Below, piece by piece: positions 1 through 64,000 of a DNA stretch of 64,000 bases. Within the stretch, counting starts at the first letter, position 1. Each line of letters begins with the position of its first letter. Source of the DNA: an uncultured Psychroserpens sp. Lineage in GTDB: Bacteria > Bacteroidota > Bacteroidia > Flavobacteriales > Flavobacteriaceae. The stretch lies in NCBI RefSeq assembly GCF_947501425.1, contig NZ_CANMVN010000006.1, positions 124,001-188,000 on the forward strand. The letters run 5' to 3'. The translations under genes were made by a program, and so were the position numbers. The notes below the pieces were generated by a model. It saw nothing but the letters and a program-made list of their open reading frames with translations. It had not been told where the DNA came from and did not search any database.

Positions 1-1168
1 AGTTTGGTGCACTACTTGTAGAAATTGTTGGCGGTACGATACCTTGGCAATAAACATCAGTAATAGCATTTATTCCACCTAATCCTCCAAATGCAACTAC
101 ACCAATATTGGTAATGCTTGGTGGAATAATGATTGTATTTAAAGACGTAAAACGAAAAGAAGCATCACCCAAACTGGTTACACTATTTCCTAATACCAGA
201 CTTGTCATATTTTGGTTTTGAGCAAAGGCAATATTATCAATAGTAACTACACTATCAGGAATTGTAACTGTTGTTAAATCGTTAATAAAAAATGCATTTT
301 CACCAATATATGTAAGTGTATTTGGCAGCGTAAGTCCCGTTAAGTTCTTACTTTGAAAAGCATTATTTCCAATTTCAGTAACATCATATGTAATTATACC
401 ATTTGGTATTGTGGCTGGTATATCTACAACGGTTCCTCCTGCCGTATTGTAATCTACAGCCTTAACTGTGCTGTTTGCTACTGATATAACCTCATAAGTA
501 ATAAAACCATTTACATAAGTGTCACCAACGTTTAAATTTTCGGTTACGGTGTTAAAACCTGTCCATAATGCACCTATATCTGTAACATAAGCTCCAGTTG
601 TACCTGCTGGAATAAATAAATTAATTCCACTTCTGTCTCCGCCAATAACGAATGAATCATTATTACCTGCAACTGTTGTAATTGAAGGTGGTATTGTTGC
701 GAGCGACGTAACTGTAGATAATGGGTTTCCTCTAAAGACACCATTTCCAATGCTTGTAACATTACTTGGTATTGTAATTCCTTGTAATTGATTATTCTGA
801 AATGCATAATCATCAATAGTTGTTAAGCTATTCGGAAATACAATTCCTGTAAGACTGTTTCCACTTAAAGCCTGCAGGCCAATACTAATTAGAGTGTTAG
901 GTAAATTAATGCTTGAAATTTGCACAGATCCACCACCAAGTGCAAAATCATTAATTCTTGTAACATTGTAGGTTGTGCCTCCATTCGTAACTGATGAAGG
1001 GATATTAACATTTATATTACTCTGTGTAATACCATTTACTTGAACTGTTGTAGCTGATGTTACATTGTATTCTAAAATATTACCAAAACTGTCTGTCTGA
1101 TTAAACGTTTGAGAATGCACAATTACTGATATACATATTGTTATCAAAATAAGTAGTTGTTTTTTCAT
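1..1168 (-). CDS. BspA-like leucine-rich repeat surface protein, 3' end cut by window edge
   Basis: The frame opens with ATG at 1166-1168 and reads without a stop to base 1, giving about 389 N-terminal residues. Residues 1-19 look like a signal peptide (MKKQLLILITICISVIVHS). After it come repeated LRR_5/BspA-type units with the pattern 'L..I.IP..VT.IG..AF....L..V', interrupted by a segment near residues 185-240 that resembles a linker between two LRR arrays. Such proteins are exported and often carry a C-terminal T9SS sorting domain; that part is outside the window, so the anchor is unknown. The gap to the next minus-strand gene is only 32 bases, so the two may be cotranscribed. The family call is firm; the ligand is unknown. 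Confidence 0.85.
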   Translation of the reverse strand, partial: MKKQLLILITICISVIVHSQTFNQTDSFGNILEYNVTSATTVQVNGITQSNINVNIPSSVTNGGTTYNVTRINDFALGGGSVQISSINLPNTLISIGLQALSGNSLTGIVFPNSLTTIDDYAFQNNQLQGITIPSNVTSIGNGVFRGNPLSTVTSLATIPPSITTVAGNNDSFVIGGDRSGINLFIPAGTTGAYVTDIGALWTGFNTVTENLNVGDTYVNGFITYEVISVANSTVKAVDYNTAGGTVVDIPATIPNGIITYDVTEIGNNAFQSKNLTGLTLPNTLTYIGENAFFINDLTTVTIPDSVVTIDNIAFAQNQNMTSLVLGNSVTSLGDASFRFTSLNTIIIPPSITNIGVVAFGGLGGINAITDVYCQGIVPPTISTSSAPN

Positions 1169-1200
1169 AATATTTGATTTTAAGGTTATAGTAAATTTGT

Positions 1201-1788
1201 TTAATAATCCATTTTTATAAGTTCTCCATTTAATGTATAATAATAAGTAAAAGAGGTTCCGCCATTTTCTGGTTCTAGTCTTACAGCATATTCCGTTTTA
1301 GAGATATCTCCGTTTTTTGGGAATTTTACAAATGCCATGCTCAATATTGGATTGTCGATGTTTTTCTCAGTAGTTAGCTTTGTGATTGATTCTTCAACTA
1401 AGCCACCTAATTTGGTTAGTTTAACCTTATTGCTTAGTTGAAACATAAAATCTGCAGCTTTTGTACCTTCAGGAACTTCAAGCGTTACTTCTGAGCGTTG
1501 TGTCCAGGTGTCTTGAGATAGATCCCACTCACCCATTTTTAAAGATTCTGGTTCTTGAGTAACTGTTGTGCTTATAGTATTTCCTAATCCTTTGATATAT
1601 AGGATTTTTAAGTCCGTATAATAAGCGTTATCACCAAACTTGTTTTTTAATTCATTTTCCATGACTGTAAAGCCTTCAGCATTTGCTGGTTGATTGCTGG
1701 TTGAGTCACTGCATGATACTAGTTTTATAGATACCAGCATTATAAATAGAAAAGCTACGTTAGGTAATTTTGGAGTCTTGTTTTTCAT
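1201..1788 (-). CDS. hypothetical lipoprotein
   Basis: This is a 195-residue protein with a signal peptide ending in a lipobox-like LVSC, which makes Cys26 the probable lipidated residue. It is followed by a Ser/Asn-rich linker, the usual layout of outer-membrane lipoproteins. The rest is a soluble alpha/beta sequence with a Thr-rich segment; I recognise no named domain. It sits between the leucine-rich repeat protein and a LytTR two-component system on the same strand. The ATG is followed directly by a basic, then hydrophobic signal, so the start is comfortable. Function unknown. Confidence 0.75.
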   Translation of the reverse strand: MKNKTPKLPNVAFLFIMLVSIKLVSCSDSTSNQPANAEGFTVMENELKNKFGDNAYYTDLKILYIKGLGNTISTTVTQEPESLKMGEWDLSQDTWTQRSEVTLEVPEGTKAADFMFQLSNKVKLTKLGGLVEESITKLTTEKNIDNPILSMAFVKFPKNGDISKTEYAVRLEPENGGTSFTYYYTLNGELIKMDY

Positions 1789-1846
1789 AATATTTATCTG
1801 TTATAGGGATAAATGTATATGGTAACAGAGAAGAAAAAAACAGGAA

Positions 1847-1863
1847 ACCTATTTTCTATAGGT
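1847..1863. repeat. inverted repeat upstream of the lipoprotein gene
   Basis: ACCTAT and ATAGGT flank a 5-base loop (TTTCT). It lies about 60-75 bases upstream of the lipoprotein ATG and downstream of the response-regulator stop. There is no T-run on the minus-strand 3' side, so it is not an obvious terminator. It could be an operator; there is no direct evidence. Confidence 0.35.
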
Positions 1864-1935
1864 ATAAATAAATAAGCGTGATACTTTAGGAAATATCTGC
1901 AAAAAGAGAAAAGCTAAACAAGTTGCTTTTGATGT

Positions 1936-2673
1936 TTAATCTATATTTCTATTCAAAAAAGACGTTACGAATTGATCTTTTTTACGTGAAGACACAGGAA
2001 TTTTCTTTCCATTTTTTAAATGAATGACTCCAGACTTGTCGTATTTATCTATAAATTTTAAGTTCACCATAAACGATTGGTGCGGACGTGTAAAATTAGA
2101 TGCTGTGAGTTGTGCTTCAAATACTTTAATTGTTTTTGAAACAACGTGCTTCTTTCCATCACTACAATAAAATGACGTATATCCTTTATCTGATTCGCAA
2201 TACATCAATTCATTCAAATCAATAAACTGAAAGCTGTCGTGAAGCGATAGTATGAGTTTCGAATCTTCATTATTCCAAACCGCTTTTGCCGTGTTTATTT
2301 GTTGTTTTTGTTCTGAAATAGGCGTGTTTTTAACTTTCTGTAACGCCATTTCAAGATCATTTATATCTACGGGTTTTAGAAGATAGTCCACTGCTCCAAT
2401 TTTTAAGGCCTGAAGTGCGTATTCTTCGTAGGCAGTGATAAATATAATTTTGTATTCGAGATTTTGAGTTTGATCAATAACATCAAACGCATTTCCATCA
2501 GCAAGATTAATATCCAGAAAAATCAAATCAGGCTTACACGCATTTGCCACAACCACAGCCTCTTTAACAGACTCGCATTCACCTATAACTTCAACATCAG
2601 TATCAATTAATTGCAATAGATTAAGGAGTCCTTTTCTAATATAAGCTTTGTCTTCGACTAGTAGTGTTTTCAT
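1936..2673 (-). CDS. LytTR-family response regulator
   Basis: This 245-residue protein has an N-terminal receiver domain (about residues 1-120) and a C-terminal LytTR DNA-binding domain (about 140-245). Visible receiver residues are the acidic pair E7-D8, phosphoacceptor D54 in LIFLDINL, the switch Thr in IIFITAYEE and the conserved Lys in LLKPVDI. LytTR signatures include the FxRPHQSFMVNL-like segment. Its start overlaps the kinase stop in a TAATG junction, so the pair is translationally coupled. LytTR proteins bind direct repeats about two helical turns apart; such a repeat lies upstream of the kinase at 5045-5081, which suggests autoregulation. Target genes are not identifiable from sequence alone. 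Confidence 0.93.
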   Translation of the reverse strand: MKTLLVEDKAYIRKGLLNLLQLIDTDVEVIGECESVKEAVVVANACKPDLIFLDINLADGNAFDVIDQTQNLEYKIIFITAYEEYALQALKIGAVDYLLKPVDINDLEMALQKVKNTPISEQKQQINTAKAVWNNEDSKLILSLHDSFQFIDLNELMYCESDKGYTSFYCSDGKKHVVSKTIKVFEAQLTASNFTRPHQSFMVNLKFIDKYDKSGVIHLKNGKKIPVSSRKKDQFVTSFLNRNID

Positions 2674-4865
2674 TAACTTTCAATTAATTTATGCGGAATA
2701 ACTAAAGTGACTAATGTTCCTTGTTCGTTGAATTTTTTTCGATCCTCAATTGTTACTGAACCTTTCATATTAAAATCTTTAGAAAGCACTCTTAAACGTT
2801 CTGAAGTAATTCTAGTTGCTAAAGAATTCTTGTTGTTATTTGTGTTTTCCGTTTTAAAATTAATACCCACACCATTATCTGCAATGGTGCAGATTAAATT
2901 TTTATCAGAATACATTAAGCGAATATCGATTTTTCGATCTTCTTTTTGGTCTTCAAACGCATGTTCAATGGCATTTTCAACAAAGGGTTGAATCAACATT
3001 GGAGGAATTTCAAACAGCTCAACATCTATAGAATCGTCAACTAGAATAGTACATTTATAGGCTTCGTTTTCTAAATTTTGAAGTGTTAAATACTCTTGAA
3101 CTGCTGTGAGTTCTTGAGATAATGAAACCGTTTTATCTCTGGAATTTTCTAATGTAATGCGCAATAATTTTGAAAATTTTGATAGGTAATTAACCGACTT
3201 CTTTTCTTCCTTGTTTAAAATCATCCCTTGTAATACCGACAATGAATTAAAGATAAAATGTGGTGTCATTTGAGAACGCAATAATTTTTGCTCCATTAAA
3301 GCATTTTGTGTTTTCGACTTTGCATTTTTTAATTTCTGATAAAAAAAGAAAGCACCTAATAGAATTGAAAGCAACAATATACCAATAGTAGCCCACAAGT
3401 AATTCCGTTGTGATTTTTCTAAATCTTGTGAGGTAGTTTTTATTGTCTTAGTGAGCCTCAATTCATTAATACTCAAAGAGTCTAACTGTTGCCTGTACTT
3501 ATATTCGTATTCTAATTGTGTGATTTTCTCAATGTTCTCTTTATTAAAAAGACTATCATTAACTATCTTAAACTCTTGATGACTTTCAAATGCTTTTTTA
3601 TAATCCCCAGTATTACTATAAATAGTTGCTAGAGTCTCTGATACTAATTTTTGTTGTCCTAAAAGCTCTAAATCATCTGCTATTTTTTTTCCTTTGAGTG
3701 CATGATCTAAGGCGCTAGGATAATTTTCAAGTAAAACATAAGTTCTTGCCAAGCCAACATGAGCCTGACAAACAAGAACTAAATCCTCTATAGTTTCAGC
3801 TAACTCTAAACAGGTTTTATAATGTTCTAAAGCTGTATTAGGTTGTTCCATTAAAAGGCGCAAATCTCCAAGTTGAAAATGACCAGCACTTAACTCAGGT
3901 ATGTGATTAATTTCATTACATATCTTCAAAGACTCCGTCATGTAGTCTAGAGCTTTAGTAAATTCTTTTAAATCGGCATAAACAGCTCCTTTATTAACCA
4001 AACTACTGGCTATCTGACGCCTATCCTTCAATTCATTATATATGTCTAACGCTTCATCTAAATAACTTAGTGTTTTATCATATTGTTTCAATTCATAATA
4101 AACAGCACTCATATTATAAGTAGCTTGTGCTATCCCTCGTTTGTTTTTATCGTCTCTATATATACTCAAACATTTATTAAAATATTTCAAAGCTTCAGTA
4201 TACCTTCCCTGGTTAAGGCAAATAGCTCCAATATTGTTTAATGTACCTAAACTTAATTTTTCATAACCCAATTTTTCTCGTATTGTATATGCTTTTTTTA
4301 ACGAATTAAGTGCCGCGTCAAAATCTCCTTCTCTGTAGCTAAGAATTCCTAAATTATTTAGCATATCTGCTTGACTTAATGAATCTCCATCTTTAATGAA
4401 AATAGCTACTAATTTTTCGTAGTAGTCCTTAGCTTTATCATTATCACTTTCATAATATGCTATTTCAGCCAGACAGATGTAAGATGAGTTAATACAGTCC
4501 TGATCGTTTATGTCCTCACACAATGTAAGTGCTTTGAGTGCAAACACTTCAGCCTCTTCCAGTTCTGCTTTCTTTATATAATTATGACCAAACCTCAATA
4601 AGCTTTCTGCTTCACCAGCTTTAAAATTAAGTTCCTTGGCCAGATCGTAAGCTTCTTGAACTTTTTCATCAGATTTATTGATATCCCGACTAGAATAACC
4701 GTAGGCAAGTGTGTTTAATAAGTTAACCTTGGTAGTGTCGTTCTTTTTGTGATGGCGTAAGACATTTTCTAAACTATCTATTACTGCTTCTTCCTGAGCG
4801 AAACTAGCTATTGAAAAGAACATAGTTAAGACTAAAATAAAAACAGATGATTTGATATTTTTCAT
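2673..4865 (-). CDS. TPR-containing LytS/YehU-type sensor histidine kinase
   Basis: 730 residues. A signal peptide (ending SIASFAQ) leads into about ten tetratricopeptide repeats (roughly residues 40-430) predicted to be periplasmic. A single membrane helix (about 486-506) and a coiled coil follow. The His_kinase domain has QMTPHFIFNSL, with H536 as the probable phosphorylated histidine. The ATP-binding region carries the N-box VENAIEHAF and IADNGVGI. This architecture, TPR sensor plus LytS-like kinase, is common in Bacteroidota. It is cotranscribed with the LytTR regulator through a one-base TAATG overlap. The signal is unknown; the TPR array suggests a protein or peptide partner. Confidence 0.92.
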   Translation of the reverse strand: MKNIKSSVFILVLTMFFSIASFAQEEAVIDSLENVLRHHKKNDTTKVNLLNTLAYGYSSRDINKSDEKVQEAYDLAKELNFKAGEAESLLRFGHNYIKKAELEEAEVFALKALTLCEDINDQDCINSSYICLAEIAYYESDNDKAKDYYEKLVAIFIKDGDSLSQADMLNNLGILSYREGDFDAALNSLKKAYTIREKLGYEKLSLGTLNNIGAICLNQGRYTEALKYFNKCLSIYRDDKNKRGIAQATYNMSAVYYELKQYDKTLSYLDEALDIYNELKDRRQIASSLVNKGAVYADLKEFTKALDYMTESLKICNEINHIPELSAGHFQLGDLRLLMEQPNTALEHYKTCLELAETIEDLVLVCQAHVGLARTYVLLENYPSALDHALKGKKIADDLELLGQQKLVSETLATIYSNTGDYKKAFESHQEFKIVNDSLFNKENIEKITQLEYEYKYRQQLDSLSINELRLTKTIKTTSQDLEKSQRNYLWATIGILLLSILLGAFFFYQKLKNAKSKTQNALMEQKLLRSQMTPHFIFNSLSVLQGMILNKEEKKSVNYLSKFSKLLRITLENSRDKTVSLSQELTAVQEYLTLQNLENEAYKCTILVDDSIDVELFEIPPMLIQPFVENAIEHAFEDQKEDRKIDIRLMYSDKNLICTIADNGVGINFKTENTNNNKNSLATRITSERLRVLSKDFNMKGSVTIEDRKKFNEQGTLVTLVIPHKLIES

Positions 4866-5044
4866 GAACTAAATAAAGGGTTTATGGATACACTGTAATA
4901 ACTTCTTCCATGAAAAACAAACAGGTATATTTTTAGCTAATTAACGATTTTAATTATGAACTTAAAAATAGTATTTCTAATTAATAATTATGGAAAGTAA
5001 CTTTATAAACCACACAAATACATAGAAAATATATTTTTGAAGGC

Positions 5045-5081
5045 GTTCAAGCCATAAGCGTTGATTTTGAATCCATATGCG
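5045..5081 (-). promoter_or_regulatory. 21-bp-spaced direct repeat upstream of the kinase operon
   Basis: On the plus strand, GTTCAAGCCATAAGCG (5045-5060) and TTTGAATCCATATGCG (5066-5081) share 12 of 16 bases at exactly 21-bp spacing. Read on the minus strand they lie just upstream of a promoter-like region (TTG in GGCTTGAACG; an imperfect TAnnTTTG about 22 bases later). Two-turn direct repeats are typical of LytTR or AraC operators. The LytTR regulator encoded downstream is the natural candidate, by inference only. Confidence 0.55.
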
Positions 5082-5142
5082 CTAATAATGTTTAATTTTG
5101 TGAGAATTCTTCGGAAATGTATATGTTGATTCTAGTTTGATC

Positions 5143-5754
5143 TCAATCCTGCTGTAAAGATTTTACATGTGCAAAAACTTTCACACCATGAATGATTGTT
5201 TCTACTCTGGTGTCGAGCATTTTTAAGCCTTTGATACTATTTTCTTGTCCGTCGGGTGATATTGCAATAAGGTCATAATATATTCCATCATCTATAGCAC
5301 GTATATGAATGATATTACCAGTTTTACTTATCCCTTTTACAGGTAAAATATCCCCATATTGTGTCACCGCCTTGATTGCAATGAGACTGCCATCCTCTTT
5401 TATCGCCTTTAATGGATAGTACGGTTCTTTACCTTTTACAATGAGTTTAACAGGTAGTCGTTTATCATCGTCAAGAACTTTTACATTTAAGACACTGGTA
5501 TCTTCAGAGTTTTGAATTGCTACTACGTCATACACATGACCATCACTATCTATACCTTTAATTTTTAAAGTTGCTTCAGGACGTACAGCTTTAATTTCCC
5601 ATAAAATATCTGGTGGCAATTCGGTTTCAGGTTTATTGCTATTTACAAATTCCTGTTCCTCTACTTGTGCATTTCCGAAGGAGAATACTAATAGAAAAAT
5701 GATAAATGGATATATATAATTTAAGGAGCTATGGAAGTGTTTTTGAGTTGTCAT
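5143..5754 (-). CDS. secreted hypothetical protein with repeated 'KAI..DG' beta units
   Basis: 203 residues. An N-terminal hydrophobic segment ends at GNAQ, a typical flavobacterial signal peptidase site. The mature protein is a string of short beta-rich units of about 20-22 residues with the pattern '(I/V)KA(I/V)..DG..(Y/I).(I/V).AI', visible in IKAVRPEATLKIKGI, LKAIKEDGSLIAIKAV, VKGISKTGNIIHIRAI and LIAISPDGQENSIKGL. This suggests a small repetitive beta domain. I cannot name the family with confidence. It lies between the kinase promoter and an AraC-type regulator on the same strand. Confidence 0.7.
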   Translation of the reverse strand: MTTQKHFHSSLNYIYPFIIFLLVFSFGNAQVEEQEFVNSNKPETELPPDILWEIKAVRPEATLKIKGIDSDGHVYDVVAIQNSEDTSVLNVKVLDDDKRLPVKLIVKGKEPYYPLKAIKEDGSLIAIKAVTQYGDILPVKGISKTGNIIHIRAIDDGIYYDLIAISPDGQENSIKGLKMLDTRVETIIHGVKVFAHVKSLQQD

Positions 5755-5829
5755 AATTTCAGAATTTAGTCTATTAAATTAAGACTAATTAGGCAAGAAT
5801 ACTATGACATAAATCAGTAATACGGCGTT

Positions 5830-6882
5830 TTATAATGCATTTTTTCTAAATGCTGAAGGCGTAGTTTTTTCAAACTTCTTAAAGGCACTGTTAAAGGATG
5901 ATAAACTGCTAAAGCCAACATCAAAAGCTACAGAGGCAATTGTGTAATTCTGGACAGCATCTTTTACAAGTAATTGTTTAGCATCCTGTATCCGATAATA
6001 ATTGATAAAATCATTAAAATTTTGTCGGGCATATTGGTTAATGATTTCGGAGGTTTTTTGTGTGCTCTTTCCAAGGCTCTGCGCCAGACCAGACAAAGTT
6101 AATTGTGCATCCAGATAGAGTTTGTTTTCAATAATTAACTTAGATATTTGCTCAAACAAAATTGCATCATCACTTTTTTTAAATATGGTCCCATCTAGAT
6201 CCAAAATCTTTAATTCAAAGGCCTTATAGCTTAAAAAATATATCACTATTGAATACACAATTGGACCAACAACATATGGAATGGTATCTTCAATGATATT
6301 TAAACAGTAAGAGATCCAAATCAGTATAAAACCAATGATGAGTAATTGCAACCAACTAAAGACAGCTTTTTGTGACTTAGTTAATAATATTGTTTTGTAT
6401 GTTTTTTTATTAAAATGCAACACACGCCATGATAAATATATATATGTTGCTAAATGCAAATAAATGAAAATAATGACGCTGGCAAATACAATAATAACTT
6501 CTTTACTGTTACTTTCAAACCAAATTTTGGTAACAAAAAAGCTCAGTATAAAAATGATTAAGAACGGTATTAATTCAATAAGATAATACTTGGGTAAATT
6601 GAAATTGGGTTTTGTCATTGCTAGTAAATACCACCTAAGTAAAGGTCCTATGAGCAATAAAAAAGAGAGTCCAGCAAAAATAAAAATCGGTTCCAAATCA
6701 CTACCAAAGTTTAGAAGAACGGACTTTCCTATCCTAAATGCCATAAAATAGAGCATAAGTCCTAGAAAAATATTGGTATGCTTTCGTTTCTTTTTAAAAA
6801 AACACAAATAAGTAGCGAAGAGTATTCCGTGAAGAAGTCCTGCACTACTTATGATAATAAGGAGTATATCTGATAAATCCAA
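5830..6882 (-). CDS. membrane-anchored AraC-family transcriptional regulator (TTG start)
   Basis: 350 residues. The N-terminal 225 residues contain about seven hydrophobic helices; the C-terminal ~100 residues are an AraC helix-turn-helix domain (LTLSGLAQSLGKSTQKTSEIINQ and the second helix region FDVGFSSLSSFNSAFKKFEKTTPSAFRK). The only possible start is TTG at 6880-6882, because an in-frame TAA lies immediately upstream and the next Met is deep inside the membrane domain. The architecture is common in Flavobacteriaceae as a membrane-bound one-component regulator. The DJ-1/PfpI gene lies just upstream on the same strand, so regulation of that gene is plausible but unproven. Confidence 0.88.
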   Translation of the reverse strand: MDLSDILLIIISSAGLLHGILFATYLCFFKKKRKHTNIFLGLMLYFMAFRIGKSVLLNFGSDLEPIFIFAGLSFLLLIGPLLRWYLLAMTKPNFNLPKYYLIELIPFLIIFILSFFVTKIWFESNSKEVIIVFASVIIFIYLHLATYIYLSWRVLHFNKKTYKTILLTKSQKAVFSWLQLLIIGFILIWISYCLNIIEDTIPYVVGPIVYSIVIYFLSYKAFELKILDLDGTIFKKSDDAILFEQISKLIIENKLYLDAQLTLSGLAQSLGKSTQKTSEIINQYARQNFNDFINYYRIQDAKQLLVKDAVQNYTIASVAFDVGFSSLSSFNSAFKKFEKTTPSAFRKNAL

Positions 6883-6915
6883 TTAACTTATTTTCTTCAA
6901 ATTTAAGGATATTAT

Positions 6916-8013
6916 TTATTCTTCCTGCTCAAGTTTTTTAGCGTAAGATGCTAAGTCCAATACGTTAGAAAATTGTTTTAAATCTCCTTTCATGATACCC
7001 AAAATTCCATGTTTAGCAATAAGTAATCTGCTTACAGATTCTTTTTTATTGAGCATGATGTTTTCTATATGCTGTTTTGCAGCAGCTTTGCCTTTGTTTT
7101 CATAAGTTATTAATATGCTTACAGCGTGTTCTTCACTAGTAATAGGTCTATGTTTGGGCTCATAACCTAATTGTTTGATTACAGTTTCTGCTAATACCCA
7201 AACAGACCATGGGTTTTGTCCAGTAATTAAATTATTGTCATGACTCATGTGTTCTAGGTACATAGCACCTTCATTGAAATTTGCACCTTGCTCAACCAAT
7301 TTATCTTGTAATAAAAATGGAAAAACAGTGTCGGCATCTGGGATAAGTAATAACTCCTCTTGATTGGTGAAACTACTTATTGTTTTATCAGCTACTAGTG
7401 GCTTGCCATTATTTAAAGTTACATTAACAAGTGCAGCTGGACCATGACATACCGCAGCAATTACTTTCCCATTTTCATAGTAAGACTTCACTATAGATTG
7501 TATACTTGTATTATCAGGAAAATCAAACATGGCACCTTTTCCGCCAACAAAATAAACGGCCTCATAATCTTCTGGGCTGACGTCTTTTAATTGTAGCGTA
7601 TGTAATGTTTTTTGTTGAGCTTCTGCATCATTTAGAAATGCATAATCATAAACACCCATATCTTCATCGTCTAAAACAACAGGAGCTTCTCCACCTAAAG
7701 GACTAGCAACGTCAACATCAAAACCATTGGCTTTAAACACATAATATGCTCTTGCTAATTCAGTCAATTCATAGCCTGTAACTTTTTCAGTATTACCCAT
7801 AATCTCAGTACTAGTAACTACTGCTAATATCTTTCCTCTTAGTTCTGGAACATTTTGAGTTACATAGGCTAAATTTTGAACTTGACTAGCTTCTATAGCC
7901 GTATCTTTTGGAGGCACTAAACTCTTAATCCAAAATCCTAATGAGACCAATAAAATGATTATTGTTGCAACTACTCCTAGAGTCCATTTCAGGATCTTAT
8001 ACTTTTTTTTCAT
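6916..8013 (-). CDS. membrane-anchored DJ-1/PfpI family protein
   Basis: 365 residues. An N-terminal membrane anchor (about residues 11-29) is followed by a type 1 glutamine amidotransferase-like/DJ-1 fold (about 60-290). The nucleophile elbow is AAVCHGPAAL with Cys189-His190, and a conserved acidic residue lies in the DVASPLGGEAP segment. DJ-1 superfamily members act as glyoxalases, chaperones or deglycases; the sequence does not settle which. The last ~70 residues form an extra helical tail. The AraC regulator follows in the same direction after 33 bases. Confidence 0.85.
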   Translation of the reverse strand: MKKKYKILKWTLGVVATIIILLVSLGFWIKSLVPPKDTAIEASQVQNLAYVTQNVPELRGKILAVVTSTEIMGNTEKVTGYELTELARAYYVFKANGFDVDVASPLGGEAPVVLDDEDMGVYDYAFLNDAEAQQKTLHTLQLKDVSPEDYEAVYFVGGKGAMFDFPDNTSIQSIVKSYYENGKVIAAVCHGPAALVNVTLNNGKPLVADKTISSFTNQEELLLIPDADTVFPFLLQDKLVEQGANFNEGAMYLEHMSHDNNLITGQNPWSVWVLAETVIKQLGYEPKHRPITSEEHAVSILITYENKGKAAAKQHIENIMLNKKESVSRLLIAKHGILGIMKGDLKQFSNVLDLASYAKKLEQEE

Positions 8014-8141
8014 TTCTTATATACATTATGATTAGAGTGCTAATGTCTGTAAACCAGGCGATAAATACTGACGAAATGATAATTCCGTTAGAGTAAAAAT
8101 TAAATGACAACTCCTATCTAATACTTGTTACAAAAAAAAAA

Positions 8142-8166
8142 GCGCTACAATATAACATTGTAGCGC
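8142..8166 (-). terminator. Rho-independent terminator of the lipocalin-like lipoprotein gene
   Basis: A perfect 10-bp stem, GCGCTACAAT and ATTGTAGCGC, surrounds a 5-base loop. On the minus strand it is followed by about ten Ts (8132-8141). It lies 26 bases past the stop of the minus-strand lipoprotein gene. Confidence 0.88.
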
Positions 8167-8192
8167 CTGTGAGTTCTGTAAGTATGTATTGA

Positions 8193-8618
8193 CTATTCAA
8201 GGTCTGAGCAACCAGAGACATCAAAGTTCTCTCTGTAATAAACACTATGGGTCTCACCATCATCATTTAACCATCGTACAACATAGTTATCACAAGTGAA
8301 TTCAGGAGTTAAGGTTGATAAATTCCCGAAGTTAAGATCTACAGTGATTTTATCACCTTCATAGTACCAATCATGACCAGTCAATTGTGGGTTTTGTTGA
8401 TTAAATTCTTCAAGTGTTGGAAACGTGCCATCAACACTATAAATTGAAAAGCGCTTGGTTTCGGTAAATTCATAGCGTATGGTGTCTTCAAATCCCATCA
8501 ATACCCATCTACCTAGAATCGTAGCTTCTGGAATGGTTTGAGTTTCATCATTGTTGTAATCATCAGACGAGCAATTGAAAAGTGTTACGGTTAGCAAAAT
8601 TAAAAAGACTTTTTTCAT
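8193..8618 (-). CDS. lipocalin-like lipoprotein
   Basis: 141 residues. The signal peptide ends in a lipobox-like LFNC with Cys16 followed by SSDD, typical of Bacteroidota surface lipoproteins. The core carries a lipocalin-like beginning (ILGRWVLMGFED..YEFTETKRFSIYS) and ends in a beta strand rich in aromatic residues. Lipocalin-like families in this phylum are short and poorly characterised. A strong terminator follows, and a good -7 box (TATATTTG) precedes it, so it looks monocistronic. Confidence 0.75.
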   Translation of the reverse strand: MKKVFLILLTVTLFNCSSDDYNNDETQTIPEATILGRWVLMGFEDTIRYEFTETKRFSIYSVDGTFPTLEEFNQQNPQLTGHDWYYEGDKITVDLNFGNLSTLTPEFTCDNYVVRWLNDDGETHSVYYRENFDVSGCSDLE

Positions 8619-8640
8619 AATAATTATTGGTGTTTAGATT

Positions 8641-8648
8641 CAAATATA
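8641..8648 (-). promoter_or_regulatory. Bacteroidota -7 promoter box
   Basis: On the minus strand the sequence is TATATTTG, a full match to the flavobacterial TAnnTTTG element. It sits 23 bases upstream of the lipoprotein ATG. No clear -33 TTG is visible at the usual spacing. Confidence 0.5.
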
Positions 8649-8768
8649 AAACAACCAAAGTTTAAAAACTCCTGAAATTTTTTTTACAATACTTCATAAC
8701 TCTAAAATTATTGTTTCCAATTTCAAGATAATTAGTACCTTAATGCTGGCTAACAGCAAATCAATTTC

Positions 8769-10964
8769 ATGAGTAATCAACCAAAAACCATCAAGAAATT
8801 TGGCACCTTTGGAGGTGTATTTACACCAACCTTGCTAACCATACTTGGAGTTATCATGTATTTACGTCTAGGTTGGGTCGTTGGTAATGCTGGTTTACTA
8901 GGTGCTTGGCTCATTATTTTAATTTCTTTTTTAATTACGCTTTGTACAGCACTTTCTATGTCGGCAATTACTACTAACATTCGTATTGGAGCTGGTGGAG
9001 CCTACGCCATTGTGTCTCAAGCTTTAGGACTTGAAGTTGGTGGTAGTCTAGGAATTCCAAGATATGTGTCACAAGGATTGGCAGTCACCATGTACATTTT
9101 TGGTTTTAGAGAAGGTTGGTTAGGAATATTTCCAGAACATAATGCTTTTCTTGTGGATCTAATCGTATTTGCATCGCTATTTACAATTGCCTATATCAGT
9201 GCAAATCTTGCCATAAAAACTCAATTTTTGATTATGGGTGTCATTGTACTTTCTCTGGTGTCTATCGTTGTAGCTGCCTACGATGGATCCATGCAAGAAC
9301 CATTGAGTGACTCTCTAAGTTGGGGATCATTTAAGGGATCTATAGAAAACGGTTTTAGTGGTAGTAATTTCTGGATCGTATTCGCTGTGTTTTTTCCCGC
9401 AGCTACTGGTATTATGGCTGGTGCTAATATGTCTGGTGAACTGAAAGACCCAAAGCAAAGCATACCAAAAGGAACGCTCTGGGCCATTGGCGTGAGTTTT
9501 ATCATTTATATGCTTCTTGCCTTTTGGATCTCAAGGAGTGCTACAGAACAAGAGCTTCTTACCAATTATTATGTCATGGTTGATAAAGCCTATTTTGGAC
9601 CATTGATTATTGCAGGTATTTTGGGTGCAACATTTTCTTCTGCTTTAGCTTCTATTGTTGGATCATCACGCATATTATATGCCATGGGAGAACACAAGGT
9701 GCTTCCCTACTCTAATATTCTGTCTGGTACTAGTAGTAATGGTCAACCTCGTAATGCAATGATGGTTACAGGTGTTTTGATATTTTTTACTTTATTACTT
9801 CGAAATTTAAACGCAGTAGCTCCTTTAGTTACGCTCTTTTTCCTTATAACGTATGCCATGATTAATATTGTGGTGATTATTGAACAGCGACTCGGACTCA
9901 TAAGTTATCGTCCGGTTTTTAAAATCCATAAATGGGTACCATGGTTTGGATTGATATCGTCCATATTTGCCATGTTTATCATCAATCCGTCAGTAAGTCT
10001 GATTTCCATTGCCATTGTATTGATGGTTTACTGGTATTTATCACGTCAAAATCTGGAAACTCCTTTTGAAGATGTACGATCAGGATTATTTGTCTCGTTT
10101 GCTGAATGGGCAGCCAAACATACCTGGGGAATGAAAAAAATGCAACAACGTGCATGGAAAGCAAATCTTATGGTTCCAGTACGAGATGTGAATGGTTTGA
10201 GAGGATCGTTTGAATTTTTAAGAAGTATCGCCAACCCGAAAGGCTCTATAAAACTTTTAGGTATAGAACCATATTCTGAACATAATAATTTGTCTGACAA
10301 ACTTGAAGAAATTTCCAAGTCATTCAGAAAAAAAGGAGTATTCTCCTCGTCGACTGTTATTCATACCGATCAATTTGCCAACGGAATTAACTACGGAAGT
10401 CAAGCCTTACAAGGTGCGTTTTTCAGACCTAATATCATGTTTTTGAATTTACAGGATCATGATGATTATGATAATGAATTAAAGCCAGTAATGAAGGAAT
10501 CTATACGTTTGGAAATTGGTATTCTTTTGTTTAATCTTCACACTACAGCTTTATTAGGTCAACGAAACACTATCAATGTCTGGGTAAGTGATCGCAAAGG
10601 AAACTGGGAATTTGGAGGATTGGATATTGGGAATTTAGACTTGTCCATTTTAGTAGCTTATAAGCTAAAACTCAATTGGAATGCACGAATTAGGTTAATT
10701 ACAGTGGTTGAAGATAAGAATGAAGAGCACAATGCTATTAAGTTTTTACATTCCTTAATTAGTTTGGCTCGTTTACCACAAACGTTAACCGAAGTCTATG
10801 TTGGTAGCTTTAACGACATTGTAACTCAAGCGCCATCAGCCGATCTTAATATCTTTGGAATGCAAGATACCTTACCATATGATTTCATCAAAAACATGTC
10901 TGAAAAGACTAACAGCAGTTGCTTGTTCGTTAGAGATTCTGGACATGAGAGTATTTTAGCTTAA
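8769..10964 (+). CDS. APC-superfamily permease, cation-chloride cotransporter-like
   Basis: 731 residues. The first ~430 residues contain about twelve transmembrane helices beginning with FGGVFTPTLLTILGVIMYLRLGWVVG, the signature opening of SLC12/NKCC-like transporters. Residues 430-731 form a large soluble C-terminal domain, as in eukaryotic and bacterial cation-chloride cotransporters. Such proteins couple K+/Na+/Cl- or amino-acid movement across the inner membrane; the substrate cannot be read from the sequence. The ATG at 8769 is directly followed by the conserved N-terminal cytoplasmic segment. It stands alone, divergent from the lipoprotein and convergent with the EF-G neighbour gene. 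Confidence 0.88.
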   Translation: MSNQPKTIKKFGTFGGVFTPTLLTILGVIMYLRLGWVVGNAGLLGAWLIILISFLITLCTALSMSAITTNIRIGAGGAYAIVSQALGLEVGGSLGIPRYVSQGLAVTMYIFGFREGWLGIFPEHNAFLVDLIVFASLFTIAYISANLAIKTQFLIMGVIVLSLVSIVVAAYDGSMQEPLSDSLSWGSFKGSIENGFSGSNFWIVFAVFFPAATGIMAGANMSGELKDPKQSIPKGTLWAIGVSFIIYMLLAFWISRSATEQELLTNYYVMVDKAYFGPLIIAGILGATFSSALASIVGSSRILYAMGEHKVLPYSNILSGTSSNGQPRNAMMVTGVLIFFTLLLRNLNAVAPLVTLFFLITYAMINIVVIIEQRLGLISYRPVFKIHKWVPWFGLISSIFAMFIINPSVSLISIAIVLMVYWYLSRQNLETPFEDVRSGLFVSFAEWAAKHTWGMKKMQQRAWKANLMVPVRDVNGLRGSFEFLRSIANPKGSIKLLGIEPYSEHNNLSDKLEEISKSFRKKGVFSSSTVIHTDQFANGINYGSQALQGAFFRPNIMFLNLQDHDDYDNELKPVMKESIRLEIGILLFNLHTTALLGQRNTINVWVSDRKGNWEFGGLDIGNLDLSILVAYKLKLNWNARIRLITVVEDKNEEHNAIKFLHSLISLARLPQTLTEVYVGSFNDIVTQAPSADLNIFGMQDTLPYDFIKNMSEKTNSSCLFVRDSGHESILA

Positions 10965-11041
10965 TCTGCCAATTCAAATAGTTCTGAACCTTTACATTGT
11001 TAGTCATTCGTAGTATTAATTTTTAGAGAACTTTAAATAAA

Positions 11042-11070
11042 AAACCACAAGCCATTATAGCTTGTGGTTT
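11042..11070. terminator. bidirectional terminator between converging genes
   Basis: An 11-bp perfect stem (AAACCACAAGC / GCTTGTGGTTT) with a 7-base loop lies between the permease (+) and the coiled-coil protein gene (-). A-rich sequence on the left gives a U-tract for minus-strand transcripts; the plus-strand side ends in TTT only. It therefore serves the minus strand best. Confidence 0.82.
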
Positions 11071-11105
11071 CACTGATTTAGTTTGTTGTTAGTTGGAAGA
11101 ATTAG

Positions 11106-11486
11106 TTACAATACTTCTAAGAAAAAATCCATCATTTCCTCTTTAAGGTCATAATGCAATTTTATGTAAGTACGCATATCTTCTTTAAGTGTGTGTTGTT
11201 CGTTTTGGAAACGACCATTAATATTCTCATTGATATCAACATTGATCAAATTTGCCAATTTATTACGGCAACGATGTTTTAATTTTGAGATGGCATCTTT
11301 TTCAATCATAATTCGATTTTGAAAGACCTCTAGCTTCACCATGACCATTGGATCTTGATCGCGTTTAGCTATTTCCTCTAATTTTTCTTCAAACGTATCC
11401 ATTTCATTAAAATGGAATTGTAACTCGCGTTTCCAAGTTTCGATATTAAACTTTAAATCGCTTAAATACATTATTTTGCTTTGCAT
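11106..11486 (-). CDS. hypothetical coiled-coil protein downstream of the EF-G-like gene
   Basis: 126 residues, highly charged, almost wholly helical, with heptad-like spacing (FNEMDTFEEKLEEIAKR, FQNRIMIEKDAISKLKHR). No signal peptide or membrane segment. It starts 10 bases after the stop of the EF-G-like GTPase and ends before a terminator, so the two form an operon. ATG at 11486 is used; an internal Met (11471) is equally possible. I do not recognise a named family. The tight linkage suggests a role with translation or the stress-linked GTPase, by inference. Confidence 0.72.
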   Translation of the reverse strand: MQSKIMYLSDLKFNIETWKRELQFHFNEMDTFEEKLEEIAKRDQDPMVMVKLEVFQNRIMIEKDAISKLKHRCRNKLANLINVDINENINGRFQNEQHTLKEDMRTYIKLHYDLKEEMMDFFLEVL

Positions 11487-11496
11487 ATCTTTAATT

Positions 11497-13617
11497 TTAT
11501 ACGGTTAATACTTGTTCTTTTTTTATAAGTTCTTTTTGAATGTGGTTAGGTACTGGTGCATAACCATCAAATTTGGTAGTATAAGTAGCACGACCTTGAG
11601 TAACCGAACGCAACTGACTAGAAAAATCAGAAAGTTCTGCACTAGGAATTATACATTTCAATATTTGATAATGCGCTTCGGTTTCGATACCTTGAATGAT
11701 AGCACGTCTACTTTGTAACTCAGTCATCACATTACCAACCATGGTTTCAGGAACACGAAGTGTCATTTGTTCAGTTGGCTCCAATAATTTTGGATTTGCA
11801 TTTAAAAACGCCTCTTTGAACGCGTGCGATCCTGCAATTTTAAATGAAATGTCATTAGAATCTACCGCATGCATTTTTCCGTCGTAAACCATCACTCTAA
11901 CATCTCTAATATAGGAGTCGGTTAATGGACCAGATTCCATCACTTCTAAAATACCTTTCATAATTGAAGGCAGATACCGTTGATCGATAACACCTCCAAC
12001 GATACAATTATAGAATACCAGTTTACCTTCCCAAGGAAGATCTACCACTTCTTTGCCTCTTAGAGAAAACCCTTCAGGTTCTGGCATACCTTCATAGTAA
12101 GGTTCTACTTTTAGATGTACTTGTCCGAATTGTCCAGATCCACCACTTTGTTTTTTATGTCTGTAGTTTGCCGTAGCACTACGTTGAATAGTTTCTCTGT
12201 AGGAAATCTTAGGGTTTTCAAAATTAGCTTTCACATCATAAACGTGTTCTAATAGCCATTTCAGTGTAGCTAAATGCAATTCACCCTGAGTACCAACCAA
12301 TGTTTGTTTCGTTTCAGAATTGTAATTTAAATCAACAGTAAGATCCTGACTGTGAATACGCTTTAGTGCATCACTTAGTTTTTCTTCTTCTGTATTGGTT
12401 TCAGCTGTTATAGATTTTACCAATCTAGGCTGTGGAAATTTGATAGGTTTTATGGTTCCTGCTTCTGCCTTAGTCGCTAATGTATCATTAGTTTCGGTAT
12501 ATTTTAATTTGGTTGTCGCACCAATATCTCCAACAGTTAGCTTTTGAACGCTATGCTTTTCCTTACCATCCATGATATATAATTGGTTCAATGTTTCAGA
12601 TTCTCCTGTTCTTGTGTTAAAGAGTTTATCATTAACATTGACCTCTCCAGACATTACTTTGAAAAAAGTAAGCAATCCTAAATTAGGCTGATAAATGGTT
12701 TTAAAAATAAAAAGACTTGTATCGCCATCTACTTTTGGTGCTATCATATCTCCTTCAATAGTTTGCTCAGGTTTAAGATCTGCAGCAGCTGGTGCTACAT
12801 TATCAATAAAGCCCATCAATCGTCCAGTACCCATGTCTTTTAGAGCAGATACGCAGAATACCGGAAATACATCATGATTAAGCATACCAAGTTTGATTCC
12901 TTGGCGTAATTCATCTTCATTTAAAGTGCCTTTATCAAAATACAGTTCCATTAGCTCTTCATCATTCTCTGCTGCCTTTTCTACAAGTTCATTATGCAAA
13001 TGATTGGCATAATCTAATTCATTTTCAGGAATGGCTAGTTTTTCTGGTTTGCCACCTTCAGGACCAAATTTGTAACATTTCATTTTAAGAACATCAATTA
13101 TACATTGTGCACCATCGATTACTTTTGGATATTGAATAAGAACAGTATTATTTCCAACAAGCTCTTTTAAGCTATTGACACTATGTTCAAAATTAGCTTT
13201 TTCACTATCAATTTTATTGATAACGAAGAGTGTTGGTTTATGATATTTGTCGACATAATTCCAAATAATTTCTGTTCCGATATCAGCACCATGTTTAGCG
13301 TTGATAACCGTTACTATAGTATCGGCAACTCTAATGGATGACATGATTTCGCCAATGAAATCGTCTAAACCAGGTGTATCAATAATATTGATTTTGTAGT
13401 TACGCCATTCGGTATGTAAAGGGGTTGCAAATACAGAAGCACCACGTTGGTGCTCAAATTCATGATAATCAGATACTGTATTTTGCTGCTCTACAGAGCC
13501 GCGTCTGTTAATTAGTCCAGCTTCGTATAGCATGGTTTCAGATAATGTAGTTTTACCAGAACGATGGGTTCCGACAAAAGCTACATTTTTAATGTGTTTA
13601 TTGTCAAATACTTTCAT
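11497..13617 (-). CDS. elongation factor G-like GTPase (EF-G paralogue) with altered switch II
   Basis: About 706 residues from ATG 13617 (MKVFDNKHIKN, the usual beginning of this subfamily; an in-frame ATG at 13650 would add 11 residues). It has the full EF-G domain order I-V. The P-loop is GTHRSGKTT, the G4 motif NKID is intact and the RG of switch I is present (EHQRGASVF). The G3 motif reads DTPGLDDF instead of DTPGHVDF, so the catalytic histidine is leucine. It is not beside ribosomal-protein genes, so it is a paralogue and not the main translocase. EF-G-like paralogues are implicated in ribosome recycling or stress; here that is inference. The coiled-coil gene follows in the operon. Confidence 0.9.
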   Translation of the reverse strand: MKVFDNKHIKNVAFVGTHRSGKTTLSETMLYEAGLINRRGSVEQQNTVSDYHEFEHQRGASVFATPLHTEWRNYKINIIDTPGLDDFIGEIMSSIRVADTIVTVINAKHGADIGTEIIWNYVDKYHKPTLFVINKIDSEKANFEHSVNSLKELVGNNTVLIQYPKVIDGAQCIIDVLKMKCYKFGPEGGKPEKLAIPENELDYANHLHNELVEKAAENDEELMELYFDKGTLNEDELRQGIKLGMLNHDVFPVFCVSALKDMGTGRLMGFIDNVAPAAADLKPEQTIEGDMIAPKVDGDTSLFIFKTIYQPNLGLLTFFKVMSGEVNVNDKLFNTRTGESETLNQLYIMDGKEKHSVQKLTVGDIGATTKLKYTETNDTLATKAEAGTIKPIKFPQPRLVKSITAETNTEEEKLSDALKRIHSQDLTVDLNYNSETKQTLVGTQGELHLATLKWLLEHVYDVKANFENPKISYRETIQRSATANYRHKKQSGGSGQFGQVHLKVEPYYEGMPEPEGFSLRGKEVVDLPWEGKLVFYNCIVGGVIDQRYLPSIMKGILEVMESGPLTDSYIRDVRVMVYDGKMHAVDSNDISFKIAGSHAFKEAFLNANPKLLEPTEQMTLRVPETMVGNVMTELQSRRAIIQGIETEAHYQILKCIIPSAELSDFSSQLRSVTQGRATYTTKFDGYAPVPNHIQKELIKKEQVLTV

Positions 13618-13761
13618 ATGATTGAATTGTTTTATTGTCTGTTGAATCATTGAACACTACTAAATACCCTATGAAGAAAATGATATTTATATGTTGCAGA
13701 TTCATATATCTTGAGACGTCTTGGTTAGAAGTTTCCTTGAATTTTACTCCATTAAAGATAC

Positions 13762-13775
13762 GACTCATTTGAGTC
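13762..13775. promoter_or_regulatory. 14-bp palindrome in the EF-G / M23 peptidase intergenic region
   Basis: GACTCATTTGAGTC is a perfect palindrome with a 2-base centre. It lies in the ~350-base divergent gap 13618-13966 between the EF-G-like gene (-) and the peptidase gene (+), about 145 bases from the former start. It could bind a dimeric regulator. The rest of the gap is AT-rich; apart from a TAGATTTG box at 13855-13862 that could serve the peptidase, I see nothing else in it. Confidence 0.35.
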
Positions 13776-13966
13776 TTAAAACATGACAAAAGTTTGGTTT
13801 TGAATCTTTTTTAAATGTTTTTTTAACTCAAGTATTTTATGAAATGAACTATAGTAGATTTGATCATTATTGATTTAGTTGATAACTCTAACAATACATT
13901 AACACAATTAAACGTTTAAAATATTTAAATTCGGCCATCAAAAAAAAGCAGTACTTATTTTTACCT

Positions 13967-14881
13967 ATGAGATTATTTATTAATTGTCTTGTGATCTGTG
14001 TGTGTTTTAGTGCTTTTGCTCAAAAAGACCCAGAACAGTTGCTTTTAGATCTTTCAGAATTTAAGATCGAAACTGCTAAAGACTCTATCAAAGTAGAAAC
14101 ATCTGAAACAATAGATAGTGTTATTCCTATTGATATCAAAGCTGAATTTTGGGATCATACGGTCTATAATCCATATAAAGATGTAGAACTAGAATTTCCC
14201 TTAAAGTTAGAGTTTAAAGATTCTACTTACTTCTCTCCTATTAGTAAAAACAAAGTAGTTACCTCTCGTTACGGATGGCGAAGAGGACGTCCGCATAAGG
14301 GTATTGATATCGACTTGGTTACTGGAGACAGTTTGTTTTCTATGTTTGATGGTATAGTTAGAATGTCCAGATATAGTAGAGGTCATGGAAAAACCGTTGT
14401 TGTTAGACATTTTAACGGACTTGAAACTGTGTATGCACATTTATCAGTTTATGGTGTAAAAGAGAATGATACGGTTACTCGCGGACAATACATAGGTAAA
14501 GGTGGTGTATCTGGTAATGCCAGAGGTAGTCATCTTCATCTTGTTGTTAATTACAAAGGAGTGTCTATAAATCCTGAATATCTGTTTGAATTTAATAATC
14601 ATAATAAGATAAGATCTCAAGAACTTTGGGTTACAAGAAAATGGACGCGACCTATTGCGCACAACTCTAAACGTCAAAGTAAAATCAAAACCTTTTTAAC
14701 TGAAGAAGACGCACTTGCAAGTCTGATTAAACAACAATCTATTTATGTTGTAAAGCCTGGAGATACGCTTTCACGAATATCAAGACGAAATAGTGTCTCT
14801 ATATCATCGCTTTGTAAAACCAATGCAATTAAACGAAGTTCTGTATTACGAGTTGGTCAAAAACTGTTAATTGAAAAATAA
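13967..14881 (+). CDS. secreted M23 metallopeptidase with C-terminal LysM
   Basis: 304 residues. A signal peptide ends at SAFAQ. The M23 (LytM) domain spans about residues 95-210, with zinc-ligand pattern H110-x3-D114 (RPHKGIDID) and H189-L-H191 (SHLHL). The C-terminal ~45 residues are a LysM domain (YVVKPGDTLSRISRRNSVSISSL..VGQKLLIEK) that binds peptidoglycan glycan. This is a periplasmic endopeptidase or a regulator of cell-wall hydrolysis; all catalytic ligands are present, so activity is likely. It converges with the following gene, with 7 bases between stops. Confidence 0.92.
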   Translation: MRLFINCLVICVCFSAFAQKDPEQLLLDLSEFKIETAKDSIKVETSETIDSVIPIDIKAEFWDHTVYNPYKDVELEFPLKLEFKDSTYFSPISKNKVVTSRYGWRRGRPHKGIDIDLVTGDSLFSMFDGIVRMSRYSRGHGKTVVVRHFNGLETVYAHLSVYGVKENDTVTRGQYIGKGGVSGNARGSHLHLVVNYKGVSINPEYLFEFNNHNKIRSQELWVTRKWTRPIAHNSKRQSKIKTFLTEEDALASLIKQQSIYVVKPGDTLSRISRRNSVSISSLCKTNAIKRSSVLRVGQKLLIEK

Positions 14882-14888
14882 CTAGTAC

Positions 14889-15518
14889 TTATTTAGTGTT
14901 GCTATTTGTAGAATTGAGAACAATATCCTTTTGAACTACAAAAACTCCATCTTTCTTTACAGGCTTAAGAATCCTGCTTGGATCTCCTTTTTTTGCCATT
15001 CTTTTACGACAAAGCTTTGATAATAATGGATCATCATCAAAAAGAAATGAGCCAATTTCATATTCTGGTTTAGAAGGCTCTTTTATTATAGGAAAGAGTT
15101 GTTGTAACTGATTGTAACGTCTATCATTACCAGGAATAAAAGTATAAAAAGTGTATTGGCCATCAGCATTGGTCTTGATCCATCCTCTGTGATGAACATA
15201 ACGTTTGTCATTATCTTCTCTTAAATCAAAATCACCATGCTCGTCTGCTTGATCTATATACAAAATAACATCCTTAGCAGGAGTTACACCATCACTTTCA
15301 TATATGGTTCCTGAAATTTTAAGCTTGTTAGTTTTGGTTTCGTAATCTGGGATGGTGAAGGTATTATTTAATTGAAGGTCTCCATAATCATATAATGGAC
15401 TACGTTCTAAATAATTATCTGCTAGCTGTACTGAAGCATCTGATGAATCCTGAGCAAAACCTTTGTGGCTTAGACTCATTAAACAGATAAGGCTAAAAAT
15501 TAAAATACAGTTTTTCAT
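14889..15518 (-). CDS. intradiol-dioxygenase-like secreted protein lacking metal ligands
   Basis: 209 residues with signal peptide ending GFAQ. Residues 66-165 match the intradiol ring-cleavage dioxygenase beta-sandwich (ISGTIYESDGVTPAKDVILY, RGWIKTNADGQYTFYTFIPG, IKEP..PEYEIGSFLFDDDPLL). Family members bind Fe(III) through two Tyr and two His, the latter in a P-x-HIH segment; here the matching stretch reads QLQQLFPI, so both His are missing, and the 'GxY' tyrosine is Phe (HGDF). It is probably not an active dioxygenase and may act as a structural or carbohydrate-contacting domain. Its upstream region holds three 15-bp repeats of the shared operator motif. Confidence 0.75.
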   Translation of the reverse strand: MKNCILIFSLICLMSLSHKGFAQDSSDASVQLADNYLERSPLYDYGDLQLNNTFTIPDYETKTNKLKISGTIYESDGVTPAKDVILYIDQADEHGDFDLREDNDKRYVHHRGWIKTNADGQYTFYTFIPGNDRRYNQLQQLFPIIKEPSKPEYEIGSFLFDDDPLLSKLCRKRMAKKGDPSRILKPVKKDGVFVVQKDIVLNSTNSNTK

Positions 15519-15599
15519 AGGTTAAGTATTATTGAGATATCCAAAATTCATTGAATTATACCGAAAATCATGAAAAATCGTATCAATGCTCAAATTTTA

Positions 15600-15644
15600 C
15601 GTTGAAATGTATCTCGACGCAAAATATATCGATGAAATGTATAC
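15600..15644 (-). promoter_or_regulatory. three 15-bp operator-like repeats (site A)
   Basis: Units begin at 15600 (CGTTGAAATGTATCT), 15615 (CGACGCAAAATATAT) and 15630 (CGATGAAATGTATAC), exactly 15 bp apart. Read on the minus strand toward the gene ending its 5' side at 15518, the units give ATACATTTCATCG, ATTTTGCGTCG and ATACATTTCAACG. This is the same motif, in the same orientation relative to the gene, as at 15881-15960, 16677-16708 and 63518-63580. It lies about 85-125 bases upstream of the ATG. The 530-base gap 15519-16048 also contains site B and a promoter; I see no gene in it. Confidence 0.55.
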
Positions 15645-15880
15645 CTGTTATCTATTTAATTATGATGCCTTTAGTTTATCATCAGTAATAAAATGTGAAT
15701 TAATTCTATTCATTATGGTCATGAATATTCAAATAGAATGTACAGATATCATTTGAAGATCCACATATACTTTTATAGAGTACATAAAAATTTAAGTAAG
15801 GAGATTTCAGTAAGACTTAAAACAGTAAAAAATTGATAAAAAAGCACTGTTTTATTTAAACCAATTACTGAAAAACCACG

Positions 15881-15960
15881 AAAGTAATTCGTCGTAAAAA
15901 TTTGCGTTTTATCCACTAAATACGCAGTTTATCCAAGAAATGTGCATTTCATACGATAAA
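15881..15960 (+). promoter_or_regulatory. 20-bp tandem operator-like repeats (site B)
   Basis: Three consecutive 20-base units fill 15901-15960: TTTGCGTTTTATCC..., TACGCAGTTTATCC... and TGTGCATTTCATAC..., each ending in a run of A. A fourth, weaker unit (ATTCGTCGTAAAAA) lies at 15881-15900. The array ends 28 bases before the -33 TTG of the promoter for the gene at 16049. Phased 20-bp direct repeats near the -33 element are typical of AraC- or LytTR-type activators. Confidence 0.62.
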
Positions 15961-15988
15961 AAAGTTTGGAAAAAAAGTTAAAATAAAG

Positions 15989-16018
15989 TTGTTTTTTTTA
16001 ATAATTTGTATAGATTTG
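15989..16018 (+). promoter_or_regulatory. flavobacterial promoter for the gene at 16049
   Basis: TTG (15989-15991), a 19-base spacer, then TAGATTTG (16011-16018), a full match to TTG-N19-TAnnTTTG. Transcription would start near 16025, about 24 bases before the ATG. Confidence 0.7.
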
Positions 16019-16048
16019 CTTGTCCTTGATTAACTAAAATCCATAAAA

Positions 16049-16501
16049 ATGAAGACAAAACCTACTTTAATTATTGCCATATTTTTTCTTATGACAAGCT
16101 TGGGATTCGCTCAAAAAAAGAATGCACCTATCAGTATTATTGCTGGAAAAGTTAGCATTGCAAAATACCATAGTCATGATGAATTAAGTAGAATGAGCAA
16201 AGGAGAATTACTATCATTATATATTGAACGTATAGAAGTCATAGTTAATATTCTACCAAATATCGCTTTTGCTACTAAACCAGGTGTTACCATGTCATCT
16301 TTAGGTATTCCAGAAACTAAAGAAAATAAAAAAGCATTAGAAGCGAATCGAGATGCATCTATTAAATATTTTGATAGTACAGTTGAATTTCAAAGATCCA
16401 TACTGCCCTATTCTGATACTCGCGATTTAATTGCTGCAATTTTATTTTATGAAGAAACTCTAAAATCATTACATACCTATAATGATTATAAAACTGATTA
16501 G
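16049..16501 (+). CDS. small secreted hypothetical protein
   Basis: 150 residues with a clear signal peptide (ends SLGFAQ). The mature part is mostly helical and charged, with no cysteine, no lipobox and no recognised domain; the segment SHDELSRMSKGELLSLYIERIEVIVNIL looks like a helical hairpin. It stands alone between a strong regulated promoter (20-bp repeats) and a terminator. I do not recognise a family. Shared operator motifs link it to the T9SS-adjacent beta-helix protein downstream and the lipoprotein at 63038-63448. Confidence 0.78.
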   Translation: MKTKPTLIIAIFFLMTSLGFAQKKNAPISIIAGKVSIAKYHSHDELSRMSKGELLSLYIERIEVIVNILPNIAFATKPGVTMSSLGIPETKENKKALEANRDASIKYFDSTVEFQRSILPYSDTRDLIAAILFYEETLKSLHTYNDYKTD

Positions 16502-16528
16502 TACTCAATAATAAATCTAAAAACTCAA

Positions 16529-16560
16529 AAACTTCAACAAATAATGTTGAGGTTTTTTTT
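16529..16560 (+). terminator. Rho-independent terminator
   Basis: An 11-bp stem (AAACTTCAACA / TGTTGAGGTTT, one G-T pair) with a 5-base loop is followed by an eight-T run. It closes the small secreted-protein gene 28 bases after its stop. Confidence 0.85.
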
Positions 16561-16676
16561 ATAGATAATGGTCAGATTTAAGGTGCTGATTTATTGGAAG
16601 TTATTTTAATTCCAAGGTGATAGTGCATGTAAAATCATAATTTTGTAGGAAAAATACTCAATTTAGTATCAAATAA

Positions 16677-16726
16677 TGCATTTCGTCGTTTTTTTTTGCA
16701 TTTCATAAGTATTATTTATATGTTTG
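16677..16726 (+). promoter_or_regulatory. operator-like pair plus promoter (site C)
   Basis: TGCATTTCGTCG (16677-16688) and TGCATTTCATAA (16697-16708) are 20 bp apart. The second unit overlaps TTG (16696-16698), which lies 20 bases before TATGTTTG (16719-16726), a TAnnTTTG match. The arrangement, a bound dimer touching the -33 element, suggests activation of the gene at 16775. Confidence 0.62.
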
Positions 16727-16774
16727 GTCTATTATGTTAGCACCCACTAATCTAAACAAACGAATTTAACCACT

Positions 16775-18082
16775 ATGAAAAAAATTACTCAAATTACACT
16801 CTTCTTTTTATTAGTGTACAGCAATGCTTTTGCTCAGCAAGAAAAAGGAATTACTGGTTATAACAATTGGCTAAATCCTTGGACTGAATTCAGACCAAAT
16901 AAAGTTGAATATAACAAACCAACTCAAATCTTGACAGGTAATATCACTACTGATACAAAATTGTATAAGAGAGATGTTTATTTGTTATTAGGTGATGTGT
17001 TTGTTACTGATAGTACAACCCTCACAATCGAACCAGGAACAGTTATCATTGGTGATTTTAAAACGAAGGCTTCACTCACAATTAGTAATGGATCTAAAAT
17101 CATTGCTGATGGTACTCATACAGACCCAATTATATTTACTTCTAGTAGAAGTGTAAAAAAGCCAGGTGATTGGGGAGGACTCTTTATATTAGGAGATGCT
17201 CCAACAAATAAATTTGGAAATGAAAGTTCTCTAAATTACGGGCTACGTCCATCTAATGCCAATAGTATAAGCTATGGTGGAGATAATCCGTACAGTTATT
17301 CTGGAGTGTTACGTTACGTTAGAATTGAATATGCAGGAAAAAGAACTAAGGATTATGGTTATTTTAATGGGTTAACCTTAGCAGGAGTTGGTCAACAAAC
17401 TATTCTTGAAAACATAATGGTAAGCTATTGCGAGGGAAATTCATTCAATGTATTAGGTGGCGATATAATTTTAGATAAGCTAGTATCTTATAAATCTAGT
17501 ATCAATGATTATGAGTTCAACTATGGAACACAATGTAAAATAAATAACTCTCTAGCAATAAGATCTCCTTACGTATCTGGAGCTGAAATATCGAGATGCA
17601 TGTATGTTTTAAGTCATGATTCTAAAGATGAAGCTGATTTTTCAAAGAACCAAACTTCCGTTAATGCCGAAAATTTAACATTAATAAACCTGAGTGATAA
17701 TCTTAACCATGATATAAAAGTAGGTTTAGTAAACGAGGCGATTTATATTGGACAAGACGTATCTTTTAATATTGATAAAAGTGTGATCTCTGGTTTTAAT
17801 CCCGCAGTTATTTTCGATTACAACGTGAAAATCAATAGCGAAAATCTGGAAAAAATCAAATTCACAAGAACATACTTTAATAATTGTAAGGGAAACATCT
17901 TTGTAAAAGACAACCCTAACAACGAAGATTTAGAAAATTGGTATGGCAATAGAGCCTTTGACAATGTTTACTCTAAAGGTCCAGATTCTGAAACATTTAT
18001 TAATTCGGCAAGTACAAAGCGACCAGACTACAGACTTAGAATTAATAGAATTATTGCTTCAAATGATATAGAAGATGATTAA
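16775..18082 (+). CDS. secreted right-handed beta-helix-like protein
   Basis: 435 residues. Signal peptide ends SNAFAQ. The body is a series of short beta strands typical of parallel beta-helix proteins of Bacteroidota, with hallmark segments ITTDTKLYKRDVYLLLGDV, LTIEPGTVIIGD, SKIIADGTHTDPIIFTS, GDWGGLFILGDAP and LRYVRIEYAG. No C-terminal T9SS sorting domain is evident; the last 30 residues are polar and acidic. It sits 87 bases upstream of the adhesin cluster and may share its transcript. Function is probably carbohydrate or surface binding; no catalytic residues can be assigned. Confidence 0.75.
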   Translation: MKKITQITLFFLLVYSNAFAQQEKGITGYNNWLNPWTEFRPNKVEYNKPTQILTGNITTDTKLYKRDVYLLLGDVFVTDSTTLTIEPGTVIIGDFKTKASLTISNGSKIIADGTHTDPIIFTSSRSVKKPGDWGGLFILGDAPTNKFGNESSLNYGLRPSNANSISYGGDNPYSYSGVLRYVRIEYAGKRTKDYGYFNGLTLAGVGQQTILENIMVSYCEGNSFNVLGGDIILDKLVSYKSSINDYEFNYGTQCKINNSLAIRSPYVSGAEISRCMYVLSHDSKDEADFSKNQTSVNAENLTLINLSDNLNHDIKVGLVNEAIYIGQDVSFNIDKSVISGFNPAVIFDYNVKINSENLEKIKFTRTYFNNCKGNIFVKDNPNNEDLENWYGNRAFDNVYSKGPDSETFINSASTKRPDYRLRINRIIASNDIEDD

Positions 18083-18169
18083 AATATATGATCAACTCAA
18101 TATCTAAGCTATTAATCAACACATTAAAAACAAATTGCTTATAGGATAAAACTTTACGCCCCAAACCAA

Positions 18170-19633
18170 ATGTACTACACTAAATTAGCATATAAATCCC
18201 TTATTGGACTTGTTCTTTTTGTTCTTGTTTTGCAAGAAAATGCAAACGCTCAAATAGTCATTGGTGCACCAAATTTAGGGTTTAGTCAAGCTTGTGCAAG
18301 TGAATCCTTTAATACATTTAGTGCAACATTCGTTTTTTCTCCAGATACTGCTTTAGGAGCGTCTAATCAATTTTCTGTAGAACTGTCTGATGCTGAAGGT
18401 GATTTTTCAGAAGCAACAGTAATATATACCTCTAGTCCAGGTACTATAACAGTATCGCCAGCAACTATAGATTTTTCTTTACCAACTGATACTGCTGGAG
18501 AAAATTATAGAATTCGGATAAAGAGTAGTTCACCAGTAGCAACAAGTTCTGGATCAAGCTCTTTTGCTGCATATTATAAAATTCAAGATACGCCATTTAC
18601 AATCAATAATCTAGTTTCAACTGCTGCTTATTGCACTGGAGGAAGTTATCTTTTGACTATTGATAATCCTGGTACAGGATCTAATGATTCTCCTCTTAAC
18701 TACCCTTCTCTTACTTTTAATTGGTATAAAGAAACTGGACAGACAACTTCAGTTTTTGTTGCTGAAGGAAATACATTAACAGTCAGTGAAGAAGGAACCT
18801 ATTTTGTAGAAACAAACTACGGAACATGTACTTCGAATTCATTTTCAAATCGTGTTACCATAAGTGAAGTCTCATCGGGAGAAGCTAATGCTGGTATTTC
18901 ATCTAGCTTAGGAAATCCATTTTGTCCAGCTCAAGGAGCTACAACATTGAGTACTTTGGGAGGTAATAGCTACCAGTGGTTTAAAGATGGTATAGCCATT
19001 CCAGATGCTACAAATCAAATGCTGCAAACCAGTGAATCTGGAATCTATGCTGTGCAAGTTGATTTAGGAGATTGTTCAGCCTCAGGATCCATTGAACTGG
19101 AGAGCGAATTATTTGAAGGAAGTATCAATGTTTCCGAGGTAAATACAATAGAAGAAGGAGAAACTTTATCTGTTCTAGTCACAACAACTGCTAACAATCC
19201 AGAGTACGAATGGTATATAGATAACATGCTTATTTCTGGTGCTAATGAAAATAGTTATGAGGCAACAGAATTTGGTAGTTATAAAGTTATAGTTAATGAA
19301 ACAAGTGGATGTACAGGTTCTAGAGAATTTCTCTTTGAAATTAATGAAGCTTTAGATCCCTTTCCAGATGTTGAAAAGATACCCAATGTAATTAGCCCAA
19401 ATGGCGATAGCATTAATGATACTTGGGTAATACCTACGAAATATGTTAGTGGTACAAATACGGAGGTTATGATTATGACTAATAGAGGTAAAATAGTGTT
19501 ACAAACCAACGATTATCTTAATAATTGGCCAGAAAATGACCTAAATCTAACAAGCATAAATCAAGTGTTTTATTATGTGATCACAACGGCAGATAATGAA
19601 ACAAAAAAAGGCTCAATAACAATAGTGAAATAA
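18170..19633 (+). CDS. T9SS type-B sorted Ig-like surface protein
   Basis: 487 residues. Signal peptide ends ENANAQ. The middle contains beta-sandwich/Ig-like modules with the 'YQWFKDGIAIPDATNQ..TSESGIYAVQV' pattern twice. The C-terminal ~85 residues (from about 404: IPNVISPNGDSINDTWVIP ... GSITIVK) are the gliding-associated CHU_C / T9SS type B sorting domain, which routes the protein through the T9SS to the cell surface. The next gene, a PorP/SprF barrel fusion, starts 1 base after its stop, so the pair is coupled. This mirrors SprB-SprF pairs, where a PorP/SprF protein is needed to export one adhesin. Confidence 0.88.
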   Translation: MYYTKLAYKSLIGLVLFVLVLQENANAQIVIGAPNLGFSQACASESFNTFSATFVFSPDTALGASNQFSVELSDAEGDFSEATVIYTSSPGTITVSPATIDFSLPTDTAGENYRIRIKSSSPVATSSGSSSFAAYYKIQDTPFTINNLVSTAAYCTGGSYLLTIDNPGTGSNDSPLNYPSLTFNWYKETGQTTSVFVAEGNTLTVSEEGTYFVETNYGTCTSNSFSNRVTISEVSSGEANAGISSSLGNPFCPAQGATTLSTLGGNSYQWFKDGIAIPDATNQMLQTSESGIYAVQVDLGDCSASGSIELESELFEGSINVSEVNTIEEGETLSVLVTTTANNPEYEWYIDNMLISGANENSYEATEFGSYKVIVNETSGCTGSREFLFEINEALDPFPDVEKIPNVISPNGDSINDTWVIPTKYVSGTNTEVMIMTNRGKIVLQTNDYLNNWPENDLNLTSINQVFYYVITTADNETKKGSITIVK

Positions 19634-19634
19634 T

Positions 19635-22118
19635 ATGAAAACACATCTATTGGTTTTAGTATTATGTATCTGTTATATACAGATGTTCTATTCTCAAGAA
19701 GATGATGGAGTGGTTTCGCTTAGCCTTCCAGTAAGAAATTCACTAACATTTAACAGATATGCCATTAACCCTACATTTAGTTTTGTTAGAGAGCAAAATA
19801 AATACATCAGTATTTTTAATAAAAGAGAATGGGTGCAATTTGAAGATGCACCACTCACCTATTTGGCAAGTTATTCAGGTCGATTTAGTGAAAATATAGG
19901 AGCTGGATTAGGACTATTTCAGCAAAATTACGGAGTGTTAACAACCTTTGGAGGTGTATTGAATTTTGCCTATAATGCGCAACTAGATCGAGATAGTAAC
20001 TTGACTTTCGGACTAAATGTTGGCGCTTATAAAAGTGGAGTAAACACAGGTAATGTTATTACAAATTTTGATGATCCTTCATTACAGAATGTTCCTGAAA
20101 ATTTCTTGTTGACTATCAGTCCGGGAATTAACTACGGAACGGTGTTTCTGGATTTTGGAGTGTCTATCAATAATTTGGCACTGTATAATTTCGAATCCTC
20201 TACTCTAATAGAAGAAAATCCAGAACAAAGTATACAGGCTCACATTATGTATACAGGATACATGAACAACAGAGGGTTCTTTGATGAAGCTAAGTTTTCA
20301 GGATTAATAAGATCAGAATTCAAAAAAGATGAAACTATTATTTCTGCCATTGCAATGCTTACTGTACCAAAAGGAATCTGGGCTCAAGTAGGTTATAATT
20401 CTGTGTTTGGAGCTTCTGGTGGTATTGGAATTAATATTACATCACAAATAGCACTTGAATATAATTATGAAAGAGCCATTGGTGATCTAACTAATTTTGG
20501 ATCGTCACATGAGTTTACTCTGGCATTCAGATTTAAAAACAGAGAGAATTATATCTACAGTGGTGGTGATGAAGTTAGTGGACTGATTTCAACCGAAAAA
20601 AGGAAACAACCTGTATCAAAAATTTCAAAAGCTACAGCAGAAGCTAATCGAAAAGCTTCCGCAGAGAGAAAAGCCCAACAAGAAGCTGATACACAGGCTA
20701 AACTACTAGCAGAACAGAAAGCTAAGGAAGAAGCGGATGCCAAAGCTAGACTACAAGAAGAACAAAAAGCTAAGGAAGAAGCGGATGCCAAAGCTAGACT
20801 ACAAGAAGAACAAAAAGCTAAGGAAGAGGCGGATGCTAAAGCTAGATTACTAGCAGAACAGAAAGCTAAAGAGGAAGCGGATGCACAAGCTAAACTATTA
20901 GCAGAACAGAAAGCTAAAGAAGAAGCTGATGCACAAGCTAAACGATTAGCAGCGCAAAAGGCTAAAGAAGAGGCTGAAGCACAAGCCAAACGATTAGCAG
21001 CGCAAAAGGCTAAAGAAGAGGCTGAAGCACAAGCCAAACGATTAGCAGCGCAAAAGGCTAAAGAAGAGGCTGATGCACAAGCTAAACTATTAGCAGAACA
21101 GAAGGCTAAAGAAGAGGCTGAAGCACAAGCCAAACTATTAGCAGAGCAAAAGGCTAAAGAAGAGGCTGAAGCACAAGCTAAACGATTAGCAGAACAGAAA
21201 GCTAAAGAAGAGGCTGACGCTAAAGCAGAACTGATTACAAATCCTAAAGACGAATTAGGTAAATCTATGTATGCACTTGCGCAACAGACTGAAGCGACTA
21301 AATCTACTCAGAATGAATTATTAGAGAAATTAAATGAAATAGTTGAAATCAAGAATCAAGACCTTAAAGATTTAAAAGAGGAAAATGACTTGAGTGAACA
21401 AGGTATCACTGTAAAACCAAAAGCATTCAAAAGTATTACAGAGGAAAACAATAGACTTAATGCTATTAAATCTGATTTAGATAAAACCATAAAGATTAGA
21501 AGCGAGAAAATTGAAGAACTTAAGAAATTATATGAAGACAATTTTGATGCTGATACAATTACTAACGATGAAGTATACCTCTATTATCAAAAGGCCATTA
21601 AACGTTTAGAGTCAGAACAAATTGATGCAACTGAAGCAATAACGAGATTAGACACCAGATTGGAAGATATTAGAGTTGCTACCGAATTTGAACGAAGAAG
21701 ACGAATCAAACGTGCTGCCTTTGATAATGAGGAAGAACGCTATGCACAGGATAGAGCAACACTAGAAAACATTAAGCAAACAACAACTTTATCTAGCCAG
21801 ACATTACAATCGGAAGATTTTGATTTTGGGGAAGAACAAAGTGGTAATATTCAAATTTTAAAGAATGTCAAAAACATTGATAACGGATATTATCTGATTT
21901 TGGCAGTCCATAGTGATATTGATAAACGAAATGATTTCGTGACTAAAGTAGTAGCATCAGGTCGTACAGATGTTGACTTCTTCTATGATGTCAATACTAG
22001 TAAATATTACATTTATTATGAGAAGACTGATAGTGTTGAATCAGCCAATGAGGCTTTAAAAGCAAAAGGAAACAGACCGTATAATAAAAATATGTCCCTC
22101 GTTAAAATAGAGAATTAA
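19635..22118 (+). CDS. PorP/SprF-family barrel fused to a coiled-coil repeat and SPOR-like end
   Basis: 827 residues. Signal peptide ends FYSQ. Residues ~20-310 are a PorP/SprF-type outer-membrane beta-barrel (NRYAINPTFSFVREQNKYISIFNKREWVQF, GGIGINITSQIALEYNYE). Residues ~361-536 are eleven tandem 16-residue Ala/Glu/Lys/Gln units predicted to form a long rigid coil. A second charged helical region follows. The last ~90 residues (GYYLILAVHSDIDKRNDFVTKVV...SANEALKAKG) resemble a SPOR fold. Normal PorP/SprF proteins are about 300 residues, so the 500-residue periplasmic extension is unusual. It may tether the barrel to peptidoglycan. It lies between two T9SS cargo genes. Confidence 0.85.
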   Translation: MKTHLLVLVLCICYIQMFYSQEDDGVVSLSLPVRNSLTFNRYAINPTFSFVREQNKYISIFNKREWVQFEDAPLTYLASYSGRFSENIGAGLGLFQQNYGVLTTFGGVLNFAYNAQLDRDSNLTFGLNVGAYKSGVNTGNVITNFDDPSLQNVPENFLLTISPGINYGTVFLDFGVSINNLALYNFESSTLIEENPEQSIQAHIMYTGYMNNRGFFDEAKFSGLIRSEFKKDETIISAIAMLTVPKGIWAQVGYNSVFGASGGIGINITSQIALEYNYERAIGDLTNFGSSHEFTLAFRFKNRENYIYSGGDEVSGLISTEKRKQPVSKISKATAEANRKASAERKAQQEADTQAKLLAEQKAKEEADAKARLQEEQKAKEEADAKARLQEEQKAKEEADAKARLLAEQKAKEEADAQAKLLAEQKAKEEADAQAKRLAAQKAKEEAEAQAKRLAAQKAKEEAEAQAKRLAAQKAKEEADAQAKLLAEQKAKEEAEAQAKLLAEQKAKEEAEAQAKRLAEQKAKEEADAKAELITNPKDELGKSMYALAQQTEATKSTQNELLEKLNEIVEIKNQDLKDLKEENDLSEQGITVKPKAFKSITEENNRLNAIKSDLDKTIKIRSEKIEELKKLYEDNFDADTITNDEVYLYYQKAIKRLESEQIDATEAITRLDTRLEDIRVATEFERRRRIKRAAFDNEEERYAQDRATLENIKQTTTLSSQTLQSEDFDFGEEQSGNIQILKNVKNIDNGYYLILAVHSDIDKRNDFVTKVVASGRTDVDFFYDVNTSKYYIYYEKTDSVESANEALKAKGNRPYNKNMSLVKIEN
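20715..21242 (+). repeat. eleven tandem 48-bp repeats inside the PorP/SprF fusion gene
   Basis: Eleven in-frame copies of a 48-bp unit encode QKAKEEA(D/E)A(K/Q)A(K/R)(L/R)(L/Q)(A/E)(E/A)-type 16-mers. Adjacent copies are nearly identical at DNA level, which implies recent expansion by slippage or unequal recombination. Copy number probably varies between strains. A degenerate unit (RKAQQEADTQAKLLAE) precedes the array. Confidence 0.9.
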
Positions 22119-22179
22119 ATAAGTAATTAGGCCCCATTCCTATTCACCCACTGCCCATGGAAGAACTGGAATACAAAAA

Positions 22180-25100
22180 ATGAGTATCATGAAAAAACCT
22201 ACATTTTCTAGACTTACAATTATTATATTATTGTTCATAGGTTTTCAATCCTATGCACAAAATTACGAACCCTTCACCCCTAGGTTTAATGAGGATCTAA
22301 AAGGAGATATAGTCCTTATTGGTAATAATATTCTTGGGCCAGATAATAATGCATTTAATGATAATTCGGTTTATAATCACAATGTCAATATGACTTATAT
22401 TGATATTGATGGTGATGCATCTACATTTAGTTCATCAAGTGCTGACTTAGAAATTCCAAATCCTAATTGTTATAGAATTATTTATGCAGGTTTATATTGG
22501 GGAGCCGTTAATCCAGGTAATGAACCAATTACTAATGTAAAACTCAAAGGGCCAGTTGGAGGTTATAATGATATCACAGGAACTATTATCTATGATGCTA
22601 ATGGAACAACTGTTGATGGTGGTGATAGTTTTTCTTATGCATGTTTTGCTGATGTTACTGATATTGTAACTGCGTTTGGTTCTGGTACAGATTTAGGAAC
22701 TTATACAGTGGCAAATGTCTCTTCAGGTTTAGGTGAAACAGCTAATTTCGATCCTTATAACGGAACCGGACAATCAGCAGGTTGGTCTCTTTTTATAGTT
22801 TATGAAGACCCTACATTACCTGGTAAATCTATTACTAGTTTTGATGGGTTTAGTGCCATTAGTGTACCTGGAAATAATCCAAATTTAGACATTCTTGTTG
22901 ACGGATTTAGAACAGTCCCTGCTCCTGCTCCTGTTAGAGCAAATTTTGCTTTCGCTACACTTGAAGGTGATAGCCCGATTTTAGGAGACCGCTTAAGGTT
23001 AAACGGTGTGAGTTTATCTACAGCAGATCGGCCAGTAGCCAATTTTTTTAATAGTTCGGTAACACGATTGGATGCAACACCAGTAGACAATAGAGTCCCA
23101 AATAGTACCAATACACTAGGTTTTGATACTGGTACAATTGCTATTCCTAATCCAGGAAACTCTGTTATTGCTAATGATGCAACTTCAGGAGTTATCAGAC
23201 TAGAGACTAGTGGTGACACCTATTTCCCATATTTCTTTGCTTTTGCTGTTGAAATTATTGAACCTAATATTGTGCTTACTAAAATTGTAGAGGATGATGC
23301 TGGAAATGATATAGGAGGACAAACCGTAGATCTTGGTGCTTCACTGAATTATGTTATTGGTTTTCAAAATACGGGAAATGACAATGCGACTAATTTCCAA
23401 ATTAGAGATATACTTCCAATAAATATTATTTTTAACTACCCTGACGATCTTGTATTACCACCTGGAGTTACCGTAGCAAGTTATAACCCAACTACAAGAG
23501 AAATCATTTTTAATATCGATAATTCTCTGGTTGAGGAGAATGATCCGGTTTATGAAATTCGTATTGAAGTACAGGTAGTAGACTCCTGTGGTGAATTGGC
23601 AGACGCTTGTTCAAATATTATCAATAATCAGGCATATGCGACATATAACGGTTTTTTTAATCCGACATTTCAAATTACAGATGATCCTAGTTTAAATAGT
23701 AATACTGGATGCCTGTTATCACCTCAAGCTACTAACTTTTTAGCTGATCTTGATTGTGAATTTATAGAAGAGATTATCCTTTGTGGAGATAGTGTTGATC
23801 TTACTGCAGCAGATGGCTACGATTCATATTCGTGGTCTACAAATCCGTCAGGAACGCCTGTTATTGGAACAACACAAACAATAACAGTAACAAATACAGG
23901 CACCTATTATTCATTCAACACCGCTATAGCACCTTGTCAGTCTATAGAACAGCAATATGTTGTTGAAGTATTTGGTGGAGATATAGAAAACCCTGTGATT
24001 CCTTACGCTGATGAAGTAGTTACCTGTCCTAACGATGGAAAACTATTACCAAATATATTCCTATGTGGTGCTAACGATTCAAGATTCATTCAAACTAATA
24101 TATCTAGTGCAACTTCAATTATTTGGGAACAACTTGACGAATCCAGCTGTGCAGCAGTAACAGATCCAGATTGTGCAAATGAGGATGATTCATGTGTTTG
24201 GAACGAAGTTGGAACTGGTGCAGATTTTCTAGCAAATACTTCGGGGCAGTTCAGATTAACTATCAACTTTTCTGGTGGTTGCTTTGTTCAGTTCTATTTT
24301 AATGTTTACCAGAACTTATTAAATCCAACTGTAATAGCAACAGACATTATTTGTACAACACCAGGAAGTATTACCGTAAATGATGTGCCTTCTGGCTATG
24401 AGTATAGCTTAGATGACAATACCTATCAAACAAGTAATGTTTTTACAGTTAATACACCTGGAACTTACACTGTTTACATCAGACAAATTGATGTACCCAC
24501 AAATCCATGTGTATTTACTGTTCCGGATGTTCAGATTAGAGATCGGGATTTCACAGTGACATCAACAATCATTCAACCTCTCTGCCATGGTGAATTAGGA
24601 AGCATCCAATTAGCGGCTAATGATGTAGATCCGCAATATTCGTTTTCATTGTTTGAAGGTGGCACCTTAGTCAATAGCGTTGGTCCAATACTAGAAAATA
24701 CGTATAGTTTTGATAATTTAAACCCAGGAACTTATACAGCTACTGTAGAAACAGAAAATGGGTGTTTCTATTCTGAAGATGTTATCATTGTTGAACCACC
24801 ATTATTAACAGTTACTGCAGCTATTACAGTTCCATTAACATGTACTGAAGGAGAAATTACTGTCTATCCTGTTGGTGGAACACCTCCTTATTTCTATTTT
24901 GTGAATGGCTCAACAGATTTTCAAACAGTTCCTGAGATAGTTGTAACAACACCTGGAACTTATGATGTTACAGTTGTAGATTCTAACAACTGTAGTGCAA
25001 GTACATCTATAGTGGTAGATGCGATTCCAGAACCAGATTTTAATGTGTCAGCAACTGATATCGCTTGTGCAGATGCCACAGATTCGGGAATAATTAGTAT

Positions 25101-28100
25101 CAATGTGACTGCCACAAATGGTAGTAGCTTAGAATATAGTATTGATGGAGGGGCAACATTTGTCAATTCATCTGTATTTACCGGACTTACAGAAGGTGAT
25201 TATGATGTGGTTGTTCAATATTCACTTGGATCTTCTGTATGTACAACTAACCCACAAACCATATCAATAATTGCAAATAATGCCATTTCAGGTACTGCAG
25301 AATTATCAGCGCCATATACTTGTACTGATAACGGAACTATTACTGTTACTGGAGTTTCTGGTGGTGATGCACCTTACACTTATAGTATTGATGGTGTAAA
25401 CTTTCAAGTTAGTAATGTATTTACTGGTTTGACTGCTGGGACTTACACTATAACCATACAAGATGCAAATGATTGTACATTCATTACTAATGATGTTACC
25501 ATAGATGCTTTAAACCCACCTACTGACCTTACTTTTGATAATTCGCCAATAACATGTCCTACAAATACAACTACAGTAACTATTTCAGGAGTAACTGGTG
25601 GTACCGGAACTTTGGAGTATCAAATTATTGCTCCAACTATAAATGCAACACCTTATCAAACTTCAAATGTGTTTACTGGTCTAGAGCCAGGAACATATAC
25701 ATTTCAGGTTCGAGATGCTAACAACTGTATTTATAGCGAATCATATACTATAGATCCTATTCCTACACCAACGGTTAATGCTGTATTGACAGAAAATCTT
25801 AACTGTACAGCAACTCCAGATGCTGTAATCTCAGGAACAATTACTGGTCCGGCGCCATACACCTATGCAGTATCTATAAATGGCGGAACATTTACAACAC
25901 TAGGTTCTACAGGTTCAACATTTACATATACAACTGGAACTGCTGGAACATACCAGTTCCAAATCACTGATGCTAACGGTTGTACTGCGGAAACTAGCGA
26001 AATCACAGTATCTCCAATTTCATTACCTGACTTAAGTGTGATTACTCAAACACAAGATATCCTTTGTAATGGAGACTCTAATGGTGCAATAGATATTACT
26101 ATTGACAATACTGTTGGTACGCCTCCATTTGTTATTAATGTCAATAATGATACTACAGGTACGGACTATGGTACTCAGACTTCAGGCTTGCCAGCAGGTA
26201 CATACACTATTTCTATTACTGATGCAAATTCTTGTACAGCTACAGATACAATTACCATAAATGAGCCAGATCCTATTGTTGTGGATTATGCAACTGTTGA
26301 TATTACTTGTGGACCAGGAGGGATTTCTCAAGGTTCTGTTATTATAAATTCAGTAACAGGAGGAACAGCGCCTTATAACTACTTTGTAACAGGTACTAAT
26401 GGATATTCAAATTCTGAAATTAATGCAACAGGATCAACTTCGGTGAGTTTTGATGTTGTAGATTTCGGTTTATATGAGATTAATGTAGTCGATGCCAATG
26501 GATGTTCAGTTTTAGAACAGGATGTATTGGTTGCATCACCTCCTACCGACTTGGATATTACGATTACATCAACAGTGGACTGTCTTACAGGTGGTGAAGC
26601 TGTAGTTAGTATTGGTTCTACATTGACAAGTTCAGGGCCGTTCTTCTTCAGTATTTATCAAGGACCAATTTCAGTATATCCAAATCCTCCAGGATCATGG
26701 ATTCCAGAGGATTCTCCTGGTAGTGAAACCGCAACGTTTACTGGTTTAACATCAGGTGTTACATATACATTTATTGTGTATGATGCATCTACAAATTGTA
26801 GTTATTATGAACCAGCTACTACTCCAATTCCAACAAACTCAACACTAACATTAAGTGCGGTTAGTTCAAATAATATTACCTGTACAGGAAGTGCAGATGG
26901 TAATGTGTCTTTTACTGTCAATAGTGTTTATGGCTCTGCTGTAAACGTTGACTATGAAATATTTGACACATTAACTTTAGCGTCAACTGGTGTTACAGGC
27001 TCTGGCACAGTTCCAGCTAATGGATCACTTACAGTAACAGACTTAGGGCCTTTACCGTTTGGTAACTATTTTGTTTCAATTAGTGAAACTTCTGGAGCAA
27101 ATTCAGGTTGTGGTGTTGTCACAGCGCCTTTCAATATAACCGAGTCTGCTATTGCATTAAACTTGCTTGTTTCTATTAATCAAAATGCAAATTGTAATGC
27201 TGGTTCCGGACTTATAAGTGCAGTGGGTGAAAATGGTACAGCACCTTATTTATACCAAATCACTACAACTCCAACTGCTCCTTTAGAGAATGACCCATCA
27301 TGGGCTTCTGCGAGTACGTTCAATGTAGATTCTGGTAACTATTATGTTCATGTGCTCGATGCCTATGGATGTGTTGTATCAAGTCCTGTGGTTATTGTCC
27401 CAATGGACCCAACACCTGTAATTTCGGCAACTGTTAATAATTTATGTACAGTTTCCGAAGGAGATTTTGAAATAGATGTTACTCTGGACACACCTGGTAT
27501 AGCTCCTTATAGCTATAGTATAGATGGTGGCGCTCCTCAAACCTTAACAGCTCCATTTGCGATATATAATTTATTTTCTGGAACACATACTATTGAAATT
27601 CAAGATGCTAATGGCTGTGGAAATTTAGTATCAATAGATATTCCTGCTCCTGTAGAAATAACTGCTGATATTAGCTCTGAACCATCTTGTAATAATGATG
27701 ATGGACAAATTACAGTCAATGGCACAAATGGTTCAGGATCTTATGCATACAGTATTAGTCCAAATCCAGCGTCTATAAGTTTAACAGGGAATGTATACTC
27801 TAGTGTTCCATCTGGAATCTATACAATTACAATTACTGATACAGTGACGTCTTGTACAGAAGAAGTTACTATTTCTGTACCTGAAGCTACACCTCCAACG
27901 TTTACTACTACTTCAACGGCTGTGACTTGTTTTGGTGATAATTCTGGTTCATTTGAAATTAATGTCAGTGGATATTCAGGTGCTTATACTTATGAAGTGT
28001 TTGACAATTTGGGAACATCAGTAACTGGTGTAGTTAATGCCAATACATCAACTAACCCTTTTACAGTTACGGGAATGCAAGCTGGAAGTTTTACAGTAGT

Positions 28101-30408
28101 CATTACTGAAACTGAAAATCCATTTTGTTCTGCAACATCTGGTGTGATCATTTCATCGCCTTCAGAAACGCTATCACTCATAGCGACTGAAACATCAAAT
28201 GTGACATGCGATAATAGTCAAGGAACTATTACAGCAGTTGCCAGTGGTGGTTGGGGAGATTATCAATATGAATTGACTGGTGCATCAACAGTAGCTTATT
28301 CTCCAAATAATGTCTTTACTGATTTGTCAGCTGGTAATTATACTGTAAATGTTATTGATGCCGAAGGTTGTGTAGCATCTACCAATATTACGTTAATAGA
28401 ACCTAATCCAATTAACGCAACATTTACACCAAGTGTGACAACTCTGGCTTGTTTTGGTGATCAGGACGCGTCTATCACAATAACAAATACGACTGGCGGA
28501 CAAGGTACAGATTACACTTACACTTTAAATACAATTTTACCTACTCCAAGTACATCTGGACCTCAAACTTCAAATATTTTTGGAAACCTTGGCGCTGGAA
28601 CATATTCTGTAACAGTTAGCGATGGTAATGAATGTGTATTGAATTCAGCAACTATTGTAATTACGGAACCAACCCCAATTCAAGCAAGTTTGGTGACTAC
28701 AACTACTCAAACATGTTTAACAGAATCTACACTAACATTGAGTGCAACTGGTGGAACTGGTCAGTATTCCTATAGTAATGACAGTACTTTTTCTACTGTT
28801 TTAGGAACATTCAATTCATCAATCACCTTTTCCGTAGCTGCTGGTACATATCAATATTATGTAAGAGATGCCAACGGCTGTGCGGCTAATGTATCAAATG
28901 AAATAACAATTGATCCACTTCCTGAATTAGTAATCAATTTAGAATCAACTGATCCAACCATTAATTGTGCTGGTGATAATAACGGAACTATAATGGCAAC
29001 AGCACAAGGAGGATTAGGTAATTACATATATACCCTAGAAGATACTTCAGGAAATACAATTCCTGCAACTCAAAATAGTCCTGGTGTATTTACAGAATTA
29101 GTAGCAGGAACTTATGTAGTACATGTTGAAAGTGGCGATTGTGAAACAGCAACTGCACCAATTACTATAACTGAGCCAACAGCACCTTTAGAAGTGGAAT
29201 TTACAGTCAATGATGTAACTTGTAGTGGAAATGATGATGGTAGATTAGAGATCACTGCTACTGGAGGTACTGGTATTATTAAATATGCCATATCACCTCA
29301 ATTGGATCAGTTTTTTGAAACCAATGTGTTTGAAAATCTTGCACCTGGAAATTACGATGTTATTGTTCAGGATATATTAGGTTGTTATGTCACTTTTAGT
29401 TTTACAATTAATGATCCAATACAAGTTATCTTAACCATTGTCCCTGATTCGATTTTTGAAGAAACTTGTGAAGGTGAAGGAAATGGTGAATTCAGTATTG
29501 ACATTTCAGGTGGAAATTTACCATACAGTGTGAGTTTAGATAATTATGATGGACCATATACCACAGGATCTGCAAACCAAACAGTATTTGATTTTACTGG
29601 ACTAGGTGGTGGTGATCATACTGTTTTTGTTCGTGATGCTCAAGGTTGTGAATCTGAATGGAACATTACATTCCCAGAGTCAGTGTTTATCGACCCAATG
29701 GTTGAGATTGAGTTTCTATGTGTTGATAATTCTCTAACCAATACAGTTACAGTAACTGTAGATGATAGTATTACAGACCTAACACAATTAGATTATTCTT
29801 TAGATGGCGGCCCATACCAAATGAGCAACATATTTACAGATGTAGCTCCAGGTACAGACCACTACATTGATGTTAGACATACCAATGGTTGTATACAAAC
29901 AACTGAGTTCTTTGATATTGGTGATTACGTTCCTGTTGACTTAATATTGAATGAAGGTGAAGCACCAGGTGAAATTATTGCTAATGCATCTGGAGGTACT
30001 GGCGATTATCAATTTACTATGAATGGTGAAGATTACGGAACCACAAGTGTGTTTGTAGTTACCGAAGAAGGTACATATACTATTACTGTTACAGATAGTG
30101 CAGGCTGTGAAGCTTTAGCTGTTATCGAAATTGAGATTTTAGGACCTTGTATTCCAAATTATTTTACACCAAATGGTGATGGCGTTACCGATACATGGGC
30201 TCCAGGTTGTGTGGAGGATTACCCAAATCTTACGTTTGATATTTTTGATCGCTATGGACGAAAAGTAGCTACTTATCGTGTTGGTGAATATTGGGATGGT
30301 CGATATAATGGAACCGAGCTTCCAACAGGTGATTATTGGTATGTTGTAAGACCAAATAGTACCATTTTAAATAAGGAATATGTTGGACATTTCACACTTT
30401 ACAGGTAA
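22180..30408 (+). CDS. giant SprB-repeat adhesin with T9SS type-B sorting domain
   Basis: 2742 residues. Signal peptide ends SYAQ (ATG at 22180 or, more conventionally, 22189). The first ~360 residues form an N-terminal module with a Y-W-G-A box (GLYWGAVNP), followed by a DUF11-like module (NIVLTKIVEDDAGND...LNYVIGFQNTGN). Then come about twenty SprB-type repeats of ~80-90 residues (pattern YSIDGG..FQ.SNVFTGL.AGTYTI.I.DANGC). Residues 2657-2742 are the CHU_C sorting domain (FTPNGDGVTDTW ... GHFTLYR). SprB-like adhesins move along the surface in gliding cells or mediate attachment. It is followed 29 bases later by a classical PorP/SprF gene, its likely export partner. Confidence 0.93.
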   Translation: MSIMKKPTFSRLTIIILLFIGFQSYAQNYEPFTPRFNEDLKGDIVLIGNNILGPDNNAFNDNSVYNHNVNMTYIDIDGDASTFSSSSADLEIPNPNCYRIIYAGLYWGAVNPGNEPITNVKLKGPVGGYNDITGTIIYDANGTTVDGGDSFSYACFADVTDIVTAFGSGTDLGTYTVANVSSGLGETANFDPYNGTGQSAGWSLFIVYEDPTLPGKSITSFDGFSAISVPGNNPNLDILVDGFRTVPAPAPVRANFAFATLEGDSPILGDRLRLNGVSLSTADRPVANFFNSSVTRLDATPVDNRVPNSTNTLGFDTGTIAIPNPGNSVIANDATSGVIRLETSGDTYFPYFFAFAVEIIEPNIVLTKIVEDDAGNDIGGQTVDLGASLNYVIGFQNTGNDNATNFQIRDILPINIIFNYPDDLVLPPGVTVASYNPTTREIIFNIDNSLVEENDPVYEIRIEVQVVDSCGELADACSNIINNQAYATYNGFFNPTFQITDDPSLNSNTGCLLSPQATNFLADLDCEFIEEIILCGDSVDLTAADGYDSYSWSTNPSGTPVIGTTQTITVTNTGTYYSFNTAIAPCQSIEQQYVVEVFGGDIENPVIPYADEVVTCPNDGKLLPNIFLCGANDSRFIQTNISSATSIIWEQLDESSCAAVTDPDCANEDDSCVWNEVGTGADFLANTSGQFRLTINFSGGCFVQFYFNVYQNLLNPTVIATDIICTTPGSITVNDVPSGYEYSLDDNTYQTSNVFTVNTPGTYTVYIRQIDVPTNPCVFTVPDVQIRDRDFTVTSTIIQPLCHGELGSIQLAANDVDPQYSFSLFEGGTLVNSVGPILENTYSFDNLNPGTYTATVETENGCFYSEDVIIVEPPLLTVTAAITVPLTCTEGEITVYPVGGTPPYFYFVNGSTDFQTVPEIVVTTPGTYDVTVVDSNNCSASTSIVVDAIPEPDFNVSATDIACADATDSGIISINVTATNGSSLEYSIDGGATFVNSSVFTGLTEGDYDVVVQYSLGSSVCTTNPQTISIIANNAISGTAELSAPYTCTDNGTITVTGVSGGDAPYTYSIDGVNFQVSNVFTGLTAGTYTITIQDANDCTFITNDVTIDALNPPTDLTFDNSPITCPTNTTTVTISGVTGGTGTLEYQIIAPTINATPYQTSNVFTGLEPGTYTFQVRDANNCIYSESYTIDPIPTPTVNAVLTENLNCTATPDAVISGTITGPAPYTYAVSINGGTFTTLGSTGSTFTYTTGTAGTYQFQITDANGCTAETSEITVSPISLPDLSVITQTQDILCNGDSNGAIDITIDNTVGTPPFVINVNNDTTGTDYGTQTSGLPAGTYTISITDANSCTATDTITINEPDPIVVDYATVDITCGPGGISQGSVIINSVTGGTAPYNYFVTGTNGYSNSEINATGSTSVSFDVVDFGLYEINVVDANGCSVLEQDVLVASPPTDLDITITSTVDCLTGGEAVVSIGSTLTSSGPFFFSIYQGPISVYPNPPGSWIPEDSPGSETATFTGLTSGVTYTFIVYDASTNCSYYEPATTPIPTNSTLTLSAVSSNNITCTGSADGNVSFTVNSVYGSAVNVDYEIFDTLTLASTGVTGSGTVPANGSLTVTDLGPLPFGNYFVSISETSGANSGCGVVTAPFNITESAIALNLLVSINQNANCNAGSGLISAVGENGTAPYLYQITTTPTAPLENDPSWASASTFNVDSGNYYVHVLDAYGCVVSSPVVIVPMDPTPVISATVNNLCTVSEGDFEIDVTLDTPGIAPYSYSIDGGAPQTLTAPFAIYNLFSGTHTIEIQDANGCGNLVSIDIPAPVEITADISSEPSCNNDDGQITVNGTNGSGSYAYSISPNPASISLTGNVYSSVPSGIYTITITDTVTSCTEEVTISVPEATPPTFTTTSTAVTCFGDNSGSFEINVSGYSGAYTYEVFDNLGTSVTGVVNANTSTNPFTVTGMQAGSFTVVITETENPFCSATSGVIISSPSETLSLIATETSNVTCDNSQGTITAVASGGWGDYQYELTGASTVAYSPNNVFTDLSAGNYTVNVIDAEGCVASTNITLIEPNPINATFTPSVTTLACFGDQDASITITNTTGGQGTDYTYTLNTILPTPSTSGPQTSNIFGNLGAGTYSVTVSDGNECVLNSATIVITEPTPIQASLVTTTTQTCLTESTLTLSATGGTGQYSYSNDSTFSTVLGTFNSSITFSVAAGTYQYYVRDANGCAANVSNEITIDPLPELVINLESTDPTINCAGDNNGTIMATAQGGLGNYIYTLEDTSGNTIPATQNSPGVFTELVAGTYVVHVESGDCETATAPITITEPTAPLEVEFTVNDVTCSGNDDGRLEITATGGTGIIKYAISPQLDQFFETNVFENLAPGNYDVIVQDILGCYVTFSFTINDPIQVILTIVPDSIFEETCEGEGNGEFSIDISGGNLPYSVSLDNYDGPYTTGSANQTVFDFTGLGGGDHTVFVRDAQGCESEWNITFPESVFIDPMVEIEFLCVDNSLTNTVTVTVDDSITDLTQLDYSLDGGPYQMSNIFTDVAPGTDHYIDVRHTNGCIQTTEFFDIGDYVPVDLILNEGEAPGEIIANASGGTGDYQFTMNGEDYGTTSVFVVTEEGTYTITVTDSAGCEALAVIEIEILGPCIPNYFTPNGDGVTDTWAPGCVEDYPNLTFDIFDRYGRKVATYRVGEYWDGRYNGTELPTGDYWYVVRPNSTILNKEYVGHFTLYR

Positions 30409-30437
30409 TAGGATCTGAAGAATTTAAAATTATTCAA

Positions 30438-31448
30438 ATGAAAAAAATAACACTATATATACTTTTTTTAATCGCTTCGTATGGTTACGGACAAGAATTA
30501 AATTTACCTGTTTGGACCCAGTATTTAGCCGACAATGATTTTATCGTCTCTCCTACTTTTGCTGGTATTGGTGATAATTTTAAAATTAGAGCTAACGGAT
30601 TGACCCAATGGGTAGGTATAAAAAATGCACCTGACAATCAGGCGTTGTATGCCGATTTCCGAATTGCAAATCAATCTGGTGTTGGAATCTCAGCTTATAA
30701 TGATAGAAACGGTAATACTCGACAAAAAGGAATTAAGTTCTCTTACGCTCACCATATCATTTTAGATTACAAATCAAAGCAGTACTTGTCTTTCGGATTA
30801 TCATACAATATCAATAGTTTCAGAATCGATATTGAGAATTTCGAAAATGGCGAGGGAACACCAATTGTAGATCCTAGTATAACAGATGATAGAGCTATTT
30901 CAAACAACAACTTTGATGTTGGTTTTCTATACCGATGGAACAGATTTTATGCTAGTTTTAATATGAATAACTTTTTAGATAAAGACATCGATAATTTTAC
31001 AGGTATTGAGCTTGAGCCAAGTAAACTTTTAAACTATCAGATATATTCTGGGTATGTTATTCAGAGTAAGCGTAATAAAAATGTTGAATTTGAACCTTCA
31101 GTATTTTACCAGTTATTTAATAGTGATAAACGTTCTGCAACTGATATTAATTTCAAATATCGAAAGTTTAACAGAGATGGAGATTACTATTGGATTGGTG
31201 GTTCCTACCGCTTTTTAAATGATCAGTTGTTAAAACCATTAAATGTTGGGCCTATGGCAGGAATTATGAAAAACAGATTGTATTTTGCATATTCTTATCA
31301 ACTGACTATTAATGATTTATCTGGGTTTAATTCAGGTACTCATTCAATTACTATAGGATTAGATTTTATGCAAAATGCAAGCAATTGTGCCTGTACAAAA
31401 GGAACCAGCTACAGAAAGTATAAAAACAATGGTAATAACAGAAATTAG
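30438..31448 (+). CDS. PorP/SprF-family type IX secretion membrane protein
   Basis: 336 residues. Signal peptide ends YGYGQ. The body is an outer-membrane barrel of the PorP/SprF family (LPVWTQYLADNDFIVSPTFAGIGDNFKIRANGLTQW, GISAYNDRNG, GLSYNINSF). The usual family length is about 300 residues. SprF is required for surface export of SprB in Flavobacterium johnsoniae; the position directly after the giant SprB-like gene suggests the same cargo-specific role here. The C-terminus carries a short Cys-containing tail (NASNCACTKGTSYRKY). The stop lies 3 bases from the converging regulator gene. Confidence 0.9.
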   Translation: MKKITLYILFLIASYGYGQELNLPVWTQYLADNDFIVSPTFAGIGDNFKIRANGLTQWVGIKNAPDNQALYADFRIANQSGVGISAYNDRNGNTRQKGIKFSYAHHIILDYKSKQYLSFGLSYNINSFRIDIENFENGEGTPIVDPSITDDRAISNNNFDVGFLYRWNRFYASFNMNNFLDKDIDNFTGIELEPSKLLNYQIYSGYVIQSKRNKNVEFEPSVFYQLFNSDKRSATDINFKYRKFNRDGDYYWIGGSYRFLNDQLLKPLNVGPMAGIMKNRLYFAYSYQLTINDLSGFNSGTHSITIGLDFMQNASNCACTKGTSYRKYKNNGNNRN

Positions 31449-31451
31449 GAT

Positions 31452-32321
31452 TTATTCAACCTCTAGTTTATAACCTACACCATGGACGTTTGTTAGTTTA
31501 ATAGCTTCATCGTCTTTGAGTTTTTTCCGAAGTTTTGAAATATAGGTATCTAAACTTCTACCTACAAATACACCATTGTCTTCCCATACTTTTTTGGTGA
31601 GTTCATCTCGCTTTATAATCTGATTTGGATGTGCAACAAAGATTTCCAGTAATTCACACTCTTTTTTAGATAAACTAATCACTTCAGCTTCTCTAACCAG
31701 TTTGTTTTGTTCAGGATAAAACTGAAATCGACCTATAGATGTATAGTCATTACTATTATGAGACTCTGGTGTTGAATTTTGATGTGTTCTACTCAACAAA
31801 AACTGAATTAAAAATGCTGCACAAATAAAAAAGAAAATAAATACCAGTGTTTGCCTGTTTAAAACTGATGCGACTCGCTTATTGAATTTGACCTCGATGG
31901 TATAACAAGATTCTGGTAACGATCGACCAGCACAAGGAATAATAGTACGCTCCTTATCGACACTCATTTGATAGCTATAAGCAACTTGTTGATCTGTACA
32001 TTGAAGCACTTCTACAAGATAGTGTCTGGGAAGGTCTGTTTTAGTAAACGTACTATCAATGATGCTAACTAAGCTGTTCGGTTCAAATGAAAGCGGTTTA
32101 TCAAATGATAATTCGTATTTCGATTTATTTAACTCAATGATTGGCAAAATCAATGATGTAGAATCCTGATTACTTAATAATAATTGATTGCCAACTTCTC
32201 GTAATGAGATTTTTGTACGTTCAGAAAAGGCGTCATCTTTTTCCTCTGAATTAGAAAACAACCACGCCATGCATACCACAATTAATAATATGCTGTATAA
32301 ATAAATCTTTTTCTTGCTCAT
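31452..32321 (-). CDS. transmembrane one-component regulator with C-terminal OmpR-type winged helix
   Basis: 289 residues from ATG 32321 (an upstream ATG at 32339 would add six). TM1 spans about residues 5-24. The extracytoplasmic domain (about 25-157) has three cysteines (108, 130, 139). TM2 spans about 160-178, and the C-terminal OmpR/PhoB winged helix about 195-289 (LSKKECELLEIFVAHPNQIIKRDELTKKVW, SLDTYISKLRKKL, VHGVGYKLE). No receiver domain is present. This is the reverse topology of ToxR/CadC, whose winged helix is N-terminal. It is divergent from the YceI operon, and OmpR-like 10/11-bp repeats lie between them. The cysteines may sense redox or ligand, by inference. Confidence 0.85.
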   Translation of the reverse strand: MSKKKIYLYSILLIVVCMAWLFSNSEEKDDAFSERTKISLREVGNQLLLSNQDSTSLILPIIELNKSKYELSFDKPLSFEPNSLVSIIDSTFTKTDLPRHYLVEVLQCTDQQVAYSYQMSVDKERTIIPCAGRSLPESCYTIEVKFNKRVASVLNRQTLVFIFFFICAAFLIQFLLSRTHQNSTPESHNSNDYTSIGRFQFYPEQNKLVREAEVISLSKKECELLEIFVAHPNQIIKRDELTKKVWEDNGVFVGRSLDTYISKLRKKLKDDEAIKLTNVHGVGYKLEVE

Positions 32322-32352
32322 AATTTTTGTAAATAACATACAATTCTATGAC

Positions 32353-32420
32353 TTTTTACAACTGTTGACACTTCTTTTACAGTTTTTTGACACTTTTTAC
32401 TTGAGCTACAAATAGTTTTG
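32353..32420 (+). promoter_or_regulatory. four 10/11-bp-phased repeats and promoter of the YceI operon
   Basis: The motif T(T)T(T/G)ACA has its ACA at 32358, 32368, 32379 and 32390, spaced 10, 11 and 11 bp, the helical-turn tandem pattern bound by OmpR/PhoB winged-helix dimers. The last copies overlap TTG (32387-32389), followed after 23 bases by TAGTTTTG (32413-32420), a full TAnnTTTG match. The divergent gene encodes exactly this type of DNA-binding domain. Confidence 0.65.
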
Positions 32421-32448
32421 CCTTCATATTAATCATAAATATAAACAC

Positions 32449-33027
32449 ATGAAATTACGTATTTTATTAGTTATTATGACTGTATGCTCAATAACTCTCA
32501 GTCATGCGCAGGAACATCTTGAAATAGACACAAAAAAAAGTGAAGTAAAATGGTCTGGTGAGTACACCTTTTATTTTGGAGGACATCATGGAGCTATTAG
32601 TTTTAAAAAGGGACATTTTATAAAGACCAATGATGTTATTAGTGGTGGTAAATTTATTATTGACATGACTTCAATTTCATGTGAGGATATTGAAAAAGCA
32701 GATGCAAATGAAAGCCTTGTAAACCACTTAAAAGATCCTGATTTCTTTGATGTGGCACAATTTCCTGAAGCAAAACTTGTCATCACTCGTGTGAAGTATC
32801 ACGATAGTACTCATATGAAAGTTTTTGCAGATCTCACTATAAAAGGTATTACCTTGCCAATAGACTTTCAAGCTGAAGTTGATTTTGAAAAAAAGCAAAT
32901 GACAACCAGATTCAAAATTGATAGAATGCGTTGGGGAGTGAATTACAATAGCAAACTTAGAGATGGTGCTATCTCAGATGCTATTGGATTTGAAGTTACA
33001 TTGAAATTAAAACCACTTGAAAAATGA
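32449..33027 (+). CDS. YceI-family periplasmic isoprenoid-binding protein
   Basis: 192 residues. Signal peptide ends LSHAQ. The YceI lipocalin-like barrel is evident from IDTKKSEVKWSGEYTF, GHHGAISFKKGHF, ISGGKFIIDMTSISCED and HLKDPDFFDVAQFPEAKLVIT, with the closing segment FEVTLKLKP. The family binds polyisoprenoids in the periplasm and is often induced by acid or osmotic stress. It forms a translationally coupled operon (ATGA overlap) with the next gene and is divergent from a transmembrane winged-helix regulator whose candidate operators abut its promoter. Confidence 0.92.
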   Translation: MKLRILLVIMTVCSITLSHAQEHLEIDTKKSEVKWSGEYTFYFGGHHGAISFKKGHFIKTNDVISGGKFIIDMTSISCEDIEKADANESLVNHLKDPDFFDVAQFPEAKLVITRVKYHDSTHMKVFADLTIKGITLPIDFQAEVDFEKKQMTTRFKIDRMRWGVNYNSKLRDGAISDAIGFEVTLKLKPLEK

Positions 33028-33611
33028 AAAAAGTAATCATTGTTATCGCAGTTCTATTTTGTTGCTCAGGAGCCTATACACAAGAGAAACATGATTATGA
33101 AGCATTTCAAGCTGATGAAATCTGGCTAAAAGAAATCATTAAGTTCCCTATTAGTTTTGCTCCTGAAATTAAATATGAGGGTTATGAAGATCTAAGGTTT
33201 GCTAAGGATTGGCGAAAAACGGAGCATGAAGATTTTTGGTGTTATACCTTTGCTTGGCATGTCAAAACTATTGAAACACAAACTGCTGAAGGTTTAGAAA
33301 CCAATATCAAATTATATTACGATGGTTTAATGGGAGCTGTTAATAAAAAGAAAAATTTTCAAGTGCCTGAAACAACAGCTCTCTTTATCAAAACCGAGGG
33401 TGAAGACACTGATTTCAAAGGAAAAATAAGAGTCTATGACTCATTTAATTCCGAAGATATGATGACACTTAATGTTCTTGTAAACGTAAATTACTGCAAG
33501 GATTCAGACTCCTCGGTAATAATATTTAGATTATCACCACAAAGCTTTGATCATGATATTTGGGAGCGTTTCAAAACCGTAAAACTTAAAACTGATATAT
33601 GTGAAATGTGA
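33024..33611 (+). CDS. secreted hypothetical protein coupled to YceI
   Basis: 195 residues. Signal peptide ends GAYTQ. The mature protein has an aromatic-rich region (DEIWLKEIIKFPISFAPEIKYEGYEDLRF, DFWCYTFAWHV) and conserved-looking beta strands, with no membrane segment or known catalytic motif. Its ATG overlaps the YceI stop by four bases (ATGA), so the two are translated together and probably act in the same periplasmic process. I do not recognise the family beyond conserved secreted proteins of Flavobacteriia. Confidence 0.75.
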   Translation: MKKVIIVIAVLFCCSGAYTQEKHDYEAFQADEIWLKEIIKFPISFAPEIKYEGYEDLRFAKDWRKTEHEDFWCYTFAWHVKTIETQTAEGLETNIKLYYDGLMGAVNKKKNFQVPETTALFIKTEGEDTDFKGKIRVYDSFNSEDMMTLNVLVNVNYCKDSDSSVIIFRLSPQSFDHDIWERFKTVKLKTDICEM

Positions 33612-33728
33612 TTACATACAAATTACCTTACTAGAAAAAAACATAGAACTACTCTTAATCAGGTATTTTCACCCTTAAATAACTCGTTTGTCTGTTATAT
33701 TTTGCATAGAAATCAAAACATAATAGCA

Positions 33729-33854
33729 ATGAAAAATAGCATCCCTTGTCCAATCTGCTTAAACTTTATTGAAATTGAAGCCGTAAACTTTTTAAAAGCA
33801 ATACAATGTATTTGTCCGAAATGTGACACACAGATAAGTTTAGTAAACGAATAG
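33729..33854 (+). CDS. 41-residue protein with two Cys-x2-Cys knuckles
   Basis: A short open frame, ATG 33729 to TAG 33852-33854, encodes a 41-residue protein. It has CPIC near the N-terminus and CICPKC near the C-terminus, the spacing expected for a zinc ribbon or a thiol-bound metal site. The context is a ~260-base gap between the YceI operon and a converging lipoprotein gene. Bases 33699-33706 (TATATTTT) look like a weak -7 box. The four paired cysteines argue that the frame is real; expression is unproven. Confidence 0.55.
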   Translation: MKNSIPCPICLNFIEIEAVNFLKAIQCICPKCDTQISLVNE

Positions 33855-33876
33855 GTCTTAAGTGCAAATCATGTTT

Positions 33877-34419
33877 TTATTCAGGAATTTTACTTACATA
33901 TCCTGTATATCGAATAGGAAAACGCTTAGCACCTTTGAGGAGCATTTCACTTCTTAGATTAGGATAGAGACGAATTATGACATTATAATTTTCGTTATGA
34001 CTTTTGGCGTCAAATTTTATAGTATAACTACTGTTTTTATGCTGCTCAATCTCAATATTTTTGATGGTATCTTCAAATTCGATACTTCCGTTATCATTTC
34101 GTCTGTTGACCATTTGACGCTCACCAAAATATGGCAACTTAGAATCAATAGCGTCTCCTTTGAGTTTTAAAAAATTAGGGTTTCCAATAAGGCTAACTCG
34201 ACCAGCATTATCTCCAGGAGCTAATATTCCTGAATTCTGAAGCGCAATCAAACTGCTTGACGTTTGTGGTACTGCCCATTCAGATTCAATCATAAAAGAT
34301 TGAGAGGCTACTAATTCGTCTAAGGCCTGTATTTGTTCTGGAGTGGCTTTGGTGTTGGAAGAACTACATGCAAGCATGAAAAAACCAACAAGGCACAAAG
34401 CTATCATTTTAGTTTTCAT
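33877..34419 (-). CDS. DUF4251 lipoprotein
   Basis: 180 residues. Lipobox MLAC with Cys18 followed by SSSNTKA. The body matches DUF4251: 'SQSFMIESEWAVPQ', 'GRVSLIGNPNFLKLKGDAIDSKLPYFGERQ', 'FEDTIKNIEIEQHKNSSYTIKFDAK'. The family is confined largely to Bacteroidota and has an unknown role at the outer membrane. Single gene, converging with the small zinc-knuckle frame, and upstream of nothing obvious on its strand. Confidence 0.85.
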   Translation of the reverse strand: MKTKMIALCLVGFFMLACSSSNTKATPEQIQALDELVASQSFMIESEWAVPQTSSSLIALQNSGILAPGDNAGRVSLIGNPNFLKLKGDAIDSKLPYFGERQMVNRRNDNGSIEFEDTIKNIEIEQHKNSSYTIKFDAKSHNENYNVIIRLYPNLRSEMLLKGAKRFPIRYTGYVSKIPE

Positions 34420-34482
34420 AAGCTTAATTTTTGTTCATAAAAGATACCATTTTATTCTCATAAATCATTGTCATTTAACATA

Positions 34483-35760
34483 TTAAATATACTCTGAAGT
34501 TAGATTATCAACTTTAAGTCCATCCTCAAGTGCAAGAATTAAACCCTCAGCCGCTCGCTCACCAGATCGCATAGCTGCATTTAAAGATCCATTCAGCATT
34601 TGATCTCCAGCTAAAAAAACTGTTGGTTTTAATTGTGTTTCAGTTGGTGAACAATCCTGTTGTAAGTTATCTAATTCTGGTAATGCTTTTGGTATTTTGT
34701 AACGCTTCAAAAATGTAGTATCGTTAATATTACATAGTGTTTGGAGCTCCTCTTGAACGAGTTCAATTAATTCTGATTCGTCATACTCATGATCTTTTAC
34801 CACAGTAACCGATAACAATTCTTGATCTGATGTACTCGATGTAGCTAAACTATTGCAAAAAAATAGATTATTAATCAATGCATCACCATCTGCTATTAGT
34901 CCGATTAAAGGCTTGAAAATAGAGCGCTTATCAACTTTAAAGTAAATATTATCACACGATTTCCAAGTATTGGTTTGATTTAGATTACGTATTAAACTAG
35001 AAGCTTCGGTTGCAATAATTGTAAAGTGTGTGTCAATGCGTTTACCATCTTCTGTAAGTATATGATCGTCACTAACAGTCTTTATTTTAGTGTTGAACAG
35101 GAATGTTGTGGCGCTCAATTGTGATTGCAGCTGCTTTGGTACTGCTTCTATCCCACTTTTTGGGAGCGTTGCATGACCTTCACCAAACATTTTATAGACA
35201 AACTCGAACATTCTGCTTGATGTGGCGAGGTCTGGCTCTAAAAAAATACCTGAGAAAAAAGGCTTAAAAAAATCATTAATCATTTGTGAACTAAATCCTC
35301 TAGCTTGTAAATAGTTTAGAGTTGTGGTTTCTTCCGAAGTAAAGATAGAAGAGATACTTTTCTTTTTTAATGCTCTGTTGAGTTTTAACACCTTTAGCTT
35401 ATCACTAAAGTTTCCTACAGAAGCAGTTAATGTTGGAACTAGCAAAGAAAGATTACGAAGCGGATCTCCTATGACTTGCATTTTGCCTTCACTAAAAATA
35501 GCAGCACCAGGTAAAAATTTTTGTAATTCCAAGGCTTTGAGGTCTAAATGCTTTTGTGCTAAAGGATACGCATCCAATAACACCTGAAACCCATAATCTA
35601 ATTGAAACCCGTCAATAACATCTGTTTTTACACGACCTCCAACACGATCTGAAGCATCAATAATTACTGGCTTGTAACCATTTTCTTCTAATGTTTTAGC
35701 TGCTATTAATCCACTAACTCCTGCTCCAATAATATGTATTTTGTAATCTTCACGTCTCAT
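34483..35760 (-). CDS. FAD-dependent NAD(P)-binding amine oxidase/desaturase-type oxidoreductase
   Basis: About 425 residues from ATG 35760; a longer frame would need a GTG start 33 bases earlier, in a promoter-like stretch. The Rossmann dinucleotide motif IHIIGAGVSGLIAA is at the N-terminus, followed by VIIDASDRVGGRV (FAD motif with the GG-doublet). The C-terminal FAD signature is FLAGDQMLNGSLNAAMRSGERAAEGL. Related proteins include amine oxidases, protoporphyrinogen oxidases and phytoene-desaturase-like enzymes; the substrate cannot be decided. Monocistronic by spacing. Confidence 0.88.
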   Translation of the reverse strand: MRREDYKIHIIGAGVSGLIAAKTLEENGYKPVIIDASDRVGGRVKTDVIDGFQLDYGFQVLLDAYPLAQKHLDLKALELQKFLPGAAIFSEGKMQVIGDPLRNLSLLVPTLTASVGNFSDKLKVLKLNRALKKKSISSIFTSEETTTLNYLQARGFSSQMINDFFKPFFSGIFLEPDLATSSRMFEFVYKMFGEGHATLPKSGIEAVPKQLQSQLSATTFLFNTKIKTVSDDHILTEDGKRIDTHFTIIATEASSLIRNLNQTNTWKSCDNIYFKVDKRSIFKPLIGLIADGDALINNLFFCNSLATSSTSDQELLSVTVVKDHEYDESELIELVQEELQTLCNINDTTFLKRYKIPKALPELDNLQQDCSPTETQLKPTVFLAGDQMLNGSLNAAMRSGERAAEGLILALEDGLKVDNLTSEYI

Positions 35761-35897
35761 AGTGTAAAGATAAGCTGAACACAAATCAATCACAAAAGAG
35801 ACTTAAAATCTTATACTTATATTAACATCTGAAGAAACGGAATTAAGTATAGTGATATTTCTGAAATATATAAACTAATACTTGTAATGTAGCCTAA

Positions 35898-37019
35898 CTA
35901 TAACGTCATTTGCTTAAACTTGATATCTAAGTCTTTTTGTAGCTTTTGAATATCCTGTTCTTCACCAGAAATAATTAAAGCAATTGAAGCACCTGTCTTT
36001 CCTGCTCTAGCTGTCCTTCCACTTCTGTGTGTATAATACTCCAACTGATCTGGTAACTGATGATGAATGACAAAGGCTAAATTATTTACATCGATTCCTC
36101 TGGCTGAAACATCTGTAGACACCAAATACTGCAAAGATTCATTTTTAAACGCACGCATAACCTTATCGCGTTCTTTCTGTTGCATGTCGCCTTGTAGTGC
36201 ATCAACAGAAAACCCTTCGTTCTTGAGTTTTTCTGCAAGCTGAACGGTTCCTGCTTTAGTTCGGCAAAAGATAATGCCACGATCATTGTTATAGCTGTCT
36301 AATAAACGAGTGATAATGTTTACCTTCTCTTTGATTGAAGTAACAATGTAATGATGTGATATATTGGCATTGACCAGACTGTTTTTGTCTATCTCAACTT
36401 TAACAGCATCTGCCGACATATACGTTCTGATAATCTTTTGAATGTCTTCAGGCATAGTTGCTGAGAACAACCATGTATGTCTTGTTCCTGTAGTATATTT
36501 TAGAATCTTATTGAGATCTTGTTTAAAACCCATACTCAACATCTCATCAGCTTCATCAAGCACTAAGGTGTCTATCTGTTTGATATTAACTTCACCACGC
36601 TCTATAAAATCTAATAAACGCCCAGGTGTGGCAACAATAATATGTGTAGTTCGCTGTAGTCGTTTTAACTGAATATCCATCTTCTCGCCTCCATAAACAC
36701 CTTCAGCAAAGATCTTATCATCGCAATATTTGGTAAACTTGAACAATTGCTTCTGAATTTGTTGCACCAATTCTCGTGTAGGTGCAAGGATTAAAGCTTG
36801 TACATGATTTTTTTTAGGATCAATTTGTTGCAAAATAGGTAAGCCATAAGCTGCAGTTTTACCTGTTCCGGTTTGTGCTAATCCAATAAAATCAGTGTCG
36901 TTATTTAACAACACAGGAATAGCTTCCTCCTGAATTTGAGTCGGTATTTTTATGTTGAGTTCTTTTAACCCTTTTATCAAAGGTTTAGATATTCCTAAAT
37001 CGTAAAATGTTTGTTCCAT
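35898..37019 (-). CDS. DEAD-box RNA helicase
   Basis: About 373 residues from ATG 37019 (MEQTFYDLGISKPLIKGL; the longer frame needs a TTG). All core motifs are visible: Q-motif region, AQTGTGKTAAYGLP (I), PTRELVQQI (Ia), TPGRLLDFI, DEAD (II, VLDEADEMLSMGF), SATMP (III), VSTDVSARGID (V) and HRSGRTARAG (VI). The short C-terminal extension is typical of compact cold-shock/ribosome-assembly helicases rather than long DeaD. Divergent from the DUF1853 gene with about 54 bases between starts. Confidence 0.93.
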   Translation of the reverse strand: MEQTFYDLGISKPLIKGLKELNIKIPTQIQEEAIPVLLNNDTDFIGLAQTGTGKTAAYGLPILQQIDPKKNHVQALILAPTRELVQQIQKQLFKFTKYCDDKIFAEGVYGGEKMDIQLKRLQRTTHIIVATPGRLLDFIERGEVNIKQIDTLVLDEADEMLSMGFKQDLNKILKYTTGTRHTWLFSATMPEDIQKIIRTYMSADAVKVEIDKNSLVNANISHHYIVTSIKEKVNIITRLLDSYNNDRGIIFCRTKAGTVQLAEKLKNEGFSVDALQGDMQQKERDKVMRAFKNESLQYLVSTDVSARGIDVNNLAFVIHHQLPDQLEYYTHRSGRTARAGKTGASIALIISGEEQDIQKLQKDLDIKFKQMTL

Positions 37020-37073
37020 GTCAATTATAATTGCCTGCAAAGGTATTGTTATTATTCGTAATTTCGATGTTAT

Positions 37074-37892
37074 ATGAACTTATCTCATCAACATCTTCAG
37101 TTGCTATATCAAGCCTATTGTAAAACCCATTTCTTATGGATGAACGATAGGGTTTTTAAGCTCAAACAATGTCATTTACCTGTTGCATCCAATCCTCAAT
37201 TTCTTCGGAAATTGGATAAGCAGTTGCGCTTAGGACAATTGGCAGAACAGTTTGTCTTTAATCAAATTGAGACTAGTGATACTGCAGAATTATTAGCTGA
37301 AAACATTCAAATTCAAAAAGATAAACAGACTCTGGGCGAACTGGATGCTTTAATCAGAGTAAGTCATAGTCCTATTCATCTTGAAATCGTGTATAAGTTT
37401 TATGTTTATGATGATACTTTAGGCTCATCTGAATTAGAGCAATGGATTGGTCCAAACCGAAAAGATAGTCTGATTGAAAAACTCAATAAACTTAAAGAAA
37501 AACAATTGCCACTACTCTATTCTAACGCATGTAAAGCAAACCTAGAAAAGTTTGGTGTCAATACCATTTCTGTTGAACAACAGGTGCTATTTAAAGCACA
37601 ACTCTTTGTGCCTTATCAACAGGAAGTCTCTTTTAATCTTTTAGATGAGAGATGTGTATGCGGATTCTTCATTACCAACACACAATTGAAAGACTTTAGG
37701 GATAGTCAGTTTTATATACCAATGAAATTAGATTGGTTTTTAGAGCCTCATCATAAGGTGGATTGGTTGAGTTTTAACGATTTCCGAAGTGATGTTAATG
37801 CATTTTTAGAACAACAACAATCACCTTTGTTTTGGATGAAAAATGAGCGTCAGGAATTGAGTAAATGCTTTTTGGTTTGGTGGCAAAATTAA
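37074..37892 (+). CDS. DUF1853 family protein, possible PD-(D/E)xK nuclease fold
   Basis: 272 residues. Family features are LRLGQLAEQFVFNQI, the segment TLGELDALIRV and HLEIVYKFYVYD, and later GPNRKDSLIEKL. The order G-E-(x)D ... E-x-x-x-K resembles a PD-(D/E)xK nuclease-like core, so nucleic-acid processing is possible; this is inference. It is divergent from the DEAD-box gene and converges on the radical-SAM/DNA-repair operon with a 4-base overlap of stops. Confidence 0.82.
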   Translation: MNLSHQHLQLLYQAYCKTHFLWMNDRVFKLKQCHLPVASNPQFLRKLDKQLRLGQLAEQFVFNQIETSDTAELLAENIQIQKDKQTLGELDALIRVSHSPIHLEIVYKFYVYDDTLGSSELEQWIGPNRKDSLIEKLNKLKEKQLPLLYSNACKANLEKFGVNTISVEQQVLFKAQLFVPYQQEVSFNLLDERCVCGFFITNTQLKDFRDSQFYIPMKLDWFLEPHHKVDWLSFNDFRSDVNAFLEQQQSPLFWMKNERQELSKCFLVWWQN

Positions 37893-38662
37893 TTGGGTTG
37901 CTTTTCGCTTAAATACTTCCAGTAACGCTTAGGCACGTGTCTGATATGTAGCTTCATGTTTTTACGAGATTCTATATTGGTGCTTTTAAAATAGTCCTGC
38001 CATAGCTTCTGAAATTCAAATTCCTGATCGGAAAAATAATTGTCATCTGTTTTTGTAAAATCGAAATGTGTCGGAAACTCAATATTAATAGTATCTACAG
38101 TGTTCAGGTCATAGTATAATCCATAGTGTCGCTTGATATCATAAATGATCCACTTCTGATCTGCATAACGGTTTTTAAAATGTTTAATAAGTAATGGTAA
38201 AACATTGAAATCTGGTTCAATACTGGCGAAATAGATGGCATCTTTTGTCAATCTAAAACGAACAAAAGCTTCCATACGATGTTTTTCTCGTCCTACCATT
38301 TTAGCTATTTGTGATGTTTTTAAAACGGAAGGATGTGAAAAATCCTTATCTATTTTTCGTGTATTAGAAAACGCATATTTGATATAGTCCAGTAGTATCT
38401 GTTCCGCACCGAGTTTTTCACTCAGAAACGCGTAATAGATAGTATTGCATGCAGAAGCTGACAACTTAGATGTTAAGCCTTTCCATACTCGGTTTGCTTT
38501 GATAGTTTCAGTTGGTATTGTTTCATTTTGGGTAAATAATCCATTCTGTACTGATGTATTATTTTGAATATTAACAACGTCAAACTTATGCTCAAAAACA
38601 TAGAATACAGCACTTAGAAACCCTTCGAAACTACCATCATATATAATATTCTTCTCTTTCAT
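37889..38662 (-). CDS. TIGR03915-type putative DNA repair protein
   Basis: 257 residues. The opening IIYDGSFEGFLSAVFYVFE and the segment HRMEAFVRFRLTKDAIYFASIEPDFNVLPLL..HFKNRYADQKWIIYD are characteristic of the TIGR03915 family (DUF4130-containing), which is sometimes fused to a uracil-DNA-glycosylase-like domain in other bacteria. No signal or membrane segment. The ATG lies directly next to the stop of the radical SAM gene (38663), so the two form a bicistronic unit. A role in DNA modification or repair is the family assignment; the biochemical function is unknown. Confidence 0.88.
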   Translation of the reverse strand: MKEKNIIYDGSFEGFLSAVFYVFEHKFDVVNIQNNTSVQNGLFTQNETIPTETIKANRVWKGLTSKLSASACNTIYYAFLSEKLGAEQILLDYIKYAFSNTRKIDKDFSHPSVLKTSQIAKMVGREKHRMEAFVRFRLTKDAIYFASIEPDFNVLPLLIKHFKNRYADQKWIIYDIKRHYGLYYDLNTVDTINIEFPTHFDFTKTDDNYFSDQEFEFQKLWQDYFKSTNIESRKNMKLHIRHVPKRYWKYLSEKQPN

Positions 38663-39925
38663 CTATCCAAATAAACTTAATTGGTTACTCAAGGTTTTTG
38701 TGTATTTACTTTTAGAATTCTGCAAGATGAGTCCTTTAATTTTTTCTGCTGTTAGGTCACGTCGTTCAAATTGGTTGCTATCACAAACCAGAAAATATTG
38801 TGCTCTGTTTAAAGCAATACCGATTTTTTTAAGATGGTCCCAATTGAGACGTCTAAAACGACGCGCATTCAATATTTTATGTACAGATCTCATACCGAGT
38901 CCTGGTATTCTGGCCAACATGCGCTTATCAGCTGTATTGACATCTACAGGAAACTCATGCAGGTTACGAAGTGCCCAACTTAATTTAGGGTCGATATCAA
39001 GATCTAAGTTTTGATGTTGTTGATTAAGGATTTCACTAACGTCAAATCCGTAAAAACGCATCAACCAATCCGTTTGATACAATCTGTTTTCTCTCAACAT
39101 AGGCACAGCACTGCCAATTTGCGGTAAACGTTCATCATAACTAATAGGAACATATCCCGAATAATACACACGTTTCAAATTGAAACTTTTATAAAAATAA
39201 TTTGAAGTTTGCATGATTTGAAAATCATTCTCTCCACTAGCACCAATAATCATTTGCGTACTTTGACCAGCAGGCGCATACTTTGGCGTACTTTTAATGA
39301 TCTTCTTTTCTGCCTTGTACTGAATGATCTCCTGTTTAACTTTTTTCATTGGCTTTAAAAAGTCTTCACGATTTTTGTCTGGTGCTAACTTTTTAAGACC
39401 AGCTCTTGTTGGGATTTCGATATTAACACTCAAACGATCTGCGTATAAACCAGCTTCTCGCATAAGCTCATCTGAAGCACCAGGAATGGATTTTAAATGA
39501 ATATAACCATTGAAGTTCTCTTCTAATCTGAGTTTTTTTGCTACAGCTACAAGGCGTTCCATAGTATAGTCTGCACTTTTAAAAATCCCTGAACTAAGAA
39601 ATAAACCTTCAATATAATTTCTACGATAAAAATTGATCGTAAGATCTACTACTTCCTGCACTTTAAATGCAGCACGCTTAATATCATTACTTTTACGCGT
39701 AACGCAATAGGCACAGTCAAAAATACAATAATTGGTTAGTAATATTTTAAGTAACGAGACACAGCGACCATCTTCAGTATACGAATGACAAATTCCCATT
39801 CCTGTAGCATCACCAAGACCTTTATTGGTATTGGATCTGTTACTTCCGCTCGAAGAGCAGGACACATCATATTTAGCAGCATCTGCTAAAATTTTAAGTT
39901 TTTCTTGAATACGTTGGAATGACAT
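38663..39925 (-). CDS. putative DNA modification/repair radical SAM protein (TIGR03916 type)
   Basis: 420 residues. The radical SAM cluster motif C67-x3-C71-x2-C74 (NYCIFDCAYC) is present, preceded by other cysteines (C46, C55). The C-terminus has a helix-hairpin-helix DNA-binding region (VNTADKRMLARIPGLGMRSVHKILNARR, about 325-352). Together these support the TIGR03916 family, the constant partner of TIGR03915. The gene leads the operon; upstream are two copies of the palindrome AACATATGTT around the -33 position. The lesion or base it acts on is unknown. Confidence 0.88.
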   Translation of the reverse strand: MSFQRIQEKLKILADAAKYDVSCSSSGSNRSNTNKGLGDATGMGICHSYTEDGRCVSLLKILLTNYCIFDCAYCVTRKSNDIKRAAFKVQEVVDLTINFYRRNYIEGLFLSSGIFKSADYTMERLVAVAKKLRLEENFNGYIHLKSIPGASDELMREAGLYADRLSVNIEIPTRAGLKKLAPDKNREDFLKPMKKVKQEIIQYKAEKKIIKSTPKYAPAGQSTQMIIGASGENDFQIMQTSNYFYKSFNLKRVYYSGYVPISYDERLPQIGSAVPMLRENRLYQTDWLMRFYGFDVSEILNQQHQNLDLDIDPKLSWALRNLHEFPVDVNTADKRMLARIPGLGMRSVHKILNARRFRRLNWDHLKKIGIALNRAQYFLVCDSNQFERRDLTAEKIKGLILQNSKSKYTKTLSNQLSLFG

Positions 39926-39976
39926 AAGTAGGATGAATTAATCATACCAAATATCGATATAATTTTAATGCAATCC

Positions 39977-40011
39977 AAACATATGTTATATTTTAACTAA
40001 AACATATGTTA
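39977..40011. promoter_or_regulatory. duplicated palindrome upstream of the radical SAM/repair operon
   Basis: Two copies of AAACATATGTTA (39977-39988 and 40000-40011) each contain the 10-bp perfect palindrome AACATATGTT, and lie 23 bp apart. On the minus strand the nearer one runs into TTTGG, which is about 20 bases upstream of an imperfect -7 box (GATATTTG). The pair is well placed to be an operator for the repair operon. Confidence 0.55.
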
Positions 40012-40043
40012 GTGGGTTGTATGCATAATAAAAGAGATTGAGC

Positions 40044-41180
40044 TTACAATATCAAACACTTCTTCAAGGTGTCTTCATAAATAGCTTCATATTGAGGTAC
40101 GATTGTATGAATATCAAAATTAGTAGAGGTTTGTTTCGCACTTGATTTAAATTGGGCTAAGCGATCAGTATCTGTTAGTATATACAGTGCGTTTTTAGTC
40201 ATATCATCAACATCATTGATATCACTCAAAAATCCTGAAACACCATGCACATTGACCTCTGGAATGCCTCCTGTATTACTAGATATTACTGGAACTCCCG
40301 ATGCCATAGCTTCCAGAGCTGATAATCCGAAACTTTCTGTTAGTGATGGTAGCAAGAACAAATCACTAAAGCAGAGGATCTTATCAATTTCATTACTATT
40401 TCCGAAGAAAATCACCTTATCAGTGATCCCTAATTCCTCACACAATAGCTCAGCAGGTTCGCGTTCGGGACCTTCACCAACCATCATCAATTTGGCAGGT
40501 ATTTCCTTCTGAATATTGTAAAATATCTTAATCACATCTGGAATCTGTTTGACCTCTCTGAAATTACTGATATGAGTGATAATTCGCTCTTCATCATTAG
40601 CCATCATGGCACGCTGACAATCGGTGAAATTTGGTTCATGACGCTCAAGATCAATAAAATTTGGAACCACATGGATATCCTTTTTAATGTCAAATAAACG
40701 CAACGTATCATCTTTCAAACTTTGAGAGACAGACGTAACAGCATCAGATTTATTGATACTAAACGTTACTGCAGTTTTATAGAATGGATGACTTCCAACA
40801 AGCGTAATATCTGTTCCATGAAGTGTGGTCACAATAGGCACATAAATACCTTCCTCCTGCAACATTTTTTTAGCCATATATGCTGCATAAGCATGAGGAA
40901 TAGCGTAATGCACATGAAGCACTTCAATTTTATGAAGCTTTACCATATCTACCAACTTACTGGATAGCGCCAATTCATAAGGTTGATAGTGAAATAAAGG
41001 ATATTCTGGCACATTAACTTCGTGATAATGTACATTATGACTTAAGAGCTCTAAGCGTACAGGCTGACTGTAAGTAATAAAATGAATTTCGTGGCCACGT
41101 TTGGATAATTCTAATCCTAACTCAGTGGCTACAACTCCACTACCTCCAAATGTTGGGTAACAAACAATTCCTATTCGCAT
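40044..41180 (-). CDS. bshA: N-acetyl-alpha-D-glucosaminyl L-malate synthase BshA
   Basis: 378 residues, GT4 glycosyltransferase fold. N-terminal GIVCYPTFGGSGVVATELG is the BshA signature, followed by VLHVHYAIPHAYAAYMA and LHGTDITLVGSHP. C-terminal donor-binding region: VGEGPER, FFGNSNEIDKIL, PSLTESFGLSALEAMASGVPVI and TGGIPEV. BshA joins UDP-GlcNAc and L-malate in the first step of bacillithiol synthesis, the low-molecular-weight thiol used by many Bacteroidota. The GH3/serine-hydrolase gene lies 10 bases upstream on the same strand. Confidence 0.95.
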   Translation of the reverse strand: MRIGIVCYPTFGGSGVVATELGLELSKRGHEIHFITYSQPVRLELLSHNVHYHEVNVPEYPLFHYQPYELALSSKLVDMVKLHKIEVLHVHYAIPHAYAAYMAKKMLQEEGIYVPIVTTLHGTDITLVGSHPFYKTAVTFSINKSDAVTSVSQSLKDDTLRLFDIKKDIHVVPNFIDLERHEPNFTDCQRAMMANDEERIITHISNFREVKQIPDVIKIFYNIQKEIPAKLMMVGEGPEREPAELLCEELGITDKVIFFGNSNEIDKILCFSDLFLLPSLTESFGLSALEAMASGVPVISSNTGGIPEVNVHGVSGFLSDINDVDDMTKNALYILTDTDRLAQFKSSAKQTSTNFDIHTIVPQYEAIYEDTLKKCLIL

Positions 41181-41190
41181 ATATATGTCT

Positions 41191-44145
41191 TTAATCTCTG
41201 GTTTCAGCTAGGCTATCATCAATTTCATCTTGAATAATAGCCTCATAAATTAAACGTTGTATTTCAGTTCTTATATTTTCACGTAACAATAAATTCTTTC
41301 CAGCCTTTGGATACGTTCTGTTAGCCAGGAAAATATAAACAATCTCTTCCTCTGGATCTGCCCAAGCATAAGTTCCTGTAAATCCGGAATGACCAAAACT
41401 AGTCATAGATATACATCCACAAGTTGGTCCTTCGTCTCCTAGTTGTGGTTTGTCGAAACCAATCCCTCTCCTTACATTTTTATGACAAAAATGACAGGTA
41501 TTAAATTTCTCTATAGTTTCGGGTTGTAAATAACGTTTACCTCCATAGTATCCTTTCTGAAGATACATCTGCATTATTTTTGCCACATCATTGGCATTAC
41601 TAAAAACTCCAGCGTGACCACCTACTCCATTTTGCATGGCAGCTCCCATATCATGGACATAACCATGTACTTCCTGATAACGAAAATATTCATCAATTTC
41701 AGTTGGTATGATATTTTTATCGCTAAATTTTGTCGACGGATTATACGTTGTGTAATTAGCACCTAGCGACTGATAAAAATGTTCCTGAGTTAATTTGTCA
41801 AGTGGTTTATTATAGTAACCTTCGATATATTTTTTTAGAATATAATATGGCAAATCACTGTAGCGATAGCGTAACGTAGACAAGAGTTCTGTTTCTTTTA
41901 TGACCTTTTGTATCGAATCTGGATAATCATGACGCAAATACATTTGATCTGCAACCTTGATACTAAATCTTGGCGTTTTAGCACGTCTGTAATATTTAGA
42001 TAGTGGTTTTTTAGTTACCGAATCTAATGTAGCCACATAGAAAGGTACCCAAGGACGCAATTGCGCATAATGGGAAAGCATCTGTTTAATCGTGATGTTC
42101 TTTTTGTTAGAGTCTAAATATTCAGGAAGAATTCTGGACAACTTGGTATTTAAAGACAACGCTTTCTTTTCCTCTAATTCCATTAATAGAGGGAGTGTTG
42201 CCAAAATCTTTGTTAGCGAGGCAACATCATAAATATCTTCAAACTTTACTTTTTCTTTTCCTTTATAGGTGTGCTTTCCAAAGTTTTTATTGTAAATCAC
42301 CTTTCCTTTTCTTGCAATTAACAATTGAATTCCTGGTGTCATTTTTTGGTCAACTGCGTGTTGCGCCACCGAATCCACTCTAGCCAATAGCTTAGAGCTC
42401 ATACCAACACGTTCTGGTAGTCCATAACTTAAAGAAAACAATGCATTGTAGTCAATCCCATCACCAACTTTAAAGTGTTCTCCTAGAGACACTGGAATAT
42501 GACCTTTAGCAGGTATTGCTCCAAATATAGCTTGAGCAGATTTTTGCTGGGCAATATCGCTATTCTGATAGCTCATAACAATGGCTTCAATGTTTTCTAT
42601 ACTAGACAAGTCTATAAGCGAGTAAGGCATGGCAAAGACATCCAGAACCACAGTATTGGTTCTTGCTATTTCTTGCAACCAAACCAATTCCTTATTCTTG
42701 AATTTGTAACCTTGCCAAGGGTTATCATTCTTTTTGTGAAATCCGACGACAACCGTATTGTAATTTTGAAGTTTTGTAATCAGTTCGTCTAATTTTCCAG
42801 CTTTTACTTTATGAACTTTAGTGTACTTTTTTAACTCATTATAGAACGTAGAACCACTGCTATCTCCTAATTCGACATAAGCTATTTTTTTTGTCTCTAA
42901 ATTTCGCAGAGGTAATAAGCTGGATTTATTTTTTAGAACAGTAAACGAATGCTCCATCAACTCCTCATAAAGCAAATCGTCTTCTAATCGATTGAGATCA
43001 CTGACTAATGTAGATATTCCGATAGGTTGATACTTATCTAATCCAACCTTGAATTTGGCCATCAATATCTTTTTTACCGAATGAGCAAGACGGTCTTCAG
43101 ATATGTCCTTTTTATTATATGCTTCGATGATCTTAGCTATTGCTTTTGGAACATCTTCTGAAATTAAAAGCACATCATTTCCTGCTTGAAATGCTGCAAG
43201 ATCTATTTCGCCAGGTGTACTATAATTTGATACACCTTTCATTTCCAAGGCATCTGTAAAAATTAAACCTTTAAACCCTAGTGTGTCCTTTAAAATATCT
43301 GTAACAATGTGTTTTGATAACGATGATGGAAATCCAGAACGTGGCTCTAAACTAGGCACATTCAAATGTGCTACCATGATACTGGACAGTCCTTCTTTGA
43401 TCAATTGACGATATGGATATAATTCTATAGAATCAATTCGTTTTTTATTGAAATTGATTGTAGGTAATGTTTTGTGTGAGTCGCTATCAGTATCACCATG
43501 TCCAGGGAAATGCTTAGCGTTTGCCAAAACTCCTGCATCTTGCATCCCTTTCATAAACGCCGAGGCCTTAGCTGTTACATTATCACGATCTTCACCAAAT
43601 GAGCGATTACCAATAATTGGGTTTTTCGGATTAGTATTAATATCTACCACTGGCGCAAAATTAAAATGCACACCAATACGTTTGCAATGTTCTCCTATAT
43701 GATACCCTGTTCGTTCTAAAAGTGTATTGTCGTTGATAGCTCCTAGGGTCATATTCCATGGAAAAGCATAGGTTGAATCTAATCGCATGCTCAATCCCCA
43801 TTCTGCATCCATACCAATCAATAATGGTGTTTTTGAAATGGCCTGGTATAAATTATTTAATTTTGCTTGGCGCACAGGTCCACCTGTTGAAAAAATCAAT
43901 CCACCAATGTGATAGTTATTGATTAGGTTAGCGATCTGCTTTTCATTATCCTTTTTATTATTTGAAAACGCTCTAACCATGAATAATTGTCCGACCTTCT
44001 CTTCAATTGACATTACACTATAGACACTATCTACCCATTTTTTCTGAGCTTCAAGATCTGAATGTGCCAAAGGATGACCGGCTTCCTGTGAATATATAGG
44101 TAGTGTAGTGGTAAGTAAACAAATGAGGGACAAAATATATCGCAT
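41191..44145 (-). CDS. GH3 beta-N-acetylhexosaminidase fused to a serine beta-lactamase-like domain
   Basis: 984 residues with a signal peptide ending LPIYSQ. The N-terminal half is glycoside hydrolase family 3, NagZ-like: QLFMVRAFSNN, IGGLIFSTGGP, AKHFPGHGDTDSDSHKTLP and IFTDALEMKGV. The C-terminal ~390 residues are a serine beta-lactamase/class C-like domain with S643-x-x-K646 (DVASLTKILA) and YSD. The fusion recurs in Bacteroidota and probably acts on periplasmic muropeptides, removing GlcNAc and modifying peptide or amide bonds. Both active-site signatures look intact. It probably shares a transcript with bshA, 10 bases downstream. Confidence 0.9.
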   Translation of the reverse strand: MRYILSLICLLTTTLPIYSQEAGHPLAHSDLEAQKKWVDSVYSVMSIEEKVGQLFMVRAFSNNKKDNEKQIANLINNYHIGGLIFSTGGPVRQAKLNNLYQAISKTPLLIGMDAEWGLSMRLDSTYAFPWNMTLGAINDNTLLERTGYHIGEHCKRIGVHFNFAPVVDINTNPKNPIIGNRSFGEDRDNVTAKASAFMKGMQDAGVLANAKHFPGHGDTDSDSHKTLPTINFNKKRIDSIELYPYRQLIKEGLSSIMVAHLNVPSLEPRSGFPSSLSKHIVTDILKDTLGFKGLIFTDALEMKGVSNYSTPGEIDLAAFQAGNDVLLISEDVPKAIAKIIEAYNKKDISEDRLAHSVKKILMAKFKVGLDKYQPIGISTLVSDLNRLEDDLLYEELMEHSFTVLKNKSSLLPLRNLETKKIAYVELGDSSGSTFYNELKKYTKVHKVKAGKLDELITKLQNYNTVVVGFHKKNDNPWQGYKFKNKELVWLQEIARTNTVVLDVFAMPYSLIDLSSIENIEAIVMSYQNSDIAQQKSAQAIFGAIPAKGHIPVSLGEHFKVGDGIDYNALFSLSYGLPERVGMSSKLLARVDSVAQHAVDQKMTPGIQLLIARKGKVIYNKNFGKHTYKGKEKVKFEDIYDVASLTKILATLPLLMELEEKKALSLNTKLSRILPEYLDSNKKNITIKQMLSHYAQLRPWVPFYVATLDSVTKKPLSKYYRRAKTPRFSIKVADQMYLRHDYPDSIQKVIKETELLSTLRYRYSDLPYYILKKYIEGYYNKPLDKLTQEHFYQSLGANYTTYNPSTKFSDKNIIPTEIDEYFRYQEVHGYVHDMGAAMQNGVGGHAGVFSNANDVAKIMQMYLQKGYYGGKRYLQPETIEKFNTCHFCHKNVRRGIGFDKPQLGDEGPTCGCISMTSFGHSGFTGTYAWADPEEEIVYIFLANRTYPKAGKNLLLRENIRTEIQRLIYEAIIQDEIDDSLAETRD

Positions 44146-44276
44146 AAACTATGTGTGTTTTAAATGAGCTCCATGACTAACAGATATAGAACTAAAAACT
44201 ATGCCAAAATAGTACTTTAGTTCTTAGAAAAAAAAGACTTTAAGATAGATTTATAAAGAAGGTTGTAAACAACAGC

Positions 44277-44915
44277 TTAATTGAAAAAAAATGACTTAAT
44301 CTTATCCAGAAGCGATCCAGAAGACGATGTTATGCTTTCATCTAAATTCCCCATAGCTTCCGTAGCTGCTTCTCTAACGCTGGAATGCGTTGAATTGTTT
44401 GCAATATTTCTGAGACTACTGATCCAGACCGAAACTTCAGCGATATCATCTGCCTCTTCATCGTACTCTATCAAATACCAATCAATGATCTCTAAAAGAT
44501 GAAGGTTGAAAGCTTTGTCATTAGATGTGCTTAGCTGTGCTATCAAAAAGTTGATGATCTCAATATAGATATCTTCGTCTTTAGAGTAAATATCTTCACA
44601 TTCAATATCTTCCAGAACCTCCAGATATTCTGCTTTGATCTTATTGTTTTTCGCTAATGTAACGACGCGTTTAATTTCTTCAAACAAAAAATCGTTCCAA
44701 GCTGTTGAATATTCAGTAAGTGCTGTGTATACTATGCTCAGACTAGAAAACTCTGTAGGAATAGTATTGATGCAATAGTTTTTAAATTCATCAGGATTTG
44801 ACTTTGCAAACTTTATCAGGTCTTTGTGAAATCGTTTTTGTGTTTTATCATCCAGATCCAACCATTCTTCAAGTTGGTCGTTTTCATGATAGGCTAATTG
44901 TTCTAAAATGGTCAT
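44277..44915 (-). CDS. hypothetical acidic helical protein
   Basis: 212 residues, strongly acidic and helical throughout, without signal peptide or membrane segment. Segments such as HKDLIKFAKSNPDEFKNYC, YLEVLEDIECEDIYSKDED and SSVREAATEAMGNLDESI suggest a helical-repeat (HEAT-like) fold. It ends in a Phe-rich tail (LLDKIKSFFFN). It is 9 bases downstream of serB and codirectional, so it may be cotranscribed. I do not recognise a family. Confidence 0.72.
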   Translation of the reverse strand: MTILEQLAYHENDQLEEWLDLDDKTQKRFHKDLIKFAKSNPDEFKNYCINTIPTEFSSLSIVYTALTEYSTAWNDFLFEEIKRVVTLAKNNKIKAEYLEVLEDIECEDIYSKDEDIYIEIINFLIAQLSTSNDKAFNLHLLEIIDWYLIEYDEEADDIAEVSVWISSLRNIANNSTHSSVREAATEAMGNLDESITSSSGSLLDKIKSFFFN

Positions 44916-44924
44916 ATAATTGAT

Positions 44925-46148
44925 TTAATCTATTAAGTCTATGTGTCTATCATGATAACCCAGCAGATATAATACACCGTCCAATCCAATACTGGAGATT
45001 GAGTTTTGTGCATTGTCTTTTACAGTTGGTTTTGCATGAAATGCAATACCTAAACCTGCTAGATTTAGCATTGGCAAATCGTTTGCACCATCTCCAACAG
45101 CAATAGTCTGGCTGATATCGATGCCTTCCTTATTAGCTATATCCTTAAGGTATTCGGCTTTTTTATTACCATCAACTATATCTCCAAGATATCCACCTGT
45201 TAAAACACCATCAACTATTTCGAGTTGGTTAGCATAGACATAATCCATGCCTAGTTCTTTCTTTAAATATTCACCAAAATATGTAAATCCACCAGATAGA
45301 ATAGCTGTTTTAAATCCGTAACCTCTCAAAGTGTCGATTAATCGCTTTGCGCCTTTAGTTATAGGCAAATTTACTGCAACCTCCTGAAGCACCTCCTCTT
45401 TAAGACCTTTTAAGAGTTTCATTCGCTTTTTAAAACTCTCTTTAAAATCTATTTCACCTTGCATGGCAGATTCAGTAATCGCCTTTACTTCTGCTCCAAC
45501 ACCAGCTAATTCTGCCAATTGATCAATAACTTCAGCCTGAATAAGTGTAGAATCCATGTCAAAACAAACCAAACGACGATTTCTTCTAAAAATATTGTCT
45601 TCCTGAAACGCAATGTCAACATCTAAATCTCTGGAGATTTGCATAAATCGTTCAGTAAAATCAGCTTTACAATCAATTTTACCTCGTATGGACAATTGAA
45701 TACAAGCACGTGGATATTCTTCTTCTCTAACAAGAGAGGTACGACCTGTAAGTCGTTTAATGGCATCAATATTCAAATTCTTTTCAGAAATGACATTGGT
45801 TACTTTAGATATTTGTTCAGCAGATAATTTTTCTCCTAAAATAGTAATGATGTAGCGGTCTTTACCTTGAAGTTTTACCCAGCTTTCATAATCCTCAATT
45901 GAGATAGGAGTAAATTTAGCTGTAACACCAAGCTCATGAGATTTAAAAAGCAAATCTTTTAAAACATCAGCCGATTTCTCACCAGATTCAATTTCAAACA
46001 TAAACCCTAGAGATAGGGTGTCATGAATATTTGCTTGTCCGATGTCTAATACTTTAGCACCATAATCTGACAAGACATTTGTTAAACTAGAGGTTAATCC
46101 GGGTTTGTCTTGTCCGGATATATTCAGTAAAAAAATTTCGTGAGTCAT
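44925..46148 (-). CDS. serB: phosphoserine phosphatase with N-terminal ACT domain
   Basis: 407 residues. Two ACT-like regulatory modules occupy about residues 1-170 (ISGQDKPGLTSSLTNVLSDYGAKVLDIGQ). The HAD phosphatase follows: nucleophile D197 and acid D199 in VCFDMDSTLI, motif II in TAILSGGF, the Lys in NKKAEYL, and motif III/IV GDGANDLPML. The enzyme makes L-serine from O-phosphoserine, the last step of serine synthesis. The length matches SerB proteins that carry ACT domains. It is preceded 18 bases upstream by the 46167-46652 gene on the same strand. Confidence 0.96.
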   Translation of the reverse strand: MTHEIFLLNISGQDKPGLTSSLTNVLSDYGAKVLDIGQANIHDTLSLGFMFEIESGEKSADVLKDLLFKSHELGVTAKFTPISIEDYESWVKLQGKDRYIITILGEKLSAEQISKVTNVISEKNLNIDAIKRLTGRTSLVREEEYPRACIQLSIRGKIDCKADFTERFMQISRDLDVDIAFQEDNIFRRNRRLVCFDMDSTLIQAEVIDQLAELAGVGAEVKAITESAMQGEIDFKESFKKRMKLLKGLKEEVLQEVAVNLPITKGAKRLIDTLRGYGFKTAILSGGFTYFGEYLKKELGMDYVYANQLEIVDGVLTGGYLGDIVDGNKKAEYLKDIANKEGIDISQTIAVGDGANDLPMLNLAGLGIAFHAKPTVKDNAQNSISSIGLDGVLYLLGYHDRHIDLID

Positions 46149-46166
46149 GTTAAAAAGGAACTTATC

Positions 46167-46652
46167 TTATTTTAAAAATCTACTGTGCCAACTCTCACTT
46201 ACAGGAACTTCCCAGTTCTCTTTGAATTCTGCAATATTGGTCACTAAATTATTAAAAACAATAGTATTTTTTGACACAGCTTTATCCTTTGCCATTTTCT
46301 TGAAGTCTAATAATGATTTATGCGCTACATACTCCCCTTGCTTGAAAGAGACGTTCATCTTATCCATGAGATCAACATTATAATCCTTTTCCAATTGCTG
46401 AATAAAATGTACAGATGCATCAATACTACATCCAGTTGCAATATTTAAGTTTTGATTTAAACCTATTACTATAAATCTTTTATATTCAATGGTATAACCA
46501 GCTTGAAGATCGCTTCCATGAGCTGTCCAATTGGTGATAAATATATCAAGTCTTTCTTTTATTTCTGAAAGTTCAGCCTCGGTAAATGATCGGTTAGCCT
46601 GGTAAATCCAAACGCGTGATTCTTCTGGGAGGGTATTAAAATTAACAAGCAT
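46167..46652 (-). CDS. conserved flavobacterial protein often mislabelled 'ABC transporter ATPase'
   Basis: 161 residues, soluble. It has no Walker A (GxxxxGK[ST]) and no Walker B/signature motif, so it is not an ATPase despite the label carried by homologues I recall. Recognisable parts are LPEESRVWIYQANRSFTEAELSEIK, IGLNQNLNIATGCSIDASVHFIQQLEKDY and YVAHKSLLDFKKMAKDK. The conserved position next to serB and the MCE/PH block suggests a housekeeping role of unknown type. It sits upstream of serB on the minus strand. Confidence 0.8.
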   Translation of the reverse strand: MLVNFNTLPEESRVWIYQANRSFTEAELSEIKERLDIFITNWTAHGSDLQAGYTIEYKRFIVIGLNQNLNIATGCSIDASVHFIQQLEKDYNVDLMDKMNVSFKQGEYVAHKSLLDFKKMAKDKAVSKNTIVFNNLVTNIAEFKENWEVPVSESWHSRFLK

Positions 46653-46661
46653 AATATTATA

Positions 46662-46856
46662 TTATTCTTTTGTGTATTTGTATCTAAAAAGCATAGCCAT
46701 TACAGCCCCAAAAAACAGGAAATTTACTGCAAATTTCAGCAAGGAAAATGATGAGTCATCAAAATAATCAAAGACAGCCATAAAACTTGCAAAAATCACT
46801 CCATTGATGAATCCTATCATTAGAGATGTTTTTAATGATAATCTTTCCTTTTTCAT
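46662..46856 (-). CDS. small membrane protein
   Basis: 64 residues from ATG 46856 (a longer frame exists only with TTG at 46883). It has two hydrophobic segments (LMIGFINGVIFASFMAVF and FAVNFLFFGAVMAMLFRY) and a basic N-terminus (MKKERLSLK), implying two membrane helices. It overlaps no other gene with this start and lies between the PH-domain gene and the ATPase-like protein. Function unknown. Confidence 0.65.
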   Translation of the reverse strand: MKKERLSLKTSLMIGFINGVIFASFMAVFDYFDDSSFSLLKFAVNFLFFGAVMAMLFRYKYTKE

Positions 46857-46873
46857 GTTACAAAAATACACTT

Positions 46874-48373
46874 TTACATCCAATCTCTATCCTGTGATTC
46901 AACTTTAAATAACAAGAAGTTATAGATGTATTTTGCCTGCTTTAATGCTATATATGGAATCTTAACCGACTTAGATGCTGTTGCGATTTCTAAAGATGCA
47001 ATTTGTTTGCGTTTCTGAAATATGTTTTGTTTTAAACTAACCGATTGTATTTTATGAATCTCTAATATGTTCAATGTGGTTTCAATAACACCACTCCCAA
47101 TAGTTATAAAGTTATCATCTATTTTATAAAATGCTTTTTTATAGCCAAAATAACTATACAAGGCAGCAATAGGTATCAAGACCAAGTTAATCCACCATAT
47201 CCCATTTCCGAAGATAAAAAACGTAATGATATTTAGAAGAATTGCTAACAATAACACACGTAATGCTAGTACACGCCTGTAAAAAAGCAATGGTTTGTAA
47301 GGTACTGTATCTTCAGAATAATTGGTAATTAATTTATTTATTAAATGACGAACCTGAGCTTTTTCTAAAGCAATTATCACAAAATTCTTGCGTTGCTTCA
47401 CATTGACCATAGCCTGTTTTACTTGCATGGTATGTAAACCAAAATATTGCTTAACACGATTGGTCTTAATAACAATATTTTGAATTCTTGAAGGCGTTAA
47501 ACTAAGTGATACTTTATTAAACAATCCTTTATTGATCTCTATGGTTTTTCTATTCTCAACAACTTCTAGTCCGAAATTTGTGATAAACGTTTTTAGGATT
47601 GAAAACAACAAAGAAAATAAGATCGCTAAAATGACAATAAAAAGATTGGTAAGCATTATATTCACGATAGTATCTTCACTAAGGTCAATAAAAGTATCCA
47701 AGCGTTCTTTTAACCTGTAGGTCTTGATGTAGTCCTTAAATTCATAATACAAACCAAACACAAAAGATGCGATGATGGTAAAACTTCGTAGGTGATTTTG
47801 TGAAATCCCTTCTAAAATCAAGCGTTTAGGTGATACTTTAAAAAATACATCTCTTTTAGTTTCAACATTATCTTGTACTGAATTTTCTGAGATTTGAGTT
47901 TTTTGAAATAATTCTCTCTTTAATTGCAGTGCTGTTGCTTTGTCTAATGCACTGATCTCAATTTCAGATTTATTATCTCCAGCAGTTTCGATATTTAGCG
48001 ATACAACATTAATGATTTGCTGAAGAAAATTTTGCTTGATGTATACATTTTGAATTTTTGACTTCGGAATAATGGTCTGATCTTTATTTATGATGCCTGT
48101 AGACAAATAAAAATCATCTTTACTGAGATGAAATTTAAAATTTAAGTATTTGAGAATTGCAAAAACCAGAAGCAAGATCAAAATACCAATAACAATTAGG
48201 AGTAAGTTTAACGCACTGATATTAAACAGCATCTTTTTTCGCATTAATGAGAGTCCGAATGCCAAAAAAAGAACAAAAAAGCGTTTAAAGAATTTGAAGG
48301 TATTAAATGCAAAAATGACAATGATTCCTTTTGCAGATTGTCTGATGGGTTGAGAAAAATCAGCTATTTGCAT
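46874..48373 (-). CDS. YdbT-like multi-PH-domain membrane protein
   Basis: 499 residues. Several hydrophobic helix pairs alternate with bacterial PH-like (bPH_2) modules, the repeated strand pattern being 'IPKSKIQNVYIKQNFLQQ', 'SLTPSRIQNIVIKTNRVKQYFGLHTMQV' and 'ILEIHKIQSVSLKQNIFQKRKQIASLEI', so three PH units are present. It is the partner of the smaller YdbS-like protein encoded by the overlapping upstream gene (14-base overlap), the usual YdbS-YdbT pairing. Both sit in the inner membrane; the role is poorly known. Confidence 0.88.
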   Translation of the reverse strand: MQIADFSQPIRQSAKGIIVIFAFNTFKFFKRFFVLFLAFGLSLMRKKMLFNISALNLLLIVIGILILLLVFAILKYLNFKFHLSKDDFYLSTGIINKDQTIIPKSKIQNVYIKQNFLQQIINVVSLNIETAGDNKSEIEISALDKATALQLKRELFQKTQISENSVQDNVETKRDVFFKVSPKRLILEGISQNHLRSFTIIASFVFGLYYEFKDYIKTYRLKERLDTFIDLSEDTIVNIMLTNLFIVILAILFSLLFSILKTFITNFGLEVVENRKTIEINKGLFNKVSLSLTPSRIQNIVIKTNRVKQYFGLHTMQVKQAMVNVKQRKNFVIIALEKAQVRHLINKLITNYSEDTVPYKPLLFYRRVLALRVLLLAILLNIITFFIFGNGIWWINLVLIPIAALYSYFGYKKAFYKIDDNFITIGSGVIETTLNILEIHKIQSVSLKQNIFQKRKQIASLEIATASKSVKIPYIALKQAKYIYNFLLFKVESQDRDWM

Positions 48374-48875
48374 TGATCTTTGCGCTTATAAAATCGTTAA
48401 CTTGCCTTGCATCATCATGTGGCAAACCACTAATATTCAGATCGCTACCAGACTCTCCTGCAGTATATAGATTAAGTGTTGCAAGACCAAACTGTCTTGC
48501 CAACCAACTCCTCGATTCTTCGATATGCTGAATTCTTGAGATAGGAACTGTTGTAATGGAGTTTACCAATAATCCTTTTGCATAGATGACATCGTGCTCT
48601 CTAATCGCATATTTCCGCTTTTTAAACGCCAAAATTGTTATGATCAAATTGATTAGCCATAACCCAAGAACTAACAAGAATATAAACCAAAAACGCTCTT
48701 GAACTATCGCTTTGGTCACAAAGAACTTAGCTGCAGTTAATATGGCAAGAACAACAACACATAGCATTAACTTATTTAAAATAATTACCTTCAAATATGT
48801 TTTAGAAATAGGCTTAAGCGTTGCAGTATCAACATTAGGTAATGCTTCTATATTGATGATTTGATTAGAGAACAT
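48360..48875 (-). CDS. YdbS-like single-PH-domain membrane protein
   Basis: 171 residues. Two transmembrane helices (about 30-50 and 65-85) precede one bPH_2 domain (REHDVIYAKGLLVNSITTVPISRIQHIEESRSWLARQFGLATLNLYTAGESGSDLNISGL). The 3' end overlaps the start of the YdbT-like gene by 14 bases, indicating coupled translation, while two small membrane-protein genes lie directly upstream. Confidence 0.88.
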   Translation of the reverse strand: MFSNQIINIEALPNVDTATLKPISKTYLKVIILNKLMLCVVVLAILTAAKFFVTKAIVQERFWFIFLLVLGLWLINLIITILAFKKRKYAIREHDVIYAKGLLVNSITTVPISRIQHIEESRSWLARQFGLATLNLYTAGESGSDLNISGLPHDDARQVNDFISAKINANS

Positions 48876-49070
48876 CTATTCTTTATTGCTTTTTGTAATC
48901 ATATACCATTTACGAAGTGCTCCTGTAATTGCAAAAAAAGGAAACCACAAAGGCAAATAATTAGTATAAATGATACCGTTTTTTAAATACGTTAGCAACA
49001 GTAATACTGCAGACCAAATCAACCCATTGATCATTGCAGCTTTCAAAATGACTTTAGCCATTGGTGTCAT
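48876..49070 (-). CDS. small two-helix membrane protein
   Basis: 64 residues, with helices VILKAAMINGLIWSAVLLLLTYL and LPLWFPFFAITGALRKWYM. It ends directly where the YdbS-like gene begins. The upstream neighbour (49086) is of the same size and layout, so the two may be diverged duplicates. No recognised family. Confidence 0.65.
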   Translation of the reverse strand: MTPMAKVILKAAMINGLIWSAVLLLLTYLKNGIIYTNYLPLWFPFFAITGALRKWYMITKSNKE

Positions 49071-49085
49071 TACTATTGTGCAAGT

Positions 49086-49283
49086 TTATTTCTTGTTTTG
49101 CTTTTTAAAATTCCGATAGGTTAAAAACCCATACATCACAACGCCAAAAATGAAATAGAATGATAATCTTGGCCATGAAAACCCACGACCCAATAGCCAG
49201 TCTAAAAGAATTACAACTAAAGAAAATATTGTGCCACCTACAAAGGCAGCAGTAAGAATTCGCTTTTTATTAATTTCAGCCAT
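49086..49283 (-). CDS. small two-helix membrane protein
   Basis: 65 residues, with helices ILTAAFVGGTIFSLVVILLDWL and WPRLSFYFIFGVVMYGFLTY. It begins right after the stop of the Fe-S protein gene (TAA-ATG junction), so translation is coupled. With 48876-49070 and 46662-46856 it forms a series of small membrane proteins around the PH-domain genes. Function unknown. Confidence 0.65.
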   Translation of the reverse strand: MAEINKKRILTAAFVGGTIFSLVVILLDWLLGRGFSWPRLSFYFIFGVVMYGFLTYRNFKKQNKK

Positions 49284-50075
49284 TTATAGATCTTGTGCGT
49301 TAGCGATGAGTTCTGCTATGTCCATAACAGCTATTTGTCCCTCTTTTTCTTTATTCTTAACACCATCGGTCATCATCGTATTACAAAACGGACAACCAGC
49401 AGCTATGATCTCTGGTTTTGTTTCCAATGCCTGTTCTGTTCTTTCAATATTGACTTCCTTATTTCCAGGCTCAGCATCTTTGAACATTTGCGCACCTCCG
49501 GCTCCACAGCATAAGCCACGAGATTTACAGCTTTTCATTTCAACCAGTTCGGCATCTAATTTTCTTATAAGGTCTCTTGGTGCTTCGTAGACGTTATTTG
49601 CACGCCCTAAATAACAAGGATCGTGAAATGTGATACGTTTACCTTTATATTCACCGCCTTCAATAGTAAGGCGACCATCATTGAGTAGAGACTTTAAGAA
49701 TTGTGTATGATGCATCACTTCATAGGTACCACCTAAACCAGGATATTCGTTCTTTATGGTATTGAAACAATGCGGACACGCTGTAACGATTTTCTTTATC
49801 TCATAAGCGTTCATCACCTCAATATTAGTTACTGCCTGCATTTGAAATAAAAATTCATTTCCAGCACGCTTTGCCGGATCACCAGTACAGCTTTCTTCCG
49901 TTCCTAAAACAGCAAACTCAACGTTAGATTTGTTTAATAATTTTACAAAAGCTTTTGTGATTTTTTTTGCTCTATCATCAAAGCTTCCAGCACAACCTAC
50001 CCAAAATAAAACTTCGGGTTGTTTGCCTGCAGCCATAAATTCTGCCATGGTTGGCACTTTGAGTAAATCGCTCAT
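49284..50075 (-). CDS. CCG-domain (Fe-S)-binding protein, HdrB/GlpC-like
   Basis: 263 residues with two cysteine-rich CCG-like motifs: FHDPCYLGRANNV...KSRGLCCGAGGAQMF, and in the N-half VLGTEESCTGDPAKRAGNEF, with CPHCFNTIKNEYP. The C-terminal CPFCNTMMTDG matches the family. Such domains carry noncubane [4Fe-4S] clusters in heterodisulfide-reductase-type complexes. The companion membrane ferredoxin-like protein is encoded two genes upstream (50482-51810). The substrate is unknown in Bacteroidota. Confidence 0.88.
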   Translation of the reverse strand: MSDLLKVPTMAEFMAAGKQPEVLFWVGCAGSFDDRAKKITKAFVKLLNKSNVEFAVLGTEESCTGDPAKRAGNEFLFQMQAVTNIEVMNAYEIKKIVTACPHCFNTIKNEYPGLGGTYEVMHHTQFLKSLLNDGRLTIEGGEYKGKRITFHDPCYLGRANNVYEAPRDLIRKLDAELVEMKSCKSRGLCCGAGGAQMFKDAEPGNKEVNIERTEQALETKPEIIAAGCPFCNTMMTDGVKNKEKEGQIAVMDIAELIANAQDL

Positions 50076-50143
50076 ATATTTTTTCTTATGTTCTTAACAG
50101 GTTAATAATAGCATACTACTTATTAAAGTTGCATGAATTAATC

Positions 50144-50479
50144 TTAATCTTCTTTTATAGCTGCAAGATCTTTTTTTGCAACTCTTATATAAATTGCAAG
50201 TTTTTTCTTGCCTTTTTTTAATCTATTCTTTGGATCAAAGCGTTCTAGATAAGATCTGCGGACAGCTTCTTTACCAATAGCCTCTTTTTGAATATCAGTG
50301 CAATAATCACACATCACTTTTAAGAGCTCTATACGTTTTACTTCATTGTTTGCATATTCAATGAGAGTATATGATTTAATCTGTAATGAATCCTTTTTAT
50401 AAGATTGTGCGTGCAACACAGTATTTAAACACAGTATTAATGATAACATGAGTTGATATTTCCGAAGAAAAATACTCAT
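50144..50479 (-). CDS. small secreted protein between the two Fe-S protein genes
   Basis: 111 residues. The N-terminal hydrophobic segment ends in NTVLHAQ, a signal peptidase site. The mature part is basic (many Lys) with CDYC near residue 59, a possible thiol pair, and no known domain. The gap is 2 bases to the upstream Fe-S gene, so it is in the same operon. Its conserved role is unknown; alternatively it is lineage-specific. Confidence 0.68.
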   Translation of the reverse strand: MSIFLRKYQLMLSLILCLNTVLHAQSYKKDSLQIKSYTLIEYANNEVKRIELLKVMCDYCTDIQKEAIGKEAVRRSYLERFDPKNRLKKGKKKLAIYIRVAKKDLAAIKED

Positions 50480-50481
50480 AA

Positions 50482-51810
50482 CTACTCATTTTTCCAGTTT
50501 AAACGATCCATTTGATTGTATGGCCAAGGCGCTCCATTATTTTCAATATTGGTCATCATATTATTAAGTTCCATTGGCGCAGCACTTTGTTCCATCACTA
50601 AATACTGACGCATTTGCATAATAATATTTAAAGGATCAATACTGATTGGACAAGCCTCTACACATGCATTACAACTGGTGCAAGCCCAAAGCTCTTCGTT
50701 AGTGATATAATCACCTAAAAGCTGTTTACCATCGTCTTTAAATTCACCTTTATTTGCATCTATATTTTTACCAACTTCCTCCAAGCGATCACGAGTATCC
50801 ATCATGATTTTTCGAGGTGATAATTTTTTACCAGTTTGATTTGCAGGACACTCACTTGTACAGCGTCCGCATTCCGTACATGAATAGGCATTCATTAAGT
50901 TAACCCAACTCAGATCCTGAACATCACTTGCTCCAAACTTAGCAGGAACAGCAGCTTCAGCACCTTCTGGTGGCGCAGCAAAAGGATCAACGTTAGGATC
51001 CATCATCATTTTTACTTCGTTAGTAACCTCTTCCAGATTACCAAATTGTCCTTTAGGTTTTAAATTTCCGTAGTAAGTGTTAGGAAATGCCAATAGGATG
51101 TGTAAATGTTTAGAAAAGTACAGATAGTTTAAAAACACCAGAATACCCAAAATGTGTAACCACCAGGCAGAACGTTCAATGGCGATTAATGTTGCGTTCG
51201 ACAAACCGTCAAACAATGGTAACAAATATTGACTTACAGGAAAAGAACCTGCGTTAGCATATCCCTCTGCACCATTGAGTTGCAATTGTAAATCTGTGGC
51301 ATTCATAGTTAAGAACAAACACATTAATACAACCTCAAAATATAAAATGATATTACCATCATTTTTAGGCCAACCTTTCATTTCTGAACTTAGGAATCGC
51401 TTTAATTTGATTACATTTCTTCGAAGCCAGAATACAATTACAGCTACTAAAACTAAAAATGCTAGGATTTCAAAAGATGCAATTAATACATCATAAATGG
51501 TACCTGCCGAAGAAAAAATACGGTGTTTCCCTGTAAGACCATCAATGATAATTTCAAGAACTTCAATATTAATGATGACGAAACCTACGTAAACAATAAC
51601 GTGTAAAATTCCTGCTATAGGACGTTTTACCATCTTACTCTGACCCAAGGCAATCATTGTCATGTTCTTCCAACGCTGTGATTTATTATCACTAACATCT
51701 TCATCTCGACCAAGATTAATATTGCGCTTTATTCTTTTTACATTTCTTGCAAAATATCCTACGCCAATAATTAGCGCAATAGCAAATACTATTTGTGGTA
51801 AATATTCCAT
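50482..51810 (-). CDS. membrane (Fe-S)-binding protein with two 4Fe-4S motifs, HdrD/HmcF-like
   Basis: 442 residues. The N-terminal half has five or six membrane helices with histidines consistent with a b-type haem-like membrane module. The C-terminal half carries the 8Fe ferredoxin motifs CTECGRCTSECP (x3 CP) and CTSCNACVEACP. It resembles the membrane subunit of Hdr-like or respiratory electron-transfer complexes. Together with the CCG protein encoded downstream it would form a quinone-linked redox complex, by inference. Its start is 8 bases from the MCE gene stop, so it is part of the same long minus-strand operon. Confidence 0.88.
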   Translation of the reverse strand: MEYLPQIVFAIALIIGVGYFARNVKRIKRNINLGRDEDVSDNKSQRWKNMTMIALGQSKMVKRPIAGILHVIVYVGFVIINIEVLEIIIDGLTGKHRIFSSAGTIYDVLIASFEILAFLVLVAVIVFWLRRNVIKLKRFLSSEMKGWPKNDGNIILYFEVVLMCLFLTMNATDLQLQLNGAEGYANAGSFPVSQYLLPLFDGLSNATLIAIERSAWWLHILGILVFLNYLYFSKHLHILLAFPNTYYGNLKPKGQFGNLEEVTNEVKMMMDPNVDPFAAPPEGAEAAVPAKFGASDVQDLSWVNLMNAYSCTECGRCTSECPANQTGKKLSPRKIMMDTRDRLEEVGKNIDANKGEFKDDGKQLLGDYITNEELWACTSCNACVEACPISIDPLNIIMQMRQYLVMEQSAAPMELNNMMTNIENNGAPWPYNQMDRLNWKNE

Positions 51811-51818
51811 ACTAGAAT

Positions 51819-52772
51819 TTAATTATTTTGGTCTTCTTCTTTTGGTGGTGTATATGGTATCTCCTTTTTCGACAGAATACGTCTGTAACGGGCAGGATGT
51901 AACTTAATATCTCTGATTAATTCTTCCATTTCTTTAGAAGCTGCTTCTAAATTATCATATAGACCTTCATCTTTTAATAGCTTACCAATTGTACCTTCTC
52001 CACCATTGACTGTTGCCATCAATGTATTAACAGAGGTTAATGTTTGATCAAGCTTATCAACCATTTGCGAAAAATCTATCGTTTTTAAATCACTGGTTAC
52101 AACCGATAAATCTTTAGAAATAGAATCGAAATTTGTAAGTACAGCAGCTAACTTGTCATCATTTTTACTGACTAAGCTGTTGATAGAATATGCTACAGAC
52201 TTGAAAGATTTCATTGTTGAATTGAGTTCCTTAATGGCGTTCTTTAATCCATCTTCAGATTCGTCTGCAACAAGATTATTTAAATTGACAAGCAATGTAT
52301 CTGCAGCTTTCAATGTGGTTCCTAACTCACTACCTACACCTGAGAAATTCTTACTCAAACTCGATACTAGCCCTTCCTCTACTTCAGATTTAAGGTAATC
52401 ACCAGAGGTTGCTTGTTCACCTTCATTGCTAACTATTATAGCAAGAGCGTTACCACCCATAAGTCCTGTTTCGTATAAACGAACTGTACTTTCTTTGGAG
52501 AATTTTAATTGCTCATCTACAGTAAACTCGATTCTTGTTTTACCTGTGTCAAAATTATATTTAATACCTTTTATTTTACCAACGGTATTTCCTCTAACCG
52601 TAACAGGTGAGGATTTGCTAAGTGCATTGTAATCAAACTCTGTATAATAGGTGTCTTGTGACTCAAACAGATTTTCACCTTTGAGATAATTGAATAGAAA
52701 TATCAATAATATAATACCCGAAAGTACGAGTACCGCTGTTTTTACTTCTCTTGAGATTTTCAAATTTTTCAA
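51819..52772 (-). CDS. MCE/MlaD family lipid-transport substrate-binding protein
   Basis: 317 residues. Single N-terminal membrane helix (about residues 12-28), then the MCE domain (about 40-125: YYTEFDYNALSKSSPVTVRGNTVGKIKGIKY...GLMGGNALAI). A long helical C-terminal coiled region follows (SLSKNFSGVGSELGTTLKAADTLLVNLNNLV...). MlaD-like proteins ferry phospholipids between membranes. The MlaE/MlaF permease and ATPase genes are not in this window, so the partner is encoded elsewhere. The amidase gene is directly upstream in the same orientation. Confidence 0.92.
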   Translation of the reverse strand: MKNLKISREVKTAVLVLSGIILLIFLFNYLKGENLFESQDTYYTEFDYNALSKSSPVTVRGNTVGKIKGIKYNFDTGKTRIEFTVDEQLKFSKESTVRLYETGLMGGNALAIIVSNEGEQATSGDYLKSEVEEGLVSSLSKNFSGVGSELGTTLKAADTLLVNLNNLVADESEDGLKNAIKELNSTMKSFKSVAYSINSLVSKNDDKLAAVLTNFDSISKDLSVVTSDLKTIDFSQMVDKLDQTLTSVNTLMATVNGGEGTIGKLLKDEGLYDNLEAASKEMEELIRDIKLHPARYRRILSKKEIPYTPPKEEDQNN

Positions 52773-52817
52773 TTTTGGGTTAAAACAAAATTAGCAATAA
52801 TTATATAAAGAACCTTT

Positions 52818-53942
52818 CTAATTGGAAGTAGATTTTAAAGCTTCGGAAACATCTATTTTATTTCCATTTTTGTAAGCCACTACAAAACAGTCGCTATAAC
52901 CTTTAGATTTTGCGATTTGTTGAAGCTGTTTGATTTCAGTGTAATTTGAAGTATAACCATAGTAGTACTTATACTTAGAACCTGTTTTCTCTCTGGATAT
53001 ATCTGATAAACCTTTAAAATTATAAGACTTAGGTTCAAGGGCTTTTGAACTGGAAGCAATTTGCACCTTAAAGACTACATTTTCAACAATTTGTGATTCG
53101 TCAGTAGATGTTGCAATATCAGTAGTATCATTATCTGACTTGTAAACATCCATACCGATATTGAGTTCTAATTCTGTTTTATAATCTTCAATAGCATTTA
53201 CAATAGACTTTGTAATATCTCTCTGTCCCTTTTTAGAATTGAGATAATCGCCTTCTCTCTTATTTGTAATAAACCCAGTTTCGATCAATACACTAGGCAT
53301 ATAGGTATTATGTAAAACCCAAAAGCCAGCTTGTTTCACACCTCTACTTTTTCGTTTGATTTTTCCTTTAAAATTATCTTCAATATTACGAGCAAGTCTG
53401 ATACTTTGATCTAAGTATTCTTCTTGAAGCAAACTAAGTGAGATTAAAGATTCAGGAGAATTAGGATCAAAGCCTTCATAATGTTGTTCGTAATCTGCCT
53501 CTAAGAAGATTACTTCATTCTCGCGTTTGGCAATTTCAATATTCTTATTATTAGCTCTGGTAGCTAACACATAAGTTTCTGTCCCATAAGCTTGTGAATT
53601 GTGCGCATTACAATGTATAGAGATGAACAGATCTGCATCTGCTTTATTTGCAATCGCTGCACGCTCGTGCAATTCTAGAAACACATCTGTTTTTCTGGTA
53701 TAAATAACTTTAATGTCGTTATGCTTTTCTAGCTCAGCACCAACAGCTAGCACTAACTTAAGTGCAATGTTCTTTTCTTTGTACCCATATTTAGTAGGTC
53801 TGCCTGGATCTTTTCCTCCGTGACCAGCGTCTAAGACCACTGTAAATCTGTCGTCCTCTTTTTGAAATGCGTGGGCAGATGTTAAAAAACTGGTAATTAA
53901 CAAGCCTATCAATACGAATATATAATGAGGTGTCGTTTTCAT
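52818..53942 (-). CDS. secreted N-acetylmuramoyl-L-alanine amidase (Amidase_3)
   Basis: 374 residues, signal peptide ending SAHAF. The Amidase_3 domain has zinc ligands H41 (VVLDAGHGGKD) and E56 (KEKN), the later His in ISIHCNAHN, and catalytic Glu in VLIETGFITN. The C-terminal ~85 residues (VFKVQIASSSKALEPKSYNFKGL...) look like a SPOR-like peptidoglycan-binding end. It cleaves the amide between MurNAc and the stem peptide during cell separation. The neighbours MlaD and LptD-like make this an envelope-biogenesis cluster. Confidence 0.93.
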   Translation of the reverse strand: MKTTPHYIFVLIGLLITSFLTSAHAFQKEDDRFTVVLDAGHGGKDPGRPTKYGYKEKNIALKLVLAVGAELEKHNDIKVIYTRKTDVFLELHERAAIANKADADLFISIHCNAHNSQAYGTETYVLATRANNKNIEIAKRENEVIFLEADYEQHYEGFDPNSPESLISLSLLQEEYLDQSIRLARNIEDNFKGKIKRKSRGVKQAGFWVLHNTYMPSVLIETGFITNKREGDYLNSKKGQRDITKSIVNAIEDYKTELELNIGMDVYKSDNDTTDIATSTDESQIVENVVFKVQIASSSKALEPKSYNFKGLSDISREKTGSKYKYYYGYTSNYTEIKQLQQIAKSKGYSDCFVVAYKNGNKIDVSEALKSTSN

Positions 53943-54065
53943 ATGTGTTTAACGTTTTATCAACCGGGTTTATTTTAAGTATCCAAACATCTAGGTTTTA
54001 TGAGCTCTGAATACTTTTGATAAATTAATTGAATTATAAATTAATCATAAAAAATATATGTAATT

Positions 54066-56852
54066 TTGGCAATTCAAAAACCGAGCCATACTTTAGCAAA
54101 AATACATTTAAAAGCATTGCGTACAAAAAGCTTACACATACTTTTCACCCTAAGTTTTACCATGTTTATTAACATGTTTTGCTTTGCTCAGGAAATTCCA
54201 AAACCAAAAGAGCCTATTAAACCAGAACCTGCTAAAGAAACAAAGGTTATTTCTATAGATTCTGTATTGGCTGCACCACAAAACAATAAAGAGGTTGATA
54301 GTGTCAGGCAAGATTCGGTTCCTAAGAAAAAAGAGCTCCTAACAGATATTGTAAATTACAAGGCCAAAGACTATGTTAGACTCAACCAGCGAGAGAATCG
54401 TACCACGTTGTTTAATGAAGCAGAGGTCAATTATACAGACATGAACATCAAAGCTGGTATCATAGTTATTGATCACAGTAAAAACCTGGTTTATGCTGGA
54501 CGTTTAAAAGATAGCTCTGGTGTGTATTCTCAAGCACCTGTATTTACCCAAGGTCAAAGTGTTATAGAACCTGATTCTATTATTTTTAATACAGAAACTA
54601 AAAAAGCACTTGTTTTTAATTCCCGAACAGAACAAAGTGGTGGTTGGATTGATGCTGAAAAAACTAAAATGGAGAATGATTCCATTCTATTTATAGAAAG
54701 AGGAAAATTTACAACTTCAGAAAACAGAGAGGATCCTGAATATTATTTTTTAATGCGTAAAGCTAAAGTGGTTCCTAACAAAAAAGTAGTAACCGGATTG
54801 ACAAACCTATTCATTTATGACGTACCTGTACCTATTGGTTTACCGTTTGCTTATTTTCCTATGACCAAAAAACAAACCTCTGGTGTTATTGTTCCTACAC
54901 CTGGACAGGATCTAGGAAACGACAGAGGTTACTTTTTGCAAAATGGAGGTTATTATTTTGCCATTAGCGACTATGTAGATCTTGCCGTTTTGGGTGATTA
55001 TTATACCAATGGTAGTTATGGTCTAAGATTAGAAAGCAACTATGCACTTCGTTATAAGTTTAGAGGTAATCTGAGTTTTAGATATGAAAACCTAATCAAC
55101 AGTGAACGTGGCTTTCCTGATTTTGCAAAATCAACAATATATAATATTAGGTGGTCGCATAGTCAAGATGGAAAATCTAATCCAAGTTCTCGATTTTCTG
55201 CTTCTGTAAACCTTGGTAGTAGTCAGTATTTTAGACAATCGATCAATCAATTAAATTTAGCAAATACACAAAATAACACCTTAGCGTCTTCTATCTCCTA
55301 CTCTAAAACCTTTCAAGGAGAACCACAGGTGAATATGAATGTAACAGCAACACATTCGCAAAACACGAATACACAACAAATTAATATGACTTTACCTACT
55401 ATTCAAGCAAGTGTAGGTCGAGTATTTCCGTTTGCTCCAAAATTAGGTGCCAAAAAAGGTATTATTCAAAATATTAACCTTCAATACAATGTGAGAGGCG
55501 AAAACAGAATTCAAACAACTGACGAGTTCTTCTTTAAATCTGAAATGTTCGAAGATGCACAAATAGGTGCTTTACATTCAATTCCTGTATCTACGAATTT
55601 TAAAGTTTTCAGATACTTCAGTATGAGTGCCAATGCTAATTTAGAAGAGAATTGGACGTTCAATACAATCAATAGGTTTTACGACGAAGATACTGAACAG
55701 ATAGTAACCGAAGAATTAACAAACTTCGATCGTTTTTTTACTTATAATTTCAGCACAAGTATTGGAACAACTATCTATGGAATGTTCGATTTAGACAAAA
55801 AAGGTAAAGGTCGAAAAATTCAAAAAATACGCCATGTCATGCGTCCGTCAATTAGCTATAATATCAATCCAGCATTTGATGAATATTATGACACCTTTGA
55901 GATTGTTAACGCAGATGGAACAACAACAGGTGAGGCAGAACGAGAGGTGTACACACGATTTGAAGGCTCGCTTTTTGGAGTGCCAAACCGAACATTTTCC
56001 AGTTCTATGGGTATTTCTTTAGGAAACAACTTTGAAGCTAAAGTACGAGACAAAGATAGTACTGCTACCGAACCAAAGAAGATCAAACTACTGAACAACC
56101 TTAACTTTTCTACTTCTTATAATTTTGCTGGCGACTCCTTGCAGTGGAGTCCGTTGCGAGTATCTGGAGGAACAACTCTCTTAAAAGATAAGATGAATGT
56201 TAACTTCGGAATGGTACTCGATCCTTATGCATTAGATAATAATAATCGTAAGATCAATACCTTTAATATAGATAATGGTGGAAGTTTATTCAGACTAACC
56301 TCTGCGTCATTGAACATTAGTTACTCCCTCTCCAATAAAACTTTTGATGGAAGTGGTGGTACAGATGATGACCAACAAGATGCAGGTATTCAGGAGTCGC
56401 TTAGAAGTGGTGGTCGAGCCGATGATTTATTTGGTAGGCCTCAGGATTTTGCAGATCAGCGTCTGACTGATGATGACAAAAAAGATTCAGAGGACACATC
56501 TTCCGAATTTTATAATTATAAAATCCCATGGAATCTGAGGTTGGCCTATGCTGTGAATTATACCAATTCCGCAAGACAGAATGCCATTTCTAACAACTCG
56601 TTAATGTTTTCTGGAGATGTAGAACTATCGCCTCGATGGTCTGTTGGCGTCTCTTCAGGTTATGATTTTGCAAACAAAGGGTTTACACAAACACAATTTA
56701 GATTTGAACGTGATCTACTGAGTTGGCGTATGAATTTCTCTTGGGTTCCCTTCGGACCATTTAACTCATGGAATTTCTTTATTGGTATTAAATCAAGCTT
56801 ACTAAAAGATCTTAAATACGATAAGCGTAGACAACGCGACCAACAACTATAA
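54066..56852 (+). CDS. LptD-like LPS-assembly outer-membrane protein (TTG start)
   Basis: 928 residues. An N-terminal periplasmic OstA/LptA-like region (about 95-260) is followed by a large beta-barrel with repeated aromatic strands (SFRYENLINSERGFPDF, LNFSTSYNFAGDSLQWSPLRVSG) and a Phe-terminated last strand. It inserts LPS into the outer membrane. The annotated start is TTG at 54066; a second TTG at 54117 would give MRTKSLHILFTLSF, a better-proportioned signal peptide, and a TAATTTTG -7 box overlaps the first TTG. So the start is uncertain. Divergent from the amidase; rid-like gene follows. Confidence 0.88.
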   Translation: MAIQKPSHTLAKIHLKALRTKSLHILFTLSFTMFINMFCFAQEIPKPKEPIKPEPAKETKVISIDSVLAAPQNNKEVDSVRQDSVPKKKELLTDIVNYKAKDYVRLNQRENRTTLFNEAEVNYTDMNIKAGIIVIDHSKNLVYAGRLKDSSGVYSQAPVFTQGQSVIEPDSIIFNTETKKALVFNSRTEQSGGWIDAEKTKMENDSILFIERGKFTTSENREDPEYYFLMRKAKVVPNKKVVTGLTNLFIYDVPVPIGLPFAYFPMTKKQTSGVIVPTPGQDLGNDRGYFLQNGGYYFAISDYVDLAVLGDYYTNGSYGLRLESNYALRYKFRGNLSFRYENLINSERGFPDFAKSTIYNIRWSHSQDGKSNPSSRFSASVNLGSSQYFRQSINQLNLANTQNNTLASSISYSKTFQGEPQVNMNVTATHSQNTNTQQINMTLPTIQASVGRVFPFAPKLGAKKGIIQNINLQYNVRGENRIQTTDEFFFKSEMFEDAQIGALHSIPVSTNFKVFRYFSMSANANLEENWTFNTINRFYDEDTEQIVTEELTNFDRFFTYNFSTSIGTTIYGMFDLDKKGKGRKIQKIRHVMRPSISYNINPAFDEYYDTFEIVNADGTTTGEAEREVYTRFEGSLFGVPNRTFSSSMGISLGNNFEAKVRDKDSTATEPKKIKLLNNLNFSTSYNFAGDSLQWSPLRVSGGTTLLKDKMNVNFGMVLDPYALDNNNRKINTFNIDNGGSLFRLTSASLNISYSLSNKTFDGSGGTDDDQQDAGIQESLRSGGRADDLFGRPQDFADQRLTDDDKKDSEDTSSEFYNYKIPWNLRLAYAVNYTNSARQNAISNNSLMFSGDVELSPRWSVGVSSGYDFANKGFTQTQFRFERDLLSWRMNFSWVPFGPFNSWNFFIGIKSSLLKDLKYDKRRQRDQQL

Positions 56853-56864
56853 CAGTACATGATC

Positions 56865-57245
56865 ATGAAAACTATCATTAACACACCTAATGCTCCTGCT
56901 CCTATTGGCCCATACAATCAAGCAATTCTTTCAGGAAACACCTTGTACACTTCTGGGCAAATCGCTATCGATGTAAAGACAGGTGAGCTTGTCTTAGATT
57001 CTATTACTATGGAAACTGAGCAGGTGATGAAAAATTTGAAAGCTGTTCTTGCTGCTGCTGATATGACTTTTGAGCATGTAATTAAAAGCTCTATTTTTAT
57101 TAGTGATATGAATAATTTTTCTAAGATCAATTCTGTCTATGCCAAGTATTTTGACGTTGACACAGCACCTGCACGCGAAACTGTAGAAGTTGCCAACTTG
57201 CCAAAATTTGTCAATGTTGAGATTAGCATGATTGCAGTAAAATAA
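56865..57245 (+). CDS. RidA family enamine/imine deaminase
   Basis: 126 residues from ATG 56865 (MKTIINTPNAPAPIGPYNQA; an earlier ATG at 56859 adds two residues). The YjgF/RidA fold is clear: IGPYNQAILSGNTLYTSGQIAID, VMKNLKAVLAAA, and the conserved Arg in APARETVEVANLPKFVNVEI that binds the substrate carboxylate. It removes reactive 2-aminoacrylate arising from PLP enzymes. It begins 12 bases after the lptD-like stop. Confidence 0.95.
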   Translation: MKTIINTPNAPAPIGPYNQAILSGNTLYTSGQIAIDVKTGELVLDSITMETEQVMKNLKAVLAAADMTFEHVIKSSIFISDMNNFSKINSVYAKYFDVDTAPARETVEVANLPKFVNVEISMIAVK

Positions 57246-57353
57246 GCACTCATAATAGTTATAAACAATTAATTCTTAAAAACTTCATTGTGCAAGTGTT
57301 TTATACTTGCATCAGAGCTTTATTTTTGAAGCAAATTATAAAACAACCTTACT

Positions 57354-57995
57354 ATGCTTAAAGTATTGCTATCTAGTATGCTATTTTTATTTAGCCTAAT
57401 CGCTACAGCTCAAGATGATTTTGAAAAGTCATTAGATTCTATTCAAACACTAGACGATGTCAACCTCTTCTTTGAAAAGAATAAAACAGCCAAAGGAAAA
57501 GTGATAGTGTTCAATGAAGAGAAACACAAAACTAAAATGGCATCTGACATCCTAAAAATGAGAGTTGGAGCAAAAAAGTATTTTAAAGACGCACCTCAAA
57601 AAACCTTTTATAAGGTGATTGAAAAATATGAAATCCCTTATTACAGAGCAAGTTGTGTGTATTTAGACGGAAATAAAATGACTACAGACGAGATCAATAA
57701 AATCCGAAAGAGTGTGATCTCAAAATATAATCAAGGCTATAGATTTACAGATCTTGCCAAATTATACTCTATGGATCATACAGCAAAGCAAGGTGGTGAT
57801 CTTGGTTGGTTTACTTATGGCGATTTACATCCAGAACTTGAAAAGCAAATTTTAGATGGCACCTATAGTGTAAACGATATATTTACTGTTGATATTCCAG
57901 AGAAAAAGGCCTATTATGTGGTGCTTATGACCCAAGGCAAAAAACTTATAGAGGAAGCCAAAGTCTTAAAAGTGACCGAACCAAGACGACGATAA
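57354..57995 (+). CDS. secreted parvulin-type peptidyl-prolyl isomerase
   Basis: 213 residues. Signal peptide ends ATAQ. A long N-terminal helical region precedes a PpiC/rotamase domain (about 95-200) with YRASCVYLDG, FTDLAKLYSMDHTAKQGGDLGWFTYGDLHPELEKQIL and VDIPEKKAYYVVLMTQGKK. It folds exported proteins at proline bonds. The stop and the next ATG overlap by one base (TAATG), coupling it with rsmE. Confidence 0.9.
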   Translation: MLKVLLSSMLFLFSLIATAQDDFEKSLDSIQTLDDVNLFFEKNKTAKGKVIVFNEEKHKTKMASDILKMRVGAKKYFKDAPQKTFYKVIEKYEIPYYRASCVYLDGNKMTTDEINKIRKSVISKYNQGYRFTDLAKLYSMDHTAKQGGDLGWFTYGDLHPELEKQILDGTYSVNDIFTVDIPEKKAYYVVLMTQGKKLIEEAKVLKVTEPRRR

Positions 57996-58702
57996 TGCAA
58001 CTGTTTTTTAATCAAGATCTTACAGAAAACAATTCTGAAATACGGTTTTCTAAAGAGGAAAGTCGACATATCGTAAAGGTGTTACGTAAATCTGTTGGAG
58101 ACATACTTCATATCACTAATGGTAAAGGATGGTTATTTACTGCTGAAATCACTTTAGCTGATATCAAAAATTGTATTGCAGTAATTAAAACCTCTATACT
58201 AAAGCCGAAAAAGACCTATACACTGCATTTAGCTGTAGCACCAACGAAAATGAATGACAGATATGAGTGGTTCTTAGAAAAAGCTACTGAAATAGGCATA
58301 GACATGATTACGCCTGTTTTTTGTGATAATAGTGAGCGTCGTGTAATAAAAGCGGACCGCTTTCAGAAAATCTTGCAGTCTGCTATGAAACAATCTCTCA
58401 ATTGCTATTTACCAAAACTTAATGACGCTATATCCTTTGATAACTTTTTAAATCAGGAACATCAAGGACAACTGTTTATTGCACATTGTGAGGATTCAGA
58501 TAAAAAATCGTTAAAACAAGAATTAAAACCTCATACAGATACTACTATTCTTATAGGTCCGGAAGGTGATTTTAGCACACAAGAAATACAAAAAGCACTT
58601 CAACATAATTTTACACCTGTAGTACTTGGAGATACACGGTTACGGACAGAAACAGCAGCTATAGTTGCGTGTCATTCTGTGGCTTTTATTAATGAATTAT
58701 AA
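57995..58702 (+). CDS. rsmE: 16S rRNA m3U1498 methyltransferase RsmE
   Basis: 235 residues. N-terminal PUA-like RNA-binding domain (FNQDLTENNSEIRFSKEESRHIVKVLRKSVGDILHITNGKGWLF) and C-terminal SPOUT knot: ILIGPEGDFSTQEIQ and LGDTRLRTETAAIVA, the SAM-binding loop. It methylates N3 of U1498 in 16S rRNA. Overlaps its upstream PPIase gene by one base, and its stop overlaps the converging DUF1223 gene by six bases. Confidence 0.95.
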   Translation: MQLFFNQDLTENNSEIRFSKEESRHIVKVLRKSVGDILHITNGKGWLFTAEITLADIKNCIAVIKTSILKPKKTYTLHLAVAPTKMNDRYEWFLEKATEIGIDMITPVFCDNSERRVIKADRFQKILQSAMKQSLNCYLPKLNDAISFDNFLNQEHQGQLFIAHCEDSDKKSLKQELKPHTDTTILIGPEGDFSTQEIQKALQHNFTPVVLGDTRLRTETAAIVACHSVAFINEL

Positions 58703-59425
58703 CTTCACTTGATTAGCACCAACTATATCTAAATCAGAATTTTGGATAACAAAAATTAATTTGAGTTCGTCTTTATCATTTACAATATTTGGTATCGCAA
58801 TACTTTGATGTCCTTTAGAGTTTTGAAGCTCTGAAATATCCTCTGCCACAACAATATTGGAGTTTTTTAAAGTACGGTTACGATTCTCTCCTCTTGGTAT
58901 TTTAGTGATACGCTCTTCAACTACTAAAACAGTTCGTAACAACTTGTTTGAAATCCGTCCCATAACATTATAATCAAAACGAACCTCATTACCATTCTTA
59001 TCCAGATTAGCAATTTCAATTTTGTTTTCTGCTGATATTTTTGCATGCTGTTTTAGCTTAACATCCATTTCTCTGGAATTTGATCCTACAAAATGCGCTT
59101 TACCATTAATAACAATTTGTGGTGTGTAAATGGAGCTACTATTAAATTTCTGACTGTACAAACGCTGTTTATTACTAAAAACTTCTTTACTAAAGGGATC
59201 TTTCCAGCCAATATAGTTCCAATAATCTACATGATAAGACATCGCAATCACTGGTGTATCTGAGTCTCTGTTTTGAATCTGTGTTAACAATTCATCAGCT
59301 GGCGGACAACTAGAACAACCTTGTGATGTAAAGAGTTCTAGGACAATAACTGGAGGATAAGTGTCTATCGTTTCCGAAGAAAAAAATAATGGGATCATAA
59401 ATAACGTTAAAACGATATGTTTCAT
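58697..59425 (-). CDS. DUF1223 secreted thioredoxin-like protein
   Basis: 242 residues from ATG 59425 (MKHIVLTLFMIPLFFSSE; longer starts would extend into the divergent promoter). DUF1223 is marked by VIVLELFTSQGCSSCPPADELL, a thioredoxin-fold CxxC-like motif (C-S-S-C), with YHVDYWNYIGWKDPFS and YTPQIVINGK following. The family is exported; redox function is predicted, not proven. Divergent from the DUF4159 gene by 25 bases. Confidence 0.85.
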   Translation of the reverse strand: MKHIVLTLFMIPLFFSSETIDTYPPVIVLELFTSQGCSSCPPADELLTQIQNRDSDTPVIAMSYHVDYWNYIGWKDPFSKEVFSNKQRLYSQKFNSSSIYTPQIVINGKAHFVGSNSREMDVKLKQHAKISAENKIEIANLDKNGNEVRFDYNVMGRISNKLLRTVLVVEERITKIPRGENRNRTLKNSNIVVAEDISELQNSKGHQSIAIPNIVNDKDELKLIFVIQNSDLDIVGANQVKL

Positions 59426-59450
59426 AATACTTATTTTATATTTTTGAGCT

Positions 59451-60122
59451 ATGAGGTTTAGTTCGAAATATTTTAAACAGCTTACACTAGCAATCACGCT
59501 TGTGATAACTTTAACAGGTTTTGTTGGCATAGCTCAAGATCTGGCTATTGTAAAATATAAAGGAGGTGGAGATTGGTATAGTAATCCGACTGCCTTACCC
59601 AACCTTATCAATTATTGTAATGCCACTATTAAGACCAAAATGAACACCAAACCTCAAGTAGTAGAAGTTGGCAGTATTGATATTTTTCAATTCCCAATGC
59701 TTCATATGACTGGACATGGCAATGTGTTTTTTTCAGATGAAGATGCTGAAAATCTGAGGAAATATCTAACGTCTGGTGGTTTTTTACATATAGATGATAA
59801 CTATGGAATGGAGCCCTATATCAAAAAAGAACTTAAAAAAGTATTTCCCAATCTGGAACTCATTGAATTGCCAAAAGATCACGAGATATTTAATACAGCG
59901 TTTAAGTTTCCGCAAGGCTTACCAAAAATCCATGAACACGATGGTAAGCGACCACAAGCTTTAGGGATTTTCTATGAAAGCCGATTGGTACTTCTATTTA
60001 CTTTTGAAAGTGATCTTGGTGATGGCTGGGAAGATCCTGAAGTACATAACGATCCTGAAGATGTAAGAGAGAAAGCCTTTAAAATGGGAGCTAATATTGT
60101 TAAATATGCTTTTGAGAACTGA
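59451..60122 (+). CDS. DUF4159 exported protein
   Basis: 223 residues. Signal peptide ends VGIAQ. DUF4159 features: KYKGGGDWYSNPTALPNLINYCN, MLHMTGHGNVFFSDEDAENLRKYLTSGGFLHIDDNYGMEPYIKKELKKVFP, ESRLVLLFTFESDLGDGWED. In other bacteria this fold is next to MoxR/VWA-type gene clusters; here it stands alone between DUF1223 and a methyltransferase gene. Function unknown. Confidence 0.88.
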   Translation: MRFSSKYFKQLTLAITLVITLTGFVGIAQDLAIVKYKGGGDWYSNPTALPNLINYCNATIKTKMNTKPQVVEVGSIDIFQFPMLHMTGHGNVFFSDEDAENLRKYLTSGGFLHIDDNYGMEPYIKKELKKVFPNLELIELPKDHEIFNTAFKFPQGLPKIHEHDGKRPQALGIFYESRLVLLFTFESDLGDGWEDPEVHNDPEDVREKAFKMGANIVKYAFEN

Positions 60123-60196
60123 TTAAAAATATGATTTTCAACCTTAGCGGAAATAATGTATTAACGATTCTAATTGCTACTAATTCAATTTAAATA

Positions 60197-60697
60197 GTGC
60201 AACTCGACCACTACTCTACTAATTTCAATAAACGAACTTTTCCCATTACTTTGGTTTGCGAAAATGTTAACAATGCTCCTAATGTTGGGAGCTTATTTAG
60301 AACTGCAGATGCTTTTGGTGTTTCAGAACTTATTTTTTGTGGAAAACACATTCCACTTGGTCGAAAAATGACTAAAACTTCAAGAGCAACTGAAAAGGTT
60401 GTGAATTATAGTATTTCAGAATCTAGTTTTGACGTCGTCAATAAATTAAAATCACAAGGGTATTTTGTGATAGCGCTTGAAATAACAACAAACAGCAAGC
60501 CATTGAAGTTGTATACATTTCCGAAGAATCAATCATTAGCTTTAATTATAGGTGATGAAAATTTTGGAATATCAGAGGATATATTAGGCCTTTGCGATGA
60601 AATCATTCATATTGATATGTATGGTCAAAACAGCAGTATGAATGTTGTACAAGCCACAAGTGTAGCTTTGTACGAGATGACTAAGCAACTTAAATAA
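60197..60697 (+). CDS. TrmH/SpoU-family RNA 2'-O-methyltransferase (GTG start)
   Basis: 166 residues. The only start is GTG at 60197, which follows an in-frame TAG. SPOUT knot signatures: ITLVCENVNNAPNVGSLFRTADAFGVSELIFCG (motif 1), SLALIIGDENFGISEDIL (motif 2) and NSSMNVVQATSVALYEM (motif 3), all intact. It probably modifies tRNA or rRNA ribose; which site is not decidable. It lacks the extra N-terminal substrate domain of larger family members. Confidence 0.9.
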   Translation: MQLDHYSTNFNKRTFPITLVCENVNNAPNVGSLFRTADAFGVSELIFCGKHIPLGRKMTKTSRATEKVVNYSISESSFDVVNKLKSQGYFVIALEITTNSKPLKLYTFPKNQSLALIIGDENFGISEDILGLCDEIIHIDMYGQNSSMNVVQATSVALYEMTKQLK

Positions 60698-60704
60698 AGT
60701 CTTT

Positions 60705-60752
60705 ATATATTTATAGAGTAATATATTTATAGAGTAATATATTTATAGAGTA
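60705..60752 (+). repeat. three perfect 16-bp tandem repeats upstream of the AI-2E permease gene
   Basis: The unit ATATATTTATAGAGTA is repeated three times without variation (60705-60720, 60721-60736, 60737-60752). It ends 11 bases before the permease ATG at 60764 and lies just after the methyltransferase stop. It may vary in copy number and affect promoter strength or spacing. No gene is encoded. Confidence 0.9.
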
Positions 60753-60763
60753 AAATCAATCAA

Positions 60764-61852
60764 ATGAATTCAAGAACCATTGCCAATGGAATACTTAGAG
60801 CTGTAGGTGTTATAGTCGCTGTAGCTTTAGTATTATATTTTTTATATAAGATACAGTCAGTTATAGTGTACATAGTCATAGCTGCTGTAATCTCACTTAT
60901 TGGCAGACCAATTATCATTTTCCTGAGAAGGCGCTTAAAATTTAAAAACATAATTGCTGTAGTGGTAACTATGGTTTTTCTTGTAGGCATATTTGTAGGT
61001 ATTATAAGCTTATTAATTCCTTTGTTGGTAGAACAGGGTCAAAATCTTTCGCTACTAGATATTGATCAACTTAAAACTAACATAGAAGAGCTTTACAGAG
61101 CAGGTATTAGCTATTTAGAGCTAAATCATATAGATGCCGAACAAGCTATAAAAGACTCCAAGGTGCTATCGAGTTTAGACTATAGTATTATTCCAAATTT
61201 TCTAAACAGTATTGCGTCTGGCTTAGGAAATTTCAGTATTGGTTTAATGTCTGTTTTATTCATTACATTTTTCTTTTTAAAAGACAGCAATCTGTTTCAG
61301 CAAGGTATTTTAACCTTTGTTCCCAATGAAAAAGAAACCAGACTAAAACGTTCATTTTCTAAAATCTCTGATTTACTTTCTAGATATTTTGTTGGATTAT
61401 TCTTTCAAATTCTCATACTGTTTGTCATATACACTATAGGTTTACTTATTATTGGAGTGAAAAACGCTGTAGTAATCGCTTTTCTTTGCGCTCTGATTAA
61501 TCTTATTCCGTATTTAGGACCATTAATTGGTGGAGTTTTGATGCTCTTATTGGTAATGACCAATAATCTTGGAGATAGTCTCAATGAGGTGATCTTACCA
61601 AATGTCATCTACACATTAATCATTATTGTAATTGCTCAATTGGTCGATAATTTCTTCAGTCAGCCATTTATTTTCTCAAAAAGTGTGAAATCACATCCTT
61701 TGGAAATTTTCTTAGTGATTATTATAGCTGGACTTCTTTTTGGTGTGGTAGGCATGATTGTCGCTGTCCCTAGTTATACAGCCATAAAAGTGATTCTGAA
61801 AGAGTTCTTATCTGAAAACAAAGTTGTAAAAAAACTAACTCAAGGTCTTTAG
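60764..61852 (+). CDS. AI-2E family transporter (PerM-like)
   Basis: 362 residues with about eight membrane helices. Family segments: VIVYIVIAAVISLIGRPIIIFLRRRL, VGIISLLIPLLVEQGQNL, ITFFFLKDSNLFQQGIL, GLLIIGVKNAVVIAFLCALINLIPYLGPLIGG and FLVIIIAGLLFGVVGMIVAVPSYTAIKVILKE. Members are proposed exporters of AI-2-like molecules or Na+/H+ antiporters. Its promoter lies in three identical 16-bp repeats. Confidence 0.9.
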   Translation: MNSRTIANGILRAVGVIVAVALVLYFLYKIQSVIVYIVIAAVISLIGRPIIIFLRRRLKFKNIIAVVVTMVFLVGIFVGIISLLIPLLVEQGQNLSLLDIDQLKTNIEELYRAGISYLELNHIDAEQAIKDSKVLSSLDYSIIPNFLNSIASGLGNFSIGLMSVLFITFFFLKDSNLFQQGILTFVPNEKETRLKRSFSKISDLLSRYFVGLFFQILILFVIYTIGLLIIGVKNAVVIAFLCALINLIPYLGPLIGGVLMLLLVMTNNLGDSLNEVILPNVIYTLIIIVIAQLVDNFFSQPFIFSKSVKSHPLEIFLVIIIAGLLFGVVGMIVAVPSYTAIKVILKEFLSENKVVKKLTQGL

Positions 61853-61859
61853 TTCTATT

Positions 61860-63041
61860 TTGAATTCTGAAATTTTAAATATTGAAATCCAGGCGTTTAT
61901 CAATAAAAATCTTGATAGCGAGGTTTCAAAGCTATTACTCAAAGGCACTGATTTTGAACAGGTAAGCACTAAAGAACTTATTGAGCAAATTGAAGCCAAA
62001 TTAAAATCTAAAAAAAAATTACCAACCTGGTTTGGTACTGAGAATATCTATTACCCAAATAAACTAAATATTGAACAAACATCGTCTGAATTAGCAGCCT
62101 TACATAAATCTCAACTCCTGTCTGGAAACTCAATAATTGATATTACAGGAGGATTTGGTGTAGATTGCTACTACTTTTCTAAACAATTTAAAAATGTAAC
62201 ACATTGTGAGATCAATGAAACCTTATCTTCAATTGTAAAACACAACTACAAATATTTAGGTGTTACTAATATACATACTATCACTGAGGATGGTTTAAAG
62301 TATTTATCCTCTCATGATCACACTTATGATTGGATCTATATTGACCCTTCACGAAGACACGATAGCAAAGGAAAAGTATTCTTTTTAAAAGATTGCTTAC
62401 CAGATGTTCCGAGTCATTTAGAAGACCTCTTCAGGTATAGTCATAACATTGCTGTAAAAACATCGCCATTACTAGATCTAACAGTTGGATTGAATGAATT
62501 AAAATATGTAAAAGAGATACATATTGTCGCTATAAAAAATGAAGTAAAAGAGCTATTATGGATATTAGAAAACGGTTTTAACAATGATGTCATTGTCAAA
62601 ACCGTTAATATTATGGAAAACAAAAAGAATGTCTTCTCTTTTCAACTAAATACAGAGGCCATAGCCAAAGTGACATATGGGTCTCCACAAAATTATTTGT
62701 ATGAGCCTAATGCTGCAATTCTTAAATCTGGAGGATTTAACAGCGTATCTGAAAGTTTAAAATTATCAAAACTACATCAGCACTCACATTTGTATACCAG
62801 TGAGAACCTCATTGAATTCCCAGGTCGATCTTTTGAGGTTAAATCGGTAATTGATTATAATAAAAAGAACCTAAAGGTCTTGAATATCTCAAAAGCTAAT
62901 GTAACTACCAGAAACTTCCCTGAAACAGTTCAACAACTTCGAAAAAAATACCGCATTAAAGATGGAGGTAATACATACCTGTTCTTTACGACAAATAATT
63001 TCAACGAAAAAATAGTAATTGTTTGCTATAAAGTTCCTTAA
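61860..63041 (+). CDS. THUMP-like class I SAM-dependent methyltransferase (TTG start)
   Basis: 393 residues. The start is TTG at 61860 (8 bases after the permease stop); no ATG gives a full-length N-terminus. SAM motif SIIDITGGFGVDCYYFS, then HCEINETLSSIVKHNYKYL, and DWIYIDPSRRHDSKGKVFFLKDCLPDVP (DPSRR, a signature of this family). The C-terminal half is the THUMP-like domain. Target RNA is unknown. The stop overlaps the converging lipoprotein gene by four bases. Confidence 0.88.
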   Translation: MNSEILNIEIQAFINKNLDSEVSKLLLKGTDFEQVSTKELIEQIEAKLKSKKKLPTWFGTENIYYPNKLNIEQTSSELAALHKSQLLSGNSIIDITGGFGVDCYYFSKQFKNVTHCEINETLSSIVKHNYKYLGVTNIHTITEDGLKYLSSHDHTYDWIYIDPSRRHDSKGKVFFLKDCLPDVPSHLEDLFRYSHNIAVKTSPLLDLTVGLNELKYVKEIHIVAIKNEVKELLWILENGFNNDVIVKTVNIMENKKNVFSFQLNTEAIAKVTYGSPQNYLYEPNAAILKSGGFNSVSESLKLSKLHQHSHLYTSENLIEFPGRSFEVKSVIDYNKKNLKVLNISKANVTTRNFPETVQQLRKKYRIKDGGNTYLFFTTNNFNEKIVIVCYKVP

Positions 63042-63448
63042 AGATTAACAGGCGTATTTGGTAATAAATCGTTGTTTGAATCGATTTCCATGTCATAACT
63101 CATACACTGATCCATAGCAAATACAACTTTATTATCACTTACTCCAGTAGTATTCTTAATTACATTAAATATGATATCACCAGAAGCAAAAGATAAATAG
63201 CTTGAAGTATTTCCAGGAGCTAGATCTTGAACAGTATGCAAAATCGTACCATCTATAGTAGCAATTTGCAAAGTCACAGCAATAGTTCCATTGTTAGTAA
63301 TCCTAGCTTGAGGATCCTGATCTGCACAAGGATCTTGTGCGATTTGATTGTCGAGTAATTGTTGCTCTTCTATTGATTCAACAGAACAGCTAAAACACGT
63401 AGTTATCACAATTGCACAAGCAATTGCGTTTTTAAGTAGGTTTTTCAT
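63038..63448 (-). CDS. small lipoprotein under a shared operator motif
   Basis: 136 residues. The signal peptide ends in a lipobox-like TTCFSC with Cys21 followed by SVESIEE. The mature protein contains the beta segment ARITNNGTIAVTLQIATIDGTILHTVQDLAPGNTSSYLSF, an Ig/C2-like pattern, plus two cysteines (41, 114) that could form a disulfide. Function unknown. Upstream on the minus strand lies a full promoter and three copies of the operator-like motif shared with 15-17 kb genes, so they may be coregulated. Confidence 0.78.
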   Translation of the reverse strand: MKNLLKNAIACAIVITTCFSCSVESIEEQQLLDNQIAQDPCADQDPQARITNNGTIAVTLQIATIDGTILHTVQDLAPGNTSSYLSFASGDIIFNVIKNTTGVSDNKVVFAMDQCMSYDMEIDSNNDLLPNTPVNL

Positions 63449-63477
63449 CGATTTGGGGTTTAATGAAAATTATGGTA

Positions 63478-63507
63478 CAAAGGTAATTCTAAAAATGAAT
63501 AAAACAA
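63478..63507 (-). promoter_or_regulatory. flavobacterial promoter of the lipoprotein gene
   Basis: On the minus strand, TTG (63507-63505), a 19-base spacer, then TACCTTTG (63485-63478), a complete TTG-N19-TAnnTTTG match. Start of transcription is expected near 63471, about 23 bases before the ATG. Confidence 0.7.
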
Positions 63508-63517
63508 ACTATTTTAT

Positions 63518-63580
63518 CGTTTAAATGTAAAATATAATCGATGAAATGCATATTTCTTTATGAAACATCGACGAAATACA
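63518..63580 (-). promoter_or_regulatory. operator-like repeats (site D)
   Basis: On the plus strand, CGTTTAAATGTA (63518), CGATGAAATGCA (63539-63550) and CGACGAAATACA (63569-63580) are spaced 21 and 30 bp. On the minus strand the last two read TGCATTTCATCG and TGTATTTCGTCG, the same motif as at 16677-16708. They end 10 bases upstream of the -33 TTG of the lipoprotein promoter, an activator-like position. Confidence 0.6.
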
Positions 63581-63692
63581 CATCTAAGTAATTGATAATA
63601 AATACTTTTAGATAAAAATGCAATTACAACACCTAGAATCAAAATATACTTTATTGTATCAATATGTTATAAAATACAATGTTATTTGAAAC

Positions 63693-63723
63693 AAAAAAGC
63701 CTCGCCATTACTGACGAAGCTTT
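63693..63723 (-). terminator. terminator downstream of the GIY-YIG / tRNA-like segment
   Basis: An 11-bp stem (AAAGCCTCGCC / GACGAAGCTTT, two G-T pairs) with a 6-base loop is followed on the minus strand by six Ts (63698-63693). It faces transcripts coming from the GIY-YIG gene and tRNA-like segment. Confidence 0.82.
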
Positions 63724-63726
63724 AAG

Positions 63727-63797
63727 TGAGCCCTGAAGGATTCGAATGCCGAATTAAATCGGCACAAGCACTTAGACCGTTCCGCAGAATTGCGGAA
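63727..63797 (-). other. degenerate tRNA-like remnant with two perfect hairpins
   Basis: On the minus strand the segment ends in TTCGAATCCTTCAGGGCTCA (63746-63727), which is exactly what the T-loop, T-stem and acceptor 3' strand of a tRNA look like. The 5' T-stem strand that should pair (GAAGG) is replaced by other bases, and the anticodon-arm region is a perfect TTCCGC-AGAATT-GCGGAA hairpin (63780-63797) with the wrong loop size. A second hairpin, TGCCGA-ATTAAA-TCGGCA, lies at 63747-63764. No functional tRNA can be folded. Confidence 0.5.
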
Positions 63798-63801
63798 TGC
63801 T

Positions 63802-64000
63802 CTATACTCTATCTATAAGCCATTTTATATATACCCTTGACTTTTTACTTTTTATTTCACGCTCTCTTTTATAAGCTTCTGTCTTGCTTACAAATGTTTC
63901 AGAGTAAACAACCTTCCAGTCATTGGCTCTTCCTGTATAACCCTTATGATTTGTATTATGTTTTCGTAGTCGCTCAATCAAATCATCACAAGTATAACCT
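63802..64000 (-). CDS. GIY-YIG family endonuclease, C-terminal part (5' end beyond window)
   Basis: The minus-strand frame is open from base 64000 to a TAG at 63804-63802, giving 65 C-terminal residues: GYTCDDLIERLRKHN, GYTGRANDWKVVYSE, FVSKTEAYKRERE and KWLIDRV. These match the COG2827 type of small GIY-YIG nuclease, where the catalytic Arg is in the IERLRKHN helix and the Glu in the KREREIK region. The GIY and YIG residues lie outside the window. The gene ends 5 bases before the tRNA-like remnant, a neighbourhood seen for these small nucleases. Confidence 0.85.
   Translation of the reverse strand, partial: GYTCDDLIERLRKHNTNHKGYTGRANDWKVVYSETFVSKTEAYKREREIKSKKSRVYIKWLIDRV

Follow-up and report, generated by a model that had tools for sequence, protein, structure and literature searches.

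A direct-repeat operator upstream of exported-protein genes in Flavobacteriaceae and its probable reader, a LytTR-type response regulator

The 64,000-nucleotide stretch of an uncultured Psychroserpens sp. genome analysed here (hereafter the window) contains four arrays of a short direct repeat, each located upstream of a gene encoding an exported protein. These arrays are real and extend far beyond the 64-kb window. They are well explained as a LytTR-type regulon whose member genes mainly encode exported proteins; this regulon is real and apparently undescribed. The arrays are probably the operators of a LytTR-type response regulator, most likely of an orphan LytTR protein encoded next to priA. 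This reading builds on site architecture, genome-wide enrichment, conservation at orthologous loci, regulator co-occurrence, and box-like words in the regulator promoter, all of which were observed here.

The best form of the repeat unit is TGYATTTCRTCG. Array C, upstream of 14889-15518(-), has three 12-bp units on the minus strand (15630-15641, 15615-15626, and 15600-15611) in 15-bp steps, and array B, upstream of 16049-16501(+), has four units on the plus strand, starting at 15883, 15903, 15923, and 15943 (15883-15954), in exact 20-bp steps. Array A, upstream of 16775-18082(+), consists of box1 (TGCATTTCGTCG, 16677-16688) and box2 (TGCATTTCATAA, 16697-16708), both on the plus strand and 20 bp apart. 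Array D, upstream of 63038-63448(-), has three units on the minus strand (63569-63580, 63539-63550, and 63518-63529) in steps of 30 and 21 bp. The preliminary description had listed three units at 15 bp, three or four at 20 bp, two at 20 bp, and three at 21/30 bp, and all four arrays read as described, array B with four units; in each, the units point toward the gene. It had also placed a clear TTG-N19/20-TAnnTTTG promoter at three arrays. The −7 boxes of 16775 (TATGTTTG, 16719-16726(+), 42 bp from the start of box1) and 63448 (TACCTTTG, 63478-63485(-)) are clearer than those at arrays C and B, a candidate for the 16049 promoter being TAGATTTG (16011-16018(+)).

Within the window, single words with up to two mismatches are barely above chance (26 versus 18.2 in shuffled sequences, 5 of 100 shuffles being as high), and same-strand pairs of words with at least 9 of 12 matches show no clear excess over the wide range of 14–31 bp (20 versus 13.9, maximum 20). 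Pairs with at least 10 of 12 matches at 14–31 bp number six, compared with a mean of 0.07 and a maximum of 1 in 15 shuffles, and pairs with at least 9 of 12 matches at 20–21 bp number five versus 1.5 (maximum 3). The host genome (3.70 Mb, 40 contigs) contains exact TGYATTTCRTCG 27 times versus 2 times for a reversed-word control, and TRYATTTCRTCG with up to one mismatch 170 times versus 174, which is no excess. Hence, the signal resides in exact and tandem sites, and exact words and pairs were used for counting because mismatch-tolerant single words are not in excess. Exact TRYATTTCRTCG occurs at 30 sites, 26 of which lie outside genes (counting L002, which runs some 10 bases into the beginning of a divergent gene) and four inside (L005, L009, L010, and L023), in a genome that is about 92% coding; a systematic 400-kb sample of the host genome, 92% coding, contains zero exact sites. 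Random density and equal occurrence inside genes, which had been named as outcomes that would speak against the regulon, were thus not found, and the majority of host sites face the downstream gene.

A profile built from 14 sites, R1, gave 26 matches under E 0.01 in the host genome, 14 of which are its own training sites, together covering 24 loci. Arrays A and D, both training sites, matched with E values of 2.7e-6 and 8.9e-8, and arrays B (15888-15919) and C with 0.024 and 0.032.

When the 30 exact sites, selected by box1 only, were examined for a second box, the +20 position was prominent (z 5.3, a statistic in which several sites share one locus and count each other). Downstream words with at least 9 of 12 matches lie at +20 (nine sites), +21 (four), and +30, +42, +51, and +61 (two each), with single words at +12, +15, +18, and +68; upstream words lie at −51 (two), −44, −36, −30 (three), and −21. 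The arrays had been called helically phased, a term that suits the words at 20/21, 30, 42, 51, and 61 bp but not array C, whose 15-bp step does not amount to complete helical turns, although the spacing of its outer pair (30 bp) nearly does. Spaced at +20/+21, copies of the 9-nt core ATTTCRTCG have 11–12 nt between them. Known LytTR sites are reported as 9–11-nt repeats with 11–13-nt spacers and no common word (PMC4847170), and their period of about 20–24 bp is matched by the +20 and +21 pairs, not by array C. When the region after box1 was searched for TAnnTTTG-like words at 26 host sites, 12 fell 40–49 bp away (six of them at 41–42) and eight at 50–59, an excess over the mean of 4.2 per 10-bp bin; the 10–19 bp bin likewise has 10.

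A search for orthologs of 16775 returned 30 loci from the genus and beyond, the host's own included, and the other 29 were compared. An R1 match is found at the position of array A in 25 of the 29, at that of array B in 23, and at that of array C, oriented as in the host and opposite to A and B, in 16; R1 matches elsewhere in these loci came to 7/81. Box2 of array A is kept at +20 or +21, and a perfect TAnnTTTG lies exactly +42 from the start of box1 in 27 of the 29 loci, a spacing that would put the repeats at or just ahead of the −35/−33 region, as at LytTR sites. In eight further loci, the box pair is present in six, weaker in G122, and absent in G093. Chance in AT-rich sequence would fit the lack of excess among mismatch-tolerant single words, but the 27 exact words against 2, the +20 pairing of boxes, and this conservation at orthologous loci leave it next to no probability.

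The four window targets all scored as exported, in line with the signal peptides claimed for them, by a rule that is crude and home-made. The product of 14889-15518(-) is dioxygenase-like (it resembles Dioxygenase_C weakly, with an E value of 8e-4 that falls short of the family cut-off) and has homologs in the orthologous loci. The 150-aa product of 16049-16501(+) belongs to no family, and its gene adjoins 16775 in 29 of 29 orthologous loci; the 136-aa product of 63038-63448(-) has no family either. For the 435-aa product of 16775-18082(+), a beta-rich model of low confidence (mean pLDDT 61) was obtained; several of its best Foldseek matches are beta-helix proteins, all weak, with zero matches under 0.001. 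Downstream lies a T9SS-linked cluster (18170-31448(+)) that encodes a CHU_C protein, a PorP/SprF protein, a 2742-aa SprB-repeat/CHU_C protein, and a second PorP/SprF protein; gaps of 88, 2, 62, and 30 bp suggest that these genes are perhaps read from the 16775 promoter as an operon.

Across the host genome, the next same-strand gene carries an export signal at 17 of 24 site loci; among background genes preceded by at least 80 bp of non-coding sequence, the figure is 55 of 155 (Fisher p 0.0015). The signal was called by the home-made rule, which 128 of 353 background genes pass, and the 17 loci were judged by hand. The seven loci without an exported next gene include those of an ECF sigma factor, a 79-aa protein, and the porX–tsaE gap. 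Two more, C12 and C3:352121, have the exported gene on the other side, and at C12 an exact box on the opposite strand faces that gene; the last two are a doubtful 69-aa frame and C6:280955, where the match faces a 703-aa gene 430 bp off. Host targets include gldK (GldK by TIGR03525, E 4e-180) as well as proteins with T9SS tails, TIGR04183 in five and TIGR04131 in one. TIGR04183 is thus present at 5 of 24 site loci, compared with 85 matches genome-wide and about 0.6 expected, as calculated by hand for about 3,300 genes. Further targets are an M14 carboxypeptidase, an alpha/beta hydrolase, an esterase, a leucine-rich-repeat protein, a CAP lipoprotein, and a TPR sensor kinase; close to another TPR kinase there is a fainter R1 match of opposite orientation (E 0.08). 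The surface-protein regulon that had been proposed, under an AraC- or LytTR-type activator, is well supported as a LytTR-type regulon with mainly exported targets, and it is wider than proposed, reaching gldK, the ECF sigma factor, and a TPR histidine kinase.

Two observations concern the surroundings of these sites. A C-rich leader (CCC[CT]A or ACCCAC in the 60 nt that precede the start codon, e.g. at 16775 and 63448) was found at 7 of 19 targets versus 6 of 179 background starts, with a pattern that was chosen after the targets had been viewed. The site between the porX-like gene (Response_reg-PglZ) and tsaE, found in two genera (L089:1566-1601, i.e. C6:37065-37100, and L282), faces the 3′ end of porX and no gene start, and an antisense or reverse-acting role is possible.

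Parts of the target list recur in relatives. In G154, from a different genus, 8 of 13 exact sites adjoin relatives of the neighbors of host sites, namely tsaE, a 59-aa exported protein, the alpha/beta hydrolase, the esterase, GldK, the LRR protein, the CAP protein, and a 105-aa exported protein; G027 and G101 share with the host the LRR and the ECF sigma factor target, respectively. At the gldK promoter, R1 matches were found in 13 of 22 regulator-positive genomes and in none of eight regulator-negative ones, GldK having gone unrecognised in one of the 31 loci (L189). Divided by relatedness of the regulator, the matches occur in 13 of 14 genomes with a closely related protein and in none of eight in which it shows 60–66% identity. 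The best gldK match is reversed relative to gldK in all 13 relatives, whereas that of the host faces gldK.

This reversal, in 13 of the 22 regulator-positive genomes, would suit sites that bind a repressor instead of an activator, whatever the protein, as would the 15-bp array and the overlap of box2 with the −33 region. We consider repression quite improbable in view of the promoter geometry, in which the boxes stop short of a −7 box that they leave free and to which they keep a constant spacing, the usual place of a LytTR activator (PMC6193735). In Flavobacterium psychrophilum, the −7 box is reported at −12 to −5 (PMC9723704), which would put box1 at −54 to −43 and box2 at −34 to −23, an activator position.

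A different kind of explanation would make the motif no operator at all, but a segment of a sigma-factor promoter or of some conserved RNA element like Flavo-1. Flavobacteria do have the widespread computed RNA motif Flavo-1 as well as alternative sigma motifs (PMC9723704), but the repeats are followed by a −7 box of its own and are spaced close to whole helical turns, and Rfam, searched at gathering scores over the window and 19 site loci, gave only four matches, all tRNAs. An Rfam element, Flavo-1 or other, was rejected on this result, and the wider explanation is very improbable.

We now turn to the protein that may read the sites. The host has 13 LytTR genes. The candidate, an orphan Response_reg-LytTR protein (C4:11577-12269 of the host genome), is encoded between rpsF-rpsR-rplI (S6-S18-L9) and priA with no kinase neighbor, and it has a receiver domain (PF00072) followed by a LytTR domain (PF04397), both over cut-off. 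The S6-S18-L9/regulator/priA order is also present in a close relative (L191), and its S6 and priA part in a Flavobacterium. Another of the 13, a LytTR response regulator in the window, adjoins a TPR histidine kinase of the His_kinase type (1936-4865(-)).

The candidate and two other host LytTR proteins, L037 and L031, were profiled across genomes. In sets of 20 genomes hand-picked from word counts in the family, an ortholog of the candidate (60–99% identity) is present in all 20 motif-rich genomes and in 12 of the 20 motif-poor ones; several Flavobacterium species also have one. L037 had been suspected first on account of a site some 200 bp past its gene, the one R1 match near any of the 13 LytTR genes, and it was rejected on its presence in 2 of 20 motif-rich genomes. 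The site after L037 (L092:3614-3898) precedes a 65-aa exported protein with a PID-CTERM-like end, which scored 23.8 bits with a cut-off of 26. L031 was rejected as the sole regulator, being present in 19 of 20 genomes in both sets and missing in G159, which has 21 words.

Sampling was then extended to 199 Flavobacteriaceae genomes, 121 of which contain six or more word copies. With regulator presence defined as a match under 1e-55, the 151 genomes with the regulator hold 1565 words versus 322 of the control (2.92 versus 0.60 per Mb), and the 48 without it hold 62 versus 60 (0.55 versus 0.54 per Mb). Six or more words are present in two of these 48: G194, which has a 68% regulator fragment at a contig end, and G088, a clear exception with 13 words versus 0 of the control, where the ortholog was not found in a genome that is 87% complete. 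Of the regulator-positive genomes that measure 2.5 Mb or more, 14 hold at most three exact words; in the word-poor, regulator-positive genomes G031, G111, and G010, drifted words such as TGCATTTAATCC are present at the regulator promoter. On a GldK tree of 31 rows, only two changes in regulator presence are needed, one of them deep and the other on the long branch of G174, so that the genomes are not independent points. Regulator and words thus co-occur, as expected of a LytTR regulator and its sites, though clustered on the tree and with G088 excepted.

The same operator and regulon could have another reader, be it another LytTR protein, an AraC-type activator, or PorX, in which case the priA-linked LytTR would merely share its phylogenetic distribution. 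The roughly two transitions on the GldK tree and the profiling of 3 of 13 host LytTR genes leave room for this, and for PorX so does the site between a porX-like gene and tsaE in two genera. We nevertheless regard it as unlikely: L037 and L031 fail to fit, the reported PorX site, ATT-N8-AAT, is unlike TGYATTTCRTCG (PMC8050853), and in several genera the promoter of the candidate itself has the site or the matching geometry.

This last point comes from 80 regulator loci (667 kb), on which R1 gave 13 matches under E 0.5, 12 of them in the intergenic gap directly ahead of the regulator gene. Eleven of the 12 are reversed (nine in Flavobacterium, one in Nonlabens, and one other) and one, in Robiginitalea, is forward. 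The claim that the motif keeps the same orientation relative to the gene accordingly holds for the four window arrays and most host sites, and not for the gldK repeat in 13 relatives or the regulator-gene repeat in these 11 loci. At the regulator gene of the host and the close-clade loci, no R1 match reached the threshold. The gap upstream of the close-clade gene is conserved (23 loci aligned), and when the word score was computed for the 50 positions 30–79 bp before the −7 box, 42 bp was the highest (8.9/12 versus an overall mean of 4.2, SD 1.0). In 33 of 35 close-clade loci, which are related to one another, this position has the top score, alone or in a tie; L204 and L225 differ. L221 is without the −7 words sought. 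In G027, about 55 bp separate the end of an exact TGCATTTCATCG from the codon at which the regulator alignment begins. A TACTATTG located 44 bp after box1 directly adjoins the GTG predicted as the start there, which makes either the start or the box unsure. Judged from these sequences, the regulator appears to act on its own gene.

For the priA-linked LytTR, we propose that a dimer or a row of dimers would bind the direct TGYATTTCRTCG repeats at 20–21 bp, with extra copies at about 30, 42, or 51 bp presented on the same helix face. With box1 42 bp ahead of the −7 box, box2 would overlap the −33 region of a sigma-A promoter, a place from which an activator could contact RNA polymerase. Binding, activation rather than repression, and the involvement of a kinase or signal are inferred. 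Such a regulon would control the amounts of exported and T9SS-secreted proteins and of a portion of the T9SS core (gldK).

In several respects this resembles LytTR regulators of the AgrA, ComE, YpdB, and AlgR type. The candidate has their receiver and LytTR domains, two repeats lie about two helical turns apart beside the promoter (PMC4847170, PMC6193735), and there are signs of autoregulation, as reported for HdrR; LytTR sites are often autoregulatory and adjoin the −35 element (PMC6193735). Differences are the recognition word, the up to four units per array, the lack of a kinase gene beside the candidate, the exported and T9SS targets, and the spread across many genera of one family.

In the reports considered here, T9SS and surface genes of this group are described as regulated via sigma factors, PorX, and PhoP. 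The PorXY-SigP system, which controls the T9SS of Porphyromonas gingivalis, likewise ties a two-component-type regulator to T9SS genes, and an ECF sigma factor is among the targets here; however, PorX is a Response_reg-PglZ protein and not a LytTR protein, and its footprinted sites share ATT-N8-AAT, unlike the present sites (PMC8050853). The SM1–SM6 motifs of F. psychrophilum have the same −7 box, TAnnTTTG, but they are sigma-factor motifs, and the parts of that report considered here describe no upstream direct-repeat operator (PMC9723704). PhoP of Riemerella anatipestifer is a DNA-binding regulator mapped genome-wide in a related bacterium, but the most conserved nucleotides of its sites are TTTAACA (PMC9603813). 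Among the matches listed from a mostly open-access literature for LytTR together with flavobacteria, gliding, T9SS, or repeats, we found no description of this operator or regulon; TGCATTTCATCG occurs in two papers of that literature, neither concerning flavobacteria.

A broader, tentative reading, which we hold at somewhat below even, is that the priA-linked LytTR is a family-wide surface master switch of Flavobacteriaceae, acting on gldK, T9SS cargo, other exported proteins, the ECF sigma factor, the TPR kinase, and its own gene. With a defined site, one candidate regulator, and a conserved target list, the co-ordination of gliding, secretion, and surface enzymes becomes directly testable in Flavobacterium. 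Five genomes (G056, G080, G129, G172, and G189) have three matches each under 1e-55 to the priA-linked LytTR, and these paralogs may have regulons of their own.
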